Shown here: positions 1 to 64,000 of the stretch, in pieces
How positions within the stretch are numbered: the first letter of the stretch is position 1
Layout: each line of letters opens with the position of its first letter
NCBI GenBank assembly: GCA_963693285.1
Contig: OY848920.1
Span: 3,919,135 to 3,983,134 of the forward strand
Direction: 5' to 3'
DNA length: 64,000 bases
DNA from: Xestospongia muta
Taxonomy: Eukaryota > Porifera > Demospongiae > Haplosclerida > Petrosiidae
Notes under the pieces: model-generated
Databases searched by the model: none
What the model was told of the DNA's origin: nothing
What the model saw: the letters and a program-made list of their open reading frames with translations, nothing else
Made by a program: the position numbers and the translations under genes

Positions 1-800
1 TAACCATTGGGACATTATGTTAGGACACGGCAAAATGTAACAATGGTTAATTAGAACATAGTTGTTTAAATTAGGACACAGTAGAATAAAAATGAGATGT
101 TACACTAGGACAAGGGATGATAAAATTGGAACATTAGATATTTAGATGCTACATTAGCACACAGAATAGCTTTTATTTTGATGTTATATTAGGACACAGT
201 TTGGAATAACATTAGGATGTTACAAAGGACACAGTGTAGGTTAAAACTGGGAAGTTACTACTAGGATTAGGACATTAGGATACATAAAGACACTTCATAG
301 GGTAAAGTTAGGATGTTACATTGTGATATAGTAAGTGAAATTGGGAAATTACAATAGGAGACAGTATACGATAACTCTGATGTAAGGTAAGATTGGGTTG
401 TTAGATTAGGACACTGTTTCAGGTAACATTAGGACATTACATTAGTAGGATAAAATTCTGACAAGTCAAATATTGGGAGAGTACAATGGAACACAGTAAA
501 GTAAAATTGATTCATTAAATTTGGACACAGTATAGGGTATAGTAAAACTAGTACATTATAGTAAGATACAGTATATAGTTATTCTTGGGTATTACATTAG
601 ACACAGTAGAGTAAAATGGGACATTACATTTGGACAAAGTTTAAGATGAAATTGGAACATTACTGGCATTAGAACATAGCAATTGAAAATTTGGACTTTA
701 ATTAAGACACAGTAAGGTAAAATTGGGACATTATATTGAACACAGAATAGGGTATCATTCTTTAAATTATACACAATATAGGGCAACATTGTGACATAGG
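1..800. repeat. Degenerate minisatellite, GGACA-CAGT-GTAAAATTGG type
   Basis: The stretch is built from diverged copies of a motif of roughly 30-40 bp, with recurring pieces such as TTAGGACACAGTA, GGGTAAAATTGG and GACATTACATTAGG. Spacing is irregular and copies are heavily mutated. No credible coding sequence is present; open frames here come from the repeat composition. The array runs off the left edge of the window. Confidence 0.8.
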
Positions 801-982
801 ATATGATCAGTCAATTTCTATCTAGACATCATATACACAAAGTATGTATGTATTGTCTGCCACATAATCAACTTCTTTCAATGAATTTGAAGATGAGTTT
901 TCTATGTAATAATTGTCCCACTTATCTGATAACAAAGCAATATCACTGTTGTGTGTATGTGATACAGTAAATCAAAACTCAC

Positions 983-1971
983 CATCGTGGAAAACCAAGG
1001 TCGCTGATGAGTTTTATCAATAACATTAGAAGTACAGCTTTCACAGCCAGCTTATGAGTGTTTTCTTGTCTTTTTTAACTGACAAAATGTTCTGTAGTTT
1101 TATTGGAACATATGGTACAGTAAAAATATTCCTCCAGATTTCCTGTGTTAGACGTATATTGAAAGTTATGTATCACCTCACCAATTCCTGTATAGACAAC
1201 TTCACGTATAGTACTACATCTTTTGTAAGGATCTGAATAATATATTGCAATCCAACAAATACCATCAACTAATAAAACATCACCATTATTAGTGTGTAAA
1301 GTGATTATATTACGATAACGTGGTATGGAACGTAGACGACGTTTAAGTTGAAATCTCGGCTGATCTTCACAATGTAAAAGGGTCACGACTAATGCAGGGA
1401 ATACACCTCAAGGAAGAGGCTTCATATCCCGAGACAGAATTAGAGGATCTACATGTTTCTTAAAAGGAGATGATATAGATTTATATTCAGTGGATGGTTT
1501 AGTAAGAAGGACAGTTGGTAGAAAGTATTATGTAAGAATATTGACAGAGTGATATCATAACAAACCAGGAGGACTATTTAAAAAGGCAAATTGACCACCA
1601 GTATCAACACCATATATCCAATGAGATTGATAAAGCTCTTCAGATTTCTGTACATGAGGTAAGAGCTCAATAATTTCCTGAGTTACAATAGGTTTAGGAA
1701 AAAAGAGCTCCGATAGTCCATTTCATGACCAGCTGTAATTGATGTTTCAAAGTCCTCACTGTCTGAAGTTTCTTCTGTTGAGTGATCAACTGATTCTTTT
1801 AATGATCTTTTTCGTTTGAGAGGTGGAACGCTGTTTGACTCCTTGAGCTACTATCTAATGTTTTAAGAGATTCATGGTCTACTTTTCTCCACATGGAATC
1901 ATCACCTACAGTGGCAGATATGATCCTTGCTTCTTTTGCTGTAATTACTGGAGTACTGTTATGGTGATCTG
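983..1971 (-). pseudogene. ROCO-like NTPase exon, internally deleted and frameshifted
   Basis: This is a broken paralogue of the large ROCO exons of genes A and B. Reading on the minus strand, the 5' part (about 1971-1530) matches the N-terminal region after the P-loop, then jumps straight to the C-terminal region. The join near 1521-1530 fuses sequence equivalent to about 6629 with about 5740 in gene A, so roughly 0.9 kb covering most of the G-domain and COR-like part is missing. The P-loop is absent at the 5' end. The C-terminal part (1386-1075) stays open over 103 residues, including an RYRN-IITL block and a CxxC-like stretch, then loses frame before a still-recognisable donor (GTGAGT) at about 982. 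It lies just downstream of the end of gene A and is probably the remains of a neighbouring tandem copy. Confidence 0.85.
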
Positions 1972-2211
1972 GAGTCTAAAAACTGACCGAAGCCCTTTTA
2001 AAGAACACAATATCACAATTGCATCTATTACCGTATTCTGTAACGCCCACTATTTAATTTGCTAAATATCACAAAACAATTTTCAAGACCAAACATTATT
2101 CTACAGATGTATAGTGATGTACATAGTCATAGGTAGTTAATTAAAGTAGTGTAATCAGCGTCATTTCTTGGTTTAAATAATATGTCTAGAGCAGTTACAA
2201 GGATCTCTCTT

Positions 2212-5200
2212 CTAGGATATTGAGGTATGTATCTGTGGAATTAATAAATAATAATTATATGCAGTATTATACAATATATCTAGCTATCAATATATGGCTA
2301 TTATGTAAATGGTTAAAATGTGAAATGTTCCTGCACTAGTCATGTTACTATTATTAGACACAAACTTGAGCAACAAGACTGACTGTGAGTGAGGGATAAC
2401 TAAACTATATTTTGTTGTTTAGGTTCACTCTTGTACTACACAAATCTTAATAACAACAAGTAGGCTATGAGTAACAAAAGTCTAAGATGGTATGAAGGCT
2501 TTAGTAGAAGACTGTTATAGAAGCAGCAACAGAAACCAAATACACATAAGCCTGTAGTACAGATATCTCTGATATAAACATACATGCAAATCCATCGATT
2601 AAAATAACCAGTGTGGGAGACACTTTAATTATTTGTGTAGGAGGTTCACATTCTCCTCTTTTTTGACAGATCTATAATCATGGACTTAGTCCTATACATG
2701 TAGTAGAACTGTTTTGTCTAAAGGGACAATCTTAGAATGAAAACCACTGGCCACAATTCATTCAATTATTTTCTATAGTTCAAATGAACTATCATTTACA
2801 TTTATACTTGTATATATCCACATACCATGTACATACTTGTATTAAGGCAACTAGTATACTTACTATATTGTACTTGTTGATATACATAAGATCACTTATA
2901 TAGATTGAACACTCTCATTATTTCTCACCTACAAAAATGAGGAAATGAGTTTGTAATATTAACTTGTGGTCACAAGTTATTTATATAGTCTATACTGTTA
3001 TAATTTATATGAAAGCCACAAGTATATAAATAATACACATATGAGTATATAATGTATAGGCCAATGACAGGGAAGTATTTCTTAGCTAAGAGGTCCACTC
3101 TATTAATTATATATACACATTGATGTATACACAGTGTAACTTACCATTGTCATCAGATAATCTTCGTAAATTCTTGCTACATTGTTCTGCTTGATAGCTC
3201 TTAAAGCATCTAACAAACTCCTTCTTGTTGCTTTATCAGCTTTCTCTTGAATCCATAACTGATACATACTAGTTAAGCTATGACATTCAGCTAGACTGAC
3301 ACTGTCCAGTTGTAATTGTGTACCCAATTCATTCCACTTTTCAGTTCTAGCATGTGTAGTTATTTCTTGAATAGGAGGTTGTTGATCCAAGAGTTGATCC
3401 AGTGACATCTTACTATGCCCTATATGAAGTAGATGAATTACACTGTAAATAATATTATAAAATCAAATTAATTTTATTCACTTTTCATTGTTTGTTAAGC
3501 AAAAGTCAACACATTATATTAACAGCCACATTATGTACAAGAGAAATCACATCTAATTTATTGTTTGATCAAAGAAATCTGAATTGATAATATTTATAGT
3601 ACCGTATTTGCAGGTTATTATGCGTATGCGCTTGTATCTCCACAGGAAGAAAATATGCGCTTAATAAGGATACGAATTAACAAATAGCTTGTGGATGATG
3701 TCACTTTTCTGGGTGTGGCTCTCACTCGAGCACGTGGAGGATATGACTGGTGTTTCTACTGAGTTCATATTTGATAGCATAATTCAAGGTCATCACATTT
3801 ACAAAAAGTATGAACAACTTCAATTGGAGAAGTTCTTCTATTAGTGAAAGTGGAAGCAAAAGAACACAACCATTTTGCTGTATCTGTGATGAAGGATGGA
3901 TTCATTGTCGGTCATGCATATTGCTTATTAATAATTCATCAATTGCTTAATAAAAAAGAGTTCTGATCAAGATAAATGTATGCACTTAACAAACAGTATG
4001 TACTTAATAACCATATGCACCTAACAACCAGCAAATACAGTAGGCTTGAAAGTGGTTGGTTCTAAGCAACAAAGGTGGAGCTTGTGTGTTGATATTGTCA
4101 GGACAGGATACATAATGTACAAACTCATGTACATAGTATAGTATTATAACAAACTTTGAGTGATATGTGGTCTTAATTAATGCTATTTAGATGGTAAATA
4201 TTTCTTAAATCACTCTAAAATAGATATTGATAGATGTGTTCACATGTACCATCATATTATGTCTGATAATAACTAAAACAAAGTCTAGTTATCATTTTTT
4301 CATTTAAAAGCAATTACATAAGCAGAGTGACAACAAACTTTCCAACAATAGCTTTGTCAGTTTTGAAGTCACTACCATGTCCTGTCTGACTCCTCAGAAT
4401 GTTGATTAATGTCAACAATTACTGTACTGTAATACAAATGTGCTTTATATAGAATAAGTTACACTACAGGTTAACAAAGTAGAAGAAATGTTCATTGACA
4501 TACCAACTAGTTTAGGATCTTGACTAGCAGGATGAGGAGGTGAAGGTAGTGTAGCTATAGAATAAATAAAGATAATAATTAGAAATAAAAGTACAATATT
4601 ATATATTTAATGTAATATAAACAAATAACTAGTAATGATACAATACTAACATAATAATACAAAGCTATTTTTGAAACATCTAGCAAAATCCTTGACTTGA
4701 TTTTTTAATGTGTTATAATGTCAATATAGTATGTTATATGAACATATATTCCCAAATATAATTGAATGATTTGTTTGTTTACACATCAGGCAAAGCTCAG
4801 CTTGTTGAATCCAAGGAAATCAAAAAAATTATAATTCCAAGATTGTCCATTGTGTAAATATTTTAAAGTAAAATTATTGTTATTTCATTTTTCATTGTTT
4901 CTTAACTAAAATCTCATCACATTGTCATTGACAACAACATCATGTACAAGTGAAAAGATATCTAATTTATTCTTTGATCTAGCTATAACAACAAATTTAA
5001 ATTGCTATTTAAAACAGGTTTTGAATTACTGATGTTGCCTTAAAAAGTAATTAACTTGAAACAAACAAAGTAATCACTAAGACACTCCTCCTGTTCATTA
5101 TCAATTTAATATGACCAATAATGTAAAGGCAATATTTTTAATGTACCTACACATCAAACAATAATACTATATATTAGACTACTTTAAACTCACCCTCCAC

Positions 5201-8200
5201 AGTGAACCAAGGTAGTTGACAAGATTCATTGATACAAGCAGTTGTATGGTTGTCACAACAGGTAACTGTTTTCTGGTCATCATTTAAATAACAAAAATGT
5301 TCTGGAGATTCATTGGAGCATATCTTACAATAAAAATATTCTTCGAAGCTTTTAAAGTTAGCCATACATTGGAAATTGCTGATGACTTCACGGATGCCAG
5401 AATGGACAGCTTCACGTAAAACACAGCATCTTTTCAATGGGTCAGTACTGTATATTGCCATCCAGTAAATCCCATCGACTAAGAGAATGTCACCATAATC
5501 AGTACGTAAAGTAATAGCATTACGATAACGTGGAGTGGAATGTGAAGGACGTCTAAGTTGAAACTTTGGTGAATGATTACGATGTAGAAGGTTGACAACT
5601 AATGCAGGAAAGACACCTCGAGGAAGAGGTTTCATATCCCAACACAGAATTAGAGGGTCAGTGTATTGCTTGAATGAAGCAGGTATAGATTTATATTCTA
5701 TAAAGGAGGTGGTAGTAGGAAGGACAGTTGGTAGAAAGTATTTTCCTTTCTCAGGTAGAGAGGCTATTATAAATAAACTTGTCATTAACTTGAGAAAATC
5801 TTGTGGTGTAAACTCAGGACAGAATCCTTGTGATAAATGTGAATTGGGTGATGTCAACAAGTCTTCTTTAAATGTTCCTTCATCTTTTAGTTCTTCATGA
5901 TCAGCATAACTATGTATAGGGATACCTTCTTCCTCCAAGTAATCAACAACACCAGGAAAAGAGATACTAATTAAATCAGAGAGTTTATTGAAAAGTGGTT
6001 GTGGATGAAGGAACACTACATTAGGCAATATTTTAGGAAAGTACAGAAAGATGGTCAGATCATGGTAGTAGTTTAGAGCTGCTTTGATGTCACTAGCACT
6101 CATTTGTAAGGTCATACCAATCTCTAAACAATTAGACAGACTTACAATGTTGGATTTAGAAGACTTTTGGAGCACAATTTGAAACAAAAACCATCGAATA
6201 GGGATTTCTGCCTCAATGTAATACTGGCAGATTTTTTTTCGAATTCTAGTAGCCATTATTGTTTCATCATCACCTCTGCCAATAGTATTGACTGGAAAAA
6301 TTATTTCATTTCCAGCTCTGCGATGCATAATTGTGATTTGCCGATATTTCTCTAAAGCTGCCGAGAGAATTGCGTTTTTCTTTTGGAGAGACTCATAAGA
6401 TTCTAGCATTTTATCCAAGAATGTCCCTAGTACTATGTAGAAGGGTTTTTGAAGATGTTTTATACGAATGTTTGGTAATTCAGGAAAATCAACTGACAAT
6501 ACTGAACGAAATGATGATTCAAGAAGTTGTAAATTTGTGATCTGTTTTTCTACTGGCTCACCAATTAGTTTTCCCTCGACACTATAGAAGAACTTAGCTT
6601 TGTCCTCGAGCTTCTCAGTTAGTTTGTGTGTAAGAATATTGACAGAGTGATATCGTAACAATGTTGGAGCAATGTCTATAAATGCAGCCTGACCACCAGT
6701 ATCAACACCATATATCCAATGAGATCGATAAAGCTCTTCAGACTTCTCTACACAGGCTAAGAGGTCAATGATTTCCTGAATTATAGTAGGTTCCGGTAAA
6801 GAGTTCTGATCAACTGTTTGATCATGTCCTGCTATGGTTGATGATTCAGAATCATCACTGTCTGATGTTTCTTCTTGTTGATCTGTTGGGTGATCAACTG
6901 ATTCCTCTAATGGCTGGTTTATTGGTTTGTTTTCTGATGAGCCAGGTTTCTCTACTACCTCTGGTTTGAGAGGTCGAACGCTATGTTTAACTCCTTGAGT
7001 AATTCTTTCTTTAAGAGACTCGTGGTCTACTTTATTCCACATGGAATCATCATCTACAGTGGCAGATATGATCCTTGCTTCTTTTGCTGCAATTACTGGA
7101 GTACTGTTATGGCATTCTGGAGGATCTTCATTATAGAGCAGGTTTAAAAAGGACGACTTGCCAGTTCCAGGTGCACCCGAGACAGAAAACTTGGTCCATT
7201 TAGCAGTGACGTAGCCCTCCTTCATAGCTTTGTCCAGTAACTTCTTGTTAGCACCTAATATATAATAGAAATAAAATTTTAAACTTTGATTTAAGTAAAC
7301 AATGTTAACAAGGATTACATAATATATTATAATGATTAGACTTCTAATTGTGGTAGCTATAAATTATAGATATTTTAAATTTCCAATTCAATTCTTTAAT
7401 ACTAGCTAGAATATAGTCAGTTCCTATTGTCCAGTTTAACAAGTACAAGTACATAACTCTTTGTGTACATGTACAATAGATAATAGAGTAAAGGAAAGAG
7501 ATAGGACTTGTGGGTGTGGTTACAATAGGATATAAATTTATATAGCTACTATAAATGGACACATGTACAGTTGACTGGAGTCATAATTTCAGTAACAATT
7601 ACAAACAACATGTTTACAGTAGTAAGGTATGTAATGTTTGAACTTTCATTGTTATATATAAAGTTCACAAAAGCTTATACAATAGTGTTCACATTAAGGT
7701 AACAAGTGTAGTTGGTTTATATTAATCACTTTTTATTAAATCAGTGGGTGTAATGTTGTGATAATTGTTGTGATAATAAGCCACAAGTATATTGATTAAT
7801 AATTTATATTAGCACAGTAAAGTTATAAGGTCTTGTGGTTAGGAATCACTGAAACAACTTGAAAACCTTCATGTGTTGTCCTAGATATATTGACAAGTGA
7901 GTATGAGAAGCAAAATTAACTATTTGTTGAGTATATTATCAGTAATGGTCCTGGTAGAGATACACACTAAACTTTTCTCTAGTGACAATGGTGAGAATCC
8001 ATACCAGGAATACTTAGTATTAAGGGACATATATGCACTGGGCTCCAAAATGACCCCTGAATAAACCATCCCAGTACATAATAAGTATTAAGGGATACTT
8101 GGTATTAATGGTTACATACATATGTACTTGACTACTATAAGGACCATCCCAGGATGTACAAAGTATCAAGAACATAGTGTTAAGGGATACATATACACTG

Positions 8201-11200
8201 GGTTCCAAAATGAACCCCTAAATGAACTATCTTAGGATGAAATAAGTACTAAAGGATACTCAGTATTAAGTGATACATAGGAATGAACTGGTCTCCTGAT
8301 ACTCATCACCCCAGGATGTACTAAGTATCTAGTGATACCACCATTTAGGGATATTATGTACTGGCCTCATGAATAGACCATTCCATGATGTATTAGAGTA
8401 GTTAGTAAATATGAACACATAGCACTAAGTAATGTGTATATGTCTTGAATTGGGATCATATCAAGATGCACCAGTAATACTTGGTATTGAGGAACATACA
8501 TGTACTAAACACAGCCAGTATCAAGTTTAAGGATATTCAGTGTTGACATTGGTCCAGTCTTAAGGACTACTTAGTATCCTGGGATATATAGGATTGTCAG
8601 TTAATATAAAGGACAACATGTGGTAGTACTGAAGATCACTATTTATTGAAACTAAAGATCAGAACAAGTGAGCGAAAACTGTTTGTTTAAAACAATTACA
8701 GGACTGTCTGGTATGCCAAGTAAATTAGGTAATATACAACCTCTCACATGAACATTTGTTTCTAATCTAAGACTAATAGTCTTATAGGACCTTTGTTATT
8801 ACTCACATTGTTTACTATGTAATAGTTAGAGGCCTACGCGAGGTTATTTAGTTGTTTAGTAACCCGAAAATTCCAAATAATACCCGCGCCGCAGACGAGG
8901 GCATTATTTAGAATTCGAGGGTTACTGAGCAACTAAATAATCGACACGTAGGGCTCTAGGCGACTTAGTAAAGAGATGCAATAACATCGCGTTACCATAG
9001 TATTTTATATAGTAACCTCTGTACAGGTTACTAATAAATATAAAAACCTAAGGCTGGCCAATCAAATTACAGTATTTGCATCTGGTATAAACTAACATAA
9101 TATAAAACTATCAGTTAATCCTGGAAAGAAGCTATAATTATAATACTATAGTAAATGTCCAGTGTAACAGTTAACATAATGTATTGATATATTATATAGA
9201 AATTAAATTACCTGAATCAGATATTTCAGTGTCAGTATTAGGATTAGATGGAAGTCTCCTAATTACTCCTACATGAACAAACAAATTATAGATAATATCA
9301 ATAATAATGATGAATTAATTAATAATGACCTAATGTTTGGATATACTAACTACAAGTTAATACAGTTATTAGTTATGTTGTTGTCAAAATTGTATAAATT
9401 AATAAACTATAATTAACTGAACTGTCAGTTCTTTCACTCAAACCTAACATTACATATTTTGGACCACATGTTCTGTATGTATTACATAACTATGATGTAT
9501 CAGTAACTTGTACTATGCTATGCATTAATTAACCAATAAGGTTTCTCCATTTTTTTCTCAATAAATAACTTCCACACCTCCCATAGAGGTATATAAGTTC
9601 TAATACAATCTTTGTCACAACACTTACATCAATATGATGCAAGCCCAAATCTAAATTTGCTACAAGGTCTAAACTACTGTAACTCAATATATGCATAAAG
9701 CCAACTAGTTGCATTTACAACCACATTGTTGTTACATCCATTTTGCTATAGTAATTGAATCATGGCTTCAATTGAAGCTATAAGTGGATATTGTTTCAAG
9801 TTAACTAACCCAGTTAATTTAGTTGAAATAGTATCTATCTGTCACTCATAGTTTCAGTTATTGGACATAAACTATAAAGAGTAATTTTTGACTTCTAGTC
9901 AGCTTTATACATATTGAATTGTACCAGTTTTGGCTTTGTTGGGTCTACATCATATTGATAAGATTCTGGTAACCAAGACAACAGTTGAAATGATAAAATG
10001 CTATTTTAAGTGATATATATAGTTACAAGGTGTTCCCTCCCTTTACTGAACTCTAAACTGGACAGATGACAAAAGAAAAGTCACAAGATGTTATTAAGCA
10101 TTTAGTGTATCTAGTTTTATATATAATATGATAAATTGTTAAACAAATTAGTGAACAAGACTATAATTTATAACATTATAATTACAAAACTCATCGTAAG
10201 ATCTTTAATAGTGATGCTAGTGATGTAAACTAGAAAAGTTATAATTTGCTTGAATCTACTGTATGGTCCTTGTACAGACTTTAAGAAGTCCTTTCAGTCT
10301 AACTTTAACTACAACAGTAACTGTAAGTTAAACAGATAAGGATTACTATTATGTTGATGTCACACCATCAACAATTCTTTCATACTTTTAGTAATGGCAA
10401 GAAAGCACTTGAATACTTTTTCATGTTAAGGAATGATTATCTGGGGATGAGACTAGGAACATTGGTGACACTTAGATTGTTCAATATTAAAGATATCTGT
10501 TTTATATATTGTGGTTATGAAGGATTAAGTTATTGCACTGACAAAACATTTGACTCTCCAGTTTACAATGGCTTCCTCATAAGATGACAAAAGATTTGAT
10601 TTGACAAAACAATTCAACTTATTATCTTCTTACTACTATTGATATTAGAACTTAGCTAAAGCTAACAAGTAGATTTGACACACATAAATTTCGAAACTTG
10701 ATTCTACAATATATAAAACCACAATATATAAAACATGTAAATAACTTTGACGTTTTACATGCTATCTACATGGGACTTTCACAAATGGATTCATCTTGCA
10801 AACATGCTTTTATATATAAAATATGGCTCTCTAGTGCTATGAGAAAGTAGCAAACTATAAAACTTCATACATTTTCAATGGCATACCTTCATCATACTGT
10901 AAGTTATTGTAGAATCAAGTTTCAAGCAATGTCTTCATCCAATCAAATTTCAATAACCACGTGTTTTGAGTTCGAGAGACGAGAAACTTATTGAGACTGT
11001 TCGTTGTTTCCCTTGCTTGTGGAAAGTATCTAGCAAAAGCTACAAGGATGCAAGAGCAAGAGAAAACACATGGAAGGAAGTGGCAAGCTAGGTAACTGAA
11101 TAAACAACAAACAGAAATTATACATAGCTGTTGAGTAAATATAGGATACACCTACATTGTTCACTTCAGTCTCCATTTTGCACTAGTAATAGAGTTTATA

Positions 11201-13852
11201 ATGATGAGGATGGAGTTTTGTTCACATGTATCCTCTTTTTTATATGAACAGCATTGATGCTACACTACACAATGTGACACCAAAAGTAAAAAGTGACCCA
11301 TATACAAGTGTAGTTTGTTGAACCCATCTTTAGACACATCCAAACACATTAGAAGTTCATTCTTAATATAAGTATTACATACTATATGTACGTTATAACT
11401 CATTGACACAATACTGTAATTATTCGAAAATTTTGTGCCTCTAATTTGAATAATAACTAATTTTTTGTAAATTTTCTATAATAATTCTCTCTAATATTCC
11501 TTTGTAAAATTAAAGCTTCATGTATTTATAATTTTGTCATTTACCTCCTTATTTGGCAAGGTATGCAATGGAAAAGACGGAGATTTGAACATTAAAAAAA
11601 GCAAAGAGGACAGCATTTTACTGTAATGATTATCATTGTTATTAATTTTAATACCATAATAGTAGATCAATATTCTCATGACACATGTTCTACTATTCTT
11701 CTATTTATTGTGATCACTACTGTGTATCTATCATGACTATTCATTTCTTCTATTTCTCCTGAAACTTGTCTCCTACCTCAGGACTCCATTCAACTTTGTA
11801 AATGTGATAACCTCTGTACCATATTGGACAAATTGGCTCCTAGAACTTAGTCTGTTGTCTCTTTATTTTTAATTAGTCTGTCCTTGTTACTGTACATTGT
11901 TACTTTGGTACAGTGTATTGACAGTGACATTAGGTGTGGTTTATATTTAATTTAATTCAATAAAGTTTACATCTATAAACTGACTTAATTCCATTCAAAA
12001 AGGATTGTTAATGACCTTCATTATATGGAAAGGTCAGAACAAGACATGACTACCTACAAACTGATCACAATTATTCATAACATGTACAAAGCATTCCTGT
12101 GTTCAAATTATAACTGATACAATCAACATCAAACCACTTTGAAGTGAATTGAGACTAATTTGATTTTTCAATCACATTCAACTGATGTACATTGTGTGTG
12201 AACAATGTTGATTATAACTGAATTGAATACACTTTACAGTAGTAGTCTGAACACCACTATTAATAACCTCATTACTTAATAATAATAACTTATTACTCTT
12301 ACCAGTACTAAGATATTGACGTATTAGATCAGCTGTCTCCTTGTCATTAACAGTAGGACTCTCAATAGCAGCAATCACTGTTTCCCAGTTAACAGGGGAT
12401 GATTGACTAGTTAGAAAGTTCTCAATGACTACTAAGAGTTTATAATCATTGTCCATCTGATCGTGTTTCAAATAATCCAAAACACTGCGACGTACTTGTA
12501 ATGATAATCCAATATCATACCATTTGTCACTGATATCATCTAATAGATAGGATAGTTCATGAATTGTAGGAGTCTCCTTTAATATACTGGTAATATCTGA
12601 GATAACAACAAAATAATTATTATAATAAACTGTACATTATAAATTAATTAACGTGTTAAAAATATCATTATAAATGTATGTGGTATTGATTAAGTGTTGA
12701 CAAATGAAAACTTCAATTATCAATAAATGGACATGGAATTTAATACACAAACTTGGAATATAAAATTGGAATTATATTTATACAATTAACTAGGACATCT
12801 ACATGTACTACTATTCTTCTACTGTTAATAACATTTACTGTTTATCATTCAATGACTTCACTCACACTGATCTAACAAATTTACTACTTATAATACAATG
12901 GTTTGTGATTGGGCTATAAATAGAATATGTGGTATGTCAAAGAAATACCATACTCTATCCAAGTTGAGAACAGCTCCTCATTAAAAGAGGTGTTTTATGC
13001 ATGGCATGTAAGGTGAGCTATTTCCTCACCTATTATATGCATTTATTACTGAAGTGCATTTTAATGTTACTCATTATTTGGTCACACGAATGTCATGTGA
13101 ACACATCATGTTTTCAATCATGTTTGTGAAGATGCCAAAGCAAAGAAACAGATGTCACAAGCAAAGGAGGTTGTTACAAATGTCTATGACTATTTTGAGA
13201 AAACTCAACAGGTGTAAACAGACTCAAGGATCTCATAAATGAACATCTGATGTCACAGGAGTTTCATGTAACAGTATCAAGAGGCTATGAAAAGAGAAAG
13301 TTCTAGGCATTCTCAGCCTCCTTTCTTTGTAAAAAGGTTTTTTCAGAACCACGGTGGCTTTATAGCTACCTTAAATCATAAAAGAGAATACCTAATTACC
13401 GTTTTAATAATAATTGTTATAATAGAACATCTGTTCATATAATTATAACTGTAATTTTGAATTGCCATGTGACACATGGCTGACTTCTCAAGGTGAAAAG
13501 TGTTATTCGTTAAATCTTTGAAGGCACATAACTTACAGTATGATGAAGGTATGCCATTGAAAATGTATGAAGTTTTATAGTTTGCTACTTTCTCATAGCA
13601 CTAGAGAGCCATATTTTATATATAAAAGCATGTTTGCAAGATGAATCCATTTGTGAAAGTCCCATGTAGATAGCATGTAAAACGTCAAAGTTATTTACAT
13701 GTCTGGGTGGCCCAACTCAACTCGGACAGAGTATAAATAAAGTAGACATTGAACGCATTAGGGTGGGGCTAATTATTAACTAGTAATACATGGACAGTTA
13801 TCTTTGTTACTGTCTACAATTATAATGATCATTTACCTGCTGCCATTTTCAT
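2212..13852 (-). CDS. Gene A: Death - ROCO-like NTPase - Death protein (7-exon model)
   Basis: My splice model is complement of 13837-13852, 12303-12596, 9212-9268, 5194-7254, 4504-4554, 3145-3419 and 2212-2232, about 924 residues. Every join has GT-AG ends and keeps frame, and internal junctions up to exon 6 are phase 1. Exon 1 gives MKMAAG in a good initiation context. Exon 2 is a Death-fold domain. Exon 4 is a ROCO-like GTPase/COR exon with P-loop GAPGTGKS, DTGGQ and IPIRW motifs. Exon 6 is a second Death-type domain. ROCO plus Death is known from DAPK1-type proteins, so a cytosolic signalling or innate sensing role is inferred by analogy. The 3' end is the weakest part: exon 6 either splices to the 21-nt terminal exon or reads into a stop at 3103 (about 931 residues). 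Kinase, LRR and NACHT parts are not seen. Confidence 0.8.
2233..3144. other. Intron between last two exons of gene A
   Basis: AT-rich intronic sequence between the C-terminal Death exon and the proposed terminal micro-exon. I see no further coding or repeat structure that I can name. Confidence 0.5.
3145..3419 (-). CDS. Gene A exon 6: C-terminal Death-type domain
   Basis: The exon carries a second, distinct Death-type domain of about 90 residues. Features are ARTEKWNELGTQLQLD, a helix with LTSMYQLWIQEKADKATRRS, and LLDALRAIKQNNVARIYEDY, the classic last helices of a Death domain. It enters in phase 1 from the short proline-rich exon 5 (4504-4554, PSPPHPASQDP) and ends in phase 0 at ATG|GTAAGT. 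No equivalent was found downstream of gene B, so this domain separates the two paralogues. If the donor is not used, the frame ends 42 nt further on at 3103. Confidence 0.85.
3602..4040 (+). mobile_element. MITE 1 with captured HIRAN-like fragment
   Basis: The element begins CCGTATTTGCAGGTTATTA and ends with the imperfect inverse (…ACCAGCAAATACAG), flanked on both sides by TA. It sits in the intron between exons 5 and 6 of gene A. Inside, on the plus strand at about 3739-3900, frames read IIQGHHIYKKYEQ and, after a frameshift, VKVEAKEHNHFAVSVMKDGF followed by IVGHA. This matches the HIRAN-like pattern GHHxYKxxW…E..N.hD.fAVsVmk...IVGHvP. The domain is broken by a stop and a frameshift. No transposase is present, so it is non-autonomous. 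The TA duplication and inverted ends suggest a Tc1/mariner-like mobiliser. Confidence 0.75.
4504..4554 (-). CDS. Gene A exon 5: proline-rich linker exon
   Basis: This 51-nt phase-1 exon follows the ROCO exon. It encodes ATLPSPPHPASQDPKLVG after the split codon is restored and looks like a flexible linker before the C-terminal Death domain. Acceptor CTATAG and donor GTATGT are both good. No copy was found downstream of gene B. Confidence 0.7.
4555..5193. other. Intron 4 of gene A
   Basis: AT-rich intron between the ROCO exon and the proline-rich exon. No gene, repeat array or element end was recognised. Confidence 0.5.
5194..7254 (-). CDS. Gene A exon 4: ROCO-like P-loop NTPase with COR-like region
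   Basis: The exon is 2061 nt, about 687 residues, open throughout. Counting from the methionine at 7225, the Walker A motif GAPGTGKSS is at residues 17-25. An acidic Ser/Asp-rich insert follows, then a switch-II-like DTGGQ at 175-179 and a G4-like LGTFLDK near 266. IPIRWFLF at 341 begins a COR-like region with a typical HDLTIFLYFP and LHPQPLF. The C-terminal third carries a conserved PRGVFPALVVNLL and a Cys/His-rich tail. The long gap between P-loop and DTGGQ is unusual for Roc domains, and the G4 motif lacks a standard NKxD. GTP binding is therefore probable, not certain. The true 5' end is the acceptor at 7255-7256 (TATTAG), not the internal methionine. Confidence 0.85.
7255..9211. repeat. 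Intron 3 of gene A with degenerate minisatellite (about 7980-8600)
   Basis: The intron contains a degenerate tandem repeat. Units combine AAGTATTAAGGGATAC, ACATATGCACTGGGCTCC, GACCATCCCAGGATGTAC and similar pieces, with a period of several tens of bases. The same family recurs at 31030-31290, 42000-42480 and 43280-44480. The surrounding sequence (7500-8830) is paralogous to 42780-43680 plus 44290-44690 in gene B. Confidence 0.7.
8819..9098. mobile_element. Fold-back insertion present in gene A, absent from gene B
   Basis: Compared with the paralogous stretch around 44690, gene A holds about 280 extra bp between TTTACTATG and TAATATAAAACTATCAG. Its left part is an imperfect palindrome: CTACGCGAGGTTATTTAGTTG pairs with the inverse of CAACTAAATAATCGACACGTAG, about 70 bp away. 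It is locally richer in G+C than the surroundings. It looks like a small fold-back or MITE-type insertion; no coding capacity is seen. Confidence 0.6.
9212..9268 (-). CDS. Gene A exon 3: short linker exon
   Basis: A 57-nt phase-1 exon joins the Death exon to the ROCO exon and encodes a polar linker ending NTDTEISDSG. The acceptor is ATGTAG and the donor CAG|GTAATT. Gene B has the equivalent exon at 44804-44875, longer by 15 nt through what looks like a local repeat of the IERL segment. The matching position and phase in both genes supports it as a real exon despite its size. Confidence 0.75.
9269..10690. other. Intron 2 of gene A, block shared with gene B
   Basis: This block is closely similar to 44890-46300 in gene B, including a short apparently open stretch at 10351-10587 that is disrupted in the other copy. 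I see no convincing gene; similarity is explained by segmental duplication. A third, shorter and more decayed copy lies at about 26940-27900. Confidence 0.6.
10697..10924. mobile_element. MITE-like element with 16-bp inverted ends
   Basis: The ends are AAACTTGATTCTACAA and the inverse TTGTAGAATCAAGTTT. A body of about 165 bp (10732-10900) recurs in opposite orientation at 13542-13702. In gene B the corresponding place at about 49612 lacks this body, so the insertion is specific to copy A. Confidence 0.65.
10965..11090 (+). pseudogene. MADF-type DNA-binding domain fragment
   Basis: On the plus strand the frame reads DEKLIETVRCFPCLWKVSSK, then SYKDARARENTWKEVAS followed by a stop. This is the first part of a MADF (Adf-1/Myb-SANT-like) domain: LI..V...P.LW....Y.D......W.eVA. 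The upstream MSSSNQISITT stretch is in a different frame, and the rest of the domain is missing or lies behind the GTAACT that follows. MADF domains accompany PIF/Harbinger-type transposons, so this is probably a transposon relic in an intron of gene A. An almost identical copy is at 49675-49797. Confidence 0.65.
11160..12302. other. Intron 2 of gene A, 3' block shared with gene B
   Basis: The sequence is closely similar to 49860-51012. It includes a short inverted motif (ACTACACAATGTGACACC) that pairs imperfectly with TGCGTCATGTTGTGTAGTGT at about 49530 in the B copy, hinting at remnants of a TIR element around the MADF fragment. No gene is seen. Confidence 0.45.
12303..12596 (-). CDS. Gene A exon 2: N-terminal Death-fold domain
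   Basis: The exon encodes 98 residues with the Death-type signature: LLDDISDKWYDIGLSLQVRR, then a variable loop, then NWETVIAAIESP and an ETADLIRQYL helix. The W in KWYDIG and in NWETV match the hydrophobic core expected in the fold. The acceptor ends TATCTCAG and the donor is GTAAGAG; both junctions are phase 1. Length is exactly 294 nt, the same as the two Death exons of gene B. Joined to exon 1 it reads MKMAAD-ITSILKE. It could mediate homotypic interactions with other Death-domain proteins; the choice between Death, DED and CARD folds is not settled by eye, though Death fits best. Confidence 0.85.
13130..13320 (+). pseudogene. Relic resembling a transposase N-terminal region
   Basis: On the plus strand one frame reads AKAKKQMSQAKEVVTNVYDY then FEKTQQ. 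After a frameshift it continues VNRLKDLINEHLMSQEFHVT and VSRGYEKRK. The style (KEVVxNVYxYF followed by basic helices) resembles the N-terminal part of transposases common in invertebrate genomes. A second copy at 51845-52025 shares the breaks. Family assignment is tentative. Confidence 0.4.
13542..13702. repeat. Inverted copy of the 10732-10900 repeat
   Basis: This stretch is the near-perfect reverse complement of 10732-10900. The two lie about 2.8 kb apart on either side of the first Death exon of gene A and could pair in the pre-mRNA. Confidence 0.8.
13837..13852 (-). CDS. Gene A exon 1: start codon exon
   Basis: The 16-nt coding exon reads MKMAA plus one base of the next codon and ends at a GTAAAT donor. 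The context AAAATGG around the second ATG suits initiation. Joining it to the Death exon at 12596 keeps frame. No hydrophobic leader is encoded, so gene A is predicted to start directly as a cytosolic protein, unlike gene B. The assignment rests on frame and position only. Confidence 0.6.
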
Positions 13853-15200
13853 GTAAATATACTCTCTCAGTACTACTTCACAGTGTAGTCAGGAGTCACC
13901 TGACTTGTTAACAAGTGTCAGGCCAGGTCTGACGTTTCTTCTAAAGTACCAATTCACAGATCTAAAAGATACAAAATTTATCATTAACTAATTTTAAAAT
14001 GTATACATAATAAGAATTTTTGAATAAAGTAAATTTAGCATCCACAAAAGAGGGTTCCTATAAACCAACCAAGACCAGTACATGTAACAACTAATTACAT
14101 GTAAACTTACTCATAATTAATCATATTCATTGTTGATTAATTATATAAAAGTTAACATAATACATCTAGTGATATCTCCCTCGAGTGTCATCACAAGATG
14201 TATCATATTACAGTACAAACAACTAATGATTATTAGTATTTTTATTATATTAATTGAAGATTGGCTAGGAGGGTCCACTTTACTGGACTATAAGTAGTAT
14301 ACACTAGGTATATATAGGTATATAGCTTAACTTATATATACAAAGGACAATGTCATTTAGACTGACCAGTCTTGTTTAGTCTAATATATCACACACACAT
14401 TACGAGGAAGATTTAAATAGTTGAAGCTATTCAATTAAGTAAACATAGATATGACCTTATAAATTAGATTACCTTTACATTAGCCAATATATAACTAAGA
14501 TGCATTGTCTTTTAATGCAGAAAAACTTAATTGCTTACACCTTTTTCTTAGAATACCTAGTTTGTATCAACCACAAAGGAATAGTAATGACTTTTCAATA
14601 TTCCAAATTCCATTTTAAACATACATCACATATTGAAGTTAACACATTATCTTAAACTTGATTAGGACTAAGTAATCCCTCTCATAACAAGCTTTTGTTT
14701 TGTGCAAGCAACCTTTTCCTCATAATATGTGTGATGTGGGAGACTAAGTCTTTATCTTTCACTTCAATAAACAATTCTTAAAAGGGGCGTGACCCATGCA
14801 ATACACAACATGTACAAGATAAACTATCAATAGATTTATACCTTTTTATTACTTCCAAGTACAACGAGTACAACGAATTAACTGCAACTATTTACAAATT
14901 GGAGCTTTTATTGAGTGACCGAGTACAGCCTTTCTTCTGGTATTCAACTAGATAGCGCGGTTATTGCATACACCCATACATACCGGAAATATCTGTAATT
15001 CGTAAAATTGGAATAATTGAATATTAGGTGACCTGTCACAACGTAAGTGCACTGTTTTTGTCCTCCCCCAACAAATTACACAACTCCCACATAATATTTT
15101 TAACAAGATATCACTTCCTGTATAGTCAGTGTATATAAAGGAAGTTGTATGATTAGTTGTCATTCTAGAGTGCAGTAGTACATATACACACATTGTCTTA
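13853..15200. other. Upstream region of gene A and of the 15.2-kb ORF
   Basis: This divergent intergenic stretch presumably holds the promoters of gene A (leftward) and the small rightward ORF at 15226. The part from about 14990 onward is repeated at 59050-59430, and a short piece (CCGGAAATA…AATTCGTA) at 55280. No TATA or other promoter element can be assigned with confidence. Confidence 0.4.
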
Positions 15201-15225
15201 TTTACTGTAAGTTTTGTTCTGAATC

Positions 15226-15396
15226 ATGACTGACAGGGAGAACATACTTATTAATTATCCAATAACTAATGATCTAGTAACTCAAGCTCAGTTTCTTGTT
15301 GTTAATAGATACAATCATATCTTCAAAAAAGTCTATAGAGGGGAATCCTTGAAATTTAAAGATAAAGCAACTGAACAACTCATTAAAAGATTCTAG
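15226..15396 (+). pseudogene. Small 56-residue ORF, probably broken
   Basis: The frame starts MTDRENILINYPITNDLVTQ and continues through a basic helical stretch to KDKATEQLIKRF, then a stop. Downstream frames (REEL, then another stop) look like a continuation that has decayed. A duplicate of the start region at 59310 diverges after a few codons and stops early. The composition suggests a real ancestral N-terminus. The family is not recognised. Confidence 0.45.
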
Positions 15397-15399
15397 AGA

Positions 15400-16640
15400 G
15401 AGGAGCTGTAGAATTTTCAAAAAACAATCTAATATAATAATAATAATGATAATGATGGTAACAAGTATCCTATTGAATTACTATTTGAATTAAATTTTGC
15501 TGGTGTTGACAATTTTTACTAGTCTAATTACAAGGTGTAGTAGTGCTAGCTCTTCAATCAGGTCCAGGATGTTATGGCTGGATGTTTGTGTGATGTAGCT
15601 TTATCTTATTATTGTCTTTTTCTGTAATTTTTATTGTTCAGTGTTAATTTTGCTCTCATTAGTCTTTTTTGAGGTGTTTCAATGGATTTTCTCCTGGCAT
15701 ACTATTTTATTTAAAGACTATAACATTCCTCAAAGTCCATTTTATTGTTTTGCCCCAATCTATCATCTTATTTGTATATCAGTTCTTTCTCTACATAGTT
15801 ATATTTTGTTAATTATTATTAGTCCATGCACAACCAGCACAAATCCAGTACTATTATAGTATTATTAGTGGTGTGTGAGTGAGTGTTTGAGAGGTGTATG
15901 ATTTGAGAATTTCAATGTACATGATACATTGTATTTGAAGCCACTACCTAGAAGTATAAAAATGATTACTGATCTTATGCAGTATACAGGCAGTAAACTA
16001 AAAATAATGAGATGGGATAACTGATTGTGGTCTGTACTCACTACATAACATTTATTACAGATCCATCTGCATGATCTTTATTTCAAACAAATTATGATAC
16101 AATCATATCTAGTTTGAAGACATGAAGTGATCATATCTCTTAGATAGTGTCATTGACAAAGCAACTCATAATATAATTCTCTAATAAAGAAAATGCACTT
16201 TATGAGCACTAAAATTGGAAGTATTCCGTATTTGCCAACAATGATACTATGTTGATTACATGATGAATGACTTGATATCATTATAGGTTATAGGCTGGAT
16301 AAGAAGGGTTGGGAGTAGAGTATAATATAAGGGATCGAGGAGTTCAATATGGGTGATATCCAGAATTAAGAGATTGTGCATCTATAATTTTACAAGAAAT
16401 ATCAAAAATAATATTTTAATGGCTTCAAAATGCATCAAAAATATGTAACACAAAGGAGTAACTGGTAATGATACAAACACAGTTACTTCTAAAACCAGCT
16501 GCAGAGAGGACTTGACTTTATTTATCAATGTAGTGTAATGTCAATAATTACAAATGTTTGGTCTTATAAATGTGTGTTTTTGTATTTGGTAATCAAGGGT
16601 TAAAACAATATTATTAATAATATTATTAAAAATGCTCAGA
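15400..16640. other. Intergenic, nothing recognised
   Basis: AT-rich sequence without a supported gene. The weak open frame at 15641-15859 is hydrophobic low-complexity reading and is not convincing. Confidence 0.4.
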
Positions 16641-16646
16641 GTAAGG

Positions 16647-17128
16647 TCATATAATTAGGAAACTACAAATACAAGTATTAGAAACAGTAATTCTAAAATT
16701 AAATCTATTGTTGGCTGATGTTAGACTATTAGTAACTCCAATATCTTCAATTGCTATAGGATGTTCTAGATCATTTACAAAGATATTCATTCTTGGATTA
16801 GCAGATACTTGTACAGGAATATTAGGAGGATCAAGACTCAATGACTGACTAAAGTCATCAGCATATTTCATAATATCAAAGAAATTGAATACAAAAATAC
16901 AAATAACTTTAACATCTTTTCTGTTTCAATACTTCTTGCTCCCTCCTCCTGTTCACTTAATGGAAATGTCTCAGTAGCAAAATGAAATGGAAGGTTGAAT
17001 TATTCCTTACAAAACTTAGATATCACTTTTAGAATTGCCTATTTAAGAAATATTGATGATCAAATAATAACTTAACTTTATTACCTTCGAATACAGATCT
17101 TGAACAACAGTGAATCGCCATCATCCAT
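16647..17128 (-). CDS. Two-exon hypothetical protein
   Basis: Model: exon 17085-17128 (MDDGDSLLFKICIR plus two bases) spliced to 16647-16848, giving about 81 residues. The donor is GTAATA and the acceptor TTTAG; the frame is preserved and the split codon becomes AGT. The second exon reads QSLSLDPPNIPVQVSANPRM and later NDLEHPIAIEDIGV. A degenerate copy of the second exon lies at 24640-24770 inside the satellite region. The family is not recognised. It may be the 3' part of a larger gene that includes the exons at 17318-17479 and 18369-18673, although the phases do not join directly. Confidence 0.5.
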
Positions 17129-17317
17129 GTTCTTATATTTATTACTTTGTATAAGATATGAGATCAATAGTTGTAGTCAGGAAGATCAGTATCTTAATTA
17201 TATTTTGGAGTTTAATTCAAAGTTATGATTTATGTTACACAACTAACAATTGCTGACTCAACAACACTGTTCTAAACATTTATTTCATATATATGTAAGT
17301 GATCAGTATATACATAC

Positions 17318-17479
17318 TAGTAGCATAATGATATCCAATGTCACTGCCACGTTCACTTCCTAGAACTACTCTAGTTCCTCCATGACTCAGTATGGCACTA
17401 CCAACTGTATCTTCAAATTCTGGAACTACTCCTCTTAGATTGAATGAGGCACCACCAACTGCAATACAATGTACTATAT
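17318..17479 (-). CDS. Orphan exon, unrecognised glycine-rich segment
   Basis: A 162-nt phase-1 exon with acceptor TTCTAG and a strong GTATGT donor encodes 54 residues. It contains IAVGGASFNLRGVVPEFEDT and LSHGGTRVVLGSERGSDIGY, free of stops and with plausible coding composition. The same phase-1 rule is used in genes A and B. No family is recognised and its partner exons are uncertain. Confidence 0.5.
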
Positions 17480-18368
17480 CTAGAAATCAAAATTCTTGGA
17501 GATTTATAGTGCTATATTGTGAACCTGGCCAAAATGATCCTCCTGGTATATAGGATCAAGCTAAGATGATAAAAGATAATGTATATACAAGTACAACAAG
17601 GTTAATAATGAGATCAGTCTCATTCAATGTACAATAGTAATTAAAACTAGACTGGAGTCTAACACCAAAGAAATTATAACAAATTATAGGCTCAAGAGTA
17701 GTAACTATGAAGCCAAACATAGATAGGCAGGGGTTCTCTAAAGCAAAGGGAAAATTGAAAAATTAGTTACCAGCTTCTAACTAATGAGAATATTTGAAAT
17801 CAAAATATATATTCTGAAGTGTAAAGTGCATGATTTATTTTACTTATTGATCTATTTGATAGCAGCTATCGACTTTATAATGAAAAAGAGTCTCTATACA
17901 TGAACAAACAATGTATATATGTGTACTTTGCCATCAAAAAAGTCAAACACAAATAAATTTAACTTATCATTACCATTTCTTTCGATTTAAAGCAATATAT
18001 GAAAGTATCACATGTACTTTTATCTTAAATTAGCTTTAATATGAAAGACAACTAATTCAAATTATGTTGAACATAATTAAATTCAATTACTGACTACATT
18101 CTCTTTTTGGTAGTGTGATTTCCTCCATCTACCTGGGTAGTTCATGACCTATAAAAGAACAACATGACAAACTAAACTCCTAATGAATTACATTATACTA
18201 GTTAATATAAATTATCAATATTATGATTGATGTTAAATGTTTAATATAAGTTGCACTTGTAACAGACTAAAAACTGTTAACATGTTATACAATGATCTAA
18301 GTAAAACATACATAATATAATATAATAACAATATGCCATTGAAAATGATCAAAAAATATTGTCTACAA

Positions 18369-18673
18369 CTATCTCTCTATTGTGTGCCTAATGTCAATCA
18401 GTAAACTATCTTCATTACATGTCAGTAAATAGACTATACTTTTATGTTCCATTGGTATTCTTATGGATGGTAATGAAGGTGTGATTTTGTGAGATATTCT
18501 TTTCTTCTTGTAAGGTCTTTCATAAACTGGTTCCTTACCATGTCTACTTGATATGTCATATGATTCTAAGTCATTGTCAGATGATACATAATGAGATCTT
18601 TGTTTACTACAAGGTATATCTTCATCAGACTCTGATTGATCAGAATGCAGTTCCTCTAATCTCAGTTTCTTTC
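18369..18673 (-). CDS. Terminal-type exon with charged, disordered sequence
   Basis: After a clear acceptor (TTATCACAG) the frame stays open for about 100 codons and ends in TAG. The sequence is charged and Ser-rich: KKLRLEELHSDQSESDEDIP, then PVYERPYKKKRISHKITPSL, the latter resembling a basic nuclear-localisation-type stretch. No domain is recognised. It lacks an ATG of its own, so it needs an upstream exon. A weak donor-like GTAATG occurs near its end. Confidence 0.5.
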
Positions 18674-18689
18674 CTGTGATAAATTAAAT

Positions 18690-19370
18690 ATTATTAGTGG
18701 TTTTGACATGTATAGTGAATGCATCACATTTCTAGTATTAGAGGCTGTACATTATGCTACAATATCATTTCATTAAGTTTATATGTTTTGTCAACACTTT
18801 CTAACTCTACATATGGTATCACTTGTTCTATGTTACATAATTAACATAGTTACATGTGTATCAGGAATTGAAAATTACACGCTTATAAAAAGGTGGAGGA
18901 ACATGAACCTCATACTCAAATGGTTAATATATATATGAAATTATAGTTTAAATGGAGAATGTTTGTGGTTATTTTATAACCACCAAACATTTATATTCTT
19001 AAAGCCATTCCTATTATTAAAATTATAATGCATTGGCATTTTATCAATTATTTTTGCACTTGTTAAAATGCTAACATGTAATTAATGGTAGACCTAATGT
19101 ATTACAAATGTAACAATAATATAACTAATAAAGACTATCCTAAGATAATTTTGATGGTACTGTTCCTGTAATGGCTGGATTATATAGGCTACAGAGTTGA
19201 CAGAAGTTATAGAGCTGCTTGAAGACATTTCTAAAGCAACAGACTCAGAAGCATTGATAAGTCACACTGATTCAAAGCACTAGCAGTAAAAGTAATAATA
19301 TTCATTGGCTGCTATACGTGTATGTGTGTCAGCAGTTACTGTATGTAGGTTATTTTATTTGTCACTCTCA
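18690..19370. other. Intergenic, nothing recognised
   Basis: AT-rich sequence leading into the satellite array; no gene or element ends were seen. Confidence 0.4.
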
Positions 19371-22300
19371 AATATTGCATACAACAATATATTAAAATGA
19401 TGGACAAAGATACCTGAATGTGTCATTTACAATACAATAGGAGGTACGTGTGATATGATGTAGTATAAATTCTAAGTGTATTTCAATCAAATGTTTCATT
19501 TTGTTTACATTATTATTTTTCTTTCGATGTTTATGATGCTATGATTATTTACTCTATTGTTTTTTCCATATTTATGATGGTGTGATTACTTGCTGTCTGA
19601 ATGTGTTATTTATAATATGATAGTTGGTAAGTGTAATATAATGTAGTATAAATTCTAAGTGTATTTCTATCTAATGTTTTTATTTCATTTACTCTATTGT
19701 TTTTCTTTCCATATTTATAATGCTGTGATGAATTGTGATTTAAATGTGTCCTTTACAATACAAAAGTCAGTAAGTGTGATATAATATAGTATAAATTCTA
19801 AGTGCATTTCAATCCAATGTTTTTATTTTATTTACTCTATTGTTTCCTTTCCATGTTTATGATGCTGTGACTACTAGTGATCTGAATGTGTCCTTTACCA
19901 TATAATAGTTGGTAAGTGTGATAAAATTTAGTGTAAATTCTAAGCGTATTTGTATTCATGTTTTCATTTTATTAACTTCGCTGTGCGTGGGCGAGGGTAC
20001 TGTAGTCTGTCAGTGTGTGTGCGTGTGTGCGTGCTACTGGGGTTGTTTTTGAACTGCTAGAACTTGGCAACCGAAGCGTTAGCAGCTATCAACGTTTAGC
20101 AACGAATAGAAAAACATGTGGACTTTACAACAGTAGTATTAAGAACATCGTCTAGAAAAACAGAAGCTTAAAACTCGCAAAAGAATTTTCAGGCTGCAGA
20201 GGTCAAGTGCCGTTTCTCGAAAAGTAAAAAAATTAACGTGGAGATTATTTAGTATGCTATAGAGAATCTTAAAGGAATACGGATCAGCAAGACAGAAGGC
20301 CGTTGGTCCAAGCAATCGTTAGAAAAGGTCTGAAAAGTGTTTTGTGGACTTGGAGCGAAGTAACGCATTCAGGAAACGTCTCAAAGCACTGAAAAAAATG
20401 CTACTAATAGATAATATATCGATTTATATTTGTACTACGGGACGTTTCCAACGAACGCTTCATTTTCAAGTTACAATAAATTTTGTATATAAAATATTAA
20501 AACATTTTAAAGTGTCATGTAAAGGCTCAGAGAAAAATTCATCACAAATCTAGCACTTAATCTTGCTTGGTAATTGAATGATACTATTACTTACTCAGTT
20601 ACAGCTTCACAGACATGTCAATCAGAGTGCAAGGTACGCAGTAAACAACAAAGTTTTCTTCCCTTTGATTGAAGAGAAATGCTGAGTCATCAAACAACAG
20701 TGTGTAATGTGCATCACGTGATCCATCGATAATTTGACCACACCTTGTGCAATCTTAAATGTACATGTTACATGCACTCTGCAGTATAGTTTTACACTGG
20801 GCACCACAGTGAGGTTAAGCCCCTAAGTGCATTTTTATTTTCTTTGTTATTATTCTATTCTTATCTATGATGCAGTGATTACTTGTGATGTGAATGTGTC
20901 ATTTACAATATAATATTTGGTAAGTATGATATAATGCAGTATAAATTCTAAGTGTATTTCTATTAAAGGTGTTCATTTTATTTTATCTACTATTTTTCTT
21001 TCAAAATTAATGATGCTGTGATTACTTGTGATCTGAATGTGTCATTTACAATATAATAGTTGGTAAGTGTGATATAATGCAGTATAAATTCTAAGTGTAT
21101 TAAAACCAATCTTTTCATTTTTACTCTATTGTTTTTTTCCATGTTTAAAACGCTGTGATTTCTTGTGATCTGAATGTGTCCTTTACAATACAATAGTTGG
21201 TAAGTGTGATAAAATGTAGTGCTTATTCTAAACATATTTCAACCCAACTGTTTTCATTTTAATTTTATCTATTTTTTTCATATTTATGCTACTATAACTG
21301 CTTGTGATCTTAATGTGTCCTTTACAATATAATAGTTGTTAAGTGTGATATAATGTAGTATAAATTCTAAATGCATTTCAAACCAATGTTTTCATTTTAT
21401 TTACTATATTGTTTTTTCCCATACTTTTGACGGTGTGATTACTTGCCGTCTGAATGTGTTATTTACAATATTATAGTTGGTATGTGTAATATAATGTAGT
21501 AAAAATTGTAAGTGTATTTCTATCTAATGTTTTTATTTCATTTACTCTATTGTTTTTCTTTCCATATTGTTAATGCTGTGATGACTTGTGATTTAAATGT
21601 GTCCTTTACAATACAATTATCAGTAAGTGTGATATAATGTAGTATAAATTCCAAGTGTATTTTAAACCAATCTTTCCATTTTTACTCTATTATTTATTTT
21701 CTTCCATGTTTATAATGCTGTGACTACGATTGACCTTAATGTGTCCTTTGCCATATAATAGTTGGTAAGTGTGATATATTGTAGTGTAAATTCTAAGTGT
21801 GTATAATGTAGTATAAATTGTAAGTGTATTTTTATCAAAGGTTTTCATTTTTTTTAATCTATTATTTTTCTTTCGAAATTAATGATGCTGTGATTACTTG
21901 TGATCTGAATGTGCCATTTACAATATAATAGTTGGTAAGTGTTATATAATGTAGTATAAATTCTAAATGTGTATAATGTAATATATATTGTAAGTGTATT
22001 TTTATTGAAGGTTTTCATTTTATTTAATCTATTATTTTTCTTTCGAAATTAATGATGCTGTGATTACTTGTGATCTGAATGTGTCATTTACAATATAATA
22101 GTTGGTAAGTGTGATATAATGTAGTGTAAATTCTAAGTATATTTTAAACCAGTCTTTTCATTTTTATTCTATTGTTTTTTTCCATGTTTATAATATTGTG
22201 ATTACTTGTGATCTGAATGTGTCCTATATAATACAATAGTTGGTAAGTGTGATAAAATGTAGTGTAAATTCTAAACATATTTCAACCTAATGTTTTCATT

Positions 22301-24640
22301 TTTATTAATCTATTTTTTCTTTTCATATTTATGCTACTGTGACTGCTTGTGATCTAAATGATCTAATATTTTCTTTCCATATGTATAATGCTGTGACTAC
22401 TTATGATCTGAATGTGTCCTTTACAATATAATAATTAAGTGTGAAATAATCTAGTATAAATTCTATGTGTATTTCAATGCAATGTTTTTATTTTAATTAA
22501 TTTATTTTTTTCTTTTCATATTTATGCTACTGTGACTGCTTGTGATCTAAATGTGTCCTTTACACTATAATAGTTGGTAAGTGTGATATAATGTAGTATA
22601 AATTCTAAGTGTGTTACTATCCAATGTTTTGATTTTATTTACTCTATTGTTTCCTTTCCATGTTTATGATGCTGTGATTAGTATTGATCTGAATGTGTCA
22701 TTTACAATACAATAGGAGGTACTTGTGATAGATGTAGTATAAATTCTAAGTGTATTTCAATCGAATGTTTTCATTTTATTTACATACTATTTTTCTTTTG
22801 TTCTTTATGATGCTATGATTATTTACTCTATTGTTTTTCTTTTTATATTTATGATGCTGTCATTACTTGCAATCTAAATGTGTCATTTATGATATATTTC
22901 TGTATTTATGATGGTGTGATTACTTGCCGTCTGAATGTGTTATTTACAATATGATAGTTGGTAAGTGTAATATTGTGTAGTATAAATTCTAAGTATAAAT
23001 TCTATCCAATGTTTTTATTTCATTTACTCATTTTTATTCTTTCCATATTTATAATGGTGAGATGACTTGTGATTTAAATGTGTCCTTTATAATACAATAG
23101 TCAGTAAGTGTGATATTATATAGTATAAATTCTAAGTGCATTTCAATCCAATGTTTTTATTTTATTTACTCTATTGTTTCCTTTCCATGTTTATGATGCT
23201 GTGACTAGTATTGATCTAAATGTGTCATTTACAATATAATAGGAGGTACATGTGATATGATGTAGTATAAATTCTAAGTGTGTTTCTATCCAATGTTTTG
23301 ATTTTATTTACTCTATTGTTTTCTTTCCATGTTTATGATGCTGTGACTACTAGTGATCTGATTGTGTCCTTTACCATATAATAGTTGGTAAGTGTAATAT
23401 TGTTTAGTATAAATTCTAAGTGTATTTCTATCCAATGTTTTTATTTTATTTACTTTATTGTTTTTCTTTCCATATTTATAATGCTGAGATGACTTGTGAT
23501 TTAAATGCGTCCTTTATAATACAATAGTCAGTAAGTGTGATATTATATAGTATAAATTCTAAGTGCATTGCAATCCAATGTTTTTAATTTATCTACTCTA
23601 TTGTTTCCTTTCCATGTTTATAATGCTGTGACTACTAGTGATCTGAATGTGTCCTTTACCATATAATAGTTGGTAAGTGTGATAAAATGTAGTGTAAATT
23701 GTAACCGTATTTCTATTCAGATAACAAGTAATCACAGCATCATAAATTTCGAATAAAAAATAATAGATTAAATACAATGAAAACCTTTGATAGAAATATA
23801 CTTAGAATTTATACTACATTATACACACTTAGAATTTATATACTGATTTATATCACACTTACCAAATATTATATAGTAAATGACACATTCATATCACAAG
23901 TAATCACTGCATCATAGATAAGAAAAAAAGAATAAAGTAAATATGTGTCATTTACAATATAATAGTCTGTAAGTGTGATATAATGTAGTATAAAATTCTA
24001 AGTATATTTTAAACCAATCTTTCATTTCTACTCTAATGTTTTTCTTTCCATGTTTATAATGCTGTGATTACTTGTGATCTGAATGTGTCCTTTACAATAC
24101 AATAGTCAATAAGTGTGATATTATATAGTATAAATTATAAGTGTATTTCAATCCAATGTTTTTATTTTATTTACTCTATTGTTTCCTTTCCATATTTATG
24201 ATGCTGTGACTAGTATTGACATGAATGTGTCATTTACAATACAATAGGCGGTGCGTGTGATATGATATAGTATAAATTCTAAGTGTATTTCAATCAAATG
24301 TTTTCATTTTATTTACATTACTATTTTTCTTTCTATATTTATGATGCTATGATTATTTACTCTATTGTTTCCTTTTCATGTTTATGATGCTGTGACTACT
24401 AGTGATCTGAATGTGTCCTTCACAATATAATAGTTGGTAAGTGTGATAAAATGTAGTGTAAATTCTAAGTGTATTTCAACCCAATGTTTTCATTTTTACT
24501 TTTATTATTTTCCTTTTTATATTTATGATGCAATGTTTACTTGTGATCTGAATGTGACATTTACAAATTAATAGTTGTAAGTGTGATATAATGCAATATA
24601 AATTCTAAGTGTGATATAATATACTATAAATTCTAATAAA
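19370..24640. repeat. Satellite array 1, unit about 140 bp
   Basis: Diverged head-to-tail copies share the core GTGATCTGAATGTGTCCTTT / ACAATATAATAGTTGGTAAG / TGTGATATAATGTAGTATAA / ATTCTAAGTGTATTTC, then a T-rich stretch and TTTATGATGCTGTGA. Spacing between successive cores is about 135-145 bp. The array is interrupted by a unique island (about 19970-20830). A segment at about 23717-23935 is in the opposite orientation. Open frames inside it are repeat-derived. Confidence 0.9.
19860..21236. repeat. Copy 1 of a 1.38-kb near-identical direct duplication
   Basis: This segment matches 24898-26273 almost base for base; the one difference I found is a 2-base indel near 20417/25450. It contains satellite units plus a unique island (about 19978-20830) that is less AT-rich and includes CTGTGCGTGGGCGAGGGTAC and a GT-rich run. 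The island has no recognisable gene. Confidence 0.9.
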
Positions 24641-24770
24641 TTCAATTGTATAGGATGTTTGAGATCATTTATAAAGTCACTTATACTAGGATTAGTAGAT
24701 ACTTGTACTGGGATGTTTGGGGAATTTAAGACAATGACTGATCAAAATTATCAGCATCTTTCTTGTCAAT
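24640..24770 (-). pseudogene. Decayed copy of the 16.7-kb hypothetical exon
   Basis: On the minus strand the sequence parallels exon 2 of the 16647-17128 gene: it shares CAGTCATTG, CCAGTACAAGTATCTACTAA and the equivalent of GATCTCAAACATCCTATA. Stops and small indels break the frame. It is embedded between satellite units and the second copy of the 1.38-kb duplication. Confidence 0.65.
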
Positions 24771-24897
24771 ATATATCAGATTAAATGCAAAAATAGACAA
24801 ATTATACGTAGTTTACAATTATTTCTTTATCCGTGTTTTATTTAAGTCTATGACTATAACTAAATTAAAATACATGACAAGAGATGCATGTTTATGA

Positions 24898-26273
24898 TGC
24901 TGTGACTACTAGTGATCTGAATGTGTCCTTTACCATATAATAGTTGGTAAGTGTGATAAAATTTAGTGTAAATTCTAAGCGTATTTGTATTCATGTTTTC
25001 ATTTTATTAACTTCGCTGTGCGTGGGCGAGGGTACTGTAGTCTGTCAGTGTGTGTGCGTGTGTGCGTGCTACTGGGGTTGTTTTTGAACTGCTAGAACTT
25101 GGCAACCGAAGCGTTAGCAGCTATCAACGTTTAGCAACGAATAGAAAAACATGTGGACTTTACAACAGTAGTATTAAGAACATCGTCTAGAAAAACAGAA
25201 GCTTAAAACTCGCAAAAGAATTTTCAGGCTGCAGAGGTCAAGTGCCGTTTCTCGAAAAGTAAAAAAATTAACGTGGAGATTATTTAGTATGCTATAGAGA
25301 ATCTTAAAGGAATACGGATCAGCAAGACAGAAGGCCGTTGGTCCAAGCAATCGTTAGAAAAGGTCTGAAAAGTGTTTTGTGGACTTGGAGCGAAGTAACG
25401 CATTCAGGAAACGTCTCAAAGCACTGAAAAAAATGCTACTAATAGATATAATATATCGATTTATATTTGTACTACGGGACGTTTCCAACGAACGCTTCAT
25501 TTTCAAGTTACAATAAATTTTGTATATAAAATATTAAAACATTTTAAAGTGTCATGTAAAGGCTCAGAGAAAAATTCATCACAAATCTAGCACTTAATCT
25601 TGCTTGGTAATTGAATGATACTATTACTTACTCAGTTACAGCTTCACAGACATGTCAATCAGAGTGCAAGGTACGCAGTAAACAACAAAGTTTTCTTCCC
25701 TTTGATTGAAGAGAAATGCTGAGTCATCAAACAACAGTGTGTAATGTGCATCACGTGATCCATCGATAATTTGACCACACCTTGTGCAATCTTAAATGTA
25801 CATGTTACATGCACTCTGCAGTATAGTTTTACACTGGGCACCACAGTGAGGTTAAGCCCCTAAGTGCATTTTTATTTTCTTTGTTATTATTCTATTCTTA
25901 TCTATGATGCAGTGATTACTTGTGATGTGAATGTGTCATTTACAATATAATATTTGGTAAGTATGATATAATGCAGTATAAATTCTAAGTGTATTTCTAT
26001 TAAAGGTGTTCATTTTATTTTATCTACTATTTTTCTTTCAAAATTAATGATGCTGTGATTACTTGTGATCTGAATGTGTCATTTACAATATAATAGTTGG
26101 TAAGTGTGATATAATGCAGTATAAATTCTAAGTGTATTAAAACCAATCTTTTCATTTTTACTCTATTGTTTTTTTCCATGTTTAAAACGCTGTGATTTCT
26201 TGTGATCTGAATGTGTCCTTTACAATACAATAGTTGGTAAGTGTGATAAAATGTAGTGCTTATTCTAAACATA
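24898..26273. repeat. Copy 2 of the 1.38-kb near-identical direct duplication
   Basis: Second copy of 19860-21236, offset by about 5037 bp. It diverges abruptly after CTAAACATATT. Near identity against heavily diverged satellite neighbours implies recent duplication or an assembly artefact. Confidence 0.9.
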
Positions 26274-26479
26274 TTAATGAACTATACCTGAGATTGAGAA
26301 CACATCTGTATAGTTGACATGATGTGTTGCTTCCACTATGCAGGCTGTTGTCAGTATGTTTGTTAGTACCACCAGTATATTTCCAATTATACTATAATTC
26401 ATAAAATATGAAGTGTTGAGACAAACCTAATATTTACTTTATATAAGGTTATTGTGAAGTTCACTGGCCGTGGCTGGAT

Positions 26480-28275
26480 CACACTTACCAACTATTATAT
26501 TGTAAATGACACATTCAGATCATAAGTAATCACAGCATCATTAATTTCGAAAGAAAATAGATTAAATAAAATGAAAACCTTCGATAAAAATACACTTACA
26601 ATTTATACTACATTATACACACTTAGAATTTACACTACATTTTATCACACCTACCAACTATTTTTGGGAAAGGACACATTAAGGTCACTAGTAGTCACAG
26701 CATCATGAACATGGAAAGAAAAAATTAATAATAGAGTAAAAATGGAAAGATTGGTTTAAAATACACTTGGAATTTATACTACATTATATCAAACTTACTG
26801 ATTATTTTATTGTAAAGGACACATTTAAATCACAAGTCATCACAGCATTATCAAAATGGAAAAAAAAACAATAGAGTAAATGAAATAAAAACATTAGATA
26901 GAAATACATTTACAATTTATACTACATTATATTACACACTCTGATGTATCAGTAACTTGTACCATGCTGTGGCTTAATTAACCAATCAGATTTCTCCATT
27001 TCAGTTCAATAAATAACTTCCATACTTCTCATAGATGTGTATAACCTCCAAGAGAGATGCATAAGTTCTTATACAATCTTTTTTGAGGCTATGATTTCTA
27101 AGGTTATAACAAACAATTTTGATGAAATTGTTGCCTTATGTTCATATTTTATACAAATCAGTAAATTTATTATAACAAATATTGTGAAAATTTGAAGTGG
27201 TTAGTAATAAAATGGTTAGCAATATCAAAATTTACATAACTCAAGTCAAGATTTAAAGAATGAACTTGATGAACACTGAGTAGACTGATAGTAAATTAAA
27301 ATGGTAGTCTGGTGAGGCCTTCCCCTCTAAGCAAAGGGGGCTGTCATAATGAGATTAAGTGGTTCAATTTTGCAATTAAATAGAAAAAGACTTTTCCATA
27401 AGCTTAAACATTATTGTTCATTTTGGAGCATAATCCTCGGTTTAGAAGTAACAACTATTGCTATCAAGCCAAGTTGGAATCTCCAGTTAATCACTACAAC
27501 GCTTGACTGAACATCAAAGTAGAGGATAGGGCTAATAAAGGTTTAAAACAAGCAGAATACCTTTGTCATGTACTGTAAACAAAAATATAAATAATAAAGT
27601 CAATTTCTTCTACTACAAGTAAAATGGTAAGTGTTCCTTTGTTAGCTAAAGCTAAACAATAGATATGACACACTGTATCCAAAGCAGCAGATACATAGTA
27701 TCTCATATAGCAATTGAAATGAAGCAATCTGATTGGTCAACCTGGTTCAAGTCCTTTATACAACATAATAAATAATTGTTTAAAAATTTTATTCTGACTT
27801 TGTCTCTAACAATTTACTATTAAAATTAATTTCTTTAAGTATATTATTCTGACACATCACTCTATACTTGACAAGTATGTTCACATGTCATATCTTGAAG
27901 AAATACACTTAGAATTTATACTACATCATATCACAAGTACCTCCTATTGTACTGTAAATAACACATTCAGATCAATACTAGTCACGGCATCATAAACATG
28001 GAAAGGAAACAATAGAGTAAATAAAATAAAAACATTGGATTGAAATGTATTTAGAATTTATACCACATTTTATCACACTTACCAACTATTATATGGTAAA
28101 GGACATTCAGATCACTAGTAGTCACAGGATTATAAATATGGAAAGAAAAAAATTGATAATAGAGTAAAAATGGAAAGATTGGTTTAAAATACATATGGAA
28201 TTTTTACTACATTATATCACACTTACTGATTATTGTATTGTAAAGGACACATTTAAATCACAAGTCATCACAGCA
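26480..28275. repeat. Inverted satellite segments flanking a decayed gene-intron copy
   Basis: At 26480-26940 and 27895-28275 the 140-bp satellite appears in reverse orientation (core CACACTTACCAACTATTATA). Between them, 26940-27895 resembles the gene A/B intron blocks at 9490-9620 and 46280-46540, so this is a remnant of a third segmental copy. Confidence 0.75.
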
Positions 28276-28576
28276 TTATCTAATCAGTGTGGCAAGGGTT
28301 CAGCACTTTTGTTCTTTCATAGCTGTTGGTCAAGGGAGGTCTGCTTTCAAAAGCCTCCAGTGACACTTTCAAAGATTATTGGCTGGTTCTATTACATAGC
28401 TGTCAAGAAGTCAAAATTATTTACATGTGTTGGTATCTTATTGCAAACATTTATCACAAAAACAATTTGACAAAGTAATCACCAATTTGTACCTCAAACC
28501 TTCTGTACTATAATTGTATTAACTGTGTCAACATGTTTATTATTAATAATACAATTATTTAATACTAATCACTTAC

Positions 28577-28867
28577 CATATTTAAGATTTTGACGTGTGC
28601 CATTAGCTATCTCTTTTTTGTTAACAATAGGACTCTCAATAGCAGTTATCACTGTTTCCCAGGTAAGAGGTGATGCTTCAGTCTCTTTGCAGCTTTGAAT
28701 AACTTTCTTGAGAGTGTGGTACGAGTAGCCTCAGCTATCATGCAAGTTTTCAAAACATGGCGATGCACATTTAAAGATAATCCTATCTCATACCACATGT
28801 AATCAATATGTATTAGGATGGCATAATTTGTCAGTATCAGGAGTCTCCTTTAAGATACCAGTAATAT
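28577..28867 (-). pseudogene. Decayed N-terminal-type Death exon
   Basis: Acceptor (TTATCTCAG) and donor (ATG|GTAAGT) match those of the intact 294-nt Death exons. The frame starts ITGILKETPDTDKLC and hits a stop. A shifted frame continues HIDYMWYEIGLSLNVHRHVL, and another gives PLTWETVITAIESPIVNKKE. The exon is 291 nt with at least two frameshifts, so it cannot encode a domain. It belongs to the decayed third copy of the 5' half of the gene family. Confidence 0.85.
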
Positions 28868-29225
28868 CTGAGATAATAACAAAATAATATAGACTGTCAT
28901 ATCCTTAATTATTCAATATTTTAAAAATTTCTGTTTCAATTGCATGTGGTATTAACTGATGCATTAATGTAATCATACCGTACCATTAATAATATTCATA
29001 GTATAATTTCTTTTATCATATCTTTGATAATTTGTCAGTATCAGGAGTCTCCTTTAAGATACCAGTAATATCTGAGATAATAACAAAATAATATAGACTG
29101 TCATATCCTTAATTATTCAATATTTTAAAAATTTCTATTTCAATTGCATGTGGTATTAACTGATGCATTAATATAGTGTTACTGTACCATTAATAATATT
29201 CATAGTATAATTTCTTTTATCATAT
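28830..29225. repeat. Tandem duplication of about 200 bp including a splice acceptor
   Basis: The stretch beginning ATTTGTCAGTATCAGGAGTC near 28828 is repeated from about 29028, with few differences through TAATTTCTTTTATCATATCT. Each copy includes the 5' end of the decayed Death exon and its acceptor. Confidence 0.85.
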
Positions 29226-31780
29226 CTTTGACATTTGTTCACCATTCTTGGACGATTTATTATGTACACACACAGACACATATGTATATATTACATTGAT
29301 GATATGTTTGTTTCTTCATTGCTTAATCTTATTGATGTAATGATTTTTGAATAAAAACAAAGTGTAATACAGAAACTCTTTAATAACAAAAAGAGCTACT
29401 ATATCACTATATAATTTTGTTTTTAATTAGAGAAATAAATTCATGTTTTGTTATTTTCTATAGTATATACAAACAGACAATATCAACATCAGAAAGACAA
29501 AGAATGTTTTAAACTTAATTATTCTCATATCCAGCGATTTGCTGAAGGGAAGGAGGGCCTAGTAACTTCTGTAGATTTGTAGATTTGCCTATTAATTATT
29601 GAATGTTGAAATTGTTGATGAAGTCATTTGCAGACTAAGCTTTTAACAAATGATGTCATCATAATTAAAGTTAAATAATGAATCAATAATTGTGACAATA
29701 CATATTCATATCCTGACCTTTAATTAAATCCAAAGTTCACACAAATTATATGGAAGCTATTACTACAGAAATCCATTGCTCTTACTTTATACTGACCATT
29801 GACAGTAGGTTCTACCAACTCAAAAATTTACTAGTACCAGTTCATTTAAAAGAAATCTTACAATGATTTGCAATTTTAGTCTCTATATAAGACACATTAG
29901 TCCTGTTGCCTTTACAGACTTATAGGTTTAGGCTATGAAAAATATCTGATCACATTTGAAATTTAAAATTGTACCATTCTGTATGTGTCTAAAACAGAGC
30001 AAACTTGATGCTATCTGCTGTAGAAAGACAGTCCAACACTTGCCATAGGCAGCCCCAAAACATATCTACTTCTCATAGGAAATTGAATATAAAGAAGCAA
30101 CTATAATGTTTAAAAAACAGGCAGGACTAGCTTATGTAGCTACAAATGTATATGGAAAAATTTAATCTGTTCATGTAAATCTTGAGTTGATACAGTATTG
30201 ACGTTATCATTGTAAATAAATATTCAATGGATATATGACATAAAAAGTTACTGAACTGAATTAATATGGTTATAAATGTCTAATTCTGGATGGAACACTT
30301 TACCTATAATAAGGACAATCTAACTCACCATTAGTGACTAATAGATAAGTATAGAAAACAAAGACTATGCACATTTTAAACTGTCATACTTAGTGAGAAT
30401 CAATGTCTATCTGCAGTAACCTATCTTACAGATAACGTATTGTATACATGTGAATTAGCTAATAATTATTGGTAACATAAACATTTAGGTTACAAGTTCA
30501 TACACAGATATTGTATGAAATGAAGTATCAAAGTGCTACAAAATAATACACAATGTACTCAATTATGTAATAGAATGGGAAAGGATTTTTTTAATTTGAA
30601 GATTAATTGAAATATAAACTAAAATGTAAAATTTGTAACACCCTAATTTAACAATTTATTTTCTAAGTTATTTGTATAGGCATTTAAGGTAAGTGTGTTA
30701 GCATGGAAGCTTCTTTATGTCTTATGTAAGTTTTCAAGATGATGGTTTATTTTAGTAGTAGTATTTTGAAGATGTTTGAAAGTTGTATCTATAGAATAAT
30801 ATAATGTATATCTATCTCACATGTATAAAGGTAGCAGTGAAGCAAAAAAGAAATACAAGGTTATCAAGCGCAATAATGAGGTATTCCAAGGTCCAATTAC
30901 TTGAGCAACCTTCCAAGCCACTATATCAGCCTTTATTATTGTCAATACAGTTATTACAGATTCCAGAAAGCAAGAAAAGTTTGCCAAGGTTATGTGACAT
31001 ACAGATCTATGGAACTGAATGGCAACTGATTAATAACATGCATACACATCCACAGTAATTAAAGGGTGATACAAAGGTATGCACTGGGCTCCTGACATTC
31101 ATCATCCCAGGATATACTAAGTAGTACCCAGTGATACTAGTGTTTAGGGACACGTATGCACTGGACTCATGAATTGACTACTGCAGAATGTACTAAAGTT
31201 AGTATAAATACTTAGCACTAAAGAAAAGTGTATATCTCTTGACTTGGGGTCATATCAAGACATACCAGTACCAGTTTTTATTTTTAGTATTCCACTTAAT
31301 GTTTATATCATTCACTTGATCATACTCCTGTATGTTCTCTTCCTTTGTAACATGACTTGTTCCTTTTTAATCTGTATTTCTTCCACACTACATAGTTGAC
31401 TTCACTGGTTATTTAGGTCTAATGAAAAGTGAAGCAATGTCACATATAATTATTAACTACTTATGCTAATTGGAAACAATGCTAACAGAACAATACAAAC
31501 ATCTAATATAGAGGTATATGGCATGGATGTTAGCAGTATAATAATATCACCATATTGACTACAAGTAATATTAATGAATTAATATCCTATGCATCAAATC
31601 ACAGTTTATTAATATGTTGCTGTATACTGAGTACATTGTACAGTTAAAATATTCTTTACCAATATACAAATAATTAATCTACTTATGATAATCAATTATC
31701 ACCTTTATTAATAGTTCAACTTTCTAACCAATCTTTCATTTTTAATATTAGCAGAAACTCTACATGAGTAAACAGAAAAT
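29226..31780. other. Intergenic, partly paralogous to the 5' region of gene B
   Basis: About 29400-30370 resembles 52400-53560 (for example GTGTAGCTACAAA and GTGACTAATAGATA), but the 2A-leader exon itself is not found here. A stretch at 31030-31290 carries the TACTAAGTA-type minisatellite seen in gene A and B introns. A plus-strand open frame at 30804-31058 is not supported by any family. Confidence 0.5.
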
Positions 31781-31792
31781 ACATAAAATTTG

Positions 31793-32178
31793 TTATGCTG
31801 TGTTGCACATGTCATCTATCTTATTTGTAGATTCTTCTTGACTAGGTTGTGTTTGTGTATCCACTCCATAATCCGTTACTGGTTTATGAGCCTTTCGTAT
31901 GAATGCTAGAACTAGTCACATTGACATGTAATGAGAAGTGACTACTAAAAATTACTTTTCAAGCTCTGCTTTAACTTTTCAATATTTTGTCTCTCTCCCT
32001 TAACTATAAAGTCAATGACATTCTTATTTCTTACTGTGTCTCTAGCTCTTTCCATTTCTCAACAGACACTGACTATAGTACAATTAAATATGAAATGCAG
32101 ATTGGGATTATAAAATTATGCTATACCTTCCTTTTCCTTTAGAAGTGATGTCAATCTTTTTTGTATTTCTTTATTCAT
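31793..32178 (-). CDS. Small three-exon coiled-coil protein
   Basis: Model: complement of 32127-32178, 31956-32057 and 31793-31911, 90 residues. All joins are GT-AG and keep phase 1. The product starts MNKEIQKRLTSLLKEKE and continues with charged helical sequence (EMERARDTVRNKNVIDFIVK, then GERQNIEKLKQS), likely a short coiled coil. A polar tail (TQTQPSQEESTNKIDDMCNT) follows. The consistency of three small exons argues that this is real or recently real. It may be the 3' end of a larger gene with upstream exons in the 32.5-33.3 kb region. The family is not recognised. Confidence 0.55.
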
Positions 32179-32539
32179 TTGTCATGTTCATACAGGCACA
32201 TAAAATGTGATCAGATATGTAATAGATACAAATATTGTGCATCCATTTTGTCTAATAATTTTTCTACTAATGGTTTGCTGTAGTATTAATCTACTTCTAA
32301 ACTTTTTGTTCTCTTATGCAATAGCTCTGACTTATATATACTATATATCAATAAACAACACATGCAGAAACTGTTGTCTAATATTAATTATCTCTTTCCT
32401 AAATTGATCCATAATGCCCTCCAGACAACTGGTATCAATCAGTGTACAATAATGTCTCACATCAGTTAGTATTTTGTTAATGGGGATGAAATGAACTATT
32501 TGTGGGTGGAGGTAATTGTAGCTATTTTCAAGAAATCAT

Positions 32540-33293
32540 TGTAATTTAACAATTGGTGGAAGGCTTGAAATGATAGCTTCTTGAAATTTACTGAAAGGTA
32601 TATCTAATTCTCTTCTTATTGATTCAAATGCACTTTGAGCTCATCCTGAAGCATAATATAAAACTAAACTCTGCTGTCAATACTAAACTTCTTCAATGAT
32701 TGAACTAATGATGATACATACTATTGGTTCAGCAGTCAATAATATACATAATGTTTTGATTTCAAAATAATTATTATAATAATAAATTTTAAAAACTATT
32801 GCCTTCTACTTTGACTCTAAAATTGTTATGTGTGATAGGGTCGTTCCAAAACATTTTTGCTAAAGTATCATGCAGATTGTAACAACAGAGTCTGATATAA
32901 GTTATATATTTACAATAATCACATAAGATAGCCTTAGCACAGTGTACATTGCTACTAAATTTTAACAGTACACAGGCAAGCACTTTAAGGTTGTAATAGT
33001 TGGTATATATAGCATGACATACTGCTTTTAATAGAAGTAATGTTGCCATATCTTCAGAGATAGACCACACAGTCAATCTCAGAATATTTTCTGGCATCCC
33101 TGAAATCTCTAAAGAGAGTAAATGAGCAACAATAGCTGGTCAGAAAAAAGACTGAGAGAGAGTGCCACAGTGACAACATAAAATGTATATAGCTAGCATG
33201 ATTGACATGGTTGTTGTAATCTTTAATTGCTATGTCATAGTCTAGCATACCAATATTGTCATCTGAGAAAGTTTGAGCTAGATGAAGATACAT
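32540..33293 (-). pseudogene. Decayed coding remnants, unrecognised
   Basis: Several minus-strand stretches look coding but do not join cleanly. At 33293-33190 a frame reads MYLHLAQTFSDDNIGMLDYD with helical, TPR-like character. 33097-32792 is open for 102 residues. At 32640-32540, SAFESIRRELDIPFSKFQEA is preceded by an in-frame TGA where TGG would fit. I see no consistent splice model, so a dead gene upstream of the small coiled-coil gene is the simplest reading. Confidence 0.35.
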
Positions 33294-33663
33294 TTATTTG
33301 TATTAATTAAAATGCTGGTATCTTACAATATATGTTCATTATTCTGTCTGATAGACTTTTTGTCTTCTCAAACTTGAACAATACAGTAGCTACTATTTTG
33401 ACCTTTTTGTGATCTGAAGATACTATTGTATGTGTATAACAGAGTAATCTTCTTCCAATGGACTTTCTGAAGTCTTCATTTCATCAAGTGTTGTTTCATT
33501 GATTCATTATTCACTATATAAAAACTGACACATTTTCACAGGATAAATCAAACTCTGTAAGTCTGTTGTAAAGGTAATTTCAAATGTTTCTTCTATAACT
33601 ACAGTTAAAGGAGTTATAAGTGGTCATGTTAATTGTGGCAATAGCCGGGCATTACATATAGGC

Positions 33664-36600
33664 CAGGGGTGGAGGAACATATTTGAATTTGAGGGGCACC
33701 AAAGAAGGGGAAGCTGAGGAGTGTTTTTGCTTTTAATCCCTTACATACACATTAAGTTTGGCATAATTTTGTATAATATGATTATATGAAAGAAATTATT
33801 TTATTGAATGATATAATATGGTTACAAAATCATGATTCTCTTCACAAATGGTCACAGGTAATGTTCAGTCATTTAAATTTACCAAAAAAGCTTCTCCTTC
33901 TGTCATTAACTTCTATAAATTCCATTGCAACTTTCTGAAGGTCAAGTTTATCTGTCCTATCTTTGTGGTTATGTAGTAACATAGCATAATTAAGTGATGG
34001 CTGTGTCAATGTGGAGAGCAAAAAAGTTCTTAATCGTCAAAGCACAGAAAAGCTGCATTCTGCCATTGCTGTAGAAACAGGGATTGTGAGCAACATCTGT
34101 AGCATCTTGAATACTTCACTGAAAAGACTCTTACTACCACTTAAATCATTCATAACCTCAACAAGTGTACAAAGATTACTGACCTTTTTTATCTGTACAT
34201 GTGAATTCTTCTCATTGTATGTCTTCAACAAATCAGGAATCATTTTCAACTGTATCAACAACCTCTCTATGTTCAGATCTTTTGAATACATTTCTAACTC
34301 ATCAGGATATTTATCTTCATTACTTGAAGAGTTTGCAGCATTTATTAGTGAGGTTTCAAGAGCTGCAGCTACTGGCATTCCTTGGGTTTGTTGAAAACAG
34401 TTTGCCAATTCACAGAACACTATGTCCAGTGCTTCAAAATAATGCTTGCGAAATAGAGACTTTGGGTTATCATGCCTGTAATTTGATTCTCCATCCTCTA
34501 CACGTCGAGGTCATTTTCAACATCAAGGTAATGTTGGCTCTTCTGTTATATCTTTTGATATTTCAACAATTTTACTGTAAAACTCCTCAAACTTTGTATC
34601 ATTCTTTGGTTTTGTAAAAATTACAGTGTGAGTTTAGCAGCATTCACAGCTTCCTGGATTGTTGTATCTTGACCTTGCAAAGCGATGGACAACTGTTCAG
34701 TTGCAGCAAACAGAAAGTGTGACAATTTTAGCCAAAAAACGAGGAAAATTTCTCCATCCTTGTCAGGAATCCACCAGCTTTTATAGAATATTCATCAGAT
34801 CCTGAATCATGAATTTGTTCCAAAGTATCAGAAAAAACTACATAATTAGTAAGAACAGAGTTAATGGCTCTAGTTCTAATGGTCCACCTAGTAGGGCAGA
34901 GAGATTTTAAGCTTTGGGTACCTGGACTTAGTTCATGCTGAATGGACTGGAAAATAGCAGATCTTTTAGGGGAGCAGTTGATTAATTGATTAAGGCCCAT
35001 TACAAGATCAACTGCATCATGAATGATAGTTGACTGCTTTCCAACAGTTTGAAGGCACAAATTTGTACAGTGAGCTAAACAGTGTACATACAAAGCTAGT
35101 GGTTGTTCCTATTGTATTTGTGCAGCTACACCAGTCTTATGACCTGACATACAAGCTGCACCATCATATGCCTGACCTCGACACTGACTGATGGGGAGTG
35201 AAAAGCATATGAAACTATCTTTTATAAGTAAGGTAAGAGTAGATGAATCAGTTTGGGGGGCATGAATCAATTCCACAGGTGCTACATGTATTGAAAAGTT
35301 TTTGTCAACCCATCTGATATTTATACAAATTTGCTCTTTCTTGGCTATATCTGTGGCCTCGTCAATAAGTAGAGCATAAAATGAAGCTTCTCGTATCTCA
35401 CTTAGTATGCCCCGTAAAACACTCTTGGCCATTATACTCACAAGCTCAGCAGCAATGCCATGTGACAAATACTTACTATTTCTTAGCCACTGCTTTAAAA
35501 CAGCACAATCCTCAACTTGAAGCATTAGTAATTGCATTAAATTGTCCTCTTTTTCATCATGTCCCCTCAAAGCTAGACCTTGACAACACAAATAACATAA
35601 CAATGATAGATGCTTAAGCAGCATTTCCCAGTTATGTTTCTGTTCAAGCCTCTTGCTCTCAGTTAATTGAGCTTCTACTGTTGCTTGTCTCATAAGCTGA
35701 TATTTGAGTACAGCTTCTTGTTAACTAACTGACTTTTCATGTAGCATGAAACACTGGTGGGCCTTTTTCCAGTTGTCAAAGCCTGAGTTACTAAATGTAT
35801 CTCCTCCCCTTTTCTCTGTAATCAAACCCATTTTGGAAGCTATAACGGCAGAACGAGCAAAAGGCTTTCAATCTGGTTGTGCATAAAAGCAACCAAGGAT
35901 ACATTTTGAACCAGTCTGCTAAAAATTTCCGTGACTTCTTACCCTGAATTTTCCTGGTTTGTTTTAGAATGGCAGTTGAGCTCATTTGTACTGGTTCATA
36001 GTGTAAAACATTACAGCAAACAGCAGAGCAGTTGGAAGTAGTATTAGATACTGTTGTAGAGCTCATTGTAACTCGATCAAATGTTGTACCTTGATCATCA
36101 TTGGTGCCTAAGTCTTCTTGATCATCATAATCATTACTATCCATTGGCTCAAATGTGATGTCTTGATTACTACATGAATAATTTTACAGTATAAGTGTGA
36201 TTCACTCTCTAGTCAGTTTCAGTACTATATATACAGGCATGATACATACATATTCCAAGTAAACTAATTAAACTCACTTTTCATCTGATTCATTATCTGA
36301 ATCTCTACTTGATGATGACACTGTGAAGAAGGACATTATGGACTATTGATTGCTAGAGCTAGACATATTCTTTAAGCTTTTTTTGCAGCTGTTCACTGAA
36401 TTTACTTTATTTAACTGGCTAATTGAGAACTCATGTGACAATGAATTTGATTAATGCCTGTAACCATGGCTACACATGTTTATATACAATAAATGTGGTA
36501 AATACTCAATTGCCACAAATATATAATAATTACAAATTTACAATGAGTGTTTTTCGTTGTTCTCTACATATTGCATACTTCAGTGTAAAAAATTTGAGGG

Positions 36601-36670
36601 GCACAATGAGCATGCTGTAATTTTTGGCGGGGCACATGCCCCTGGTGCCCCATAGGTTCCTCCACCACTG
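33664..36670 (-). mobile_element. hAT-family DNA transposon (inactive)
   Basis: The ends are CAGGGGTGGAGGAAC on the left and, inverted, CAGTGGTGGAGGAAC on the right, typical hAT termini. The flanks share CATATAGGC directly repeated (33655-33663 and 36671-36679), consistent with the 8-bp target duplication of hAT elements plus one matching base. The transposase gene runs leftward inside it and is broken. The element lies downstream of the ROCO exon of gene B, where 3' exons of that gene would be expected. Confidence 0.9.
33880..36144 (-). pseudogene. hAT transposase (ZMYM1/DUF4371-like), broken
   Basis: Fragments follow the hAT order. 36144-35791 carries the zinc-finger-like region (WFKMYPWLLLCTTRLKAFCS with FC..C). 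35693-35109 carries the DUF4371-like core (ASFYALLIDEATDIAKKEQI, CRGQAYDGAACMSGHKTG). 35093-34728 has HCLAHCTNLCLQ and CPTRWTIRTRAI. 34420-34037 and on to 33880 carry the C-terminal dimerisation region (ISTAMAECSFSVL-like, then RRLRTFLLSTLTQPSLNYAM). It is interrupted by a frameshift near 35800, stops near 35722 and 35107, several stops between 34728 and 34420, and a frameshift near 34035. It cannot make an active transposase. Confidence 0.9.
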
Positions 36671-36679
36671 CATATAGGC

Positions 36680-38810
36680 TAGAGACCAAAGCAGAGATTG
36701 GCATGGCATATTATTGTAGTCTCCTAGTGTAATATAACTTTTGAGACAAAAACAGAAGTCAAGAGTTGGTTTCACTTGAGCATACTAGTAATAAAATGCT
36801 TTGCAAGGAGAGATTACAAAGTATACACATTGTACTTCCATTTTAATTTGAAGCAAAAAAAGTAAATACGTTTTGGACCTGGCCAGACTGAACTGGTCAT
36901 GAGTATAAGTTATTCAATAAAGCTAGTAAAATAGACTATTTTCATGATCCATTATAAAAATTATTGAATAGTTTCTATGCCAAACTGGATGTAAGTATTA
37001 CAAGATGTATAAAATAGTTGAATTATATATTTATAATATCATTATAGTCAAGTCTATTTATACATTATGCATATATGCATGTTAATCAATATCGATTCTC
37101 ATCTACTTCACTACCCTACTAGACTTTTCTAGGTATGTCTGATAGCATTGGGATTAGTTAGGTATAACAACAGTTCCAAGATACATGTGCTAGACTCCTT
37201 AGTCATGAATATTTCCATAAAAATATTCATGGCGAGGCGTATTATGACTACTTTGATATTAATAAATTTAACCGTTAAAATTTAATTATAAACAAAGTAA
37301 TCACGGCACATTTGATGATTGAGACCAAGTGATAGACTAATGCATAATAGTTAATTGATCTCCAAATATAAAATTATAATGCACAATATAACAAAAACAA
37401 AAACAAAAATAATTATCAGTCCCATGATGACAACCGGTAGTGTGCTTGAACTGTTGTTAAAATTATTAATTATAACTAAAAATGGAAAAGATACAATCAA
37501 AGTGTCAGATTATTAAGTGAAAATAAATAAAATATAAACCTACTTTGAAAAATCCTTGAATTACCCATTGCAATAACATATTTCATCCTTTGAGTTATAC
37601 TACTGCTACTGCATTCTGTTAAACCAAATGTTAACTGTCATTTGTGTGCAACTATAATATAATAATATAATGTACTGTCTGCATTATACAATCTTTATCT
37701 AGGAGAATACTATCAATGATGGAATGTTGGGTTTGGATGAAATAAATCTCCACATTGCTGTATCTTACATAACAATTAACATACCTTCTTTATTTGTATG
37801 AATTGTTTTAGACTTTTTGCTATCAGTACTAGAGAAATACCTTTTTTTTATGGTACTGCTTTCACCTATGTAGAAATGAACAATAAATGTTTGCCAGTAT
37901 TAGAAAAACCAAATATAATAAGCAATAAGCTAACAATATCTAATATATTATGTATGAATGCCCAAAAAGGTATTGAAATAGGATATTAAGCCCTGTCAAT
38001 AAATTTCATACATTAAAACAATGACTTTTAATTTTACCAGGAACCTATAGCTTAGCAAAGGAAGAAGGAGGGTACAACTCCCACTTGAAGCTATTACAAC
38101 TTAACACAGTATGAACAGCTGTATGAACAACTAAAAAATGCTATGGCTATAGTCTTAACTTAACAGGCAGTCACTATCATTCACTATATAATGCCAGTCA
38201 TTATGCAATTTGTTATGGCTGTTTGATTTGACTCAGAAAATGTTTGGCCATGAAAGAGTAAATTATGCCTCTAATACATTCTCTTATTAGGTATATTGTT
38301 CACTAAATGATAGCAACCTTATTAATCAGATGATTTAGGACCAAAATTTAAGTCAGTCAAGTTGACCTATTACAACTGTACCTATCGTAAATGAATAATA
38401 CCATACTGATTATCTATGACCTAACTTCTTATATATAGCTTATAATTTACCAAAGATTTAGTAACAACACAGCTCTCTCTGAGAAAGACTTTAATAATTA
38501 TTAGTGGTTAACCAATAGTTTGCTATACTCTGAGAATAACTGCAGTTTAGAGGAACTTCATAATGATAAATGTAATCATCCTAACAAAAGATTCAATACT
38601 TTCCAACATCTTTGTAAATATCTTTATTGCTTAATTAAAATTTATTTGCCATACTGTATTTGTGAGCTATACAAAAAAACCAGTCAAACTTGTTATTTGT
38701 AGTGTAGACTTGCACTATATTAAATCCAAGTACTATTGGAATAATAATAGTACCTTATTGAACCAAAAAGTTGATGTTGTTGTAATGTCTAAGTTAATAT
38801 GAACAGTCTT
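36680..38810. other. Region downstream of the gene B ROCO exon
   Basis: AT-rich sequence with no recognisable Death exon or proline-rich linker like those of gene A. A weak candidate micro-exon on the minus strand near 37790-37824 (acceptor CTGATAG, donor GTATGT) cannot be confirmed. Otherwise I see nothing. Confidence 0.4.
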
Positions 38811-38817
38811 ATTCTAA

Positions 38818-41800
38818 TTAAAACTCACATTCAAACCAAGGTAGTTGACGTGACCTATCAGTGTTAGTTGTTTTAGAGCTATCTTGACAAGTAAGTGTTA
38901 ATTTATCATCACTTAAACGACAAAAATGTTCTGATGACTTATTAGGGCAATCTGGTATTTTACAATAAAAGTAATCTTTAAGACTGTATTCATTAACTGT
39001 ATATTGGAATTTGCTGATGACTTTAACAATTCCTTCATGTACAGCATTATGTAGAGAATTACATTCTTTGGAAGGGCCAGAATAGTAGATTGCCATCCAA
39101 AAAATCCCATCAACTAAAAGAACATCACCACCATATGAAATAGCTTGTAAATTGATCATATTACGATAACGTGGTGTGGAACGTAGAGAACGTTTAAGTT
39201 GAAAAGCAATCTGATTTTTAGGACATAAAAGATTGACAACTAATGCAGGGAAGATACCTCGAGGAAATGGTTTCATATCCCATGATATAATTAAAGGATC
39301 AACATATTGGTTGAAAGTTGATGGTATGGACTGAAAGTTGGTAGATGTAGTAGGAAGGACAGTTGGAATAAAGTATTTTTCTTCCTTGGGTAGATAGGCC
39401 AAAATGAGTAAACTGGTCATTAAATGGAGAAAATTGTCTGTTGTAAAGTCATCAGAGAATCCACTAAAAAGGGGTAGTGACAATAAGTCTCTTGTAAAAC
39501 AACCTTCATCTTTGAGCTCCCTATAAACATTTGATTTAATAACAATACGATTACCTTCTATACTGGGAACTTTCAAACGATCAATTGTTTCAGCAAAAGA
39601 GATACTAATCAAATCAGAAAGTATAGTAAATAGTGGTTGTGGATGAAGGAACACTACATCAGGTAAGATATCAGGAAAGTAAAGGAAGACAGTCAGATTA
39701 TGGTAGTACATTAAAGCTGCTTTAACATCATCAGCTTTCATTTCTAAGCTTTTGCCGATATCTTGGCATTTAGATTTACTTACAACAAATATGTTAGATT
39801 GACAAAACTTCTGGTCTAATTCTAGCTTAAACAAAAACCATCTAATAGGGATTGGAGCTTTTAGGGAATATTCACATATTTGACAACGGATTTCATCAGC
39901 TAGTTCTTTCGTGTCCGTGTCTCTGGCAATAGCATTGACAGGAAAGATGATTGAATTTCCTTCTTCACGATACAGAATAGCTTGATCTTTTAGATTAAAT
40001 TCTTCCAATTTTGACCAAAGAATAGAATTTTTGGCTTCTATTGACTCACCAATATAACCAGGCTTCAGCAATTCATCGTAATATGTCCCCAATATTATGC
40101 AGTGTGGCTTTTGAACATTCTCTAATTCTTTCTTATTTTCAGACATTGTTAGAGGATTAACTGATGTTAATGAACGAAATGAAGCTTCAAGAAGCTGTAG
40201 ATTTGTAATCTGCCTTTCGTCTGGATCACCAATTAGATTACCTTGAACACTGAAGAAGAACTTAGCGTTGTCATCAAGGGGCTCATCCAGCTTGTGTGTA
40301 AAAATATTGACTGAGTTATATCGTAACAAGACTGGAGCAATGTCTATAAATGCAGCCTGACCACCAGTATCAATACCATATATCCAATGAGCTTTATAAA
40401 GTTCTTTAGAATCCTGTACATGATCTAACGATTTAATGATTTGATCACATACATCAGACTTTGGTCTGTCTTCTATTGTGGTTATTTCGTTAGAGTCTAG
40501 TAATGGATGACGAGACTCAGTTGCTTCTGTTTCTTCAATTGATCTGCCAAGTACATCACTTCCCACTTGATGACTTTTGACTTCTGGTGATACTTCCATG
40601 TTGTTCTTAATATTTCCAGCAATAATTTCCTTTATATCATCTGGATTCACCTCTTTCCATAACGATTTGTGATCATCACCTTTGATGGCAGTCATGACAT
40701 GTACTGGACGTGGAGCAACTACATTAGTACTGTTATGTATATTGTCATCATTACTTCGTTTATCATTATATAGTATTTTTAAAAAAGATGATTTACCAGT
40801 TCCAGGTGCACCAGATATTGAAAACTTGGAGAATTCAGCAGTTACAAAACCCTTCTTCATAGCTTTGTCCAGTAACACATCATTGTTATCTAGTAAACGA
40901 AAAATACTTATTATAATTATCTTTAAACTTTATTTAATTTTTAATTCAAGAAACACATTTGCTACAAATGTTAGGTTATAAAATAAATTGTTATTTTGAG
41001 AAAGCTCAAGGTGTCAGCTTGGAACTAAATATTAGAACAAGTAAAATAAACCTTTTTATTCTACAAAGAATTATATGACTGTCTGACATGGTATGTATGA
41101 CAAGTAAATTGAGCAAAATGGTCCCAAAAATCACCTTTTAAATGAGAATTGGTTTCTAATCCCTTTCCTTTTCACTATGATATGCATATATTATAATACT
41201 GAAATGAACCTATAAACTATACTTTGTCCAAGATGACTACTGCTTCAATGATATATCTAAGGCTTAGGATAAGCTAGAGAGAAAAGGTTTGTTTTATTCA
41301 TTAAATCTTCAAAATCCACTTAAAACTTGAGTAAATTGGAGTGTTAGATATTTGAAAAAGAAAACCATTATAAAAAGGAATAGCATTGTTGACATACCAC
41401 CATGACAAAATATCATGCATAATTCCAGATTATTAACAAATGTACAACAAACATTCACTAACTAAATGTAATGTTTAAAAACAGTGAAAATTGTCTTTTG
41501 TAGAAATAAATCCTAGTGTACATGAAAAATAAATAATAGGTAAGGGTAGGCTTGGGGTATAGCTAAATTTGGACATACATTTATATAGCTACCATAAATA
41601 TGGACACATATACAGTTGACTAGAGTCATAATTTCAGTAACAATTATAAACAAAATGTTTGCAGTAGTAAGGTATGTAATGTTTGAACTTTAATTGTAAT
41701 ATATAAAGTTCATAAAAGCTTATACAATAGTGTCCTGGCCTTAAAGTGACAAGTGTACTTAGTTTATATTAATCACTTTTTATTAAATCAGTGGGTGTAA

Positions 41801-44800
41801 TGTTGTCATAACTATTGTGATAATAAGCCACTAGTATATTACTTAATAATTTATATCAGCACACTAAAAGTCTTGTGGTTAGAAATTACTGAAACAACTT
41901 GGAAACCTTCACATGCTGTCCTTGAAATATTGACAAGTGAGTATATGAAACAAAAACAAGTATTCGTTAAGGATGTTATCAGTAATGGTCCTGGTAGAGT
42001 TACTCATACACTAAACATTGACAAAGGTAAGAATCCATACTTAGTATTAAGGTATATACATATACAATAAGATCTAAAAAGGATTAAGAAATACTTGGTA
42101 TTAAGTGACACATGTACATGCACTGGGCTATTGAGGACCATCCCAGTATGCACTAAGTAATAGAAGATACTCAGTATTAAGTGATACATAGGTATGCACT
42201 GGGCTACTGACAGTCACGATCCCATGATGTACTAAGTATCTAATGACACTAGTGTTTAGGTATATCTGGCCACATTAATAGACCATTCCAATATATACTA
42301 CACTTAGTATGGATACTTAGCACTAACAAATGTATGCATCTCTTGAGTTGGAATCATATCAAGATGTACTAGTGATACAAACATGTACTAAACACAGCCA
42401 GTATCAAGGTTAAGGATACTCAGTGTTGACATTGGTCCAGTCTTAGGGACTACTTAGTATCCTGGGATATATAGAATTGTTAGTTAATACAAAAGATAAG
42501 ATGTGGTAGTACTGGACATCGCTCTTTAAAGCTAAAGATCAGAACTAGTGAAAGAAAACTGATTGTTCAAAAAACAATTATAGGACTACCTGGTATGCTA
42601 AGTAAATTAAGTAATACACAACCTCTCATATGTTTCTAATCTAAGACTAATAAATCGAACATTGTAAATTACAAATTATAGATAATATCAATAATAATGA
42701 TGAATTAATTAATAATAACCTAATGTTTGGATATACTAACTACAAGTTAATACAGTTAGAATTAGTAAAGGAAAGGGATAAGACTTGTAGGTGTGGTTAT
42801 AATAGGACATAAATTTATATGGCTTTCATAAAAATGGACACATGTACAGTTGACTGGAGTCATAATTTCAGTAACAATTACAAACAACATGTTTACAGTA
42901 GTAAGGTATGTAATGTTTGAACTTTCATTGTTATATATAAAGTTCACAAAAACTTATACAATATAGTGTTCACATTAAGATGACAAGTGTACTTGATTTA
43001 TATTAATCACTTTTTATTAAATCAGTGGGTGTAATGTTGTGATAATTGTTGTGATAAATAAACCACAAGTAGATTGATTAGTAACTTATATTAGCATATT
43101 AAAGTTATAAGGTCTTGTGGTTAGGAATCACTGAAATAACTTGGAAACCTTTACACACTGTCCTAGATATATTGACAAGTGAGTATGAGAAGCAAAAACA
43201 AGCACTTGTTGAGGATACTATCAGTAATGGTCCATAGAATTAAACACTAAACTTTTCTCTAGTGACAATGGTGAGAATCCATACCAGGAAAACTTAGTAT
43301 TAAGGGACATATATGCACTGGGCTCCAAATGACCCCCTGAATAAACCATCCCAGTACGTAATAAGTATCAAGGGATACTTGGTATTAATGGTTACATACA
43401 CATGTACTGGACTACTATAAGGACCATCCCAGGATGTATTAAGTATCAAGAACATAGTGTTAAGGGATACATATACACTGGGTTCCAAAATGAACCCTTA
43501 AATGAACTATCTTAGCATGAAATAAGTACTAAAGGATACTCAGTATTAAGTGATACATAGGAATGCACTGGTCTCCTGACACTCATCATCCCAGGATGTA
43601 CAAAGTATCTAGTGATACCAGTGTTTAGGAATATTATGTACTGGGCTAATGAATTGACCATTCCAGGATTTACTACAGTTAATATGAATACCGAATTTCC
43701 TCATGTAAACACCTAGGCATTTATATCTTATCTTGACTATAAAGTAGGCGTTTAATTGAGGTAGGCATTTATTTGGTGATGAACGTTTATCAGTAATTTA
43801 AAAAATAAGCATGTGTTGGTCCCACCTACCGATATGGAGACACACAAGAAAAATAGCGTTGTTACTGGCCACCATATCTACAAGACTATATGGACTCCAT
43901 TTATTGGAGAGATGCTGCCAGCTAAGATAGAAGAAGGCAACTTGTATGATAGATACGCCGAATCGTTAACGAGAGACAGCAAAATCATAGAACACATGCC
44001 GCATTCCATCTCAAAAGTTTCATGGCACTTTTTAAAGCATTGAAGTAAAATAAAATGAGAAGCATTAGATTTTGAAGTTTCTTCAGCAACTTGTACAGCA
44101 TGAAATTTAAAGCTTCGGTGACTTTCTTTAGATGCCGCCGTAATTATAACACGAGAAACCATGTGGCGTATTGACCACACCCAGGCGTTTATTCGAGACT
44201 GGGCATTTATTATGCTATTTCAGCCATGCTGCTTGGCGTTTAAATGGGGTAAGGTGTTTATTTGGGATAGGTGTTTCTACGAGGAAATACGGTATTTAAG
44301 ACTAAGGAATGTGTATATCCCTTGAGTTGGGGTCATATCAAGATGTACCAGTGATACTTGGTATTGAGGAACATACATGTACTAAACACAGCCAGTATCA
44401 AGTTTAAGGACACTCAGTGTTGACATTGGTCCAGTCTTAGGGACTACTTAGTATCCAGGGATATATAGGATTACTAGTTAATAAAAAGGACAACATGTGG
44501 TAGTACTGGACATAAAAGTATAAGGATCAGAACAAGTGAGTGAAAACTGTTTGTTTAAAAGCAATTATAGGACTGTCTGGTATGTCAAGTAAATTAAGTA
44601 ATATACAACCTCTCCTGTGAACACTTGTTTCTAATCTAATACTAATAGTCTTATAGGACCTTTGTTATTATTCACATTGTTTACTATGATAATATAAAAC
44701 TATCAGTTAGTCCTGGGAAGAAGCTATAATTATAATACTACAGTAAATGTCCAGTGTAACAGTTAACATAATGTATTGACATATTATATAGAAATTAAAT

Positions 44801-47800
44801 TACCTGAATCAGATATTTCAGTGTCAGGATTACGATTAGATGGAAGTCTCTCAATTCGAAGTCTGTCAATTACTTCTACATGAACAAACAAATTATAGAT
44901 AATATCAATAATAATAATGAATTAATTAATAATGACCTAATGTTTGGATATACTAACTACAAGTTAATACAGTTATTAGTTATGTTGTTGTCAGAATTGT
45001 ATAAATTCATAAACTATAATTAAATGAACTGTCAGTTCTTTCACTCAAACCTAACATTACATATTTTGGACCACATGTTCTGTATGTATTACATAACTCT
45101 GATGTATCAGTAACTTGTACTATGCTATGCATTAATTAACCAATAAGGTTTCTCCATATTTAGGTCAATAAATAACTTCCACACTTCCCATAAAGGTATA
45201 TAAGTTCTAATACAATCTTTGTTACAACACTTACATCAATATGATACAAGCCCAAATCTAAGTTGCTACAAGGTCTAAACTACTGTAACTCAATATATGC
45301 ATAAAGCTAACTAGTTGCATTTACAACCACATTGTTGTTACATCCATTTTACTATAGTAATTGAATCATGGCTTCAATTGAAGCTATAAGCACATATTGT
45401 TTCAAGTTAACTAACCCAGTTAATTCAGTTGAAATAGTATCTATCTGTCACTCATAGTTTCAGTTATTGGACATAAACTATAAAGAGTAATTTTTGACTT
45501 CTAGTCAGCTTTATACATATTGAATTGTACCAGTTTTGGCTTTGTTGGGCCTACATCATATTGATAAGATTCTGGTAACCAAGACAACAGTTGAAATGAT
45601 AAAATCCTATTTTAAGTGATATATATAGTTACAAGGTGTTCCCTCCCTTTACTGAACTCTAAACTGGACAGATGACAAAAGAAAAGTCACATGATGTTAT
45701 TAAGCATTTAGTGTATCTAGTTTTATATATAATATGATAAATTGTTAAACAAATTAGTGAACAAGACTATAATTTATAACATTATAATTACAAAACTCAT
45801 CGTAACATTCTTTAATAGTGATGCTAGTGATGTAAACTAGAAAAGTTATAATTTGATTTAATCTACTGTATGGTCCTTGTAAAAACTTTAAGAATCCTTT
45901 CAGTCTAGCTTTAACTACAACAGTAACTGTGAGTTAAACAGATAAGGATTACTATTATGTTGATGTCACACCATCAACAATTCTTTTATACTTTTAGTAA
46001 TGGCAAGAAAGCATTTGAATACTTTTTCATGTTAAGGAATGATTATCTGGGGATGAGACTAGGAACATTGGTGACACTTAGATTGTTCAATATTAAAGAT
46101 ATCTGTTTTCTTTATAAAAAAATCTTGTTGTTATGAAGGATTAAGCTATTACACTGACAAAACAGACTCTCCAGTTTACAATGGCTTCCTCATAAGACGA
46201 CAAAAGATTTGATTTGACAAAACAATTCAACTTATTATCTTCTTACTACTATTGATATTAGAACTTAGCTAAAGCTAACAAGTAGATTTGACACACATGT
46301 ATCCAAAGCAGCAGATGCTGAGTATCCAATATAGCAATTGAAATGAAGCAATCTGATTGGTCAACATGGTCCAAGTCTGTTATACAAAAATTCAACTCTC
46401 TAATTTTTAAATAACTAATTATGTAGATATTTTTTCTGATATTATCTCTAATAATTCATCATTAAAATTAATTTCCTTAAGTATTCTAATTCTGACACAT
46501 CCCTCTATACTTGACAAGTGTGTTCATATGTGATATCATAGAGATGTACAAGCTCTACATCTACCTCTAACTTTGTCAAAAATAATTATTGTTAAAGAAA
46601 CATCAAATTTTACCTCTAAACAAATCTAATTTGATGAATATTTATAAACTTTATTGCTATTAATGATGGATGTGTCTAGAATATTATGGGGACTACTATG
46701 ATCATCATAAGTCTAGATTCAGGGACATTTACATAGTGTACAGCTTCTGTATATAATAGTATACCGTATAGCGCTTTATTTTCAAGGAGCTAAAATTTAG
46801 AGGATTGCTGTAACTGAATTATTTTGCGGAATAAATTTCGAGGTTACTGCAATTGTTAAACTCCTGCCCCTAGCCGGCAAGAGTAGTGCACGTGGGCCTA
46901 TTGCAATGGCTACTTTTAGAGTTGAAGCGATGGTTCATGGCTACCATGTATACCAGTGCGTATTTGGACTCCTAATGTTGGGAAAGAACTGCCATGCAGA
47001 AAGAAATACAGAAACACTCAAGATCCCTTCGCTTTGGCTGTGCTTCATGGAACTACTACTTATCACATGTGTGGGTGTGTGGCTAAAATCGACCCCATAG
47101 CTGACCTTGATTATACCATATAATTCAAGGACCCAATTTTCGTCTCTAAGACAAAATCTGCAAAAACCTCGAAATTTAAGCTCCTCGAAAATAAAGCGCT
47201 ATACGGTAGTTGTCTATAACATCTTTAACTAAACAGATAAGAATTACTATCAAGTCAGTATGTTGGTTCCATGTGTGTATATGTTATGAGACATATTGTA
47301 AGATAGACACATCCTAAAAACACAATAAAGTTCATTCTAAATACCAGTACTACATACTACATGTATGTTGTGATGTATAGAAGTAGTTAATAAAAAACTA
47401 TATCAAAGTCTTTGATAACAGAATGATAACATTTTGTAATTCAAAATGTTTGTACTACACAGTTTATTGACAGTGACAGTATTAATAAAACAACATCATT
47501 ACTTAATAATAATAACTTACCTAATTTAAGATATTGACGTATACTATTAGCTATCTCCTTGTTGTTAATAACAGGACTCTCTGCAGCAGTAATCAATGTT
47601 TCCCAAGTATCAGGTGATGATTTTGTTTCTTCCCAGATGTTGATTACTTTCTTGAATTTGGTTACGTCATTGTCCTCACTTTGTTTTATCTCATCCAAAA
47701 CATTGCGACGTACTTGTAATAATAATCCAATATCATACCATTTGTCACTGATATCAATTAATGCAATAAGTAGTTCACCTTTATTAAGAGTCTCCTTTAA

Positions 47801-50800
47801 TATACTGGTAATATCTGAGATAACAATGTAACAATTATTATAACAAACTGTCATGTTATAAATTAATTAATGTCTTAAAATTATCATTTTAAATGTATGT
47901 GGTATTGATTAAGTGTTGACAAATGAAAACTTCAATTATCAATAAATGGACATGGAATTTAATACAGAAACTTGGAATATAAATTGGAATTATATTTATA
48001 CAATTAACTAGGACATCTACATGTACTACTATTCTTCTACTGTTAATAACATTTACTGTTTATCATTCAATGACTTCACTCACACTGATCTAACAAATTT
48101 ACTACTTATAATACAATGGTTTGTGGTTGGGCTTTAAATAGAATATGTTGTAAATGTTTCAACTAATACTGGATATTAAGTACTTTAGGGTGTGGCTTGT
48201 TTAGGTTAATTATAAATTAGTTGTACATGTGTACATGTTAACAAGTAAAGTAGTAATTTGTGTGTGTACTGTTGACGTATACTAATATTAATAATTAACA
48301 GACATGTATATAGTATTTAAAGTCATTTTGATCATTGTAACTTAAAAAGCAAAGTATAATACTAACACTCTTTTTCATAGTAAACAGTGCTAATGTATCA
48401 TAGTTTGTGTCATTATAATAACAGAAAATTATCCATTTTTAACTATTTTCTATATTATATAGAGACAATGATATAAACAGTAACTACATCACAGAGACAA
48501 AGTAGAACTTAGCCTCATACCCAGACATTCATTCAATGGAAGGATGAGTTGTAATCTATCAAGCTAGACCCTCCTCTTTGCACAAGAAGAGTCTAGTAAA
48601 AGTCACAATTGATTAACTTCAACTGAACAATTAGATTCCACTACTCATATTCTGGCTAGTGTGGGTGGTAGGAAGTAGAATATAAATGTTGTTATTTATA
48701 TTCTATATTTATATTTTTGAAGTGAAGAAAGATATTTTAGTCCTTTTTTTCAAACTAAGACTGTTTTATGACTCTATAAGTCAGTAACTATGATGTTTTA
48801 AAGTATGTAAATCTACAAACATAACATAAATGCATTGTAAAGGAAATTAGTATGCTCCAGGAAAGGGTGTGGCTTCTTTATTTCCATTTATCATCATTAA
48901 TTAAAATTCTGATAAGACCTTTACTAGACATTTCTAACACATCAGTTAAGAGGAGGGTATAACTGGATAGACTAGATGAACTGGTAACTACTACTTGTAC
49001 ATGTAACAATTAATTGGAATCAATGATAAAGTCATTCATGAGCTAATCCTTTAACAATGAAGTAGTCATAATTAAAGTAAAATAATAAATCAATGATATA
49101 TATTCATTTCCTTTATATTATAGCTGACTATGAAAAGAGTTGGACTCTGTCTTCTAAAGCAGATAACATCAAGTTTGCTATGTAACATACAATAGAATGG
49201 TAAGCCTTAAAATATCAGATGAAATCAGTCACTGTTCATATCATATGAGTCATCAAATCAAGTGTATAAGTATACATAAGGTAGATAGACATGTAATACA
49301 CTGTATTGTAATGAAAAACAAACTAGAAAAAACTGGGAAAGTTTTCATTTGATTGAATCTACTGTATGGTCAATGAACAGTAACTGTGAGTTAAACAGAT
49401 AAGGATTACTATCAAGTCAATGTGTTAGTATGGTATGTTCTATGTGTGTACATGTTACATGTTATGAGATCATCTTGTGAGTGAAGGCTGGTTCACATAA
49501 CAACACAAAGCTTTGCATCACATTGCGTCATGTTGTGTAGTGTGTACACACGTCAATTTATGAACACAGTGTGTGCACGACCTACAAATGTGACATGTCA
49601 CAACGCGAGGATAGAATCAAGTTTCAAGCAATGTCTTCATCCAATCAAATTTCAATAACCACATGTTTTGAGTATTGACAGACGAGAAACTTATTGAGAC
49701 TGTTCATTGTTTCCCTTGCTTGTGGAAAGTATCTAGCAAAAGCTACAAGGATGCAAGAGCAAGAGAAAACACATGGAAGGAAGTGGCAAGCTAGGTAACT
49801 GAATAAACAACAAACAGAAATTATACATAGCTGTTGAGTAAATATAGGATACACCTACATTGTTCACTTCAGTCTCCATTTTGTACTAGTAATAGAGTTT
49901 ATAATGATGAGGATGGAGTTTTGTTCACATGTATCCTCTTTTTTATATGAACAGCATTGATGCTACACTACACAATGTGACACCAAGAGTGAAAAGTGAC
50001 CCATATACAAGTGTAGTTTGTTGAACCCATCTTTAGACACATCCAAACACATTAGAAGTTCAATCTTAATACAAGTACTACATATTATACGTACGTTAAA
50101 ACTTATTGACACAATACTGTAATTATTTGAAAATTTTGTGCCTCTAATTTGAATAATAACTAATTGTTTGTAACCTTTCTATAATTTTTCTCTCTAATAT
50201 TCTTTTGTAAAATTAAAGCTTAATGTACTTATAATTTTGTCATTTATCTCCTTATTTGGTAAGTTGTGCAATGGAGAAGATGGTGATTTGGACATTGAAG
50301 AAAGCAGAGAAGACAGTATTTTACTGTAATGATTATCATTGTTATTCATTTTAATACCATAATAGTAGATCAGTTTGGAATATTCTCATGACACATGTTC
50401 TACTATTCTTCTATTTATTATGATCACTACTGTGTATCTATCATGACTATTCATTTCTTCTATTTCTCCTGAAACTTGTCTCCTACCTCAGGACTCCATT
50501 CAACTTTGTAAATGTGATAACCTCTGTACCATATTGGACAAATTGGCTCCTAGAACTTAGTCTGTTGTCTCTTTATTTTTAATTAGTCTGTCCTTGTTAC
50601 TGTACATTGTTACTTTGGTACAGTGTATTGACAGTGACATTAGGTGTGGTTTATATTTAATTTAATTCAATAAAGTTTACATCTATAAACTGACTTAATT
50701 CCATTCAAAAAGGATTGTTAATGACCTTCATTATATGGAAAGGTCAGAACAAGACATGACTACCTACAAACTGATCACAATTATTCATAACATGTACAAA

Positions 50801-53800
50801 ACATTCCTGTGTTCAAATTATAACTGATACAATCAACATCAAACCACTTTGAAGTGAATTGAGACTAATTTGATTTTTCAATCACATTCAACTGATGTAC
50901 ATTGTGTGTGAACAATGTTGATTATAACTGAATTGAATACACTTTACAGTAGTAGTCTGAACACCACTATTAATAACCTCATTACTTAATAATAATAACT
51001 TATTACTCTTACCTGTACTAAGATATTGACGTATTAGATCAGCTGTCTCCTTGTCATTAACAGTAGGACTCTCAATAGCAGTTATCACTGTTGCCCAGTT
51101 AACGGGGGATGACTGACTAGTTAGAAAGTTCTCAATGACTACAAAGAGTTTATCATCATTGCCCCTCTGATTGTGTTTCAAATTATCCAAAACACTGCGA
51201 CGTACTTGTAATGATAATCCAATATCATACCATTTGTCACTAATATCATATAATAGATTGAATAGTTCAAGAATTGTAGGAGTCTCCTTTAATATACTAG
51301 TAATATCTGAGATAAAAACAAAACAATTATTATAACAAACTGTCATATTATAAATTAATTAATGTTTTAAATATTATCATTTTAAATATATGTGGTATTG
51401 ATTAAGTGTTGACAAATGAAAACTTCAATTATCAATAAATGGACATGGAATTTAATACAGAAACTTGGAATATAAAATTGTAATTATATTTATACAATTA
51501 ACTAGGACATCTACATGTACTACTATTCTTCTACTGTTAATAACATTTACTGTTTATAATTTAATGACTTCACTCACACTGATCTAACAAATTTATTACT
51601 TATAATACAACGGTTTGTGAGTGGGCTATAAATAGAATATGTGGTATGTCAAACAAATACTATACTCTGTCCAAGTTGAGAAGAGCTCCTCATTAAAAAA
51701 AAGGTGTTTTATGCATGGAATGTAAGGTGAGGTATTTCCTCACCTATTATAGGCATTTAGTACTGAAGTACATTTTAATGTTACTCATTATTTGGTCACA
51801 TGGATGTCATGTGAACACATCATGTTTTCAATCATGTTTGTTAAGATACCAAAGCAAAGAGACAGATGTCACAAACAAAGGAGGTTGTTACAAATGTCTA
51901 TGACTATTTTGAGAAAACTCAACAGGTGTAAACAGACTCAAGGATCTCATAAATGAACATCTGATGCCACAGGAGTTTCACGTAACAGTATCAAGAGGCT
52001 ATGAAAAGAGAAAGTTCTAGACATTCTCAGTCTTCCTTCTTTGTAAAAAGGTTTTTTCAGAACCACGGTGGCTTTATAGCTGCCTTAAATTGTAAAAGAC
52101 AATACCTGATTACCGTATTAATAATAATAATCATTATAATAGAACATCTGTTTATAATTATAACTGTAATTTTGAATTGCCATGTGACATATGGCTGACT
52201 TCTCAAGGTGAAATGTGTTATTTGTTAAATCTTCGAAGGCACATAATTTATAGTATGACAAAGGTATGCCATTGAAAATGTATGTGACACATCCCTAATA
52301 GAATATGTTTCAATGCTCATATAGTACAAAGCATTGCATGAGCATCATCAGCATATAGAGTGTTATAGCAAAATATTATAAATAAGGAAATAAAATTTTT
52401 TTAAATTATTATAAATAAGGAAATAAAATTCTTTGGCTTGTGTAGCTACAAAAGGATATTGCAAAACATTTATCTGTTCTCATTAAATTTGAGGTCAACA
52501 TGTTATTGAGTTTGCCATTGGAATCCAACAATCAATAGGATCTAACACATAAATGTCACTTTCTGTTATCAAAATAGCCAGAGGCATTCAAAATTACACA
52601 GCCAACAACACTACTATAATGGTTTTATAGCACTCAAACTAAGACATAAATGTGGAAGTAGTAAACTGCTTATATATTCTCTATTTATGTTTACTTATTG
52701 CTTCTTTCTTTGGACAAAGGTTTTGGATTTTCAATCCAAACTAGTTTATATAAATAAAGAGTATAAACAAATGTAGCTTGTGTGATAAGCATATATGTGT
52801 ATAAGTGCTGAAAAGGCACAACAGTTGGAGAGCTGAATTTATGAACCAATCAATATCAATAATTAAAACATGGCATAAGCTCATTGTTAGTTGTGACATA
52901 ATTAGAAAGACTGTCACTAAAATGTAAATACAGAGTTCACTGTATATTAGCAAGCCATTATTGTTTGTGCAATTGTTGAATATAATTGAACACAATAATG
53001 TCAGCTTTTAAAGAAATGTAGAACTGAACTTATAGTTTGATGAAATTCTAATTCTGGAACACTTTGCCCATAAAAAGGACAGTCTCAAGCATTTTTACTA
53101 TACCAAATGTCTAAACAAAACTCAGCCACAATTCTGTTGTCTTGATTATGATTTCAAAAAAACTTATTTCTTGTTAAAGTCCTTATAGATCTCACCAATA
53201 GTGACAAATATAAAACTATAGAACACAAAAGCTATATGTATTTAATAGGTTTTTTGGACTAACCTCTTTTCATATTCAATTCAAACTAGTTTGAATAATT
53301 ACAATTGAGAACAATAATAGCCTACATGAGTGCTTGAAATACTTGGAGAGCTAAGTTAATTAACTAATGGCACCTAAGCTGACAGTAATTAAGTTCATCA
53401 TAGTTTGATGAGCTATCATTGTTAATGTAACTGTCAACTGTTATTGACCTGAGTAGTGTCAGACATTGCTTTATAAAATTCAAATTTCGGAATAAACTTT
53501 TTATCTGTAACAGGGATAATTACTCTAACTCATAAGTGACTAATAGATACATAGATATGTATAAAAGGGAAACAAGCCATTTATTTTAATAGTAGAGTTA
53601 CCAGTTTCAGGGCCAGGATTGAGTTCAACATCTCCTGATAAAATGAGAAGAAGTGAGAGAAAGACTCCTAACGAGAAGGTAACATCTTTAATCTTCCTGA
53701 TCATAGTCACTCCATCTATCCTACTACTGCTCTCAGTGTTTGGAGTTCCTTTTGTGTGACTGCTATAAGATGTCTGATGACATGCCCACAATCCAATACT

Positions 53801-53827
53801 CAATCTCCATTGAATGGTATCAATCAT
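38818..53827 (-). CDS. Gene B: 2A leader - Death - Death - ROCO-like NTPase (5-exon model)
   Basis: My splice model is complement of 53602-53827, 51013-51306, 47521-47814, 44804-44875 and 38829-40889, or to the stop at 38818 if the last donor is unused (about 985 residues). All joins are phase 1 with GT-AG ends. The order is a 2A-type leader, two tandem Death-fold domains, a short linker and a ROCO-like NTPase. Compared with gene A it gains the 2A leader and a second N-terminal Death domain. It shows no C-terminal Death exon within the window. The ROCO exon ends at a good donor (GAAT|GTGAGT), so further exons may have been lost or displaced by the hAT insertion. Function is inferred as innate sensing or death-type signalling, by family analogy only. 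Confidence 0.75.
38829..40889 (-). CDS. Gene B exon 5: ROCO-like P-loop NTPase with COR-like region
   Basis: The exon is 2061 nt, the same length as its gene A counterpart, and open throughout. Motifs in order are SGAPGTGKSSFL (Walker A), an acidic and variable insert, IYGIDTGGQAAF (switch-II-like), LGTYYDELL in the G4 position, PIRWFLFKLELD starting the COR-like region, YYHNLTVFLYFP, LHPQPLF and PFPRGIFPALVVNLL. A Cys/His-containing tail (FYCKIPDCPNKSSEHFC) precedes the donor. The variable insert and the G4 region differ most from gene A, while the COR-like part is well conserved. GTP binding is likely; the non-standard G4 leaves nucleotide preference open. Confidence 0.85.
40890..43690. repeat. 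Intron 4 of gene B with minisatellite blocks
   Basis: The intron holds an internal duplication: 41570-42660 and 42780-44690 are two copies of the block also found at 7500-8830 in gene A. Each contains the TACTAAGTATC / CCCAGGATGTAC minisatellite (about 42000-42480 and 43280-43680). No gene is seen. Confidence 0.7.
43691..44292 (+). mobile_element. MITE 2 with captured HIRAN-like domain
   Basis: Ends are CCGAATTTCCTCATGTAAAC and, inverted, CCGTATTTCCTCGTAGAAAC, flanked by TA. The related minisatellite at 31190, 42290 and 8390 shows the uninterrupted site (AATACTTAGCACTAA). On the plus strand at 43813-44043 the element encodes 76 residues: VVTGHHIYKTIWTPFIGEML, then NLYDRYAESLTRDSKIIEHM and ISKVSWHFLKH. 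This fits the HIRAN-like pattern found in the other two MITEs and is the best preserved of the three. A stop follows immediately after FLKH, so the domain is truncated at its C-terminus. Confidence 0.8.
44293..44803. other. Intron 4 of gene B, distal part
   Basis: Continuation of the block paralogous to gene A 8390-9210, without the 280-bp fold-back insertion present there. No gene is seen. Confidence 0.6.
44804..44875 (-). CDS. Gene B exon 4: linker exon
   Basis: A 72-nt phase-1 exon encoding a polar linker (VIDRLRIERLPSNRNPDTEI then SDSG). It is homologous to gene A exon 3 but 15 nt longer. Acceptor CATGTAG, donor GTAATT. Confidence 0.75.
44876..46763. other. Intron 3 of gene B, block shared with gene A
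   Basis: Closely similar to 9280-10690 up to about 46300, then to 27650-27900. The short frame equivalent to gene A 10351-10587 is disrupted here, which argues against a gene in either copy. Confidence 0.6.
46764..47206 (+). mobile_element. MITE 3 with captured HIRAN-like fragment
   Basis: Ends are CCGTATAGCGCTTTATTTTC and its near-perfect inverse, flanked by TA. The inverted ends extend about 40 bp. On the plus strand from 46906 the frame reads MATFRVEAMVHGYHVYQCVF and continues to KNCHAERNTE; after a frameshift the pattern resumes as NTQDPFALAVLHGTTTYHM. Together they fit the HIRAN-like template (HGYHVYxxxW, E.N..DPFA.AV). The domain is decayed. Terminal sequences beyond CCGTAT differ from MITEs 1 and 2, so this is a separate subfamily. 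Confidence 0.8.
47521..47814 (-). CDS. Gene B exon 3: second Death domain
   Basis: Another 294-nt phase-1 Death exon, more diverged: ETLNKGELLIALIDISDKWY, then LLQVRRNVLDEIKQSEDNDV, KVINIWEETKSSPDTWETLI and EIANSIRQYLKLG. Acceptor TATCTCAG, donor GTAAGT. The tandem arrangement with exon 2 doubles the N-terminal interaction module. Because both exons are symmetric phase 1, either could be skipped without losing frame, so alternative splicing is possible. Confidence 0.85.
47815..51012. other. Intron 2 of gene B
   Basis: Between the two Death exons. 47815-48140 repeats the sequence downstream of gene A exon 2. 48420-49200 resembles parts of 29400-29720. From about 49612 it is close to 10910-12300. 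It contains the second MADF fragment (49675-49797). No gene of its own is seen. Confidence 0.55.
49675..49797 (+). pseudogene. MADF-type DNA-binding domain fragment, second copy
   Basis: Almost identical to 10965-11090: LTDEKLIETVHCFPCLWKVS then KSYKDARARENTWKEVAS and a stop. The sequence upstream differs from the A copy (49490-49612 has GCTGGTTCACATAACAACAC and several ACAC/TGTG motifs), which may be the original transposon flank. Confidence 0.6.
51013..51306 (-). CDS. Gene B exon 2: first Death domain
   Basis: The exon is 294 nt, phase 1 at both ends, and very similar to gene A exon 2. It shares ISDKWYDIGLSLQVRRSVLD and ETADLIRQYLSTG; differences cluster in the loop around LKHNQRGNDDKLF and the ILELFNLLYD start. 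Acceptor TATCTCAG, donor GTAAGAG. It follows the 2A leader directly in the model. Confidence 0.85.
51307..53601. other. Intron 1 of gene B
   Basis: 51307-52290 matches intron 1 of gene A and holds the second copy of the transposase-like relic (51845-52025). A 35-bp direct repeat (AAATTATTATAAATAAGGAA type) lies at about 52370-52430. The remainder is AT-rich without a supported gene; 52440-53560 resembles 30120-30370. Confidence 0.5.
53602..53827 (-). CDS. Gene B exon 1: hydrophobic leader with 2A ribosome-skipping motif
   Basis: The exon encodes 75 residues plus one base. A second in-frame methionine at 53704 begins MIRKIKDVTF, followed by a hydrophobic run (SLGVFLSLLLIL) and then SGDVELNPGP. 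The core DVELNPGP (residues 66-73, bases 53609-53632) fits the D[VI]ExNPGP consensus of 2A sequences, where the ribosome skips the Gly-Pro bond. The exon ends two codons later at a GTAACT donor in phase 1, matching the Death exon at 51306. 2A sequences overlapping signal peptides are established for sea-urchin NLR-type immune proteins and are reported from sponges. Here skipping would release a cytosolic Death-ROCO protein starting with proline; without skipping the leader could direct the protein to the secretory route. Non-LTR retrotransposons also carry 2A, but no reverse transcriptase is seen nearby. Confidence 0.8.
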
Positions 53828-53829
53828 TA

Positions 53830-54420
53830 CTACAATGTGAAAAGATCTATTTACAATAAAAGTTTTATCACATCAATTAAAATGAAAGTATATGTAATAT
53901 GATATGCATCAATGATTTGTCAATGATATCTTTATGTATACAATAATACAAAAGAATATAAGAATAATTGGCTGTTTATATTATGTGTGTATATGAATCA
54001 GCTCTGGTTCAATGAGCATAACATCAGTTTATAATTTTTGCATGAGTGAAATACTCATCTACATATATAGATATCAAAATGTGTAATATCTACCGAGTTA
54101 ACTCATATTTCTTATTGATTGTTGAGAATTTTAGAATAACTGTATCCTAAAAATATGAAAATATAACTGGTTCATATTACAAAAATTGATGAAATTAGAC
54201 ACCTGTGGAAAAATTATGGTGCAGCATATACATCCAAGGTGGTCTAGTGGTCAGTGAACCTTCTATTTGTAGAGTGTCTAGTCACAAGTGATAACTATAT
54301 TATATATATACATCAGTACCATAATACAAGACTTTTTTAAAGGAGGTTAAATTTTTAGCATGCAGAGAGTGCTGTGAATGAAGACATATTCATGAATATG
54401 TATCCTAATTTGAGAAAACA
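53830..54420. other. Upstream region of gene B
   Basis: Presumed promoter side of gene B. A tRNA-A-box-like string (GGTGGTCTAGTGGTCAGTGA) occurs at 54239 but no complete tRNA follows. No other element is recognised. Confidence 0.35.
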
Positions 54421-54426
54421 CATATT

Positions 54427-54614
54427 GCACTAAAAAACTTAAATAAACGGCTACATATATGTGGTACCTACGTGGACACTTTGCACAGGATGTATACAAT
54501 ACTTGGTATCAAGGATCATTAAACTACTTTGATACCAAATTTGGTAAACATCCTGTACAAAGTGGCTGTATAGCAACCACATATACATACACATTTATTC
54601 AAAACTTTTAGTGC
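54427..54614. repeat. Long imperfect hairpin (fold-back, about 188 nt)
   Basis: The left half, GCACTAAAAAACTTAAATAA through ATATATGTGG…GACACTTTGCACAGGATGTA…TTGGTATCAA, is matched by the inverse of the right half (TTTGATACCAA…TACATCCTGTACAAAGTGGC-like…CCACATATAC…TTTTAGTGC). The arms are about 85-90 nt with a short loop near 54513-54520. It could be a fold-back MITE or a source of a double-stranded precursor RNA. Confidence 0.75.
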
Positions 54615-54619
54615 GACGT

Positions 54620-55640
54620 GTGTGGTTTTACCAAATAATATTACATATCAATTAGGGGCACAGCTATATAGTTAATTTTATCAAGTGATGTTCATGTAAT
54701 AATTATTATTGATAGGCATGCTCAATACTTTAATGACAAGGAAATCAATAATTGCCAACTCAACGATTTGTAATGGTATCATATTGAGATGCCAATTTAC
54801 TAACAAGAGAGAGGATGTCTGGTAAATTTAGTCAAATCCATTGACAATGTGTCATAATACATCACTTGTAAGCAAGAGAATGGATCTCAATGAAAACAAT
54901 TCACACAAAAGTAGTTAAAAACTTATGATTATGATAGCTTCAAGGATTATTTTTAAAGAGCTATACTTTTAGTCTCACATAGTATTAACATTAATAATGA
55001 CCAGTTTAATACAACAAGCTTGTATATAAGACCAATGAACAATCAACTAGATACTAATCTTTTGATCATAAGCCTTCATAAATAATCAGGCATTTAACCC
55101 CACACTCTCTTATTTGTGAACATACAAAGGAATTATTAATAGAATCATACCTAATTACTTCAAGGAAAACAACACGACAGATCAACAATAACTAATAAAA
55201 AACTGTAGATTTAACTAAACAGTAAGAACCATCCTTTAGGGCGACCCTGACTATGGTGGAGTGGAGGAGTGACAGAAATACCGGAAATAACTATAAGTCT
55301 ATAATTCGTATAATTAGAAAGGACAGATCCTCAATAGCTGACAGTATCATTTGTATGTTCTATTTTTGTTTAGAGAGAAAATTCTCTCTGTATAAATACA
55401 TAATCTGAATAACAGTTAGTTATGCAAAAGAAATTTTAGACACACTAAATAGCAACTGAGATGTACATACTGTTATTATGCAGCTTGCTAAAAATTACGT
55501 AAAGGTGTCCTTATGTGTGGTCTGTACTATAATGATAATGATTATTATGACTATTATACATACATACATCATGTAGTTTAAAACAAACTGACAAACACAC
55601 TTTGTGTAAATAATAAATAATTTGCTTTTATTAGAAGCAT
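54620..55640. other. Intergenic, nothing recognised
   Basis: AT-rich sequence; a short piece at 55270-55320 (CCGGAAATAACTATAAGTCT) resembles the upstream region at 14980-15010. No gene is supported. Confidence 0.4.
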
Positions 55641-55689
55641 AATGTTTGCAAGATTCACCAGCTCAAGTCTCCAAAGAAAACAGTTCAGC

Positions 55690-56259
55690 TCTTCTGGGTA
55701 CTATTTGAAAAAAACACCAAATGGTTCTCTTATATATATGATACTATTGTGATATGGAATTTAGAAACTATGATGGTATGGGAGGTTGGATGAGAGTGGG
55801 CTATCTCAACATGAGTGAACCTAATGCTTTGTGTTCTCCTGGACTCTATGCTAATAACTTTATTAGCACAGATCGTCCTTTATGTGACAGATTCATTTAT
55901 ACTAATGATGATAATTTTAATAACAGTATTGAAGGATATTTTGTTGATGGTGTCACAATAACCTGTCCCTGTATATAACAGTTGTTCTAAGCTACTCCCT
56001 TTCATATGTGGGTGATGACTATTACTGTGAATCAGCTGGACAAAATAATGGTTGGCCTAATGATGTTTTTACTGATATATTATGGGATGGACAAAATTGT
56101 CCTGGTATTGAGGCCACTTGTTGTACTTCACTCAAAATGCCTTGGTTCTTGAAGACACTAACTAATTTTATTACTAATAACATTGAAGTGAGATTGTGTA
56201 CCAGTCAAGGTTATCCTGATGAAGCCATTCCAATAGATATCAAGTTATTTGTTCGCTAA
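55690..56259 (+). pseudogene. Fibrinogen-like extracellular domain (GWxRVxYLNM type), frameshifted
   Basis: The frames follow the order expected for a fibrinogen-related extracellular domain seen in sponges and other early animals. SSGYYLKKTPNGSLIY shifts into YCDMEFRNYDGMGGWMRVGY-LNMSEPNALCSPGL, then IEGYFVDGVTITCPC. After a further shift it reads SYVGDDYYCESAGQNNGWPN, LWDGQNCPGIEATCC, MPWFLKTLTNFITNNIEVRL and DEAIPIDIKLFVR before a stop. Cysteines and tryptophans are well kept. At least three frameshifts (about 55740, 55975 and 56005) break it. It would have been a secreted adhesion or recognition module. The domain name is by pattern only. Confidence 0.7.
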
Positions 56260-56504
56260 ACAAAAAAAGTTGTATTGGAGCTAAGTATACACACACACAC
56301 ACAAATATATATATATATACAATATGAGAATGTATTAGTATATTCATATAACTGTTTCTGCTTTATTGTGTTTATTTAAAATAGTTAAACAATAATAGCA
56401 TTATTGTATTACTGCTTTTAATTGTGAAAAAATAATAACAGTTCGTTAGATATTATAAAACTATGCAGTATGCAATGCTAACATTTTTATGTGAGTTAAT
56501 AACA

Positions 56505-56610
56505 GTCTACTGTGATTTTGAGGGTAGTAACTGTGATAGTAAAGGAAGTTGAATGTGTGTGGGCTACCTTAGCAAAAGTGAATCTTACTTGTCCAAGTGG
56601 TCTAAACAGT
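56505..56610 (+). pseudogene. Second fragment of the fibrinogen-like domain
   Basis: The frame reads YCDFEGSNCDSKGS, then a stop, then CVGYLSKSES; a shifted frame gives NLTCPSGLN. This parallels the YCDMEF…RVGYLNMSEP…CPxG region of the preceding pseudogene, so it is a second, shorter decayed copy. Confidence 0.6.
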
Positions 56611-56929
56611 TCTCTTTCATTTTTTATTATCTTCATACAAAGTCAATGCAATATGACAATAGTAATGAAAACAATATTGTTACATTCAGTATACATCAAA
56701 GAATTGACTAATCATAACTTGCTTGCTTATATTTAGATGTAGTTGCATCACAATGTTTGCTGAGTTTCTAATCTTCAAAGAACAGTTTAATTGTAATATT
56801 AACATCTTTAAAATGTAAGGATAATGTATGCTGTATAGTACTATCAGTCCAATCAGTTAATTTCACAATACAGCTAGTTATTGGGTGGAACCACATTGTA
56901 CAGGTTGATACTACATTAGTAGTGTGTCT

Positions 56930-58080
56930 ATTGATAGTCCTGCTCTTGTAGTACTACCTTACAATGTTGAACCACATCATGGAAATTATATACTAAACAA
57001 TTCAAAGGAATTCATATCTATTCCAATGATGACAACATTCCTATATCAGTTGTTGTGATGAATGCAAACTATAAATTAATTACTGAATACTTAGCTTATC
57101 CATATATCAATATGGGACTATAATGATATGAATATTATGCATTATCAATAGATAGGAGGGAAAAGATGAGAGTCTATTTCTTTTAGTTGGAAATGAGGAA
57201 AACACTACTAGAACCATTGTACGTACACAGATGATAGAAGTTCCAGAAGACACTCAAAACTCAAGCCATCCAACTACTACTATCAATGCTGGCAATACCT
57301 ATATTATTACATGATACATTTGATGAAAATACTTCTCATTGAGCTGAAGATGATTTAACTGGTAATGGTACAAATAAAACTTTAACAGTTATTAGCGGAA
57401 AAGAGTGTGGTGGAGTGTCAAATATACAATGATGGTGGAATCTGTACTATGGATGTAGTAGTTCCTGTGAAGCAGATCCCTCCAACAGTGACTTGGGGTA
57501 AACTGCAGTTCATCATTGCACCATTTTGTAAAGCATCAGTGCACCACTATGCTAAGATTGTGACCTCTGAAGTAGAAACTACTATAACTCAAATTTTTAA
57601 CAAGACATAAATTAATGCCACATTTGTGGCATTTTATGGTACCTGGAACTTTACAAATCCTTACATTGATCCAGTTACCTATTGTACCATTGAATCAGAT
57701 AAGCCATTATTTGTGCCTCAACATGTTTCAGAAGGTCATGCAAGAGATTTCAATTATAAATTTCATACCTACATGAAACTCAGAGTTTCATACCTCCTAC
57801 GGATCACTACTTTAACAAAATGGTGTATGTACTACTGATTACGTCATTTACTTACAGGTTTTATCATTATTAGATCCAAATTGTAACAATTAACTCAGCT
57901 GATGTTTTGTTAGATGATAAATCATGTAACTGAGAGTGGCAGCTTATTAATTGCTATAATAGAGACATTTCAGGATGTAGAAAACTTCTTGAATTTGATG
58001 AGATTTTACCTTATGTTTTATGTCACAGAAATAAAAATGCTGGTCTTCATGTAATTGAATATGGAAATATGAAAAGTTTT
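56930..58080 (+). pseudogene. IgGFc-binding-protein-type N-terminal domain, multiply frameshifted
   Basis: Successive frames give SPALVVLPYNVEPHHGNYIL, KGIHIYSNDDNIPISVVVMN followed by ANYKLITEYLAYPYINMG, LVGNEENTTRTIVRTQMIEV followed by PEDTQ and INAGNTYIIT, DDLTGNGTNKTLTVISGKEC, QIPPTVTWGKLQFIIAPF, SVHHYAKIVTSEVETTITQI, SDKPLFVPQHVSEGHARD, ADVLLDDKSCN and LINCYNRDISG, and GLHVIEYGNM. The order KGIxIxSNDxxPI … TTVTI … DDLTG…VISG.EC … QIPPTVTWGK … SDxPLxVxQ is that of IgGFc-binding-type domains (FCGBP N-terminus), an extracellular, mucin-associated adhesion module. Frame changes and stops occur every 100-200 bp, so the gene is dead. It lies next to the fibrinogen-like remnant and may have belonged to the same ancestral protein. 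Confidence 0.75.
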
Positions 58081-58089
58081 GTTCACAGT

Positions 58090-59040
58090 CTAAAAGAACG
58101 TACACATTTAAACATTATCAAAACAGATTTGACTAGTAAACTTATTCTAATTATCACTATATTGTTGCTAAGATTGTGTAGCAAAAGAACAGAGCTCAAG
58201 CACAGTTCAGTTTCAAATAGCAACAGCTGACAATATCACTTCTGTGATTACTCTTGTTGATAGAGAAAGATCTAACTTTAATGAGTTGAAAAGTCAAGAA
58301 TTTAATAACGTGACTGCCACTGACTCTGTAACAACACACTCAGTGTTATTTCTCAAGTGGTGAATTTCTACAAGCACATGAACAAAGTGGTTTTATATCT
58401 GTTCTTATTGTTAGCCTTTTAGTGAGGTATAAGAACAAAATTAAAGGATTAATGTGTCTATATAATGGTGATAGGACAGGTGACGTTACTCTAAGGTTCA
58501 TGGTATTAAAGTTGATACTAATGCTTGTGGTTTAGGATACAACATACTTGTATTAGTTTACACAGTATGTGACCAAAGTCCTCGTAACAATATTATACGT
58601 TTTAGTTGGATAGACAAATATCGACTTGGCAATTAGGTTCTTGTAGTTATGTTGGGTTTGTCCACTTGTCCTGTGACAGTGTTAGTGAAGTATAATGAAG
58701 TAGGTCATTTGAGTATTAGATTCTTATCTCAGATTATAGTCAGCTGTAAGAATGACCAAATTAAGGAAAAAAATAGTGCAATTTGCTACAATAGAGTTTG
58801 AGAGCTGGTTAAGCAAAGAATTAATAGTTTTGGTTATGAACATTCTGAATTTGTTTTTCACAGTTTTAAAGCATTCAGCTGGAGCTGCAGAAGCTAATAA
58901 TGCGAGGTAGAAGGCAGTCAGAAGTTGGTTCAATAAATCCAAAGATGGATACATTGAGATCTCAAAAGAAGTTATGATAAAAGTGTCACATAATATACAC
59001 AGTTATAGGTTTGATCTTAAGCTGTGTCTTTGCCTGGCCA
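58090..59040. other. Decayed coding-like sequence and intergenic DNA
   Basis: On the plus strand at about 58195-58360 a frame reads FQIATADNITSVITLVDRER then SNFNELKSQEFNNVTATDSV, probably more of the same ancestral extracellular gene. The rest shows no clear gene. A minus-strand frame at 58724-58954 is not supported. Confidence 0.35.
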
Positions 59041-59049
59041 ACTGTTATA

Positions 59050-59430
59050 TTTCTAGATTGTTAATTTAATTGAAAGAATTGAATATTAGGTAACCTCTCT
59101 TGGCGTAAGAGCGCCCGGACAACTGTTTTTGTCCTCCTCCCACAACATTTACGAATCACACAGTTCCCACAGAATGATTTTAATAATTAAGACATCACTT
59201 CCTGTATAGTCAGTGCATATGAAGGAGGTTGTATTATTAGTTGTCATTCTAGAGTGCAGTAATGCACATACACACATTGTCTTATTTACTGTTAGTTTTG
59301 TTCTGAATCATGACTGACAGGGAGAACGTACATAATTTAATATTAATTATCCAATACCTAATGATCTAGTAACTCAAGCTCAGTTCTTAATGTTAATAGA
59401 TACGATTATATCTTCAAAATTGTCTATTTT
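59050..59430 (+). repeat. Second copy of the 15.0-15.34 kb upstream segment
   Basis: This matches about 15000-15340, including TGTCCTCC-CCCACAACA, CACTTCCTGTATAGTCAGTG, TTGTCATTCTAGAGTGCAGT and the MTDREN start at 59310. The reading frame stops after a few codons here. It ends abruptly at the satellite array. Confidence 0.8.
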
Positions 59431-62340
59431 TAATTTATGATGCTTTATTACTTATGATCTAAATGTGTCATTTACAATAATAATAGTTGGTAAGTGTGAT
59501 ATAATGTAGTATAAATTCCAAGTGTATTTAAACCAATCTTTTCATTTTTATTAAACTTTTTTTCTTTCCATATTTATAATGCTATGACTACTTGTGATCT
59601 CAATGTGTCCTTTACAATATAATAGTTAGTAAATGTGATATAATGTAGTATAAATTCTAAGTGTATTTCAATCCAATGTTTTCAATTTAATTAATCTATT
59701 GTTTCTTTCCATGTTTATGATGCTGTGACTACTTATGATGTGAATGTGTCCTTTACAATATAATAGTTGGTAAGTGTGATATAATGTAGTATAAATTCTA
59801 AGTGTATTTACATCCAATGTTTTCATTTTAATTAATCAATTGTTTCTTTCCATGTTTATGGTACTGTCACCACTTGTGATCTGAACATCTCCTTTACAAT
59901 ATAATAGTTGGTAAGTGTGATATAATGTAGTGTAAATTCAAAACATATTTCAACCCAATGTTTTCATTTTGTTTCCTTTTTTTCATATTTATGATGCTGT
60001 GATTGCTTATGATCTAAATGTGTCATTTACAATATAATAGTTGGTAAGTGTGATATAATGTAGTATAAATTCTGAGTGTATTTAAACCAATCTTTTCATT
60101 TTTACTCTATTATTTTTCTTTCCATATTTATAATGCTATAACTACTTGTGATCTGAACATCTCCTTTACAATATAATAGTTGGTAAGTGTGATATAATGT
60201 AGTATAAATTCTAAGTGTATTTCAATCCAATGTTTCCATTTTGAAAAATCTATTGTTTTTTTCCATATTTATGGTACTGTGACCAATTGTGATCTGAATG
60301 TCTCCTTTACAATATAATAGTTGGTAAGTGTGATATAATCAAATATAAATTTTAAGTCTATTTCAATCCAATGTTTTCATTTTAATTAATTAATTGTTTC
60401 TTTCCATGTTTATGATGCTATGACCACTTGTGATCTGAACGTCTCCTTTACAATATAATAGTTGGTAAATGTGATATAATGTAGTATAAATTCTAAGTGT
60501 ATTTTAATCCAGTGTTTTCATTTTGAAAAATCTATTTTTTTTTTATTATTTATGGTACTGTGACCACTTGTGATCTGAACATCTCCTTTACAATATAATA
60601 GTTGGTAAATGTGATATAATGTAGTATAAATTCTAAGTGTATTTCAATCCAATGTTTTCATTTTGAAAAATCTATTTTTTTTTATTATTTATGGTACTGT
60701 GACCACTTGTGATCTGAACATCTTCTTTAAATATAATAGTTGGTAAGTGTGATATAACCTAGTATAAGTTTTAAGTCTATTTCAATCCAATGTTTTCATT
60801 TTAATAAATCTATTTTTTTTCTTTCTATATTTATACTGCTGTGACTACTTATGATCTGAATGTGTCCTTTACAATATAATAGTTGGTAAGTGTGATATAA
60901 TGTAATATTCATTTTAAGTGTATTTCAATCCAATGTTTTCATTTTAATTAATCAATTGTTTTTTTCCATGTTTATGATTCTGTGACCACTTGTGATCTGA
61001 ACATCTCCTTTATAATATAATGGTTGGTAAGTATGATATAATGAAGTGTAAATTCTAAACATATTTCAATCCAATGTTTTCATTTTGTTTCCTTTTTTTC
61101 ATATTTATGATGCTGTGATTCCCTATGATATAAATGTGTCATTTACAATATAATAGTTGGTAAGTGTGATATAATGTAATATAAATTCTGAGTGTATTTA
61201 AACCAATCTTTTCATTTTTACTCTATTATTTTTCTTTCCATGTTTATAATGCTATGACTACTCGTGATCTAAACGTCTCCTTTACAATAGTTGGTAAATG
61301 TGATATAATGTAGTATAAATTCTAAGTGTATTTCAATCCAATGTTTCCATTTTGAAAAATCTATTGTTTTTTTCCATATTTATGATACTGTGACCACTTG
61401 TGATCTGAACATCTCCTTTACAATATAATAGTTGATAAGTGTGATATAATGTAGTATAAATTCTAACTGTATTTCAATCTAATGTTTTCATTTTGAAAAA
61501 TCTATTGTTTTTTTCCCTATTTATGGTACTGTGACCACTTATGATCTGAACTTCTTCTTTACAATATAATAGTTGGTAAGTGTGACATAACCTAGTATAA
61601 GTTTTAAGTCTATTTCAATCCAATGTTTTCATTTTAAAATATCTATTACTTTTCTTTTTATATTTATACTGCTGTGACTACATATGATCTGAATGTGTCC
61701 TTTACAATATAATAGTTGGTAAGTGTGATATAATGTACTATGAATTCTAAGTGTATTTCAATCCAATGTTTTCATTTTAATAAATCTATTGTTTTTCATT
61801 CCATATTTATGGTACTGTGACCACTTGTAATCTGAACATCTCCTTTACAATATAATAGTTGGTAAGTGTGATTTAATGTAGTATAAATTCTAAGTGTATT
61901 TCAATCCAATGTTTTCATTTTAATAAATCTATTGTTTTTCTTTCCATATTGATGATACTATGAATGCTTGTGATCTGAACATCTCCTTTACAATATAATA
62001 GTTCGTAAGTGTGATATAATGTAGTGTAAATTCTAAACGTATTTCAACCCAATGTTTTCATTTTGTTTCCTTTTTTTCTTATTTATGATGGTGTGATTAC
62101 TTATGATCTAAATGTGTCATTTACAATATAATAGTTGGTAAGTGTGATATGATGTGGTATAAATTCCAAGTGTATTTAAACCAATTTTTTCATTTTTATT
62201 CTGTTATTTTTCTTTCCATATTTATAATGCTGTGATTACCTGTGATCTGAATGAGTCCTTTACAATATAATAGTTGGCAAATGTGATATAATATAGTATA
62301 AATTTTAAGCGTATTTCAATCAATGTTTTCATTATAATTA
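59430..62340. repeat. Satellite array 2, unit about 140 bp
   Basis: Roughly twenty head-to-tail units of the same satellite as array 1, with core ACAATATAATAGTTGGTAAG and TGTGATATAATGTAGTATAA. A subgroup here has GTACTGTGACCACTTGTGAT and GAACATCTCCTTT, which I did not see in array 1, suggesting local homogenisation. No gene is present. Confidence 0.92.
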
Positions 62341-62519
62341 AAGGGGGGGACACGCCAAAATTCAAAAATTTTTTTTGCATAAATGTTATCTTTGACATAT
62401 GCAATTCACCCTAAAAATATTTCAATAATTTTTAAAAATTGTTATCACTGTTAAAAGCAAGCTTCTTTTAGAAGCTCTTATAAGGGTTCTTCTGAGATTA
62501 CAATGTTCTTCCCAATAGG

Positions 62520-63345
62520 GTGGGGCTCCCGTGTGACGTCACAAGGGGAACGAATGCTAGCATTGCTAGGTGCAAAGTAGTGGCTGAAGATTTTCAATGC
62601 AATGTATCTAGTCTGTATTCCAGCATATTAAGCCTCTCCTACTCTTCTTCTTCCTTCGATATGATCGAAAGCAGTGACCCTGCTTCCTGTGTGGAATCTG
62701 ATCTCGAGGAAGGCTCTGAGAACATAGTTGTTCCATATCAGTATGAACCAGAGGAAAATGGTTCTGAGTCAGAATCTTCAGATGATTCTCAGAATGATGG
62801 GAGGTCACTAACTACTGAATGATTAGTCTCTTGTGTCTGTTAGTCAGCTATAATAATGAATAAAAAGGCTACATGAGCTGTCTGAGCTAACTTCAAAATA
62901 TTATGTTATGTTATAGATACTATTATATTTACCTGTGTAGCTGTGGACATTGTATAGTCATGCCTACTGTAGCTGAGTGCATATGGTGTTGTGAGATAGA
63001 CATTACAATCCAGAAAATGGGGCAGATTCAAGCACAGATATCCTGTATCACTGAACATTTGAACCTGTTTGCCTAAATGTTTGGGTATTACAAGCAGGAT
63101 ACTTCAGTTATAGGCAACATTATGGTGCGCATAATATTCAGGACCAACCAGGATATGAGTAAGTACAGGGTTTTATTGAACTCACTTACAGTAAGCCATT
63201 ACATACAGGCAATACAAATTTATCTCTTGTCGACAGTTTACTAGTTGGTGTTGGTATTGGGTTGGAAGAAAAATACATGTTGTATTACCTAGCTGTGTTG
63301 ACAACAAAATTTGGACAAAGTTTCCATCTGCTCATTATGTTGGGT
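62520..63345 (+). pseudogene. P2X7-type intracellular cysteine-rich domain gene
   Basis: The first exon (62520-62822, no ATG at its start; GTG) encodes a Ser/Glu-rich region: CKVVAEDFQC, SSSSFDMIESSDPASCVESD and EPEENGSESESSD. Further on, 62935-63075 reads LCSCGHCIVMPTVAECIWCC then EIDITIQKMGQ. A one-base shift gives EPVCLNVWVLQAGYFSYRQH (to 63160). 63215-63340 reads SCRQFTSWCWYWVGRKIHVV then LPSCVDNKIWTKFPS. The pattern CxCGxCxxMPTxxExxCC … VCLNxWVLQxxYxxYRQ … RQFxxWCW..LGR..RVVLPSC is that of the zinc-binding C-terminal (ballast-type) domain of P2X7 receptors, which occurs alone in many invertebrate genes. Introns with GTAAGT are plausible. At least one frameshift makes it a probable pseudogene. 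The channel part of P2X is absent. Confidence 0.75.
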
Positions 63346-63564
63346 TCAAGTATCACTAACTCAATGAGACTAACATATAGTTAATGAGTTTAGAGTCAAG
63401 AGTAATGATATTAATTATTTCCATAACAAACAACTAATAACATTATTGAACTAATATTGAACTAATGTTGAAGAATGCTGAAACGACTTCTGTGGCTCTT
63501 GATAGCTGAAACTGACACAAGAGACTAATCATTCAGTATTTAGTAACCTCCCATCATTCTGAGA

Positions 63565-63831
63565 CTAATCTGAAGATTCTGACTCAGAGCCATTTTCCTC
63601 TGGTTCATACTGATATGGAACAACTATGTTCTCAGAGCCTTCCTCGAGGTCAGATTCCACACACGAAGCAGGGTCACTGCTTTCGATCATATCGAAGGAA
63701 GAAGAAGAGTAGGAGAGGCTTAATATGCTGGAATACAGACTAGATACATTGCATTGAAAGTCTTCAGCCACTACTTTGCACCTAGCAAAGCTAGCATTCG
63801 TTCCCCTTGTGACGTCACACGGGAGCCCCAC
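63565..63831 (-). pseudogene. Inverted second copy of the P2X7-type N-terminal exon
   Basis: This minus-strand frame is almost identical to the exon at 62520-62790 (for example SSSFDMIESSDPASCVESDL), with one residue change noted near the start (SFARCK for SIARCK). It stops early after SESSD by a TAG and lacks the downstream cysteine-rich part. It exists because it lies within the right inverted-repeat arm. Confidence 0.8.
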
Positions 63832-64000
63832 CCTACTAGGAAGAACATTGTAATCTCAGAAGAAGCCTTATAAGAGCTTCTAAAAGAAGCTTGCTTTTAA
63901 CAGTGATAACAATTTTTAAAAATTATTGAAATATTTTTAGGGTGAATTGCATATGTCAAAGATAACATTTATGCAAAAAAATATTTTTGAATTTTGGCAT

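What the first reader, a model, noticed from the sequence alone, without database searches (positions are those of the whole stretch)
53602..53827. 2A ribosome-skipping signal fused to a Death-Death-ROCO immune-type gene
Seen: a hydrophobic leader runs directly into SGDVELNPGP, two codons before a donor that joins in phase to the Death exon at 51306. Known: D[VI]ExNPGP motifs cause ribosome skipping, and in sea-urchin NLR-type proteins they double as signal peptides giving dual targeting. Inference: gene B makes two products, a cytosolic Death-Death-ROCO protein starting with proline and an unskipped form that enters the secretory route. To my knowledge 2A leaders are described on NLR-type proteins and non-LTR retrotransposons; on a Death-ROCO protein this may be new. 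The paralogue gene A starts without any leader.
Basis: partly seen in the sequence, partly recalled or inferred. Interest (0 to 1): 0.9.

Follow-up and report, generated by a model that had tools for sequence, protein, structure and literature searches.

The report
Ribosome-skipping leader shared by immune genes
In this animal genome, probably a sponge, one short exon occurs in at least 156 copies, most of them upstream of immune-type exons, and most copies checked carry a signal predicted to make the ribosome skip one peptide bond, so that each such gene would likely yield a free sensor protein plus a separate hydrophobic leader peptide.

Summary
In detail: window 53827-53602 (-) encodes a 73-residue leader ending SGDVELNPGP, two codons before a phase-1 donor that fits the Death exon at 51306; four joined exons give an open 961-residue frame. 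It is not a one-off. The genome holds 150 exact D[VI]ExNPGP matches (reversed control 0) and at least 156 homologous leader exons (capped lists). The same exon lies ahead of Death-NACHT, Death-ROCO, Death-ankyrin and Death-GBP genes; 103 of 156 leaders have such an exon downstream on the same strand. For one Death subtype 64 of 111 exons have a leader within 250 bp; in two loci leader and Death share one uninterrupted frame. On contigs C1-C11, 69 of 80 leaders keep the core, one has a variant reported active, and the 10 others have stop codons in leader or Death exon. A retrotransposon origin of gene B's leader finds no support. Skipping is inferred from sequence; secretory targeting of unskipped product is only weakly supported. 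Closest known: sea-urchin NLR 2A signal sequences. No RNA data; a 2025 survey of eukaryotic 2A could not be read.

The parts
53602..53827 (-). 2A leader exon (exon 1 of gene B), 73 residues to NPGP plus E, T and one base
   Evidence: homologous to at least 156 copies in the genome
53780..53827 (-). conserved N-terminal box MIDxxQWRxxIGLWxC (residues 1-16)
   Evidence: alignments; pN/pS 0.29 over 26 unique leaders
53636..53683 (-). hydrophobic stretch ending LLLILS (residues 49-64)
   Evidence: Kyte-Doolittle 19-residue maximum at least 1.6 in 26 of 26 leaders; pN/pS 0.37
53609..53632 (-). StopGo/2A core DVELNPGP; predicted skip between the last G and P
   Evidence: core class from PMC12846837 (passages)
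53600..53601 (-). GT splice donor, 7 nt after the NPGP codons, phase 1
   Evidence: 30 of 35 rows have GT at exactly +7
51307..51308 (-). AG acceptor, phase matching the donor
51013..51306 (-). Death-domain exon 1 of gene B
47521..47814 (-). Death-domain exon 2 of gene B
   Evidence: Pfam Death 21.4 bits, just under the 22.6 cut-off; 57% identical to exon 1
38821..40889 (-). Roc-COR (ROCO) exon of gene B
   Evidence: 40% identical over 702 positions to L020, which has COR-A above cut-off; no Pfam match by itself
12304..12597 (-). Death exon of paralogous gene A, no leader found upstream
   Evidence: 88% identical to gene B Death exon 1
5177..7363 (-). Roc-COR-type exon of gene A
   Evidence: 54% identical to gene B's

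Best explanation
The stretch is a leader exon, present in at least 156 homologous copies in this genome and predicted to be exon 1 of gene B and of many other immune-type genes, whose SGDVELNPGP core likely makes the ribosome skip the Gly-Pro bond. Skipping would release a ~72-residue leader peptide with a hydrophobic C-terminal stretch and let the ribosome go on to make a cytosolic receptor that starts with Pro, two residues ahead of its Death domain. A minor unskipped fraction would keep the hydrophobic leader and likely be held at or sent to a membrane. Shown: sequence, reading frame, splice-site phase, copy number, positional association with Death, NACHT, ROCO and GBP exons, and constraint on box, hydrophobic stretch and core. 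Inferred: splicing in vivo, skipping, and the fate of both products.
For: 150 D[VI]ExNPGP matches against 0 for the reversed pattern. At least 156 homologous leaders in the union of two capped searches. GT at exactly +7 after NPGP in 30 of 35 motif rows (28 of 33 distinct copies). 26 of 30 non-retrotransposon leader loci, window included, have a Death-type exon within 6 kb and 25 of those 26 have a phase-matching acceptor (L026 and L027 overlap and share one exon). 64 of 111 L015-type Death exons have a same-strand leader within about 250 bp, 54 of them 16-57 bp (approximate gaps), against 1 of 111 with an opposite-strand leader within 2 kb. Leaders with NACHT on the same strand within 10 kb downstream: 48 of 150; on the opposite strand 0. 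L041 and L042 read leader-core-Death in one frame without a stop. Pfam finds Death, NACHT, COR-A, ankyrin and GBP downstream in fetched loci. On C1-C11, 69 of 80 leaders keep the core; one has N for D, reported active above 95% in PMC12846837 (passage); the other 10 have stops in leader (6) or Death exon (4). pN/pS box 0.29, linker 1.00, hydrophobic 0.37. LLILSG before the core falls in the L-rich StopGo motif class of PMC12846837. 116 of the 120 listed public leader proteins keep the core.
Against: No RNA reads, ribosome profiling or reporter assay. 53 of 156 leaders have no assigned downstream exon (the feature lists are capped). Only 13 of 44 C4 ROCO exons and 41 of 98 NACHT exons have a leader nearby. 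Gene B's intron is long (about 2.3 kb) and its donor (CTG|GTAACT) is weaker than the common CAG|GTAAGT type. L019 has no phase-matching acceptor; L009, L021, L029 and L030 have no Death-type exon within 6 kb. The core conservation is biased because copies were picked by the motif. x is L here, whereas viral L-rich classes prefer S. Targeting: no SignalP run; hydrophobic stretch far from the N-terminus; no conserved positive charge before it.
Confidence: 0.65

Rival explanations
1. StopGo only: the hydrophobic stretch serves to stall the nascent chain in the exit tunnel; skipping is near complete, the leader is discarded and there is no dual targeting.
For: PMC12846837 (passages): L-rich hexapeptides ending (A/S/C)G before D are a functional StopGo class, and F2A L7A falls to 34% activity. 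Charge before the stretch flips sign: public leaders 63 negative, 5 zero, 42 positive (110 of 120 scored). Linker pN/pS about 1.
Against: The uncharged run is longer than six residues (own copies 17-29, median 21) and membrane-like in 26 of 26; the N-terminal box is constrained (0.29), which a pure stalling device does not need.
Confidence: 0.35
2. The core is inactive in this animal and the leader is simply an uncut N-terminal membrane anchor of these receptors.
For: Transmembrane segments have been reported in sponge NLR architectures (PMC12909245 section 4.2, citing Yuen 2014).
Against: The core, not just hydrophobicity, is retained: 69 of 80 copies on C1-C11, losses confined to stop-bearing copies; E, N, P, G, P fit all known requirements of the motif.
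Confidence: 0.08
3. The leader belongs to a non-LTR retrotransposon ORF and not to gene B.
For: This genome has a 2A-bearing retrotransposon class (L010, L014, L016), and such leaders are known from retrotransposons.
Against: Those elements have a different leader (MIPSSSSNYT..., CGDVEVNPGPPDD). Their reverse-transcriptase ORFs match only L010, L014 and L016 among 32 loci plus the window. One leader copy, L030, does have pol-like ORFs 6.8 kb downstream (by eye) and no Death exon.
Confidence: 0.03
4. The leader is a real immune-gene exon, but in gene B it is spliced elsewhere or is one of several alternative first exons (all gene B joins are phase 1, so it could also join Death exon 2).
For: Long intron; symmetric phase-1 exons; 31 of 44 C4 ROCO exons lack a leader within 25 kb.
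Against: Twin L035 and relatives L036-L038 keep leader, donor and a phase-matching acceptor at the homologous Death exon.
Confidence: 0.1

Closest known systems
N-terminal 2A-like signal sequences of sea-urchin NLR proteins (Roulston et al. 2016, PMC4981915; passages and section 5 seen)
   Same: 2A core at the N-terminus of Death/NACHT immune receptors; hydrophobic stretch directly before the core; paper reports 85 of 241 NLRs with 2A-like sequences and shows skipping plus signal-sequence activity for one of them.
   Different: There the leader is 26 residues with the hydrophobic part near the start; here 69-77 residues with a conserved 16-residue box, a free linker and the hydrophobic part from about residue 49; here one exon is shared by NACHT, ROCO, ankyrin and GBP genes and ends two codons after the core.
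StopGo/2A elements of RNA viruses, L-rich motif class (PMC12846837; passages seen)
   Same: Core D(V/I)ExNPGP; LLLLSG-like hexapeptide with G before D.
   Different: Cellular gene, N-terminal position, x = L rather than the S preferred in that class.
2A sequences in non-LTR retrotransposons (Odon et al. 2013; recalled and cited in PMC11512398, paper itself not held)
   Same: N-terminal 2A after a hydrophobic stretch; a class of this kind is present in this genome (L010, L014, L016).
   Different: Different leader, followed by zinc-finger-like and reverse-transcriptase ORFs, no immune exon.
Membrane-bound sponge NLRs reported for Amphimedon and Dysidea (PMC12909245 section 4.2 read; Yuen 2014 cited there, not seen)
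   Same: Sponge NLRs with predicted transmembrane segments.
   Different: No skipping signal mentioned there (terms NPGP and skipping: 0 occurrences); the present leader could explain such segments, untested.

Membership tests
StopGo/2A recoding elements | core D(V/I)ExNPGP in frame | tested here: met
StopGo/2A recoding elements | upstream context of a known active class | tested here: met
   LLILSG before D in the window and in 107 of 120 listed public copies, class described in PMC12846837
StopGo/2A recoding elements | two separate products in translation | not testable with these tools
   needs an assay
Sea-urchin NLR 2A signal sequences | 2A leader at the N-terminus of NLR genes | tested here: met
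   for other copies of the exon: 40 of 150 leaders have NACHT on the same strand within 5 kb; L015 Death + NACHT
Sea-urchin NLR 2A signal sequences | about 26-residue leader | tested here: not met
   own copies 62-74 residues to NPGP, public 71-77 (115 of 120 measured)
Sea-urchin NLR 2A signal sequences | predicted co-translational signal sequence | not tested
   no signal-peptide predictor at hand; hydropathy only
Non-LTR retrotransposon 2A | reverse transcriptase or endonuclease ORF following the leader | tested here: not met
   window and 29 other loci show no match to this genome's 2A-retrotransposon RT ORFs; other RT classes were not searched
Death-fold receptor | death-domain fold in the exon after the leader | tested here: met
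   Foldseek alone gave no match at E <= 0.001, best 2of5_H prob 1.00, TM 0.72
ROCO proteins | Roc GTPase followed by COR | tested here: inconclusive
   gene B exon has GAPGTGKSS and 40% identity to a COR-A protein, but no Pfam match itself, no solved relative and the model failed (pLDDT 27.7); the database lists precomputed PF16095 for its identical entry P0001

The most novel reading that the evidence does not exclude
The exon is a cellular StopGo cassette that gives every receptor bearing it a stoichiometric second product: a conserved ~72-residue peptide (QWR box plus hydrophobic C-terminal tail) that is released by skipping, inserts into membranes after translation and partners or restrains NACHT, ROCO, ankyrin and GBP receptors alike, so that one exon spread across unrelated immune families links them through a common leader peptide.
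Probability: 0.25. Interest if true: 0.88.

Novelty: new variant of a known kind. Interest (0 to 1): 0.68.

Why it matters
StopGo is said to be rare in cellular genes (PMC12846837, passage). Here a single exon with a StopGo core appears in at least 156 copies in one animal, ahead of several unrelated immune receptor families. If active, a large part of this animal's Death-domain receptors would be made as two products from one frame, possibly in two cellular places. It offers a direct, testable reason for the reported transmembrane segments of sponge NLRs, which are otherwise expected to be cytosolic. It also shows a leader moving between gene families as an exon.

Tried and rejected
Chance motif: rejected, reversed pattern 0 against 150 (with a looser V-only pattern gave 66 against 1). 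Retrotransposon ORF: rejected for the window. Viral source: viral contigs gave 7 pattern matches and no relative. First protein-database search with the fused 961-residue protein, region 1-90, found nothing; this null is uninformative, because the database holds exon-sized ORFs and my query set the length range to whole proteins; the leader alone found 669 clusters (all listed sources 'ena', organism unnamed, possibly this same species). ROCO model failed and PDB profile search found no relative (best E 0.42, P-loop matches only). Papers: searches showed no report of a 2A leader in sponges or on ROCO, ankyrin or GBP proteins; Rao et al. 2025 (Cell Rep 44:115822), a systematic survey of eukaryotic and viral 2A, known to me only from a reference list, is not held and may cover this. 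Odon 2013 not held.
Full report
What is there. On the minus strand, 53827-53602 encodes MIDTIQWRLSIGLWACHQTSYSSHTKGTPNTESSSRIDGVTMIRKIKDVTFSLGVFLSLLLILSGDVELNPGP, then E, T, one base and GTAACT. It is the only NPGP in the six frames of the window. The donor is followed 2.3 kb later by a pyrimidine-rich acceptor at 51308-51307 whose exon completes the codon as Asp and continues ITSILKET. Joining exons 53827-53602, 51306-51013, 47814-47521 and 40889-38821 gives 961 residues without a stop. The junctions are predictions; no RNA was available.

A genome-wide exon. The window lies in a 158-Mb genome of 28 contigs. D[VI]ExNPGP matches 150 times, reversed control 0. Searching with two leader peptides gave 150 hits each (capped), 156 in union: C4 44, C12 38, C14 33, C3 14, C1 11, C6 9, C9 4, C2 2, C5 1. 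The copies share M-I-D-x-x-Q-W-R-x-x-I-G-L-W-x-C, a variable linker, a hydrophobic stretch and LLILSG before the core. Of 35 motif rows in fetched loci and window, 30 have GT at exactly +7 (28 of 33 distinct copies, since L026 and L027 overlap); L009 has it at +19 in the same phase, L029 and L030 have none, L010 and L014 are retrotransposons.

Which genes. Of 30 non-retrotransposon loci examined, 26 have a Death-type exon within 6 kb and 25 of the 26 a phase-matching acceptor; L019 does not; L009, L021, L029 and L030 have no Death exon. L009 leads into a TPR exon. Fetched loci show Death + NACHT (L015), Death + COR-A (L017 and L019 under the cut-off, L020 above it), Death + ankyrins (L018, L031) and GBP (L025, L028). 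Genome-wide, 64 of 111 L015-type Death exons have a same-strand leader within about 250 bp, 54 of these with a gap of roughly 16-57 bp, against 1 of 111 with an opposite-strand leader within 2 kb. Of 150 leaders, 48 have NACHT within 10 kb on the same strand and 0 on the opposite strand; of 98 NACHT exons 41 have a leader within 6 kb. Of 44 gene-B-like ROCO exons on C4, 13 have a leader within 25 kb with no other ROCO exon between (12, 13 with the extra copies). In all, 103 of 156 leaders have an assigned immune exon and 53 do not; the feature lists are capped, so this is a lower bound. In L041 and L042 leader, core and Death lie in one uninterrupted frame, so the fusion is in phase with or without splicing.

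Constraint. Over 26 unique leaders pN/pS is 0.29 for the box, 1.00 for the linker, 0.37 for the hydrophobic stretch and 0.08 for the core; the core value is biased, as copies were picked by the motif. A less biased test: of 80 leaders found by whole-exon similarity on C1-C11, 69 keep D[VI]ExNPGP. Of the other 11, one has N for D (L043), a variant reported above 95% active in PMC12846837 (passage); six have stops inside the leader and four C1 copies have stops in the Death exon, L044 showing both a broken core and a broken Death exon. C12 and C14 could not be tested this way because the list was cut.

Mechanism. The core and the L-rich hexapeptide ending SG fit the active StopGo classes in PMC12846837 (passages), where L in the x position is among the observed residues although S is preferred in the L-rich class. 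At the moment of skipping the hydrophobic stretch would still be in the exit tunnel, so a signal-recognition decision could act only on chains that were not skipped (reasoning, not tested). Skipping would leave a leader peptide with a C-terminal hydrophobic tail and a receptor starting Pro-Glu-Thr-Asp at its Death domain. All 26 leaders have a membrane-like hydropathy maximum, uncharged runs 17-29 residues long. Against a classical signal peptide: the stretch begins around residue 33-49 in own copies, and the charge before it is negative in 14, zero in 1 and positive in 11 of 26 own copies, and 63, 5 and 42 of 110 scored public ones (10 of 120 dropped by the script). So skipping is likely, dual targeting open.

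Retrotransposon question. Three motif loci (L010, L014, L016) belong to an element with a different leader; their RT ORFs match no other fetched locus and not the window (other RT classes not searched). L030 has pol-like ORFs 6.8 kb downstream (by eye), no donor and no Death exon; it and L029 look like strays. The core with hydrophobic stretch may have come from such an element; the box has no known relative in Pfam or NCBIfam.

Known or new. Sea-urchin NLRs carry short N-terminal 2A signal sequences, 85 of 241 in PMC4981915 (passages). Here the leader is about three times as long, has a conserved box, and is one exon shared by several receptor families. PMC12909245 (section 4.2 read) mentions transmembrane segments in sponge NLRs; this leader may be their source. 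My paper searches found no 2A leader reported in sponges or on ROCO, ankyrin or GBP proteins, but Rao et al. 2025 could not be read. I therefore call it a new variant of a known kind.

Noticed in passing
L035 1-3001 versus window 50900-53900: Twin of gene B: leader 226 of 226 nt identical and first 400 nt of intron 395 of 400, yet the Death exon only 81% identical in protein: the Death exon diverges much faster than its flanks, suggesting diversifying selection or gene conversion.
   Followed up: partly
window 34040-36183 (-): Remnant of a hAT transposase (Dimer_Tnp_hAT 23.4 bits, DUF4371 74.9 bits) just downstream of gene B's ROCO exon.
   Followed up: partly
window 28575-29072 (-): Decayed Death exon with stops, tandemly duplicated with a 204-bp period.
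   Followed up: no
window 19545-28279 and 59433-62341: Arrays of a related 141-144 bp satellite unit on both sides of gene B.
   Followed up: no
window 8015-8329 and 43291-43609: The same 161-bp repeat pair lies near gene A and within gene B's span, a trace of their duplication.
   Followed up: no
window 62496-62822 (+) and 63565-63855 (-): Nearly identical ORFs in inverted orientation, no Pfam family for the first: fold-back mobile element?
   Followed up: no
L024-L028 (C3:11.68-11.74 Mb): Leader, Death exon and guanylate-binding-protein GTPase in one cluster: an uncommon Death-GBP combination.
   Followed up: partly
L009 (C1:568584): Single diverged leader (MVDISIWRARIGLF...AGDVEVNPGP) ahead of a TPR exon, with its donor at +19.
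   Followed up: partly
L026/L027 (C3:11711107 and 11711624): Two leader copies 517 bp apart ahead of one Death exon; the nearer lacks the N-terminal box.
   Followed up: no
window 57386-57610 (+): Weak IgGFc_binding match (16.4 bits, under the cut-off) in a plus-strand gene next to gene B.
   Followed up: no
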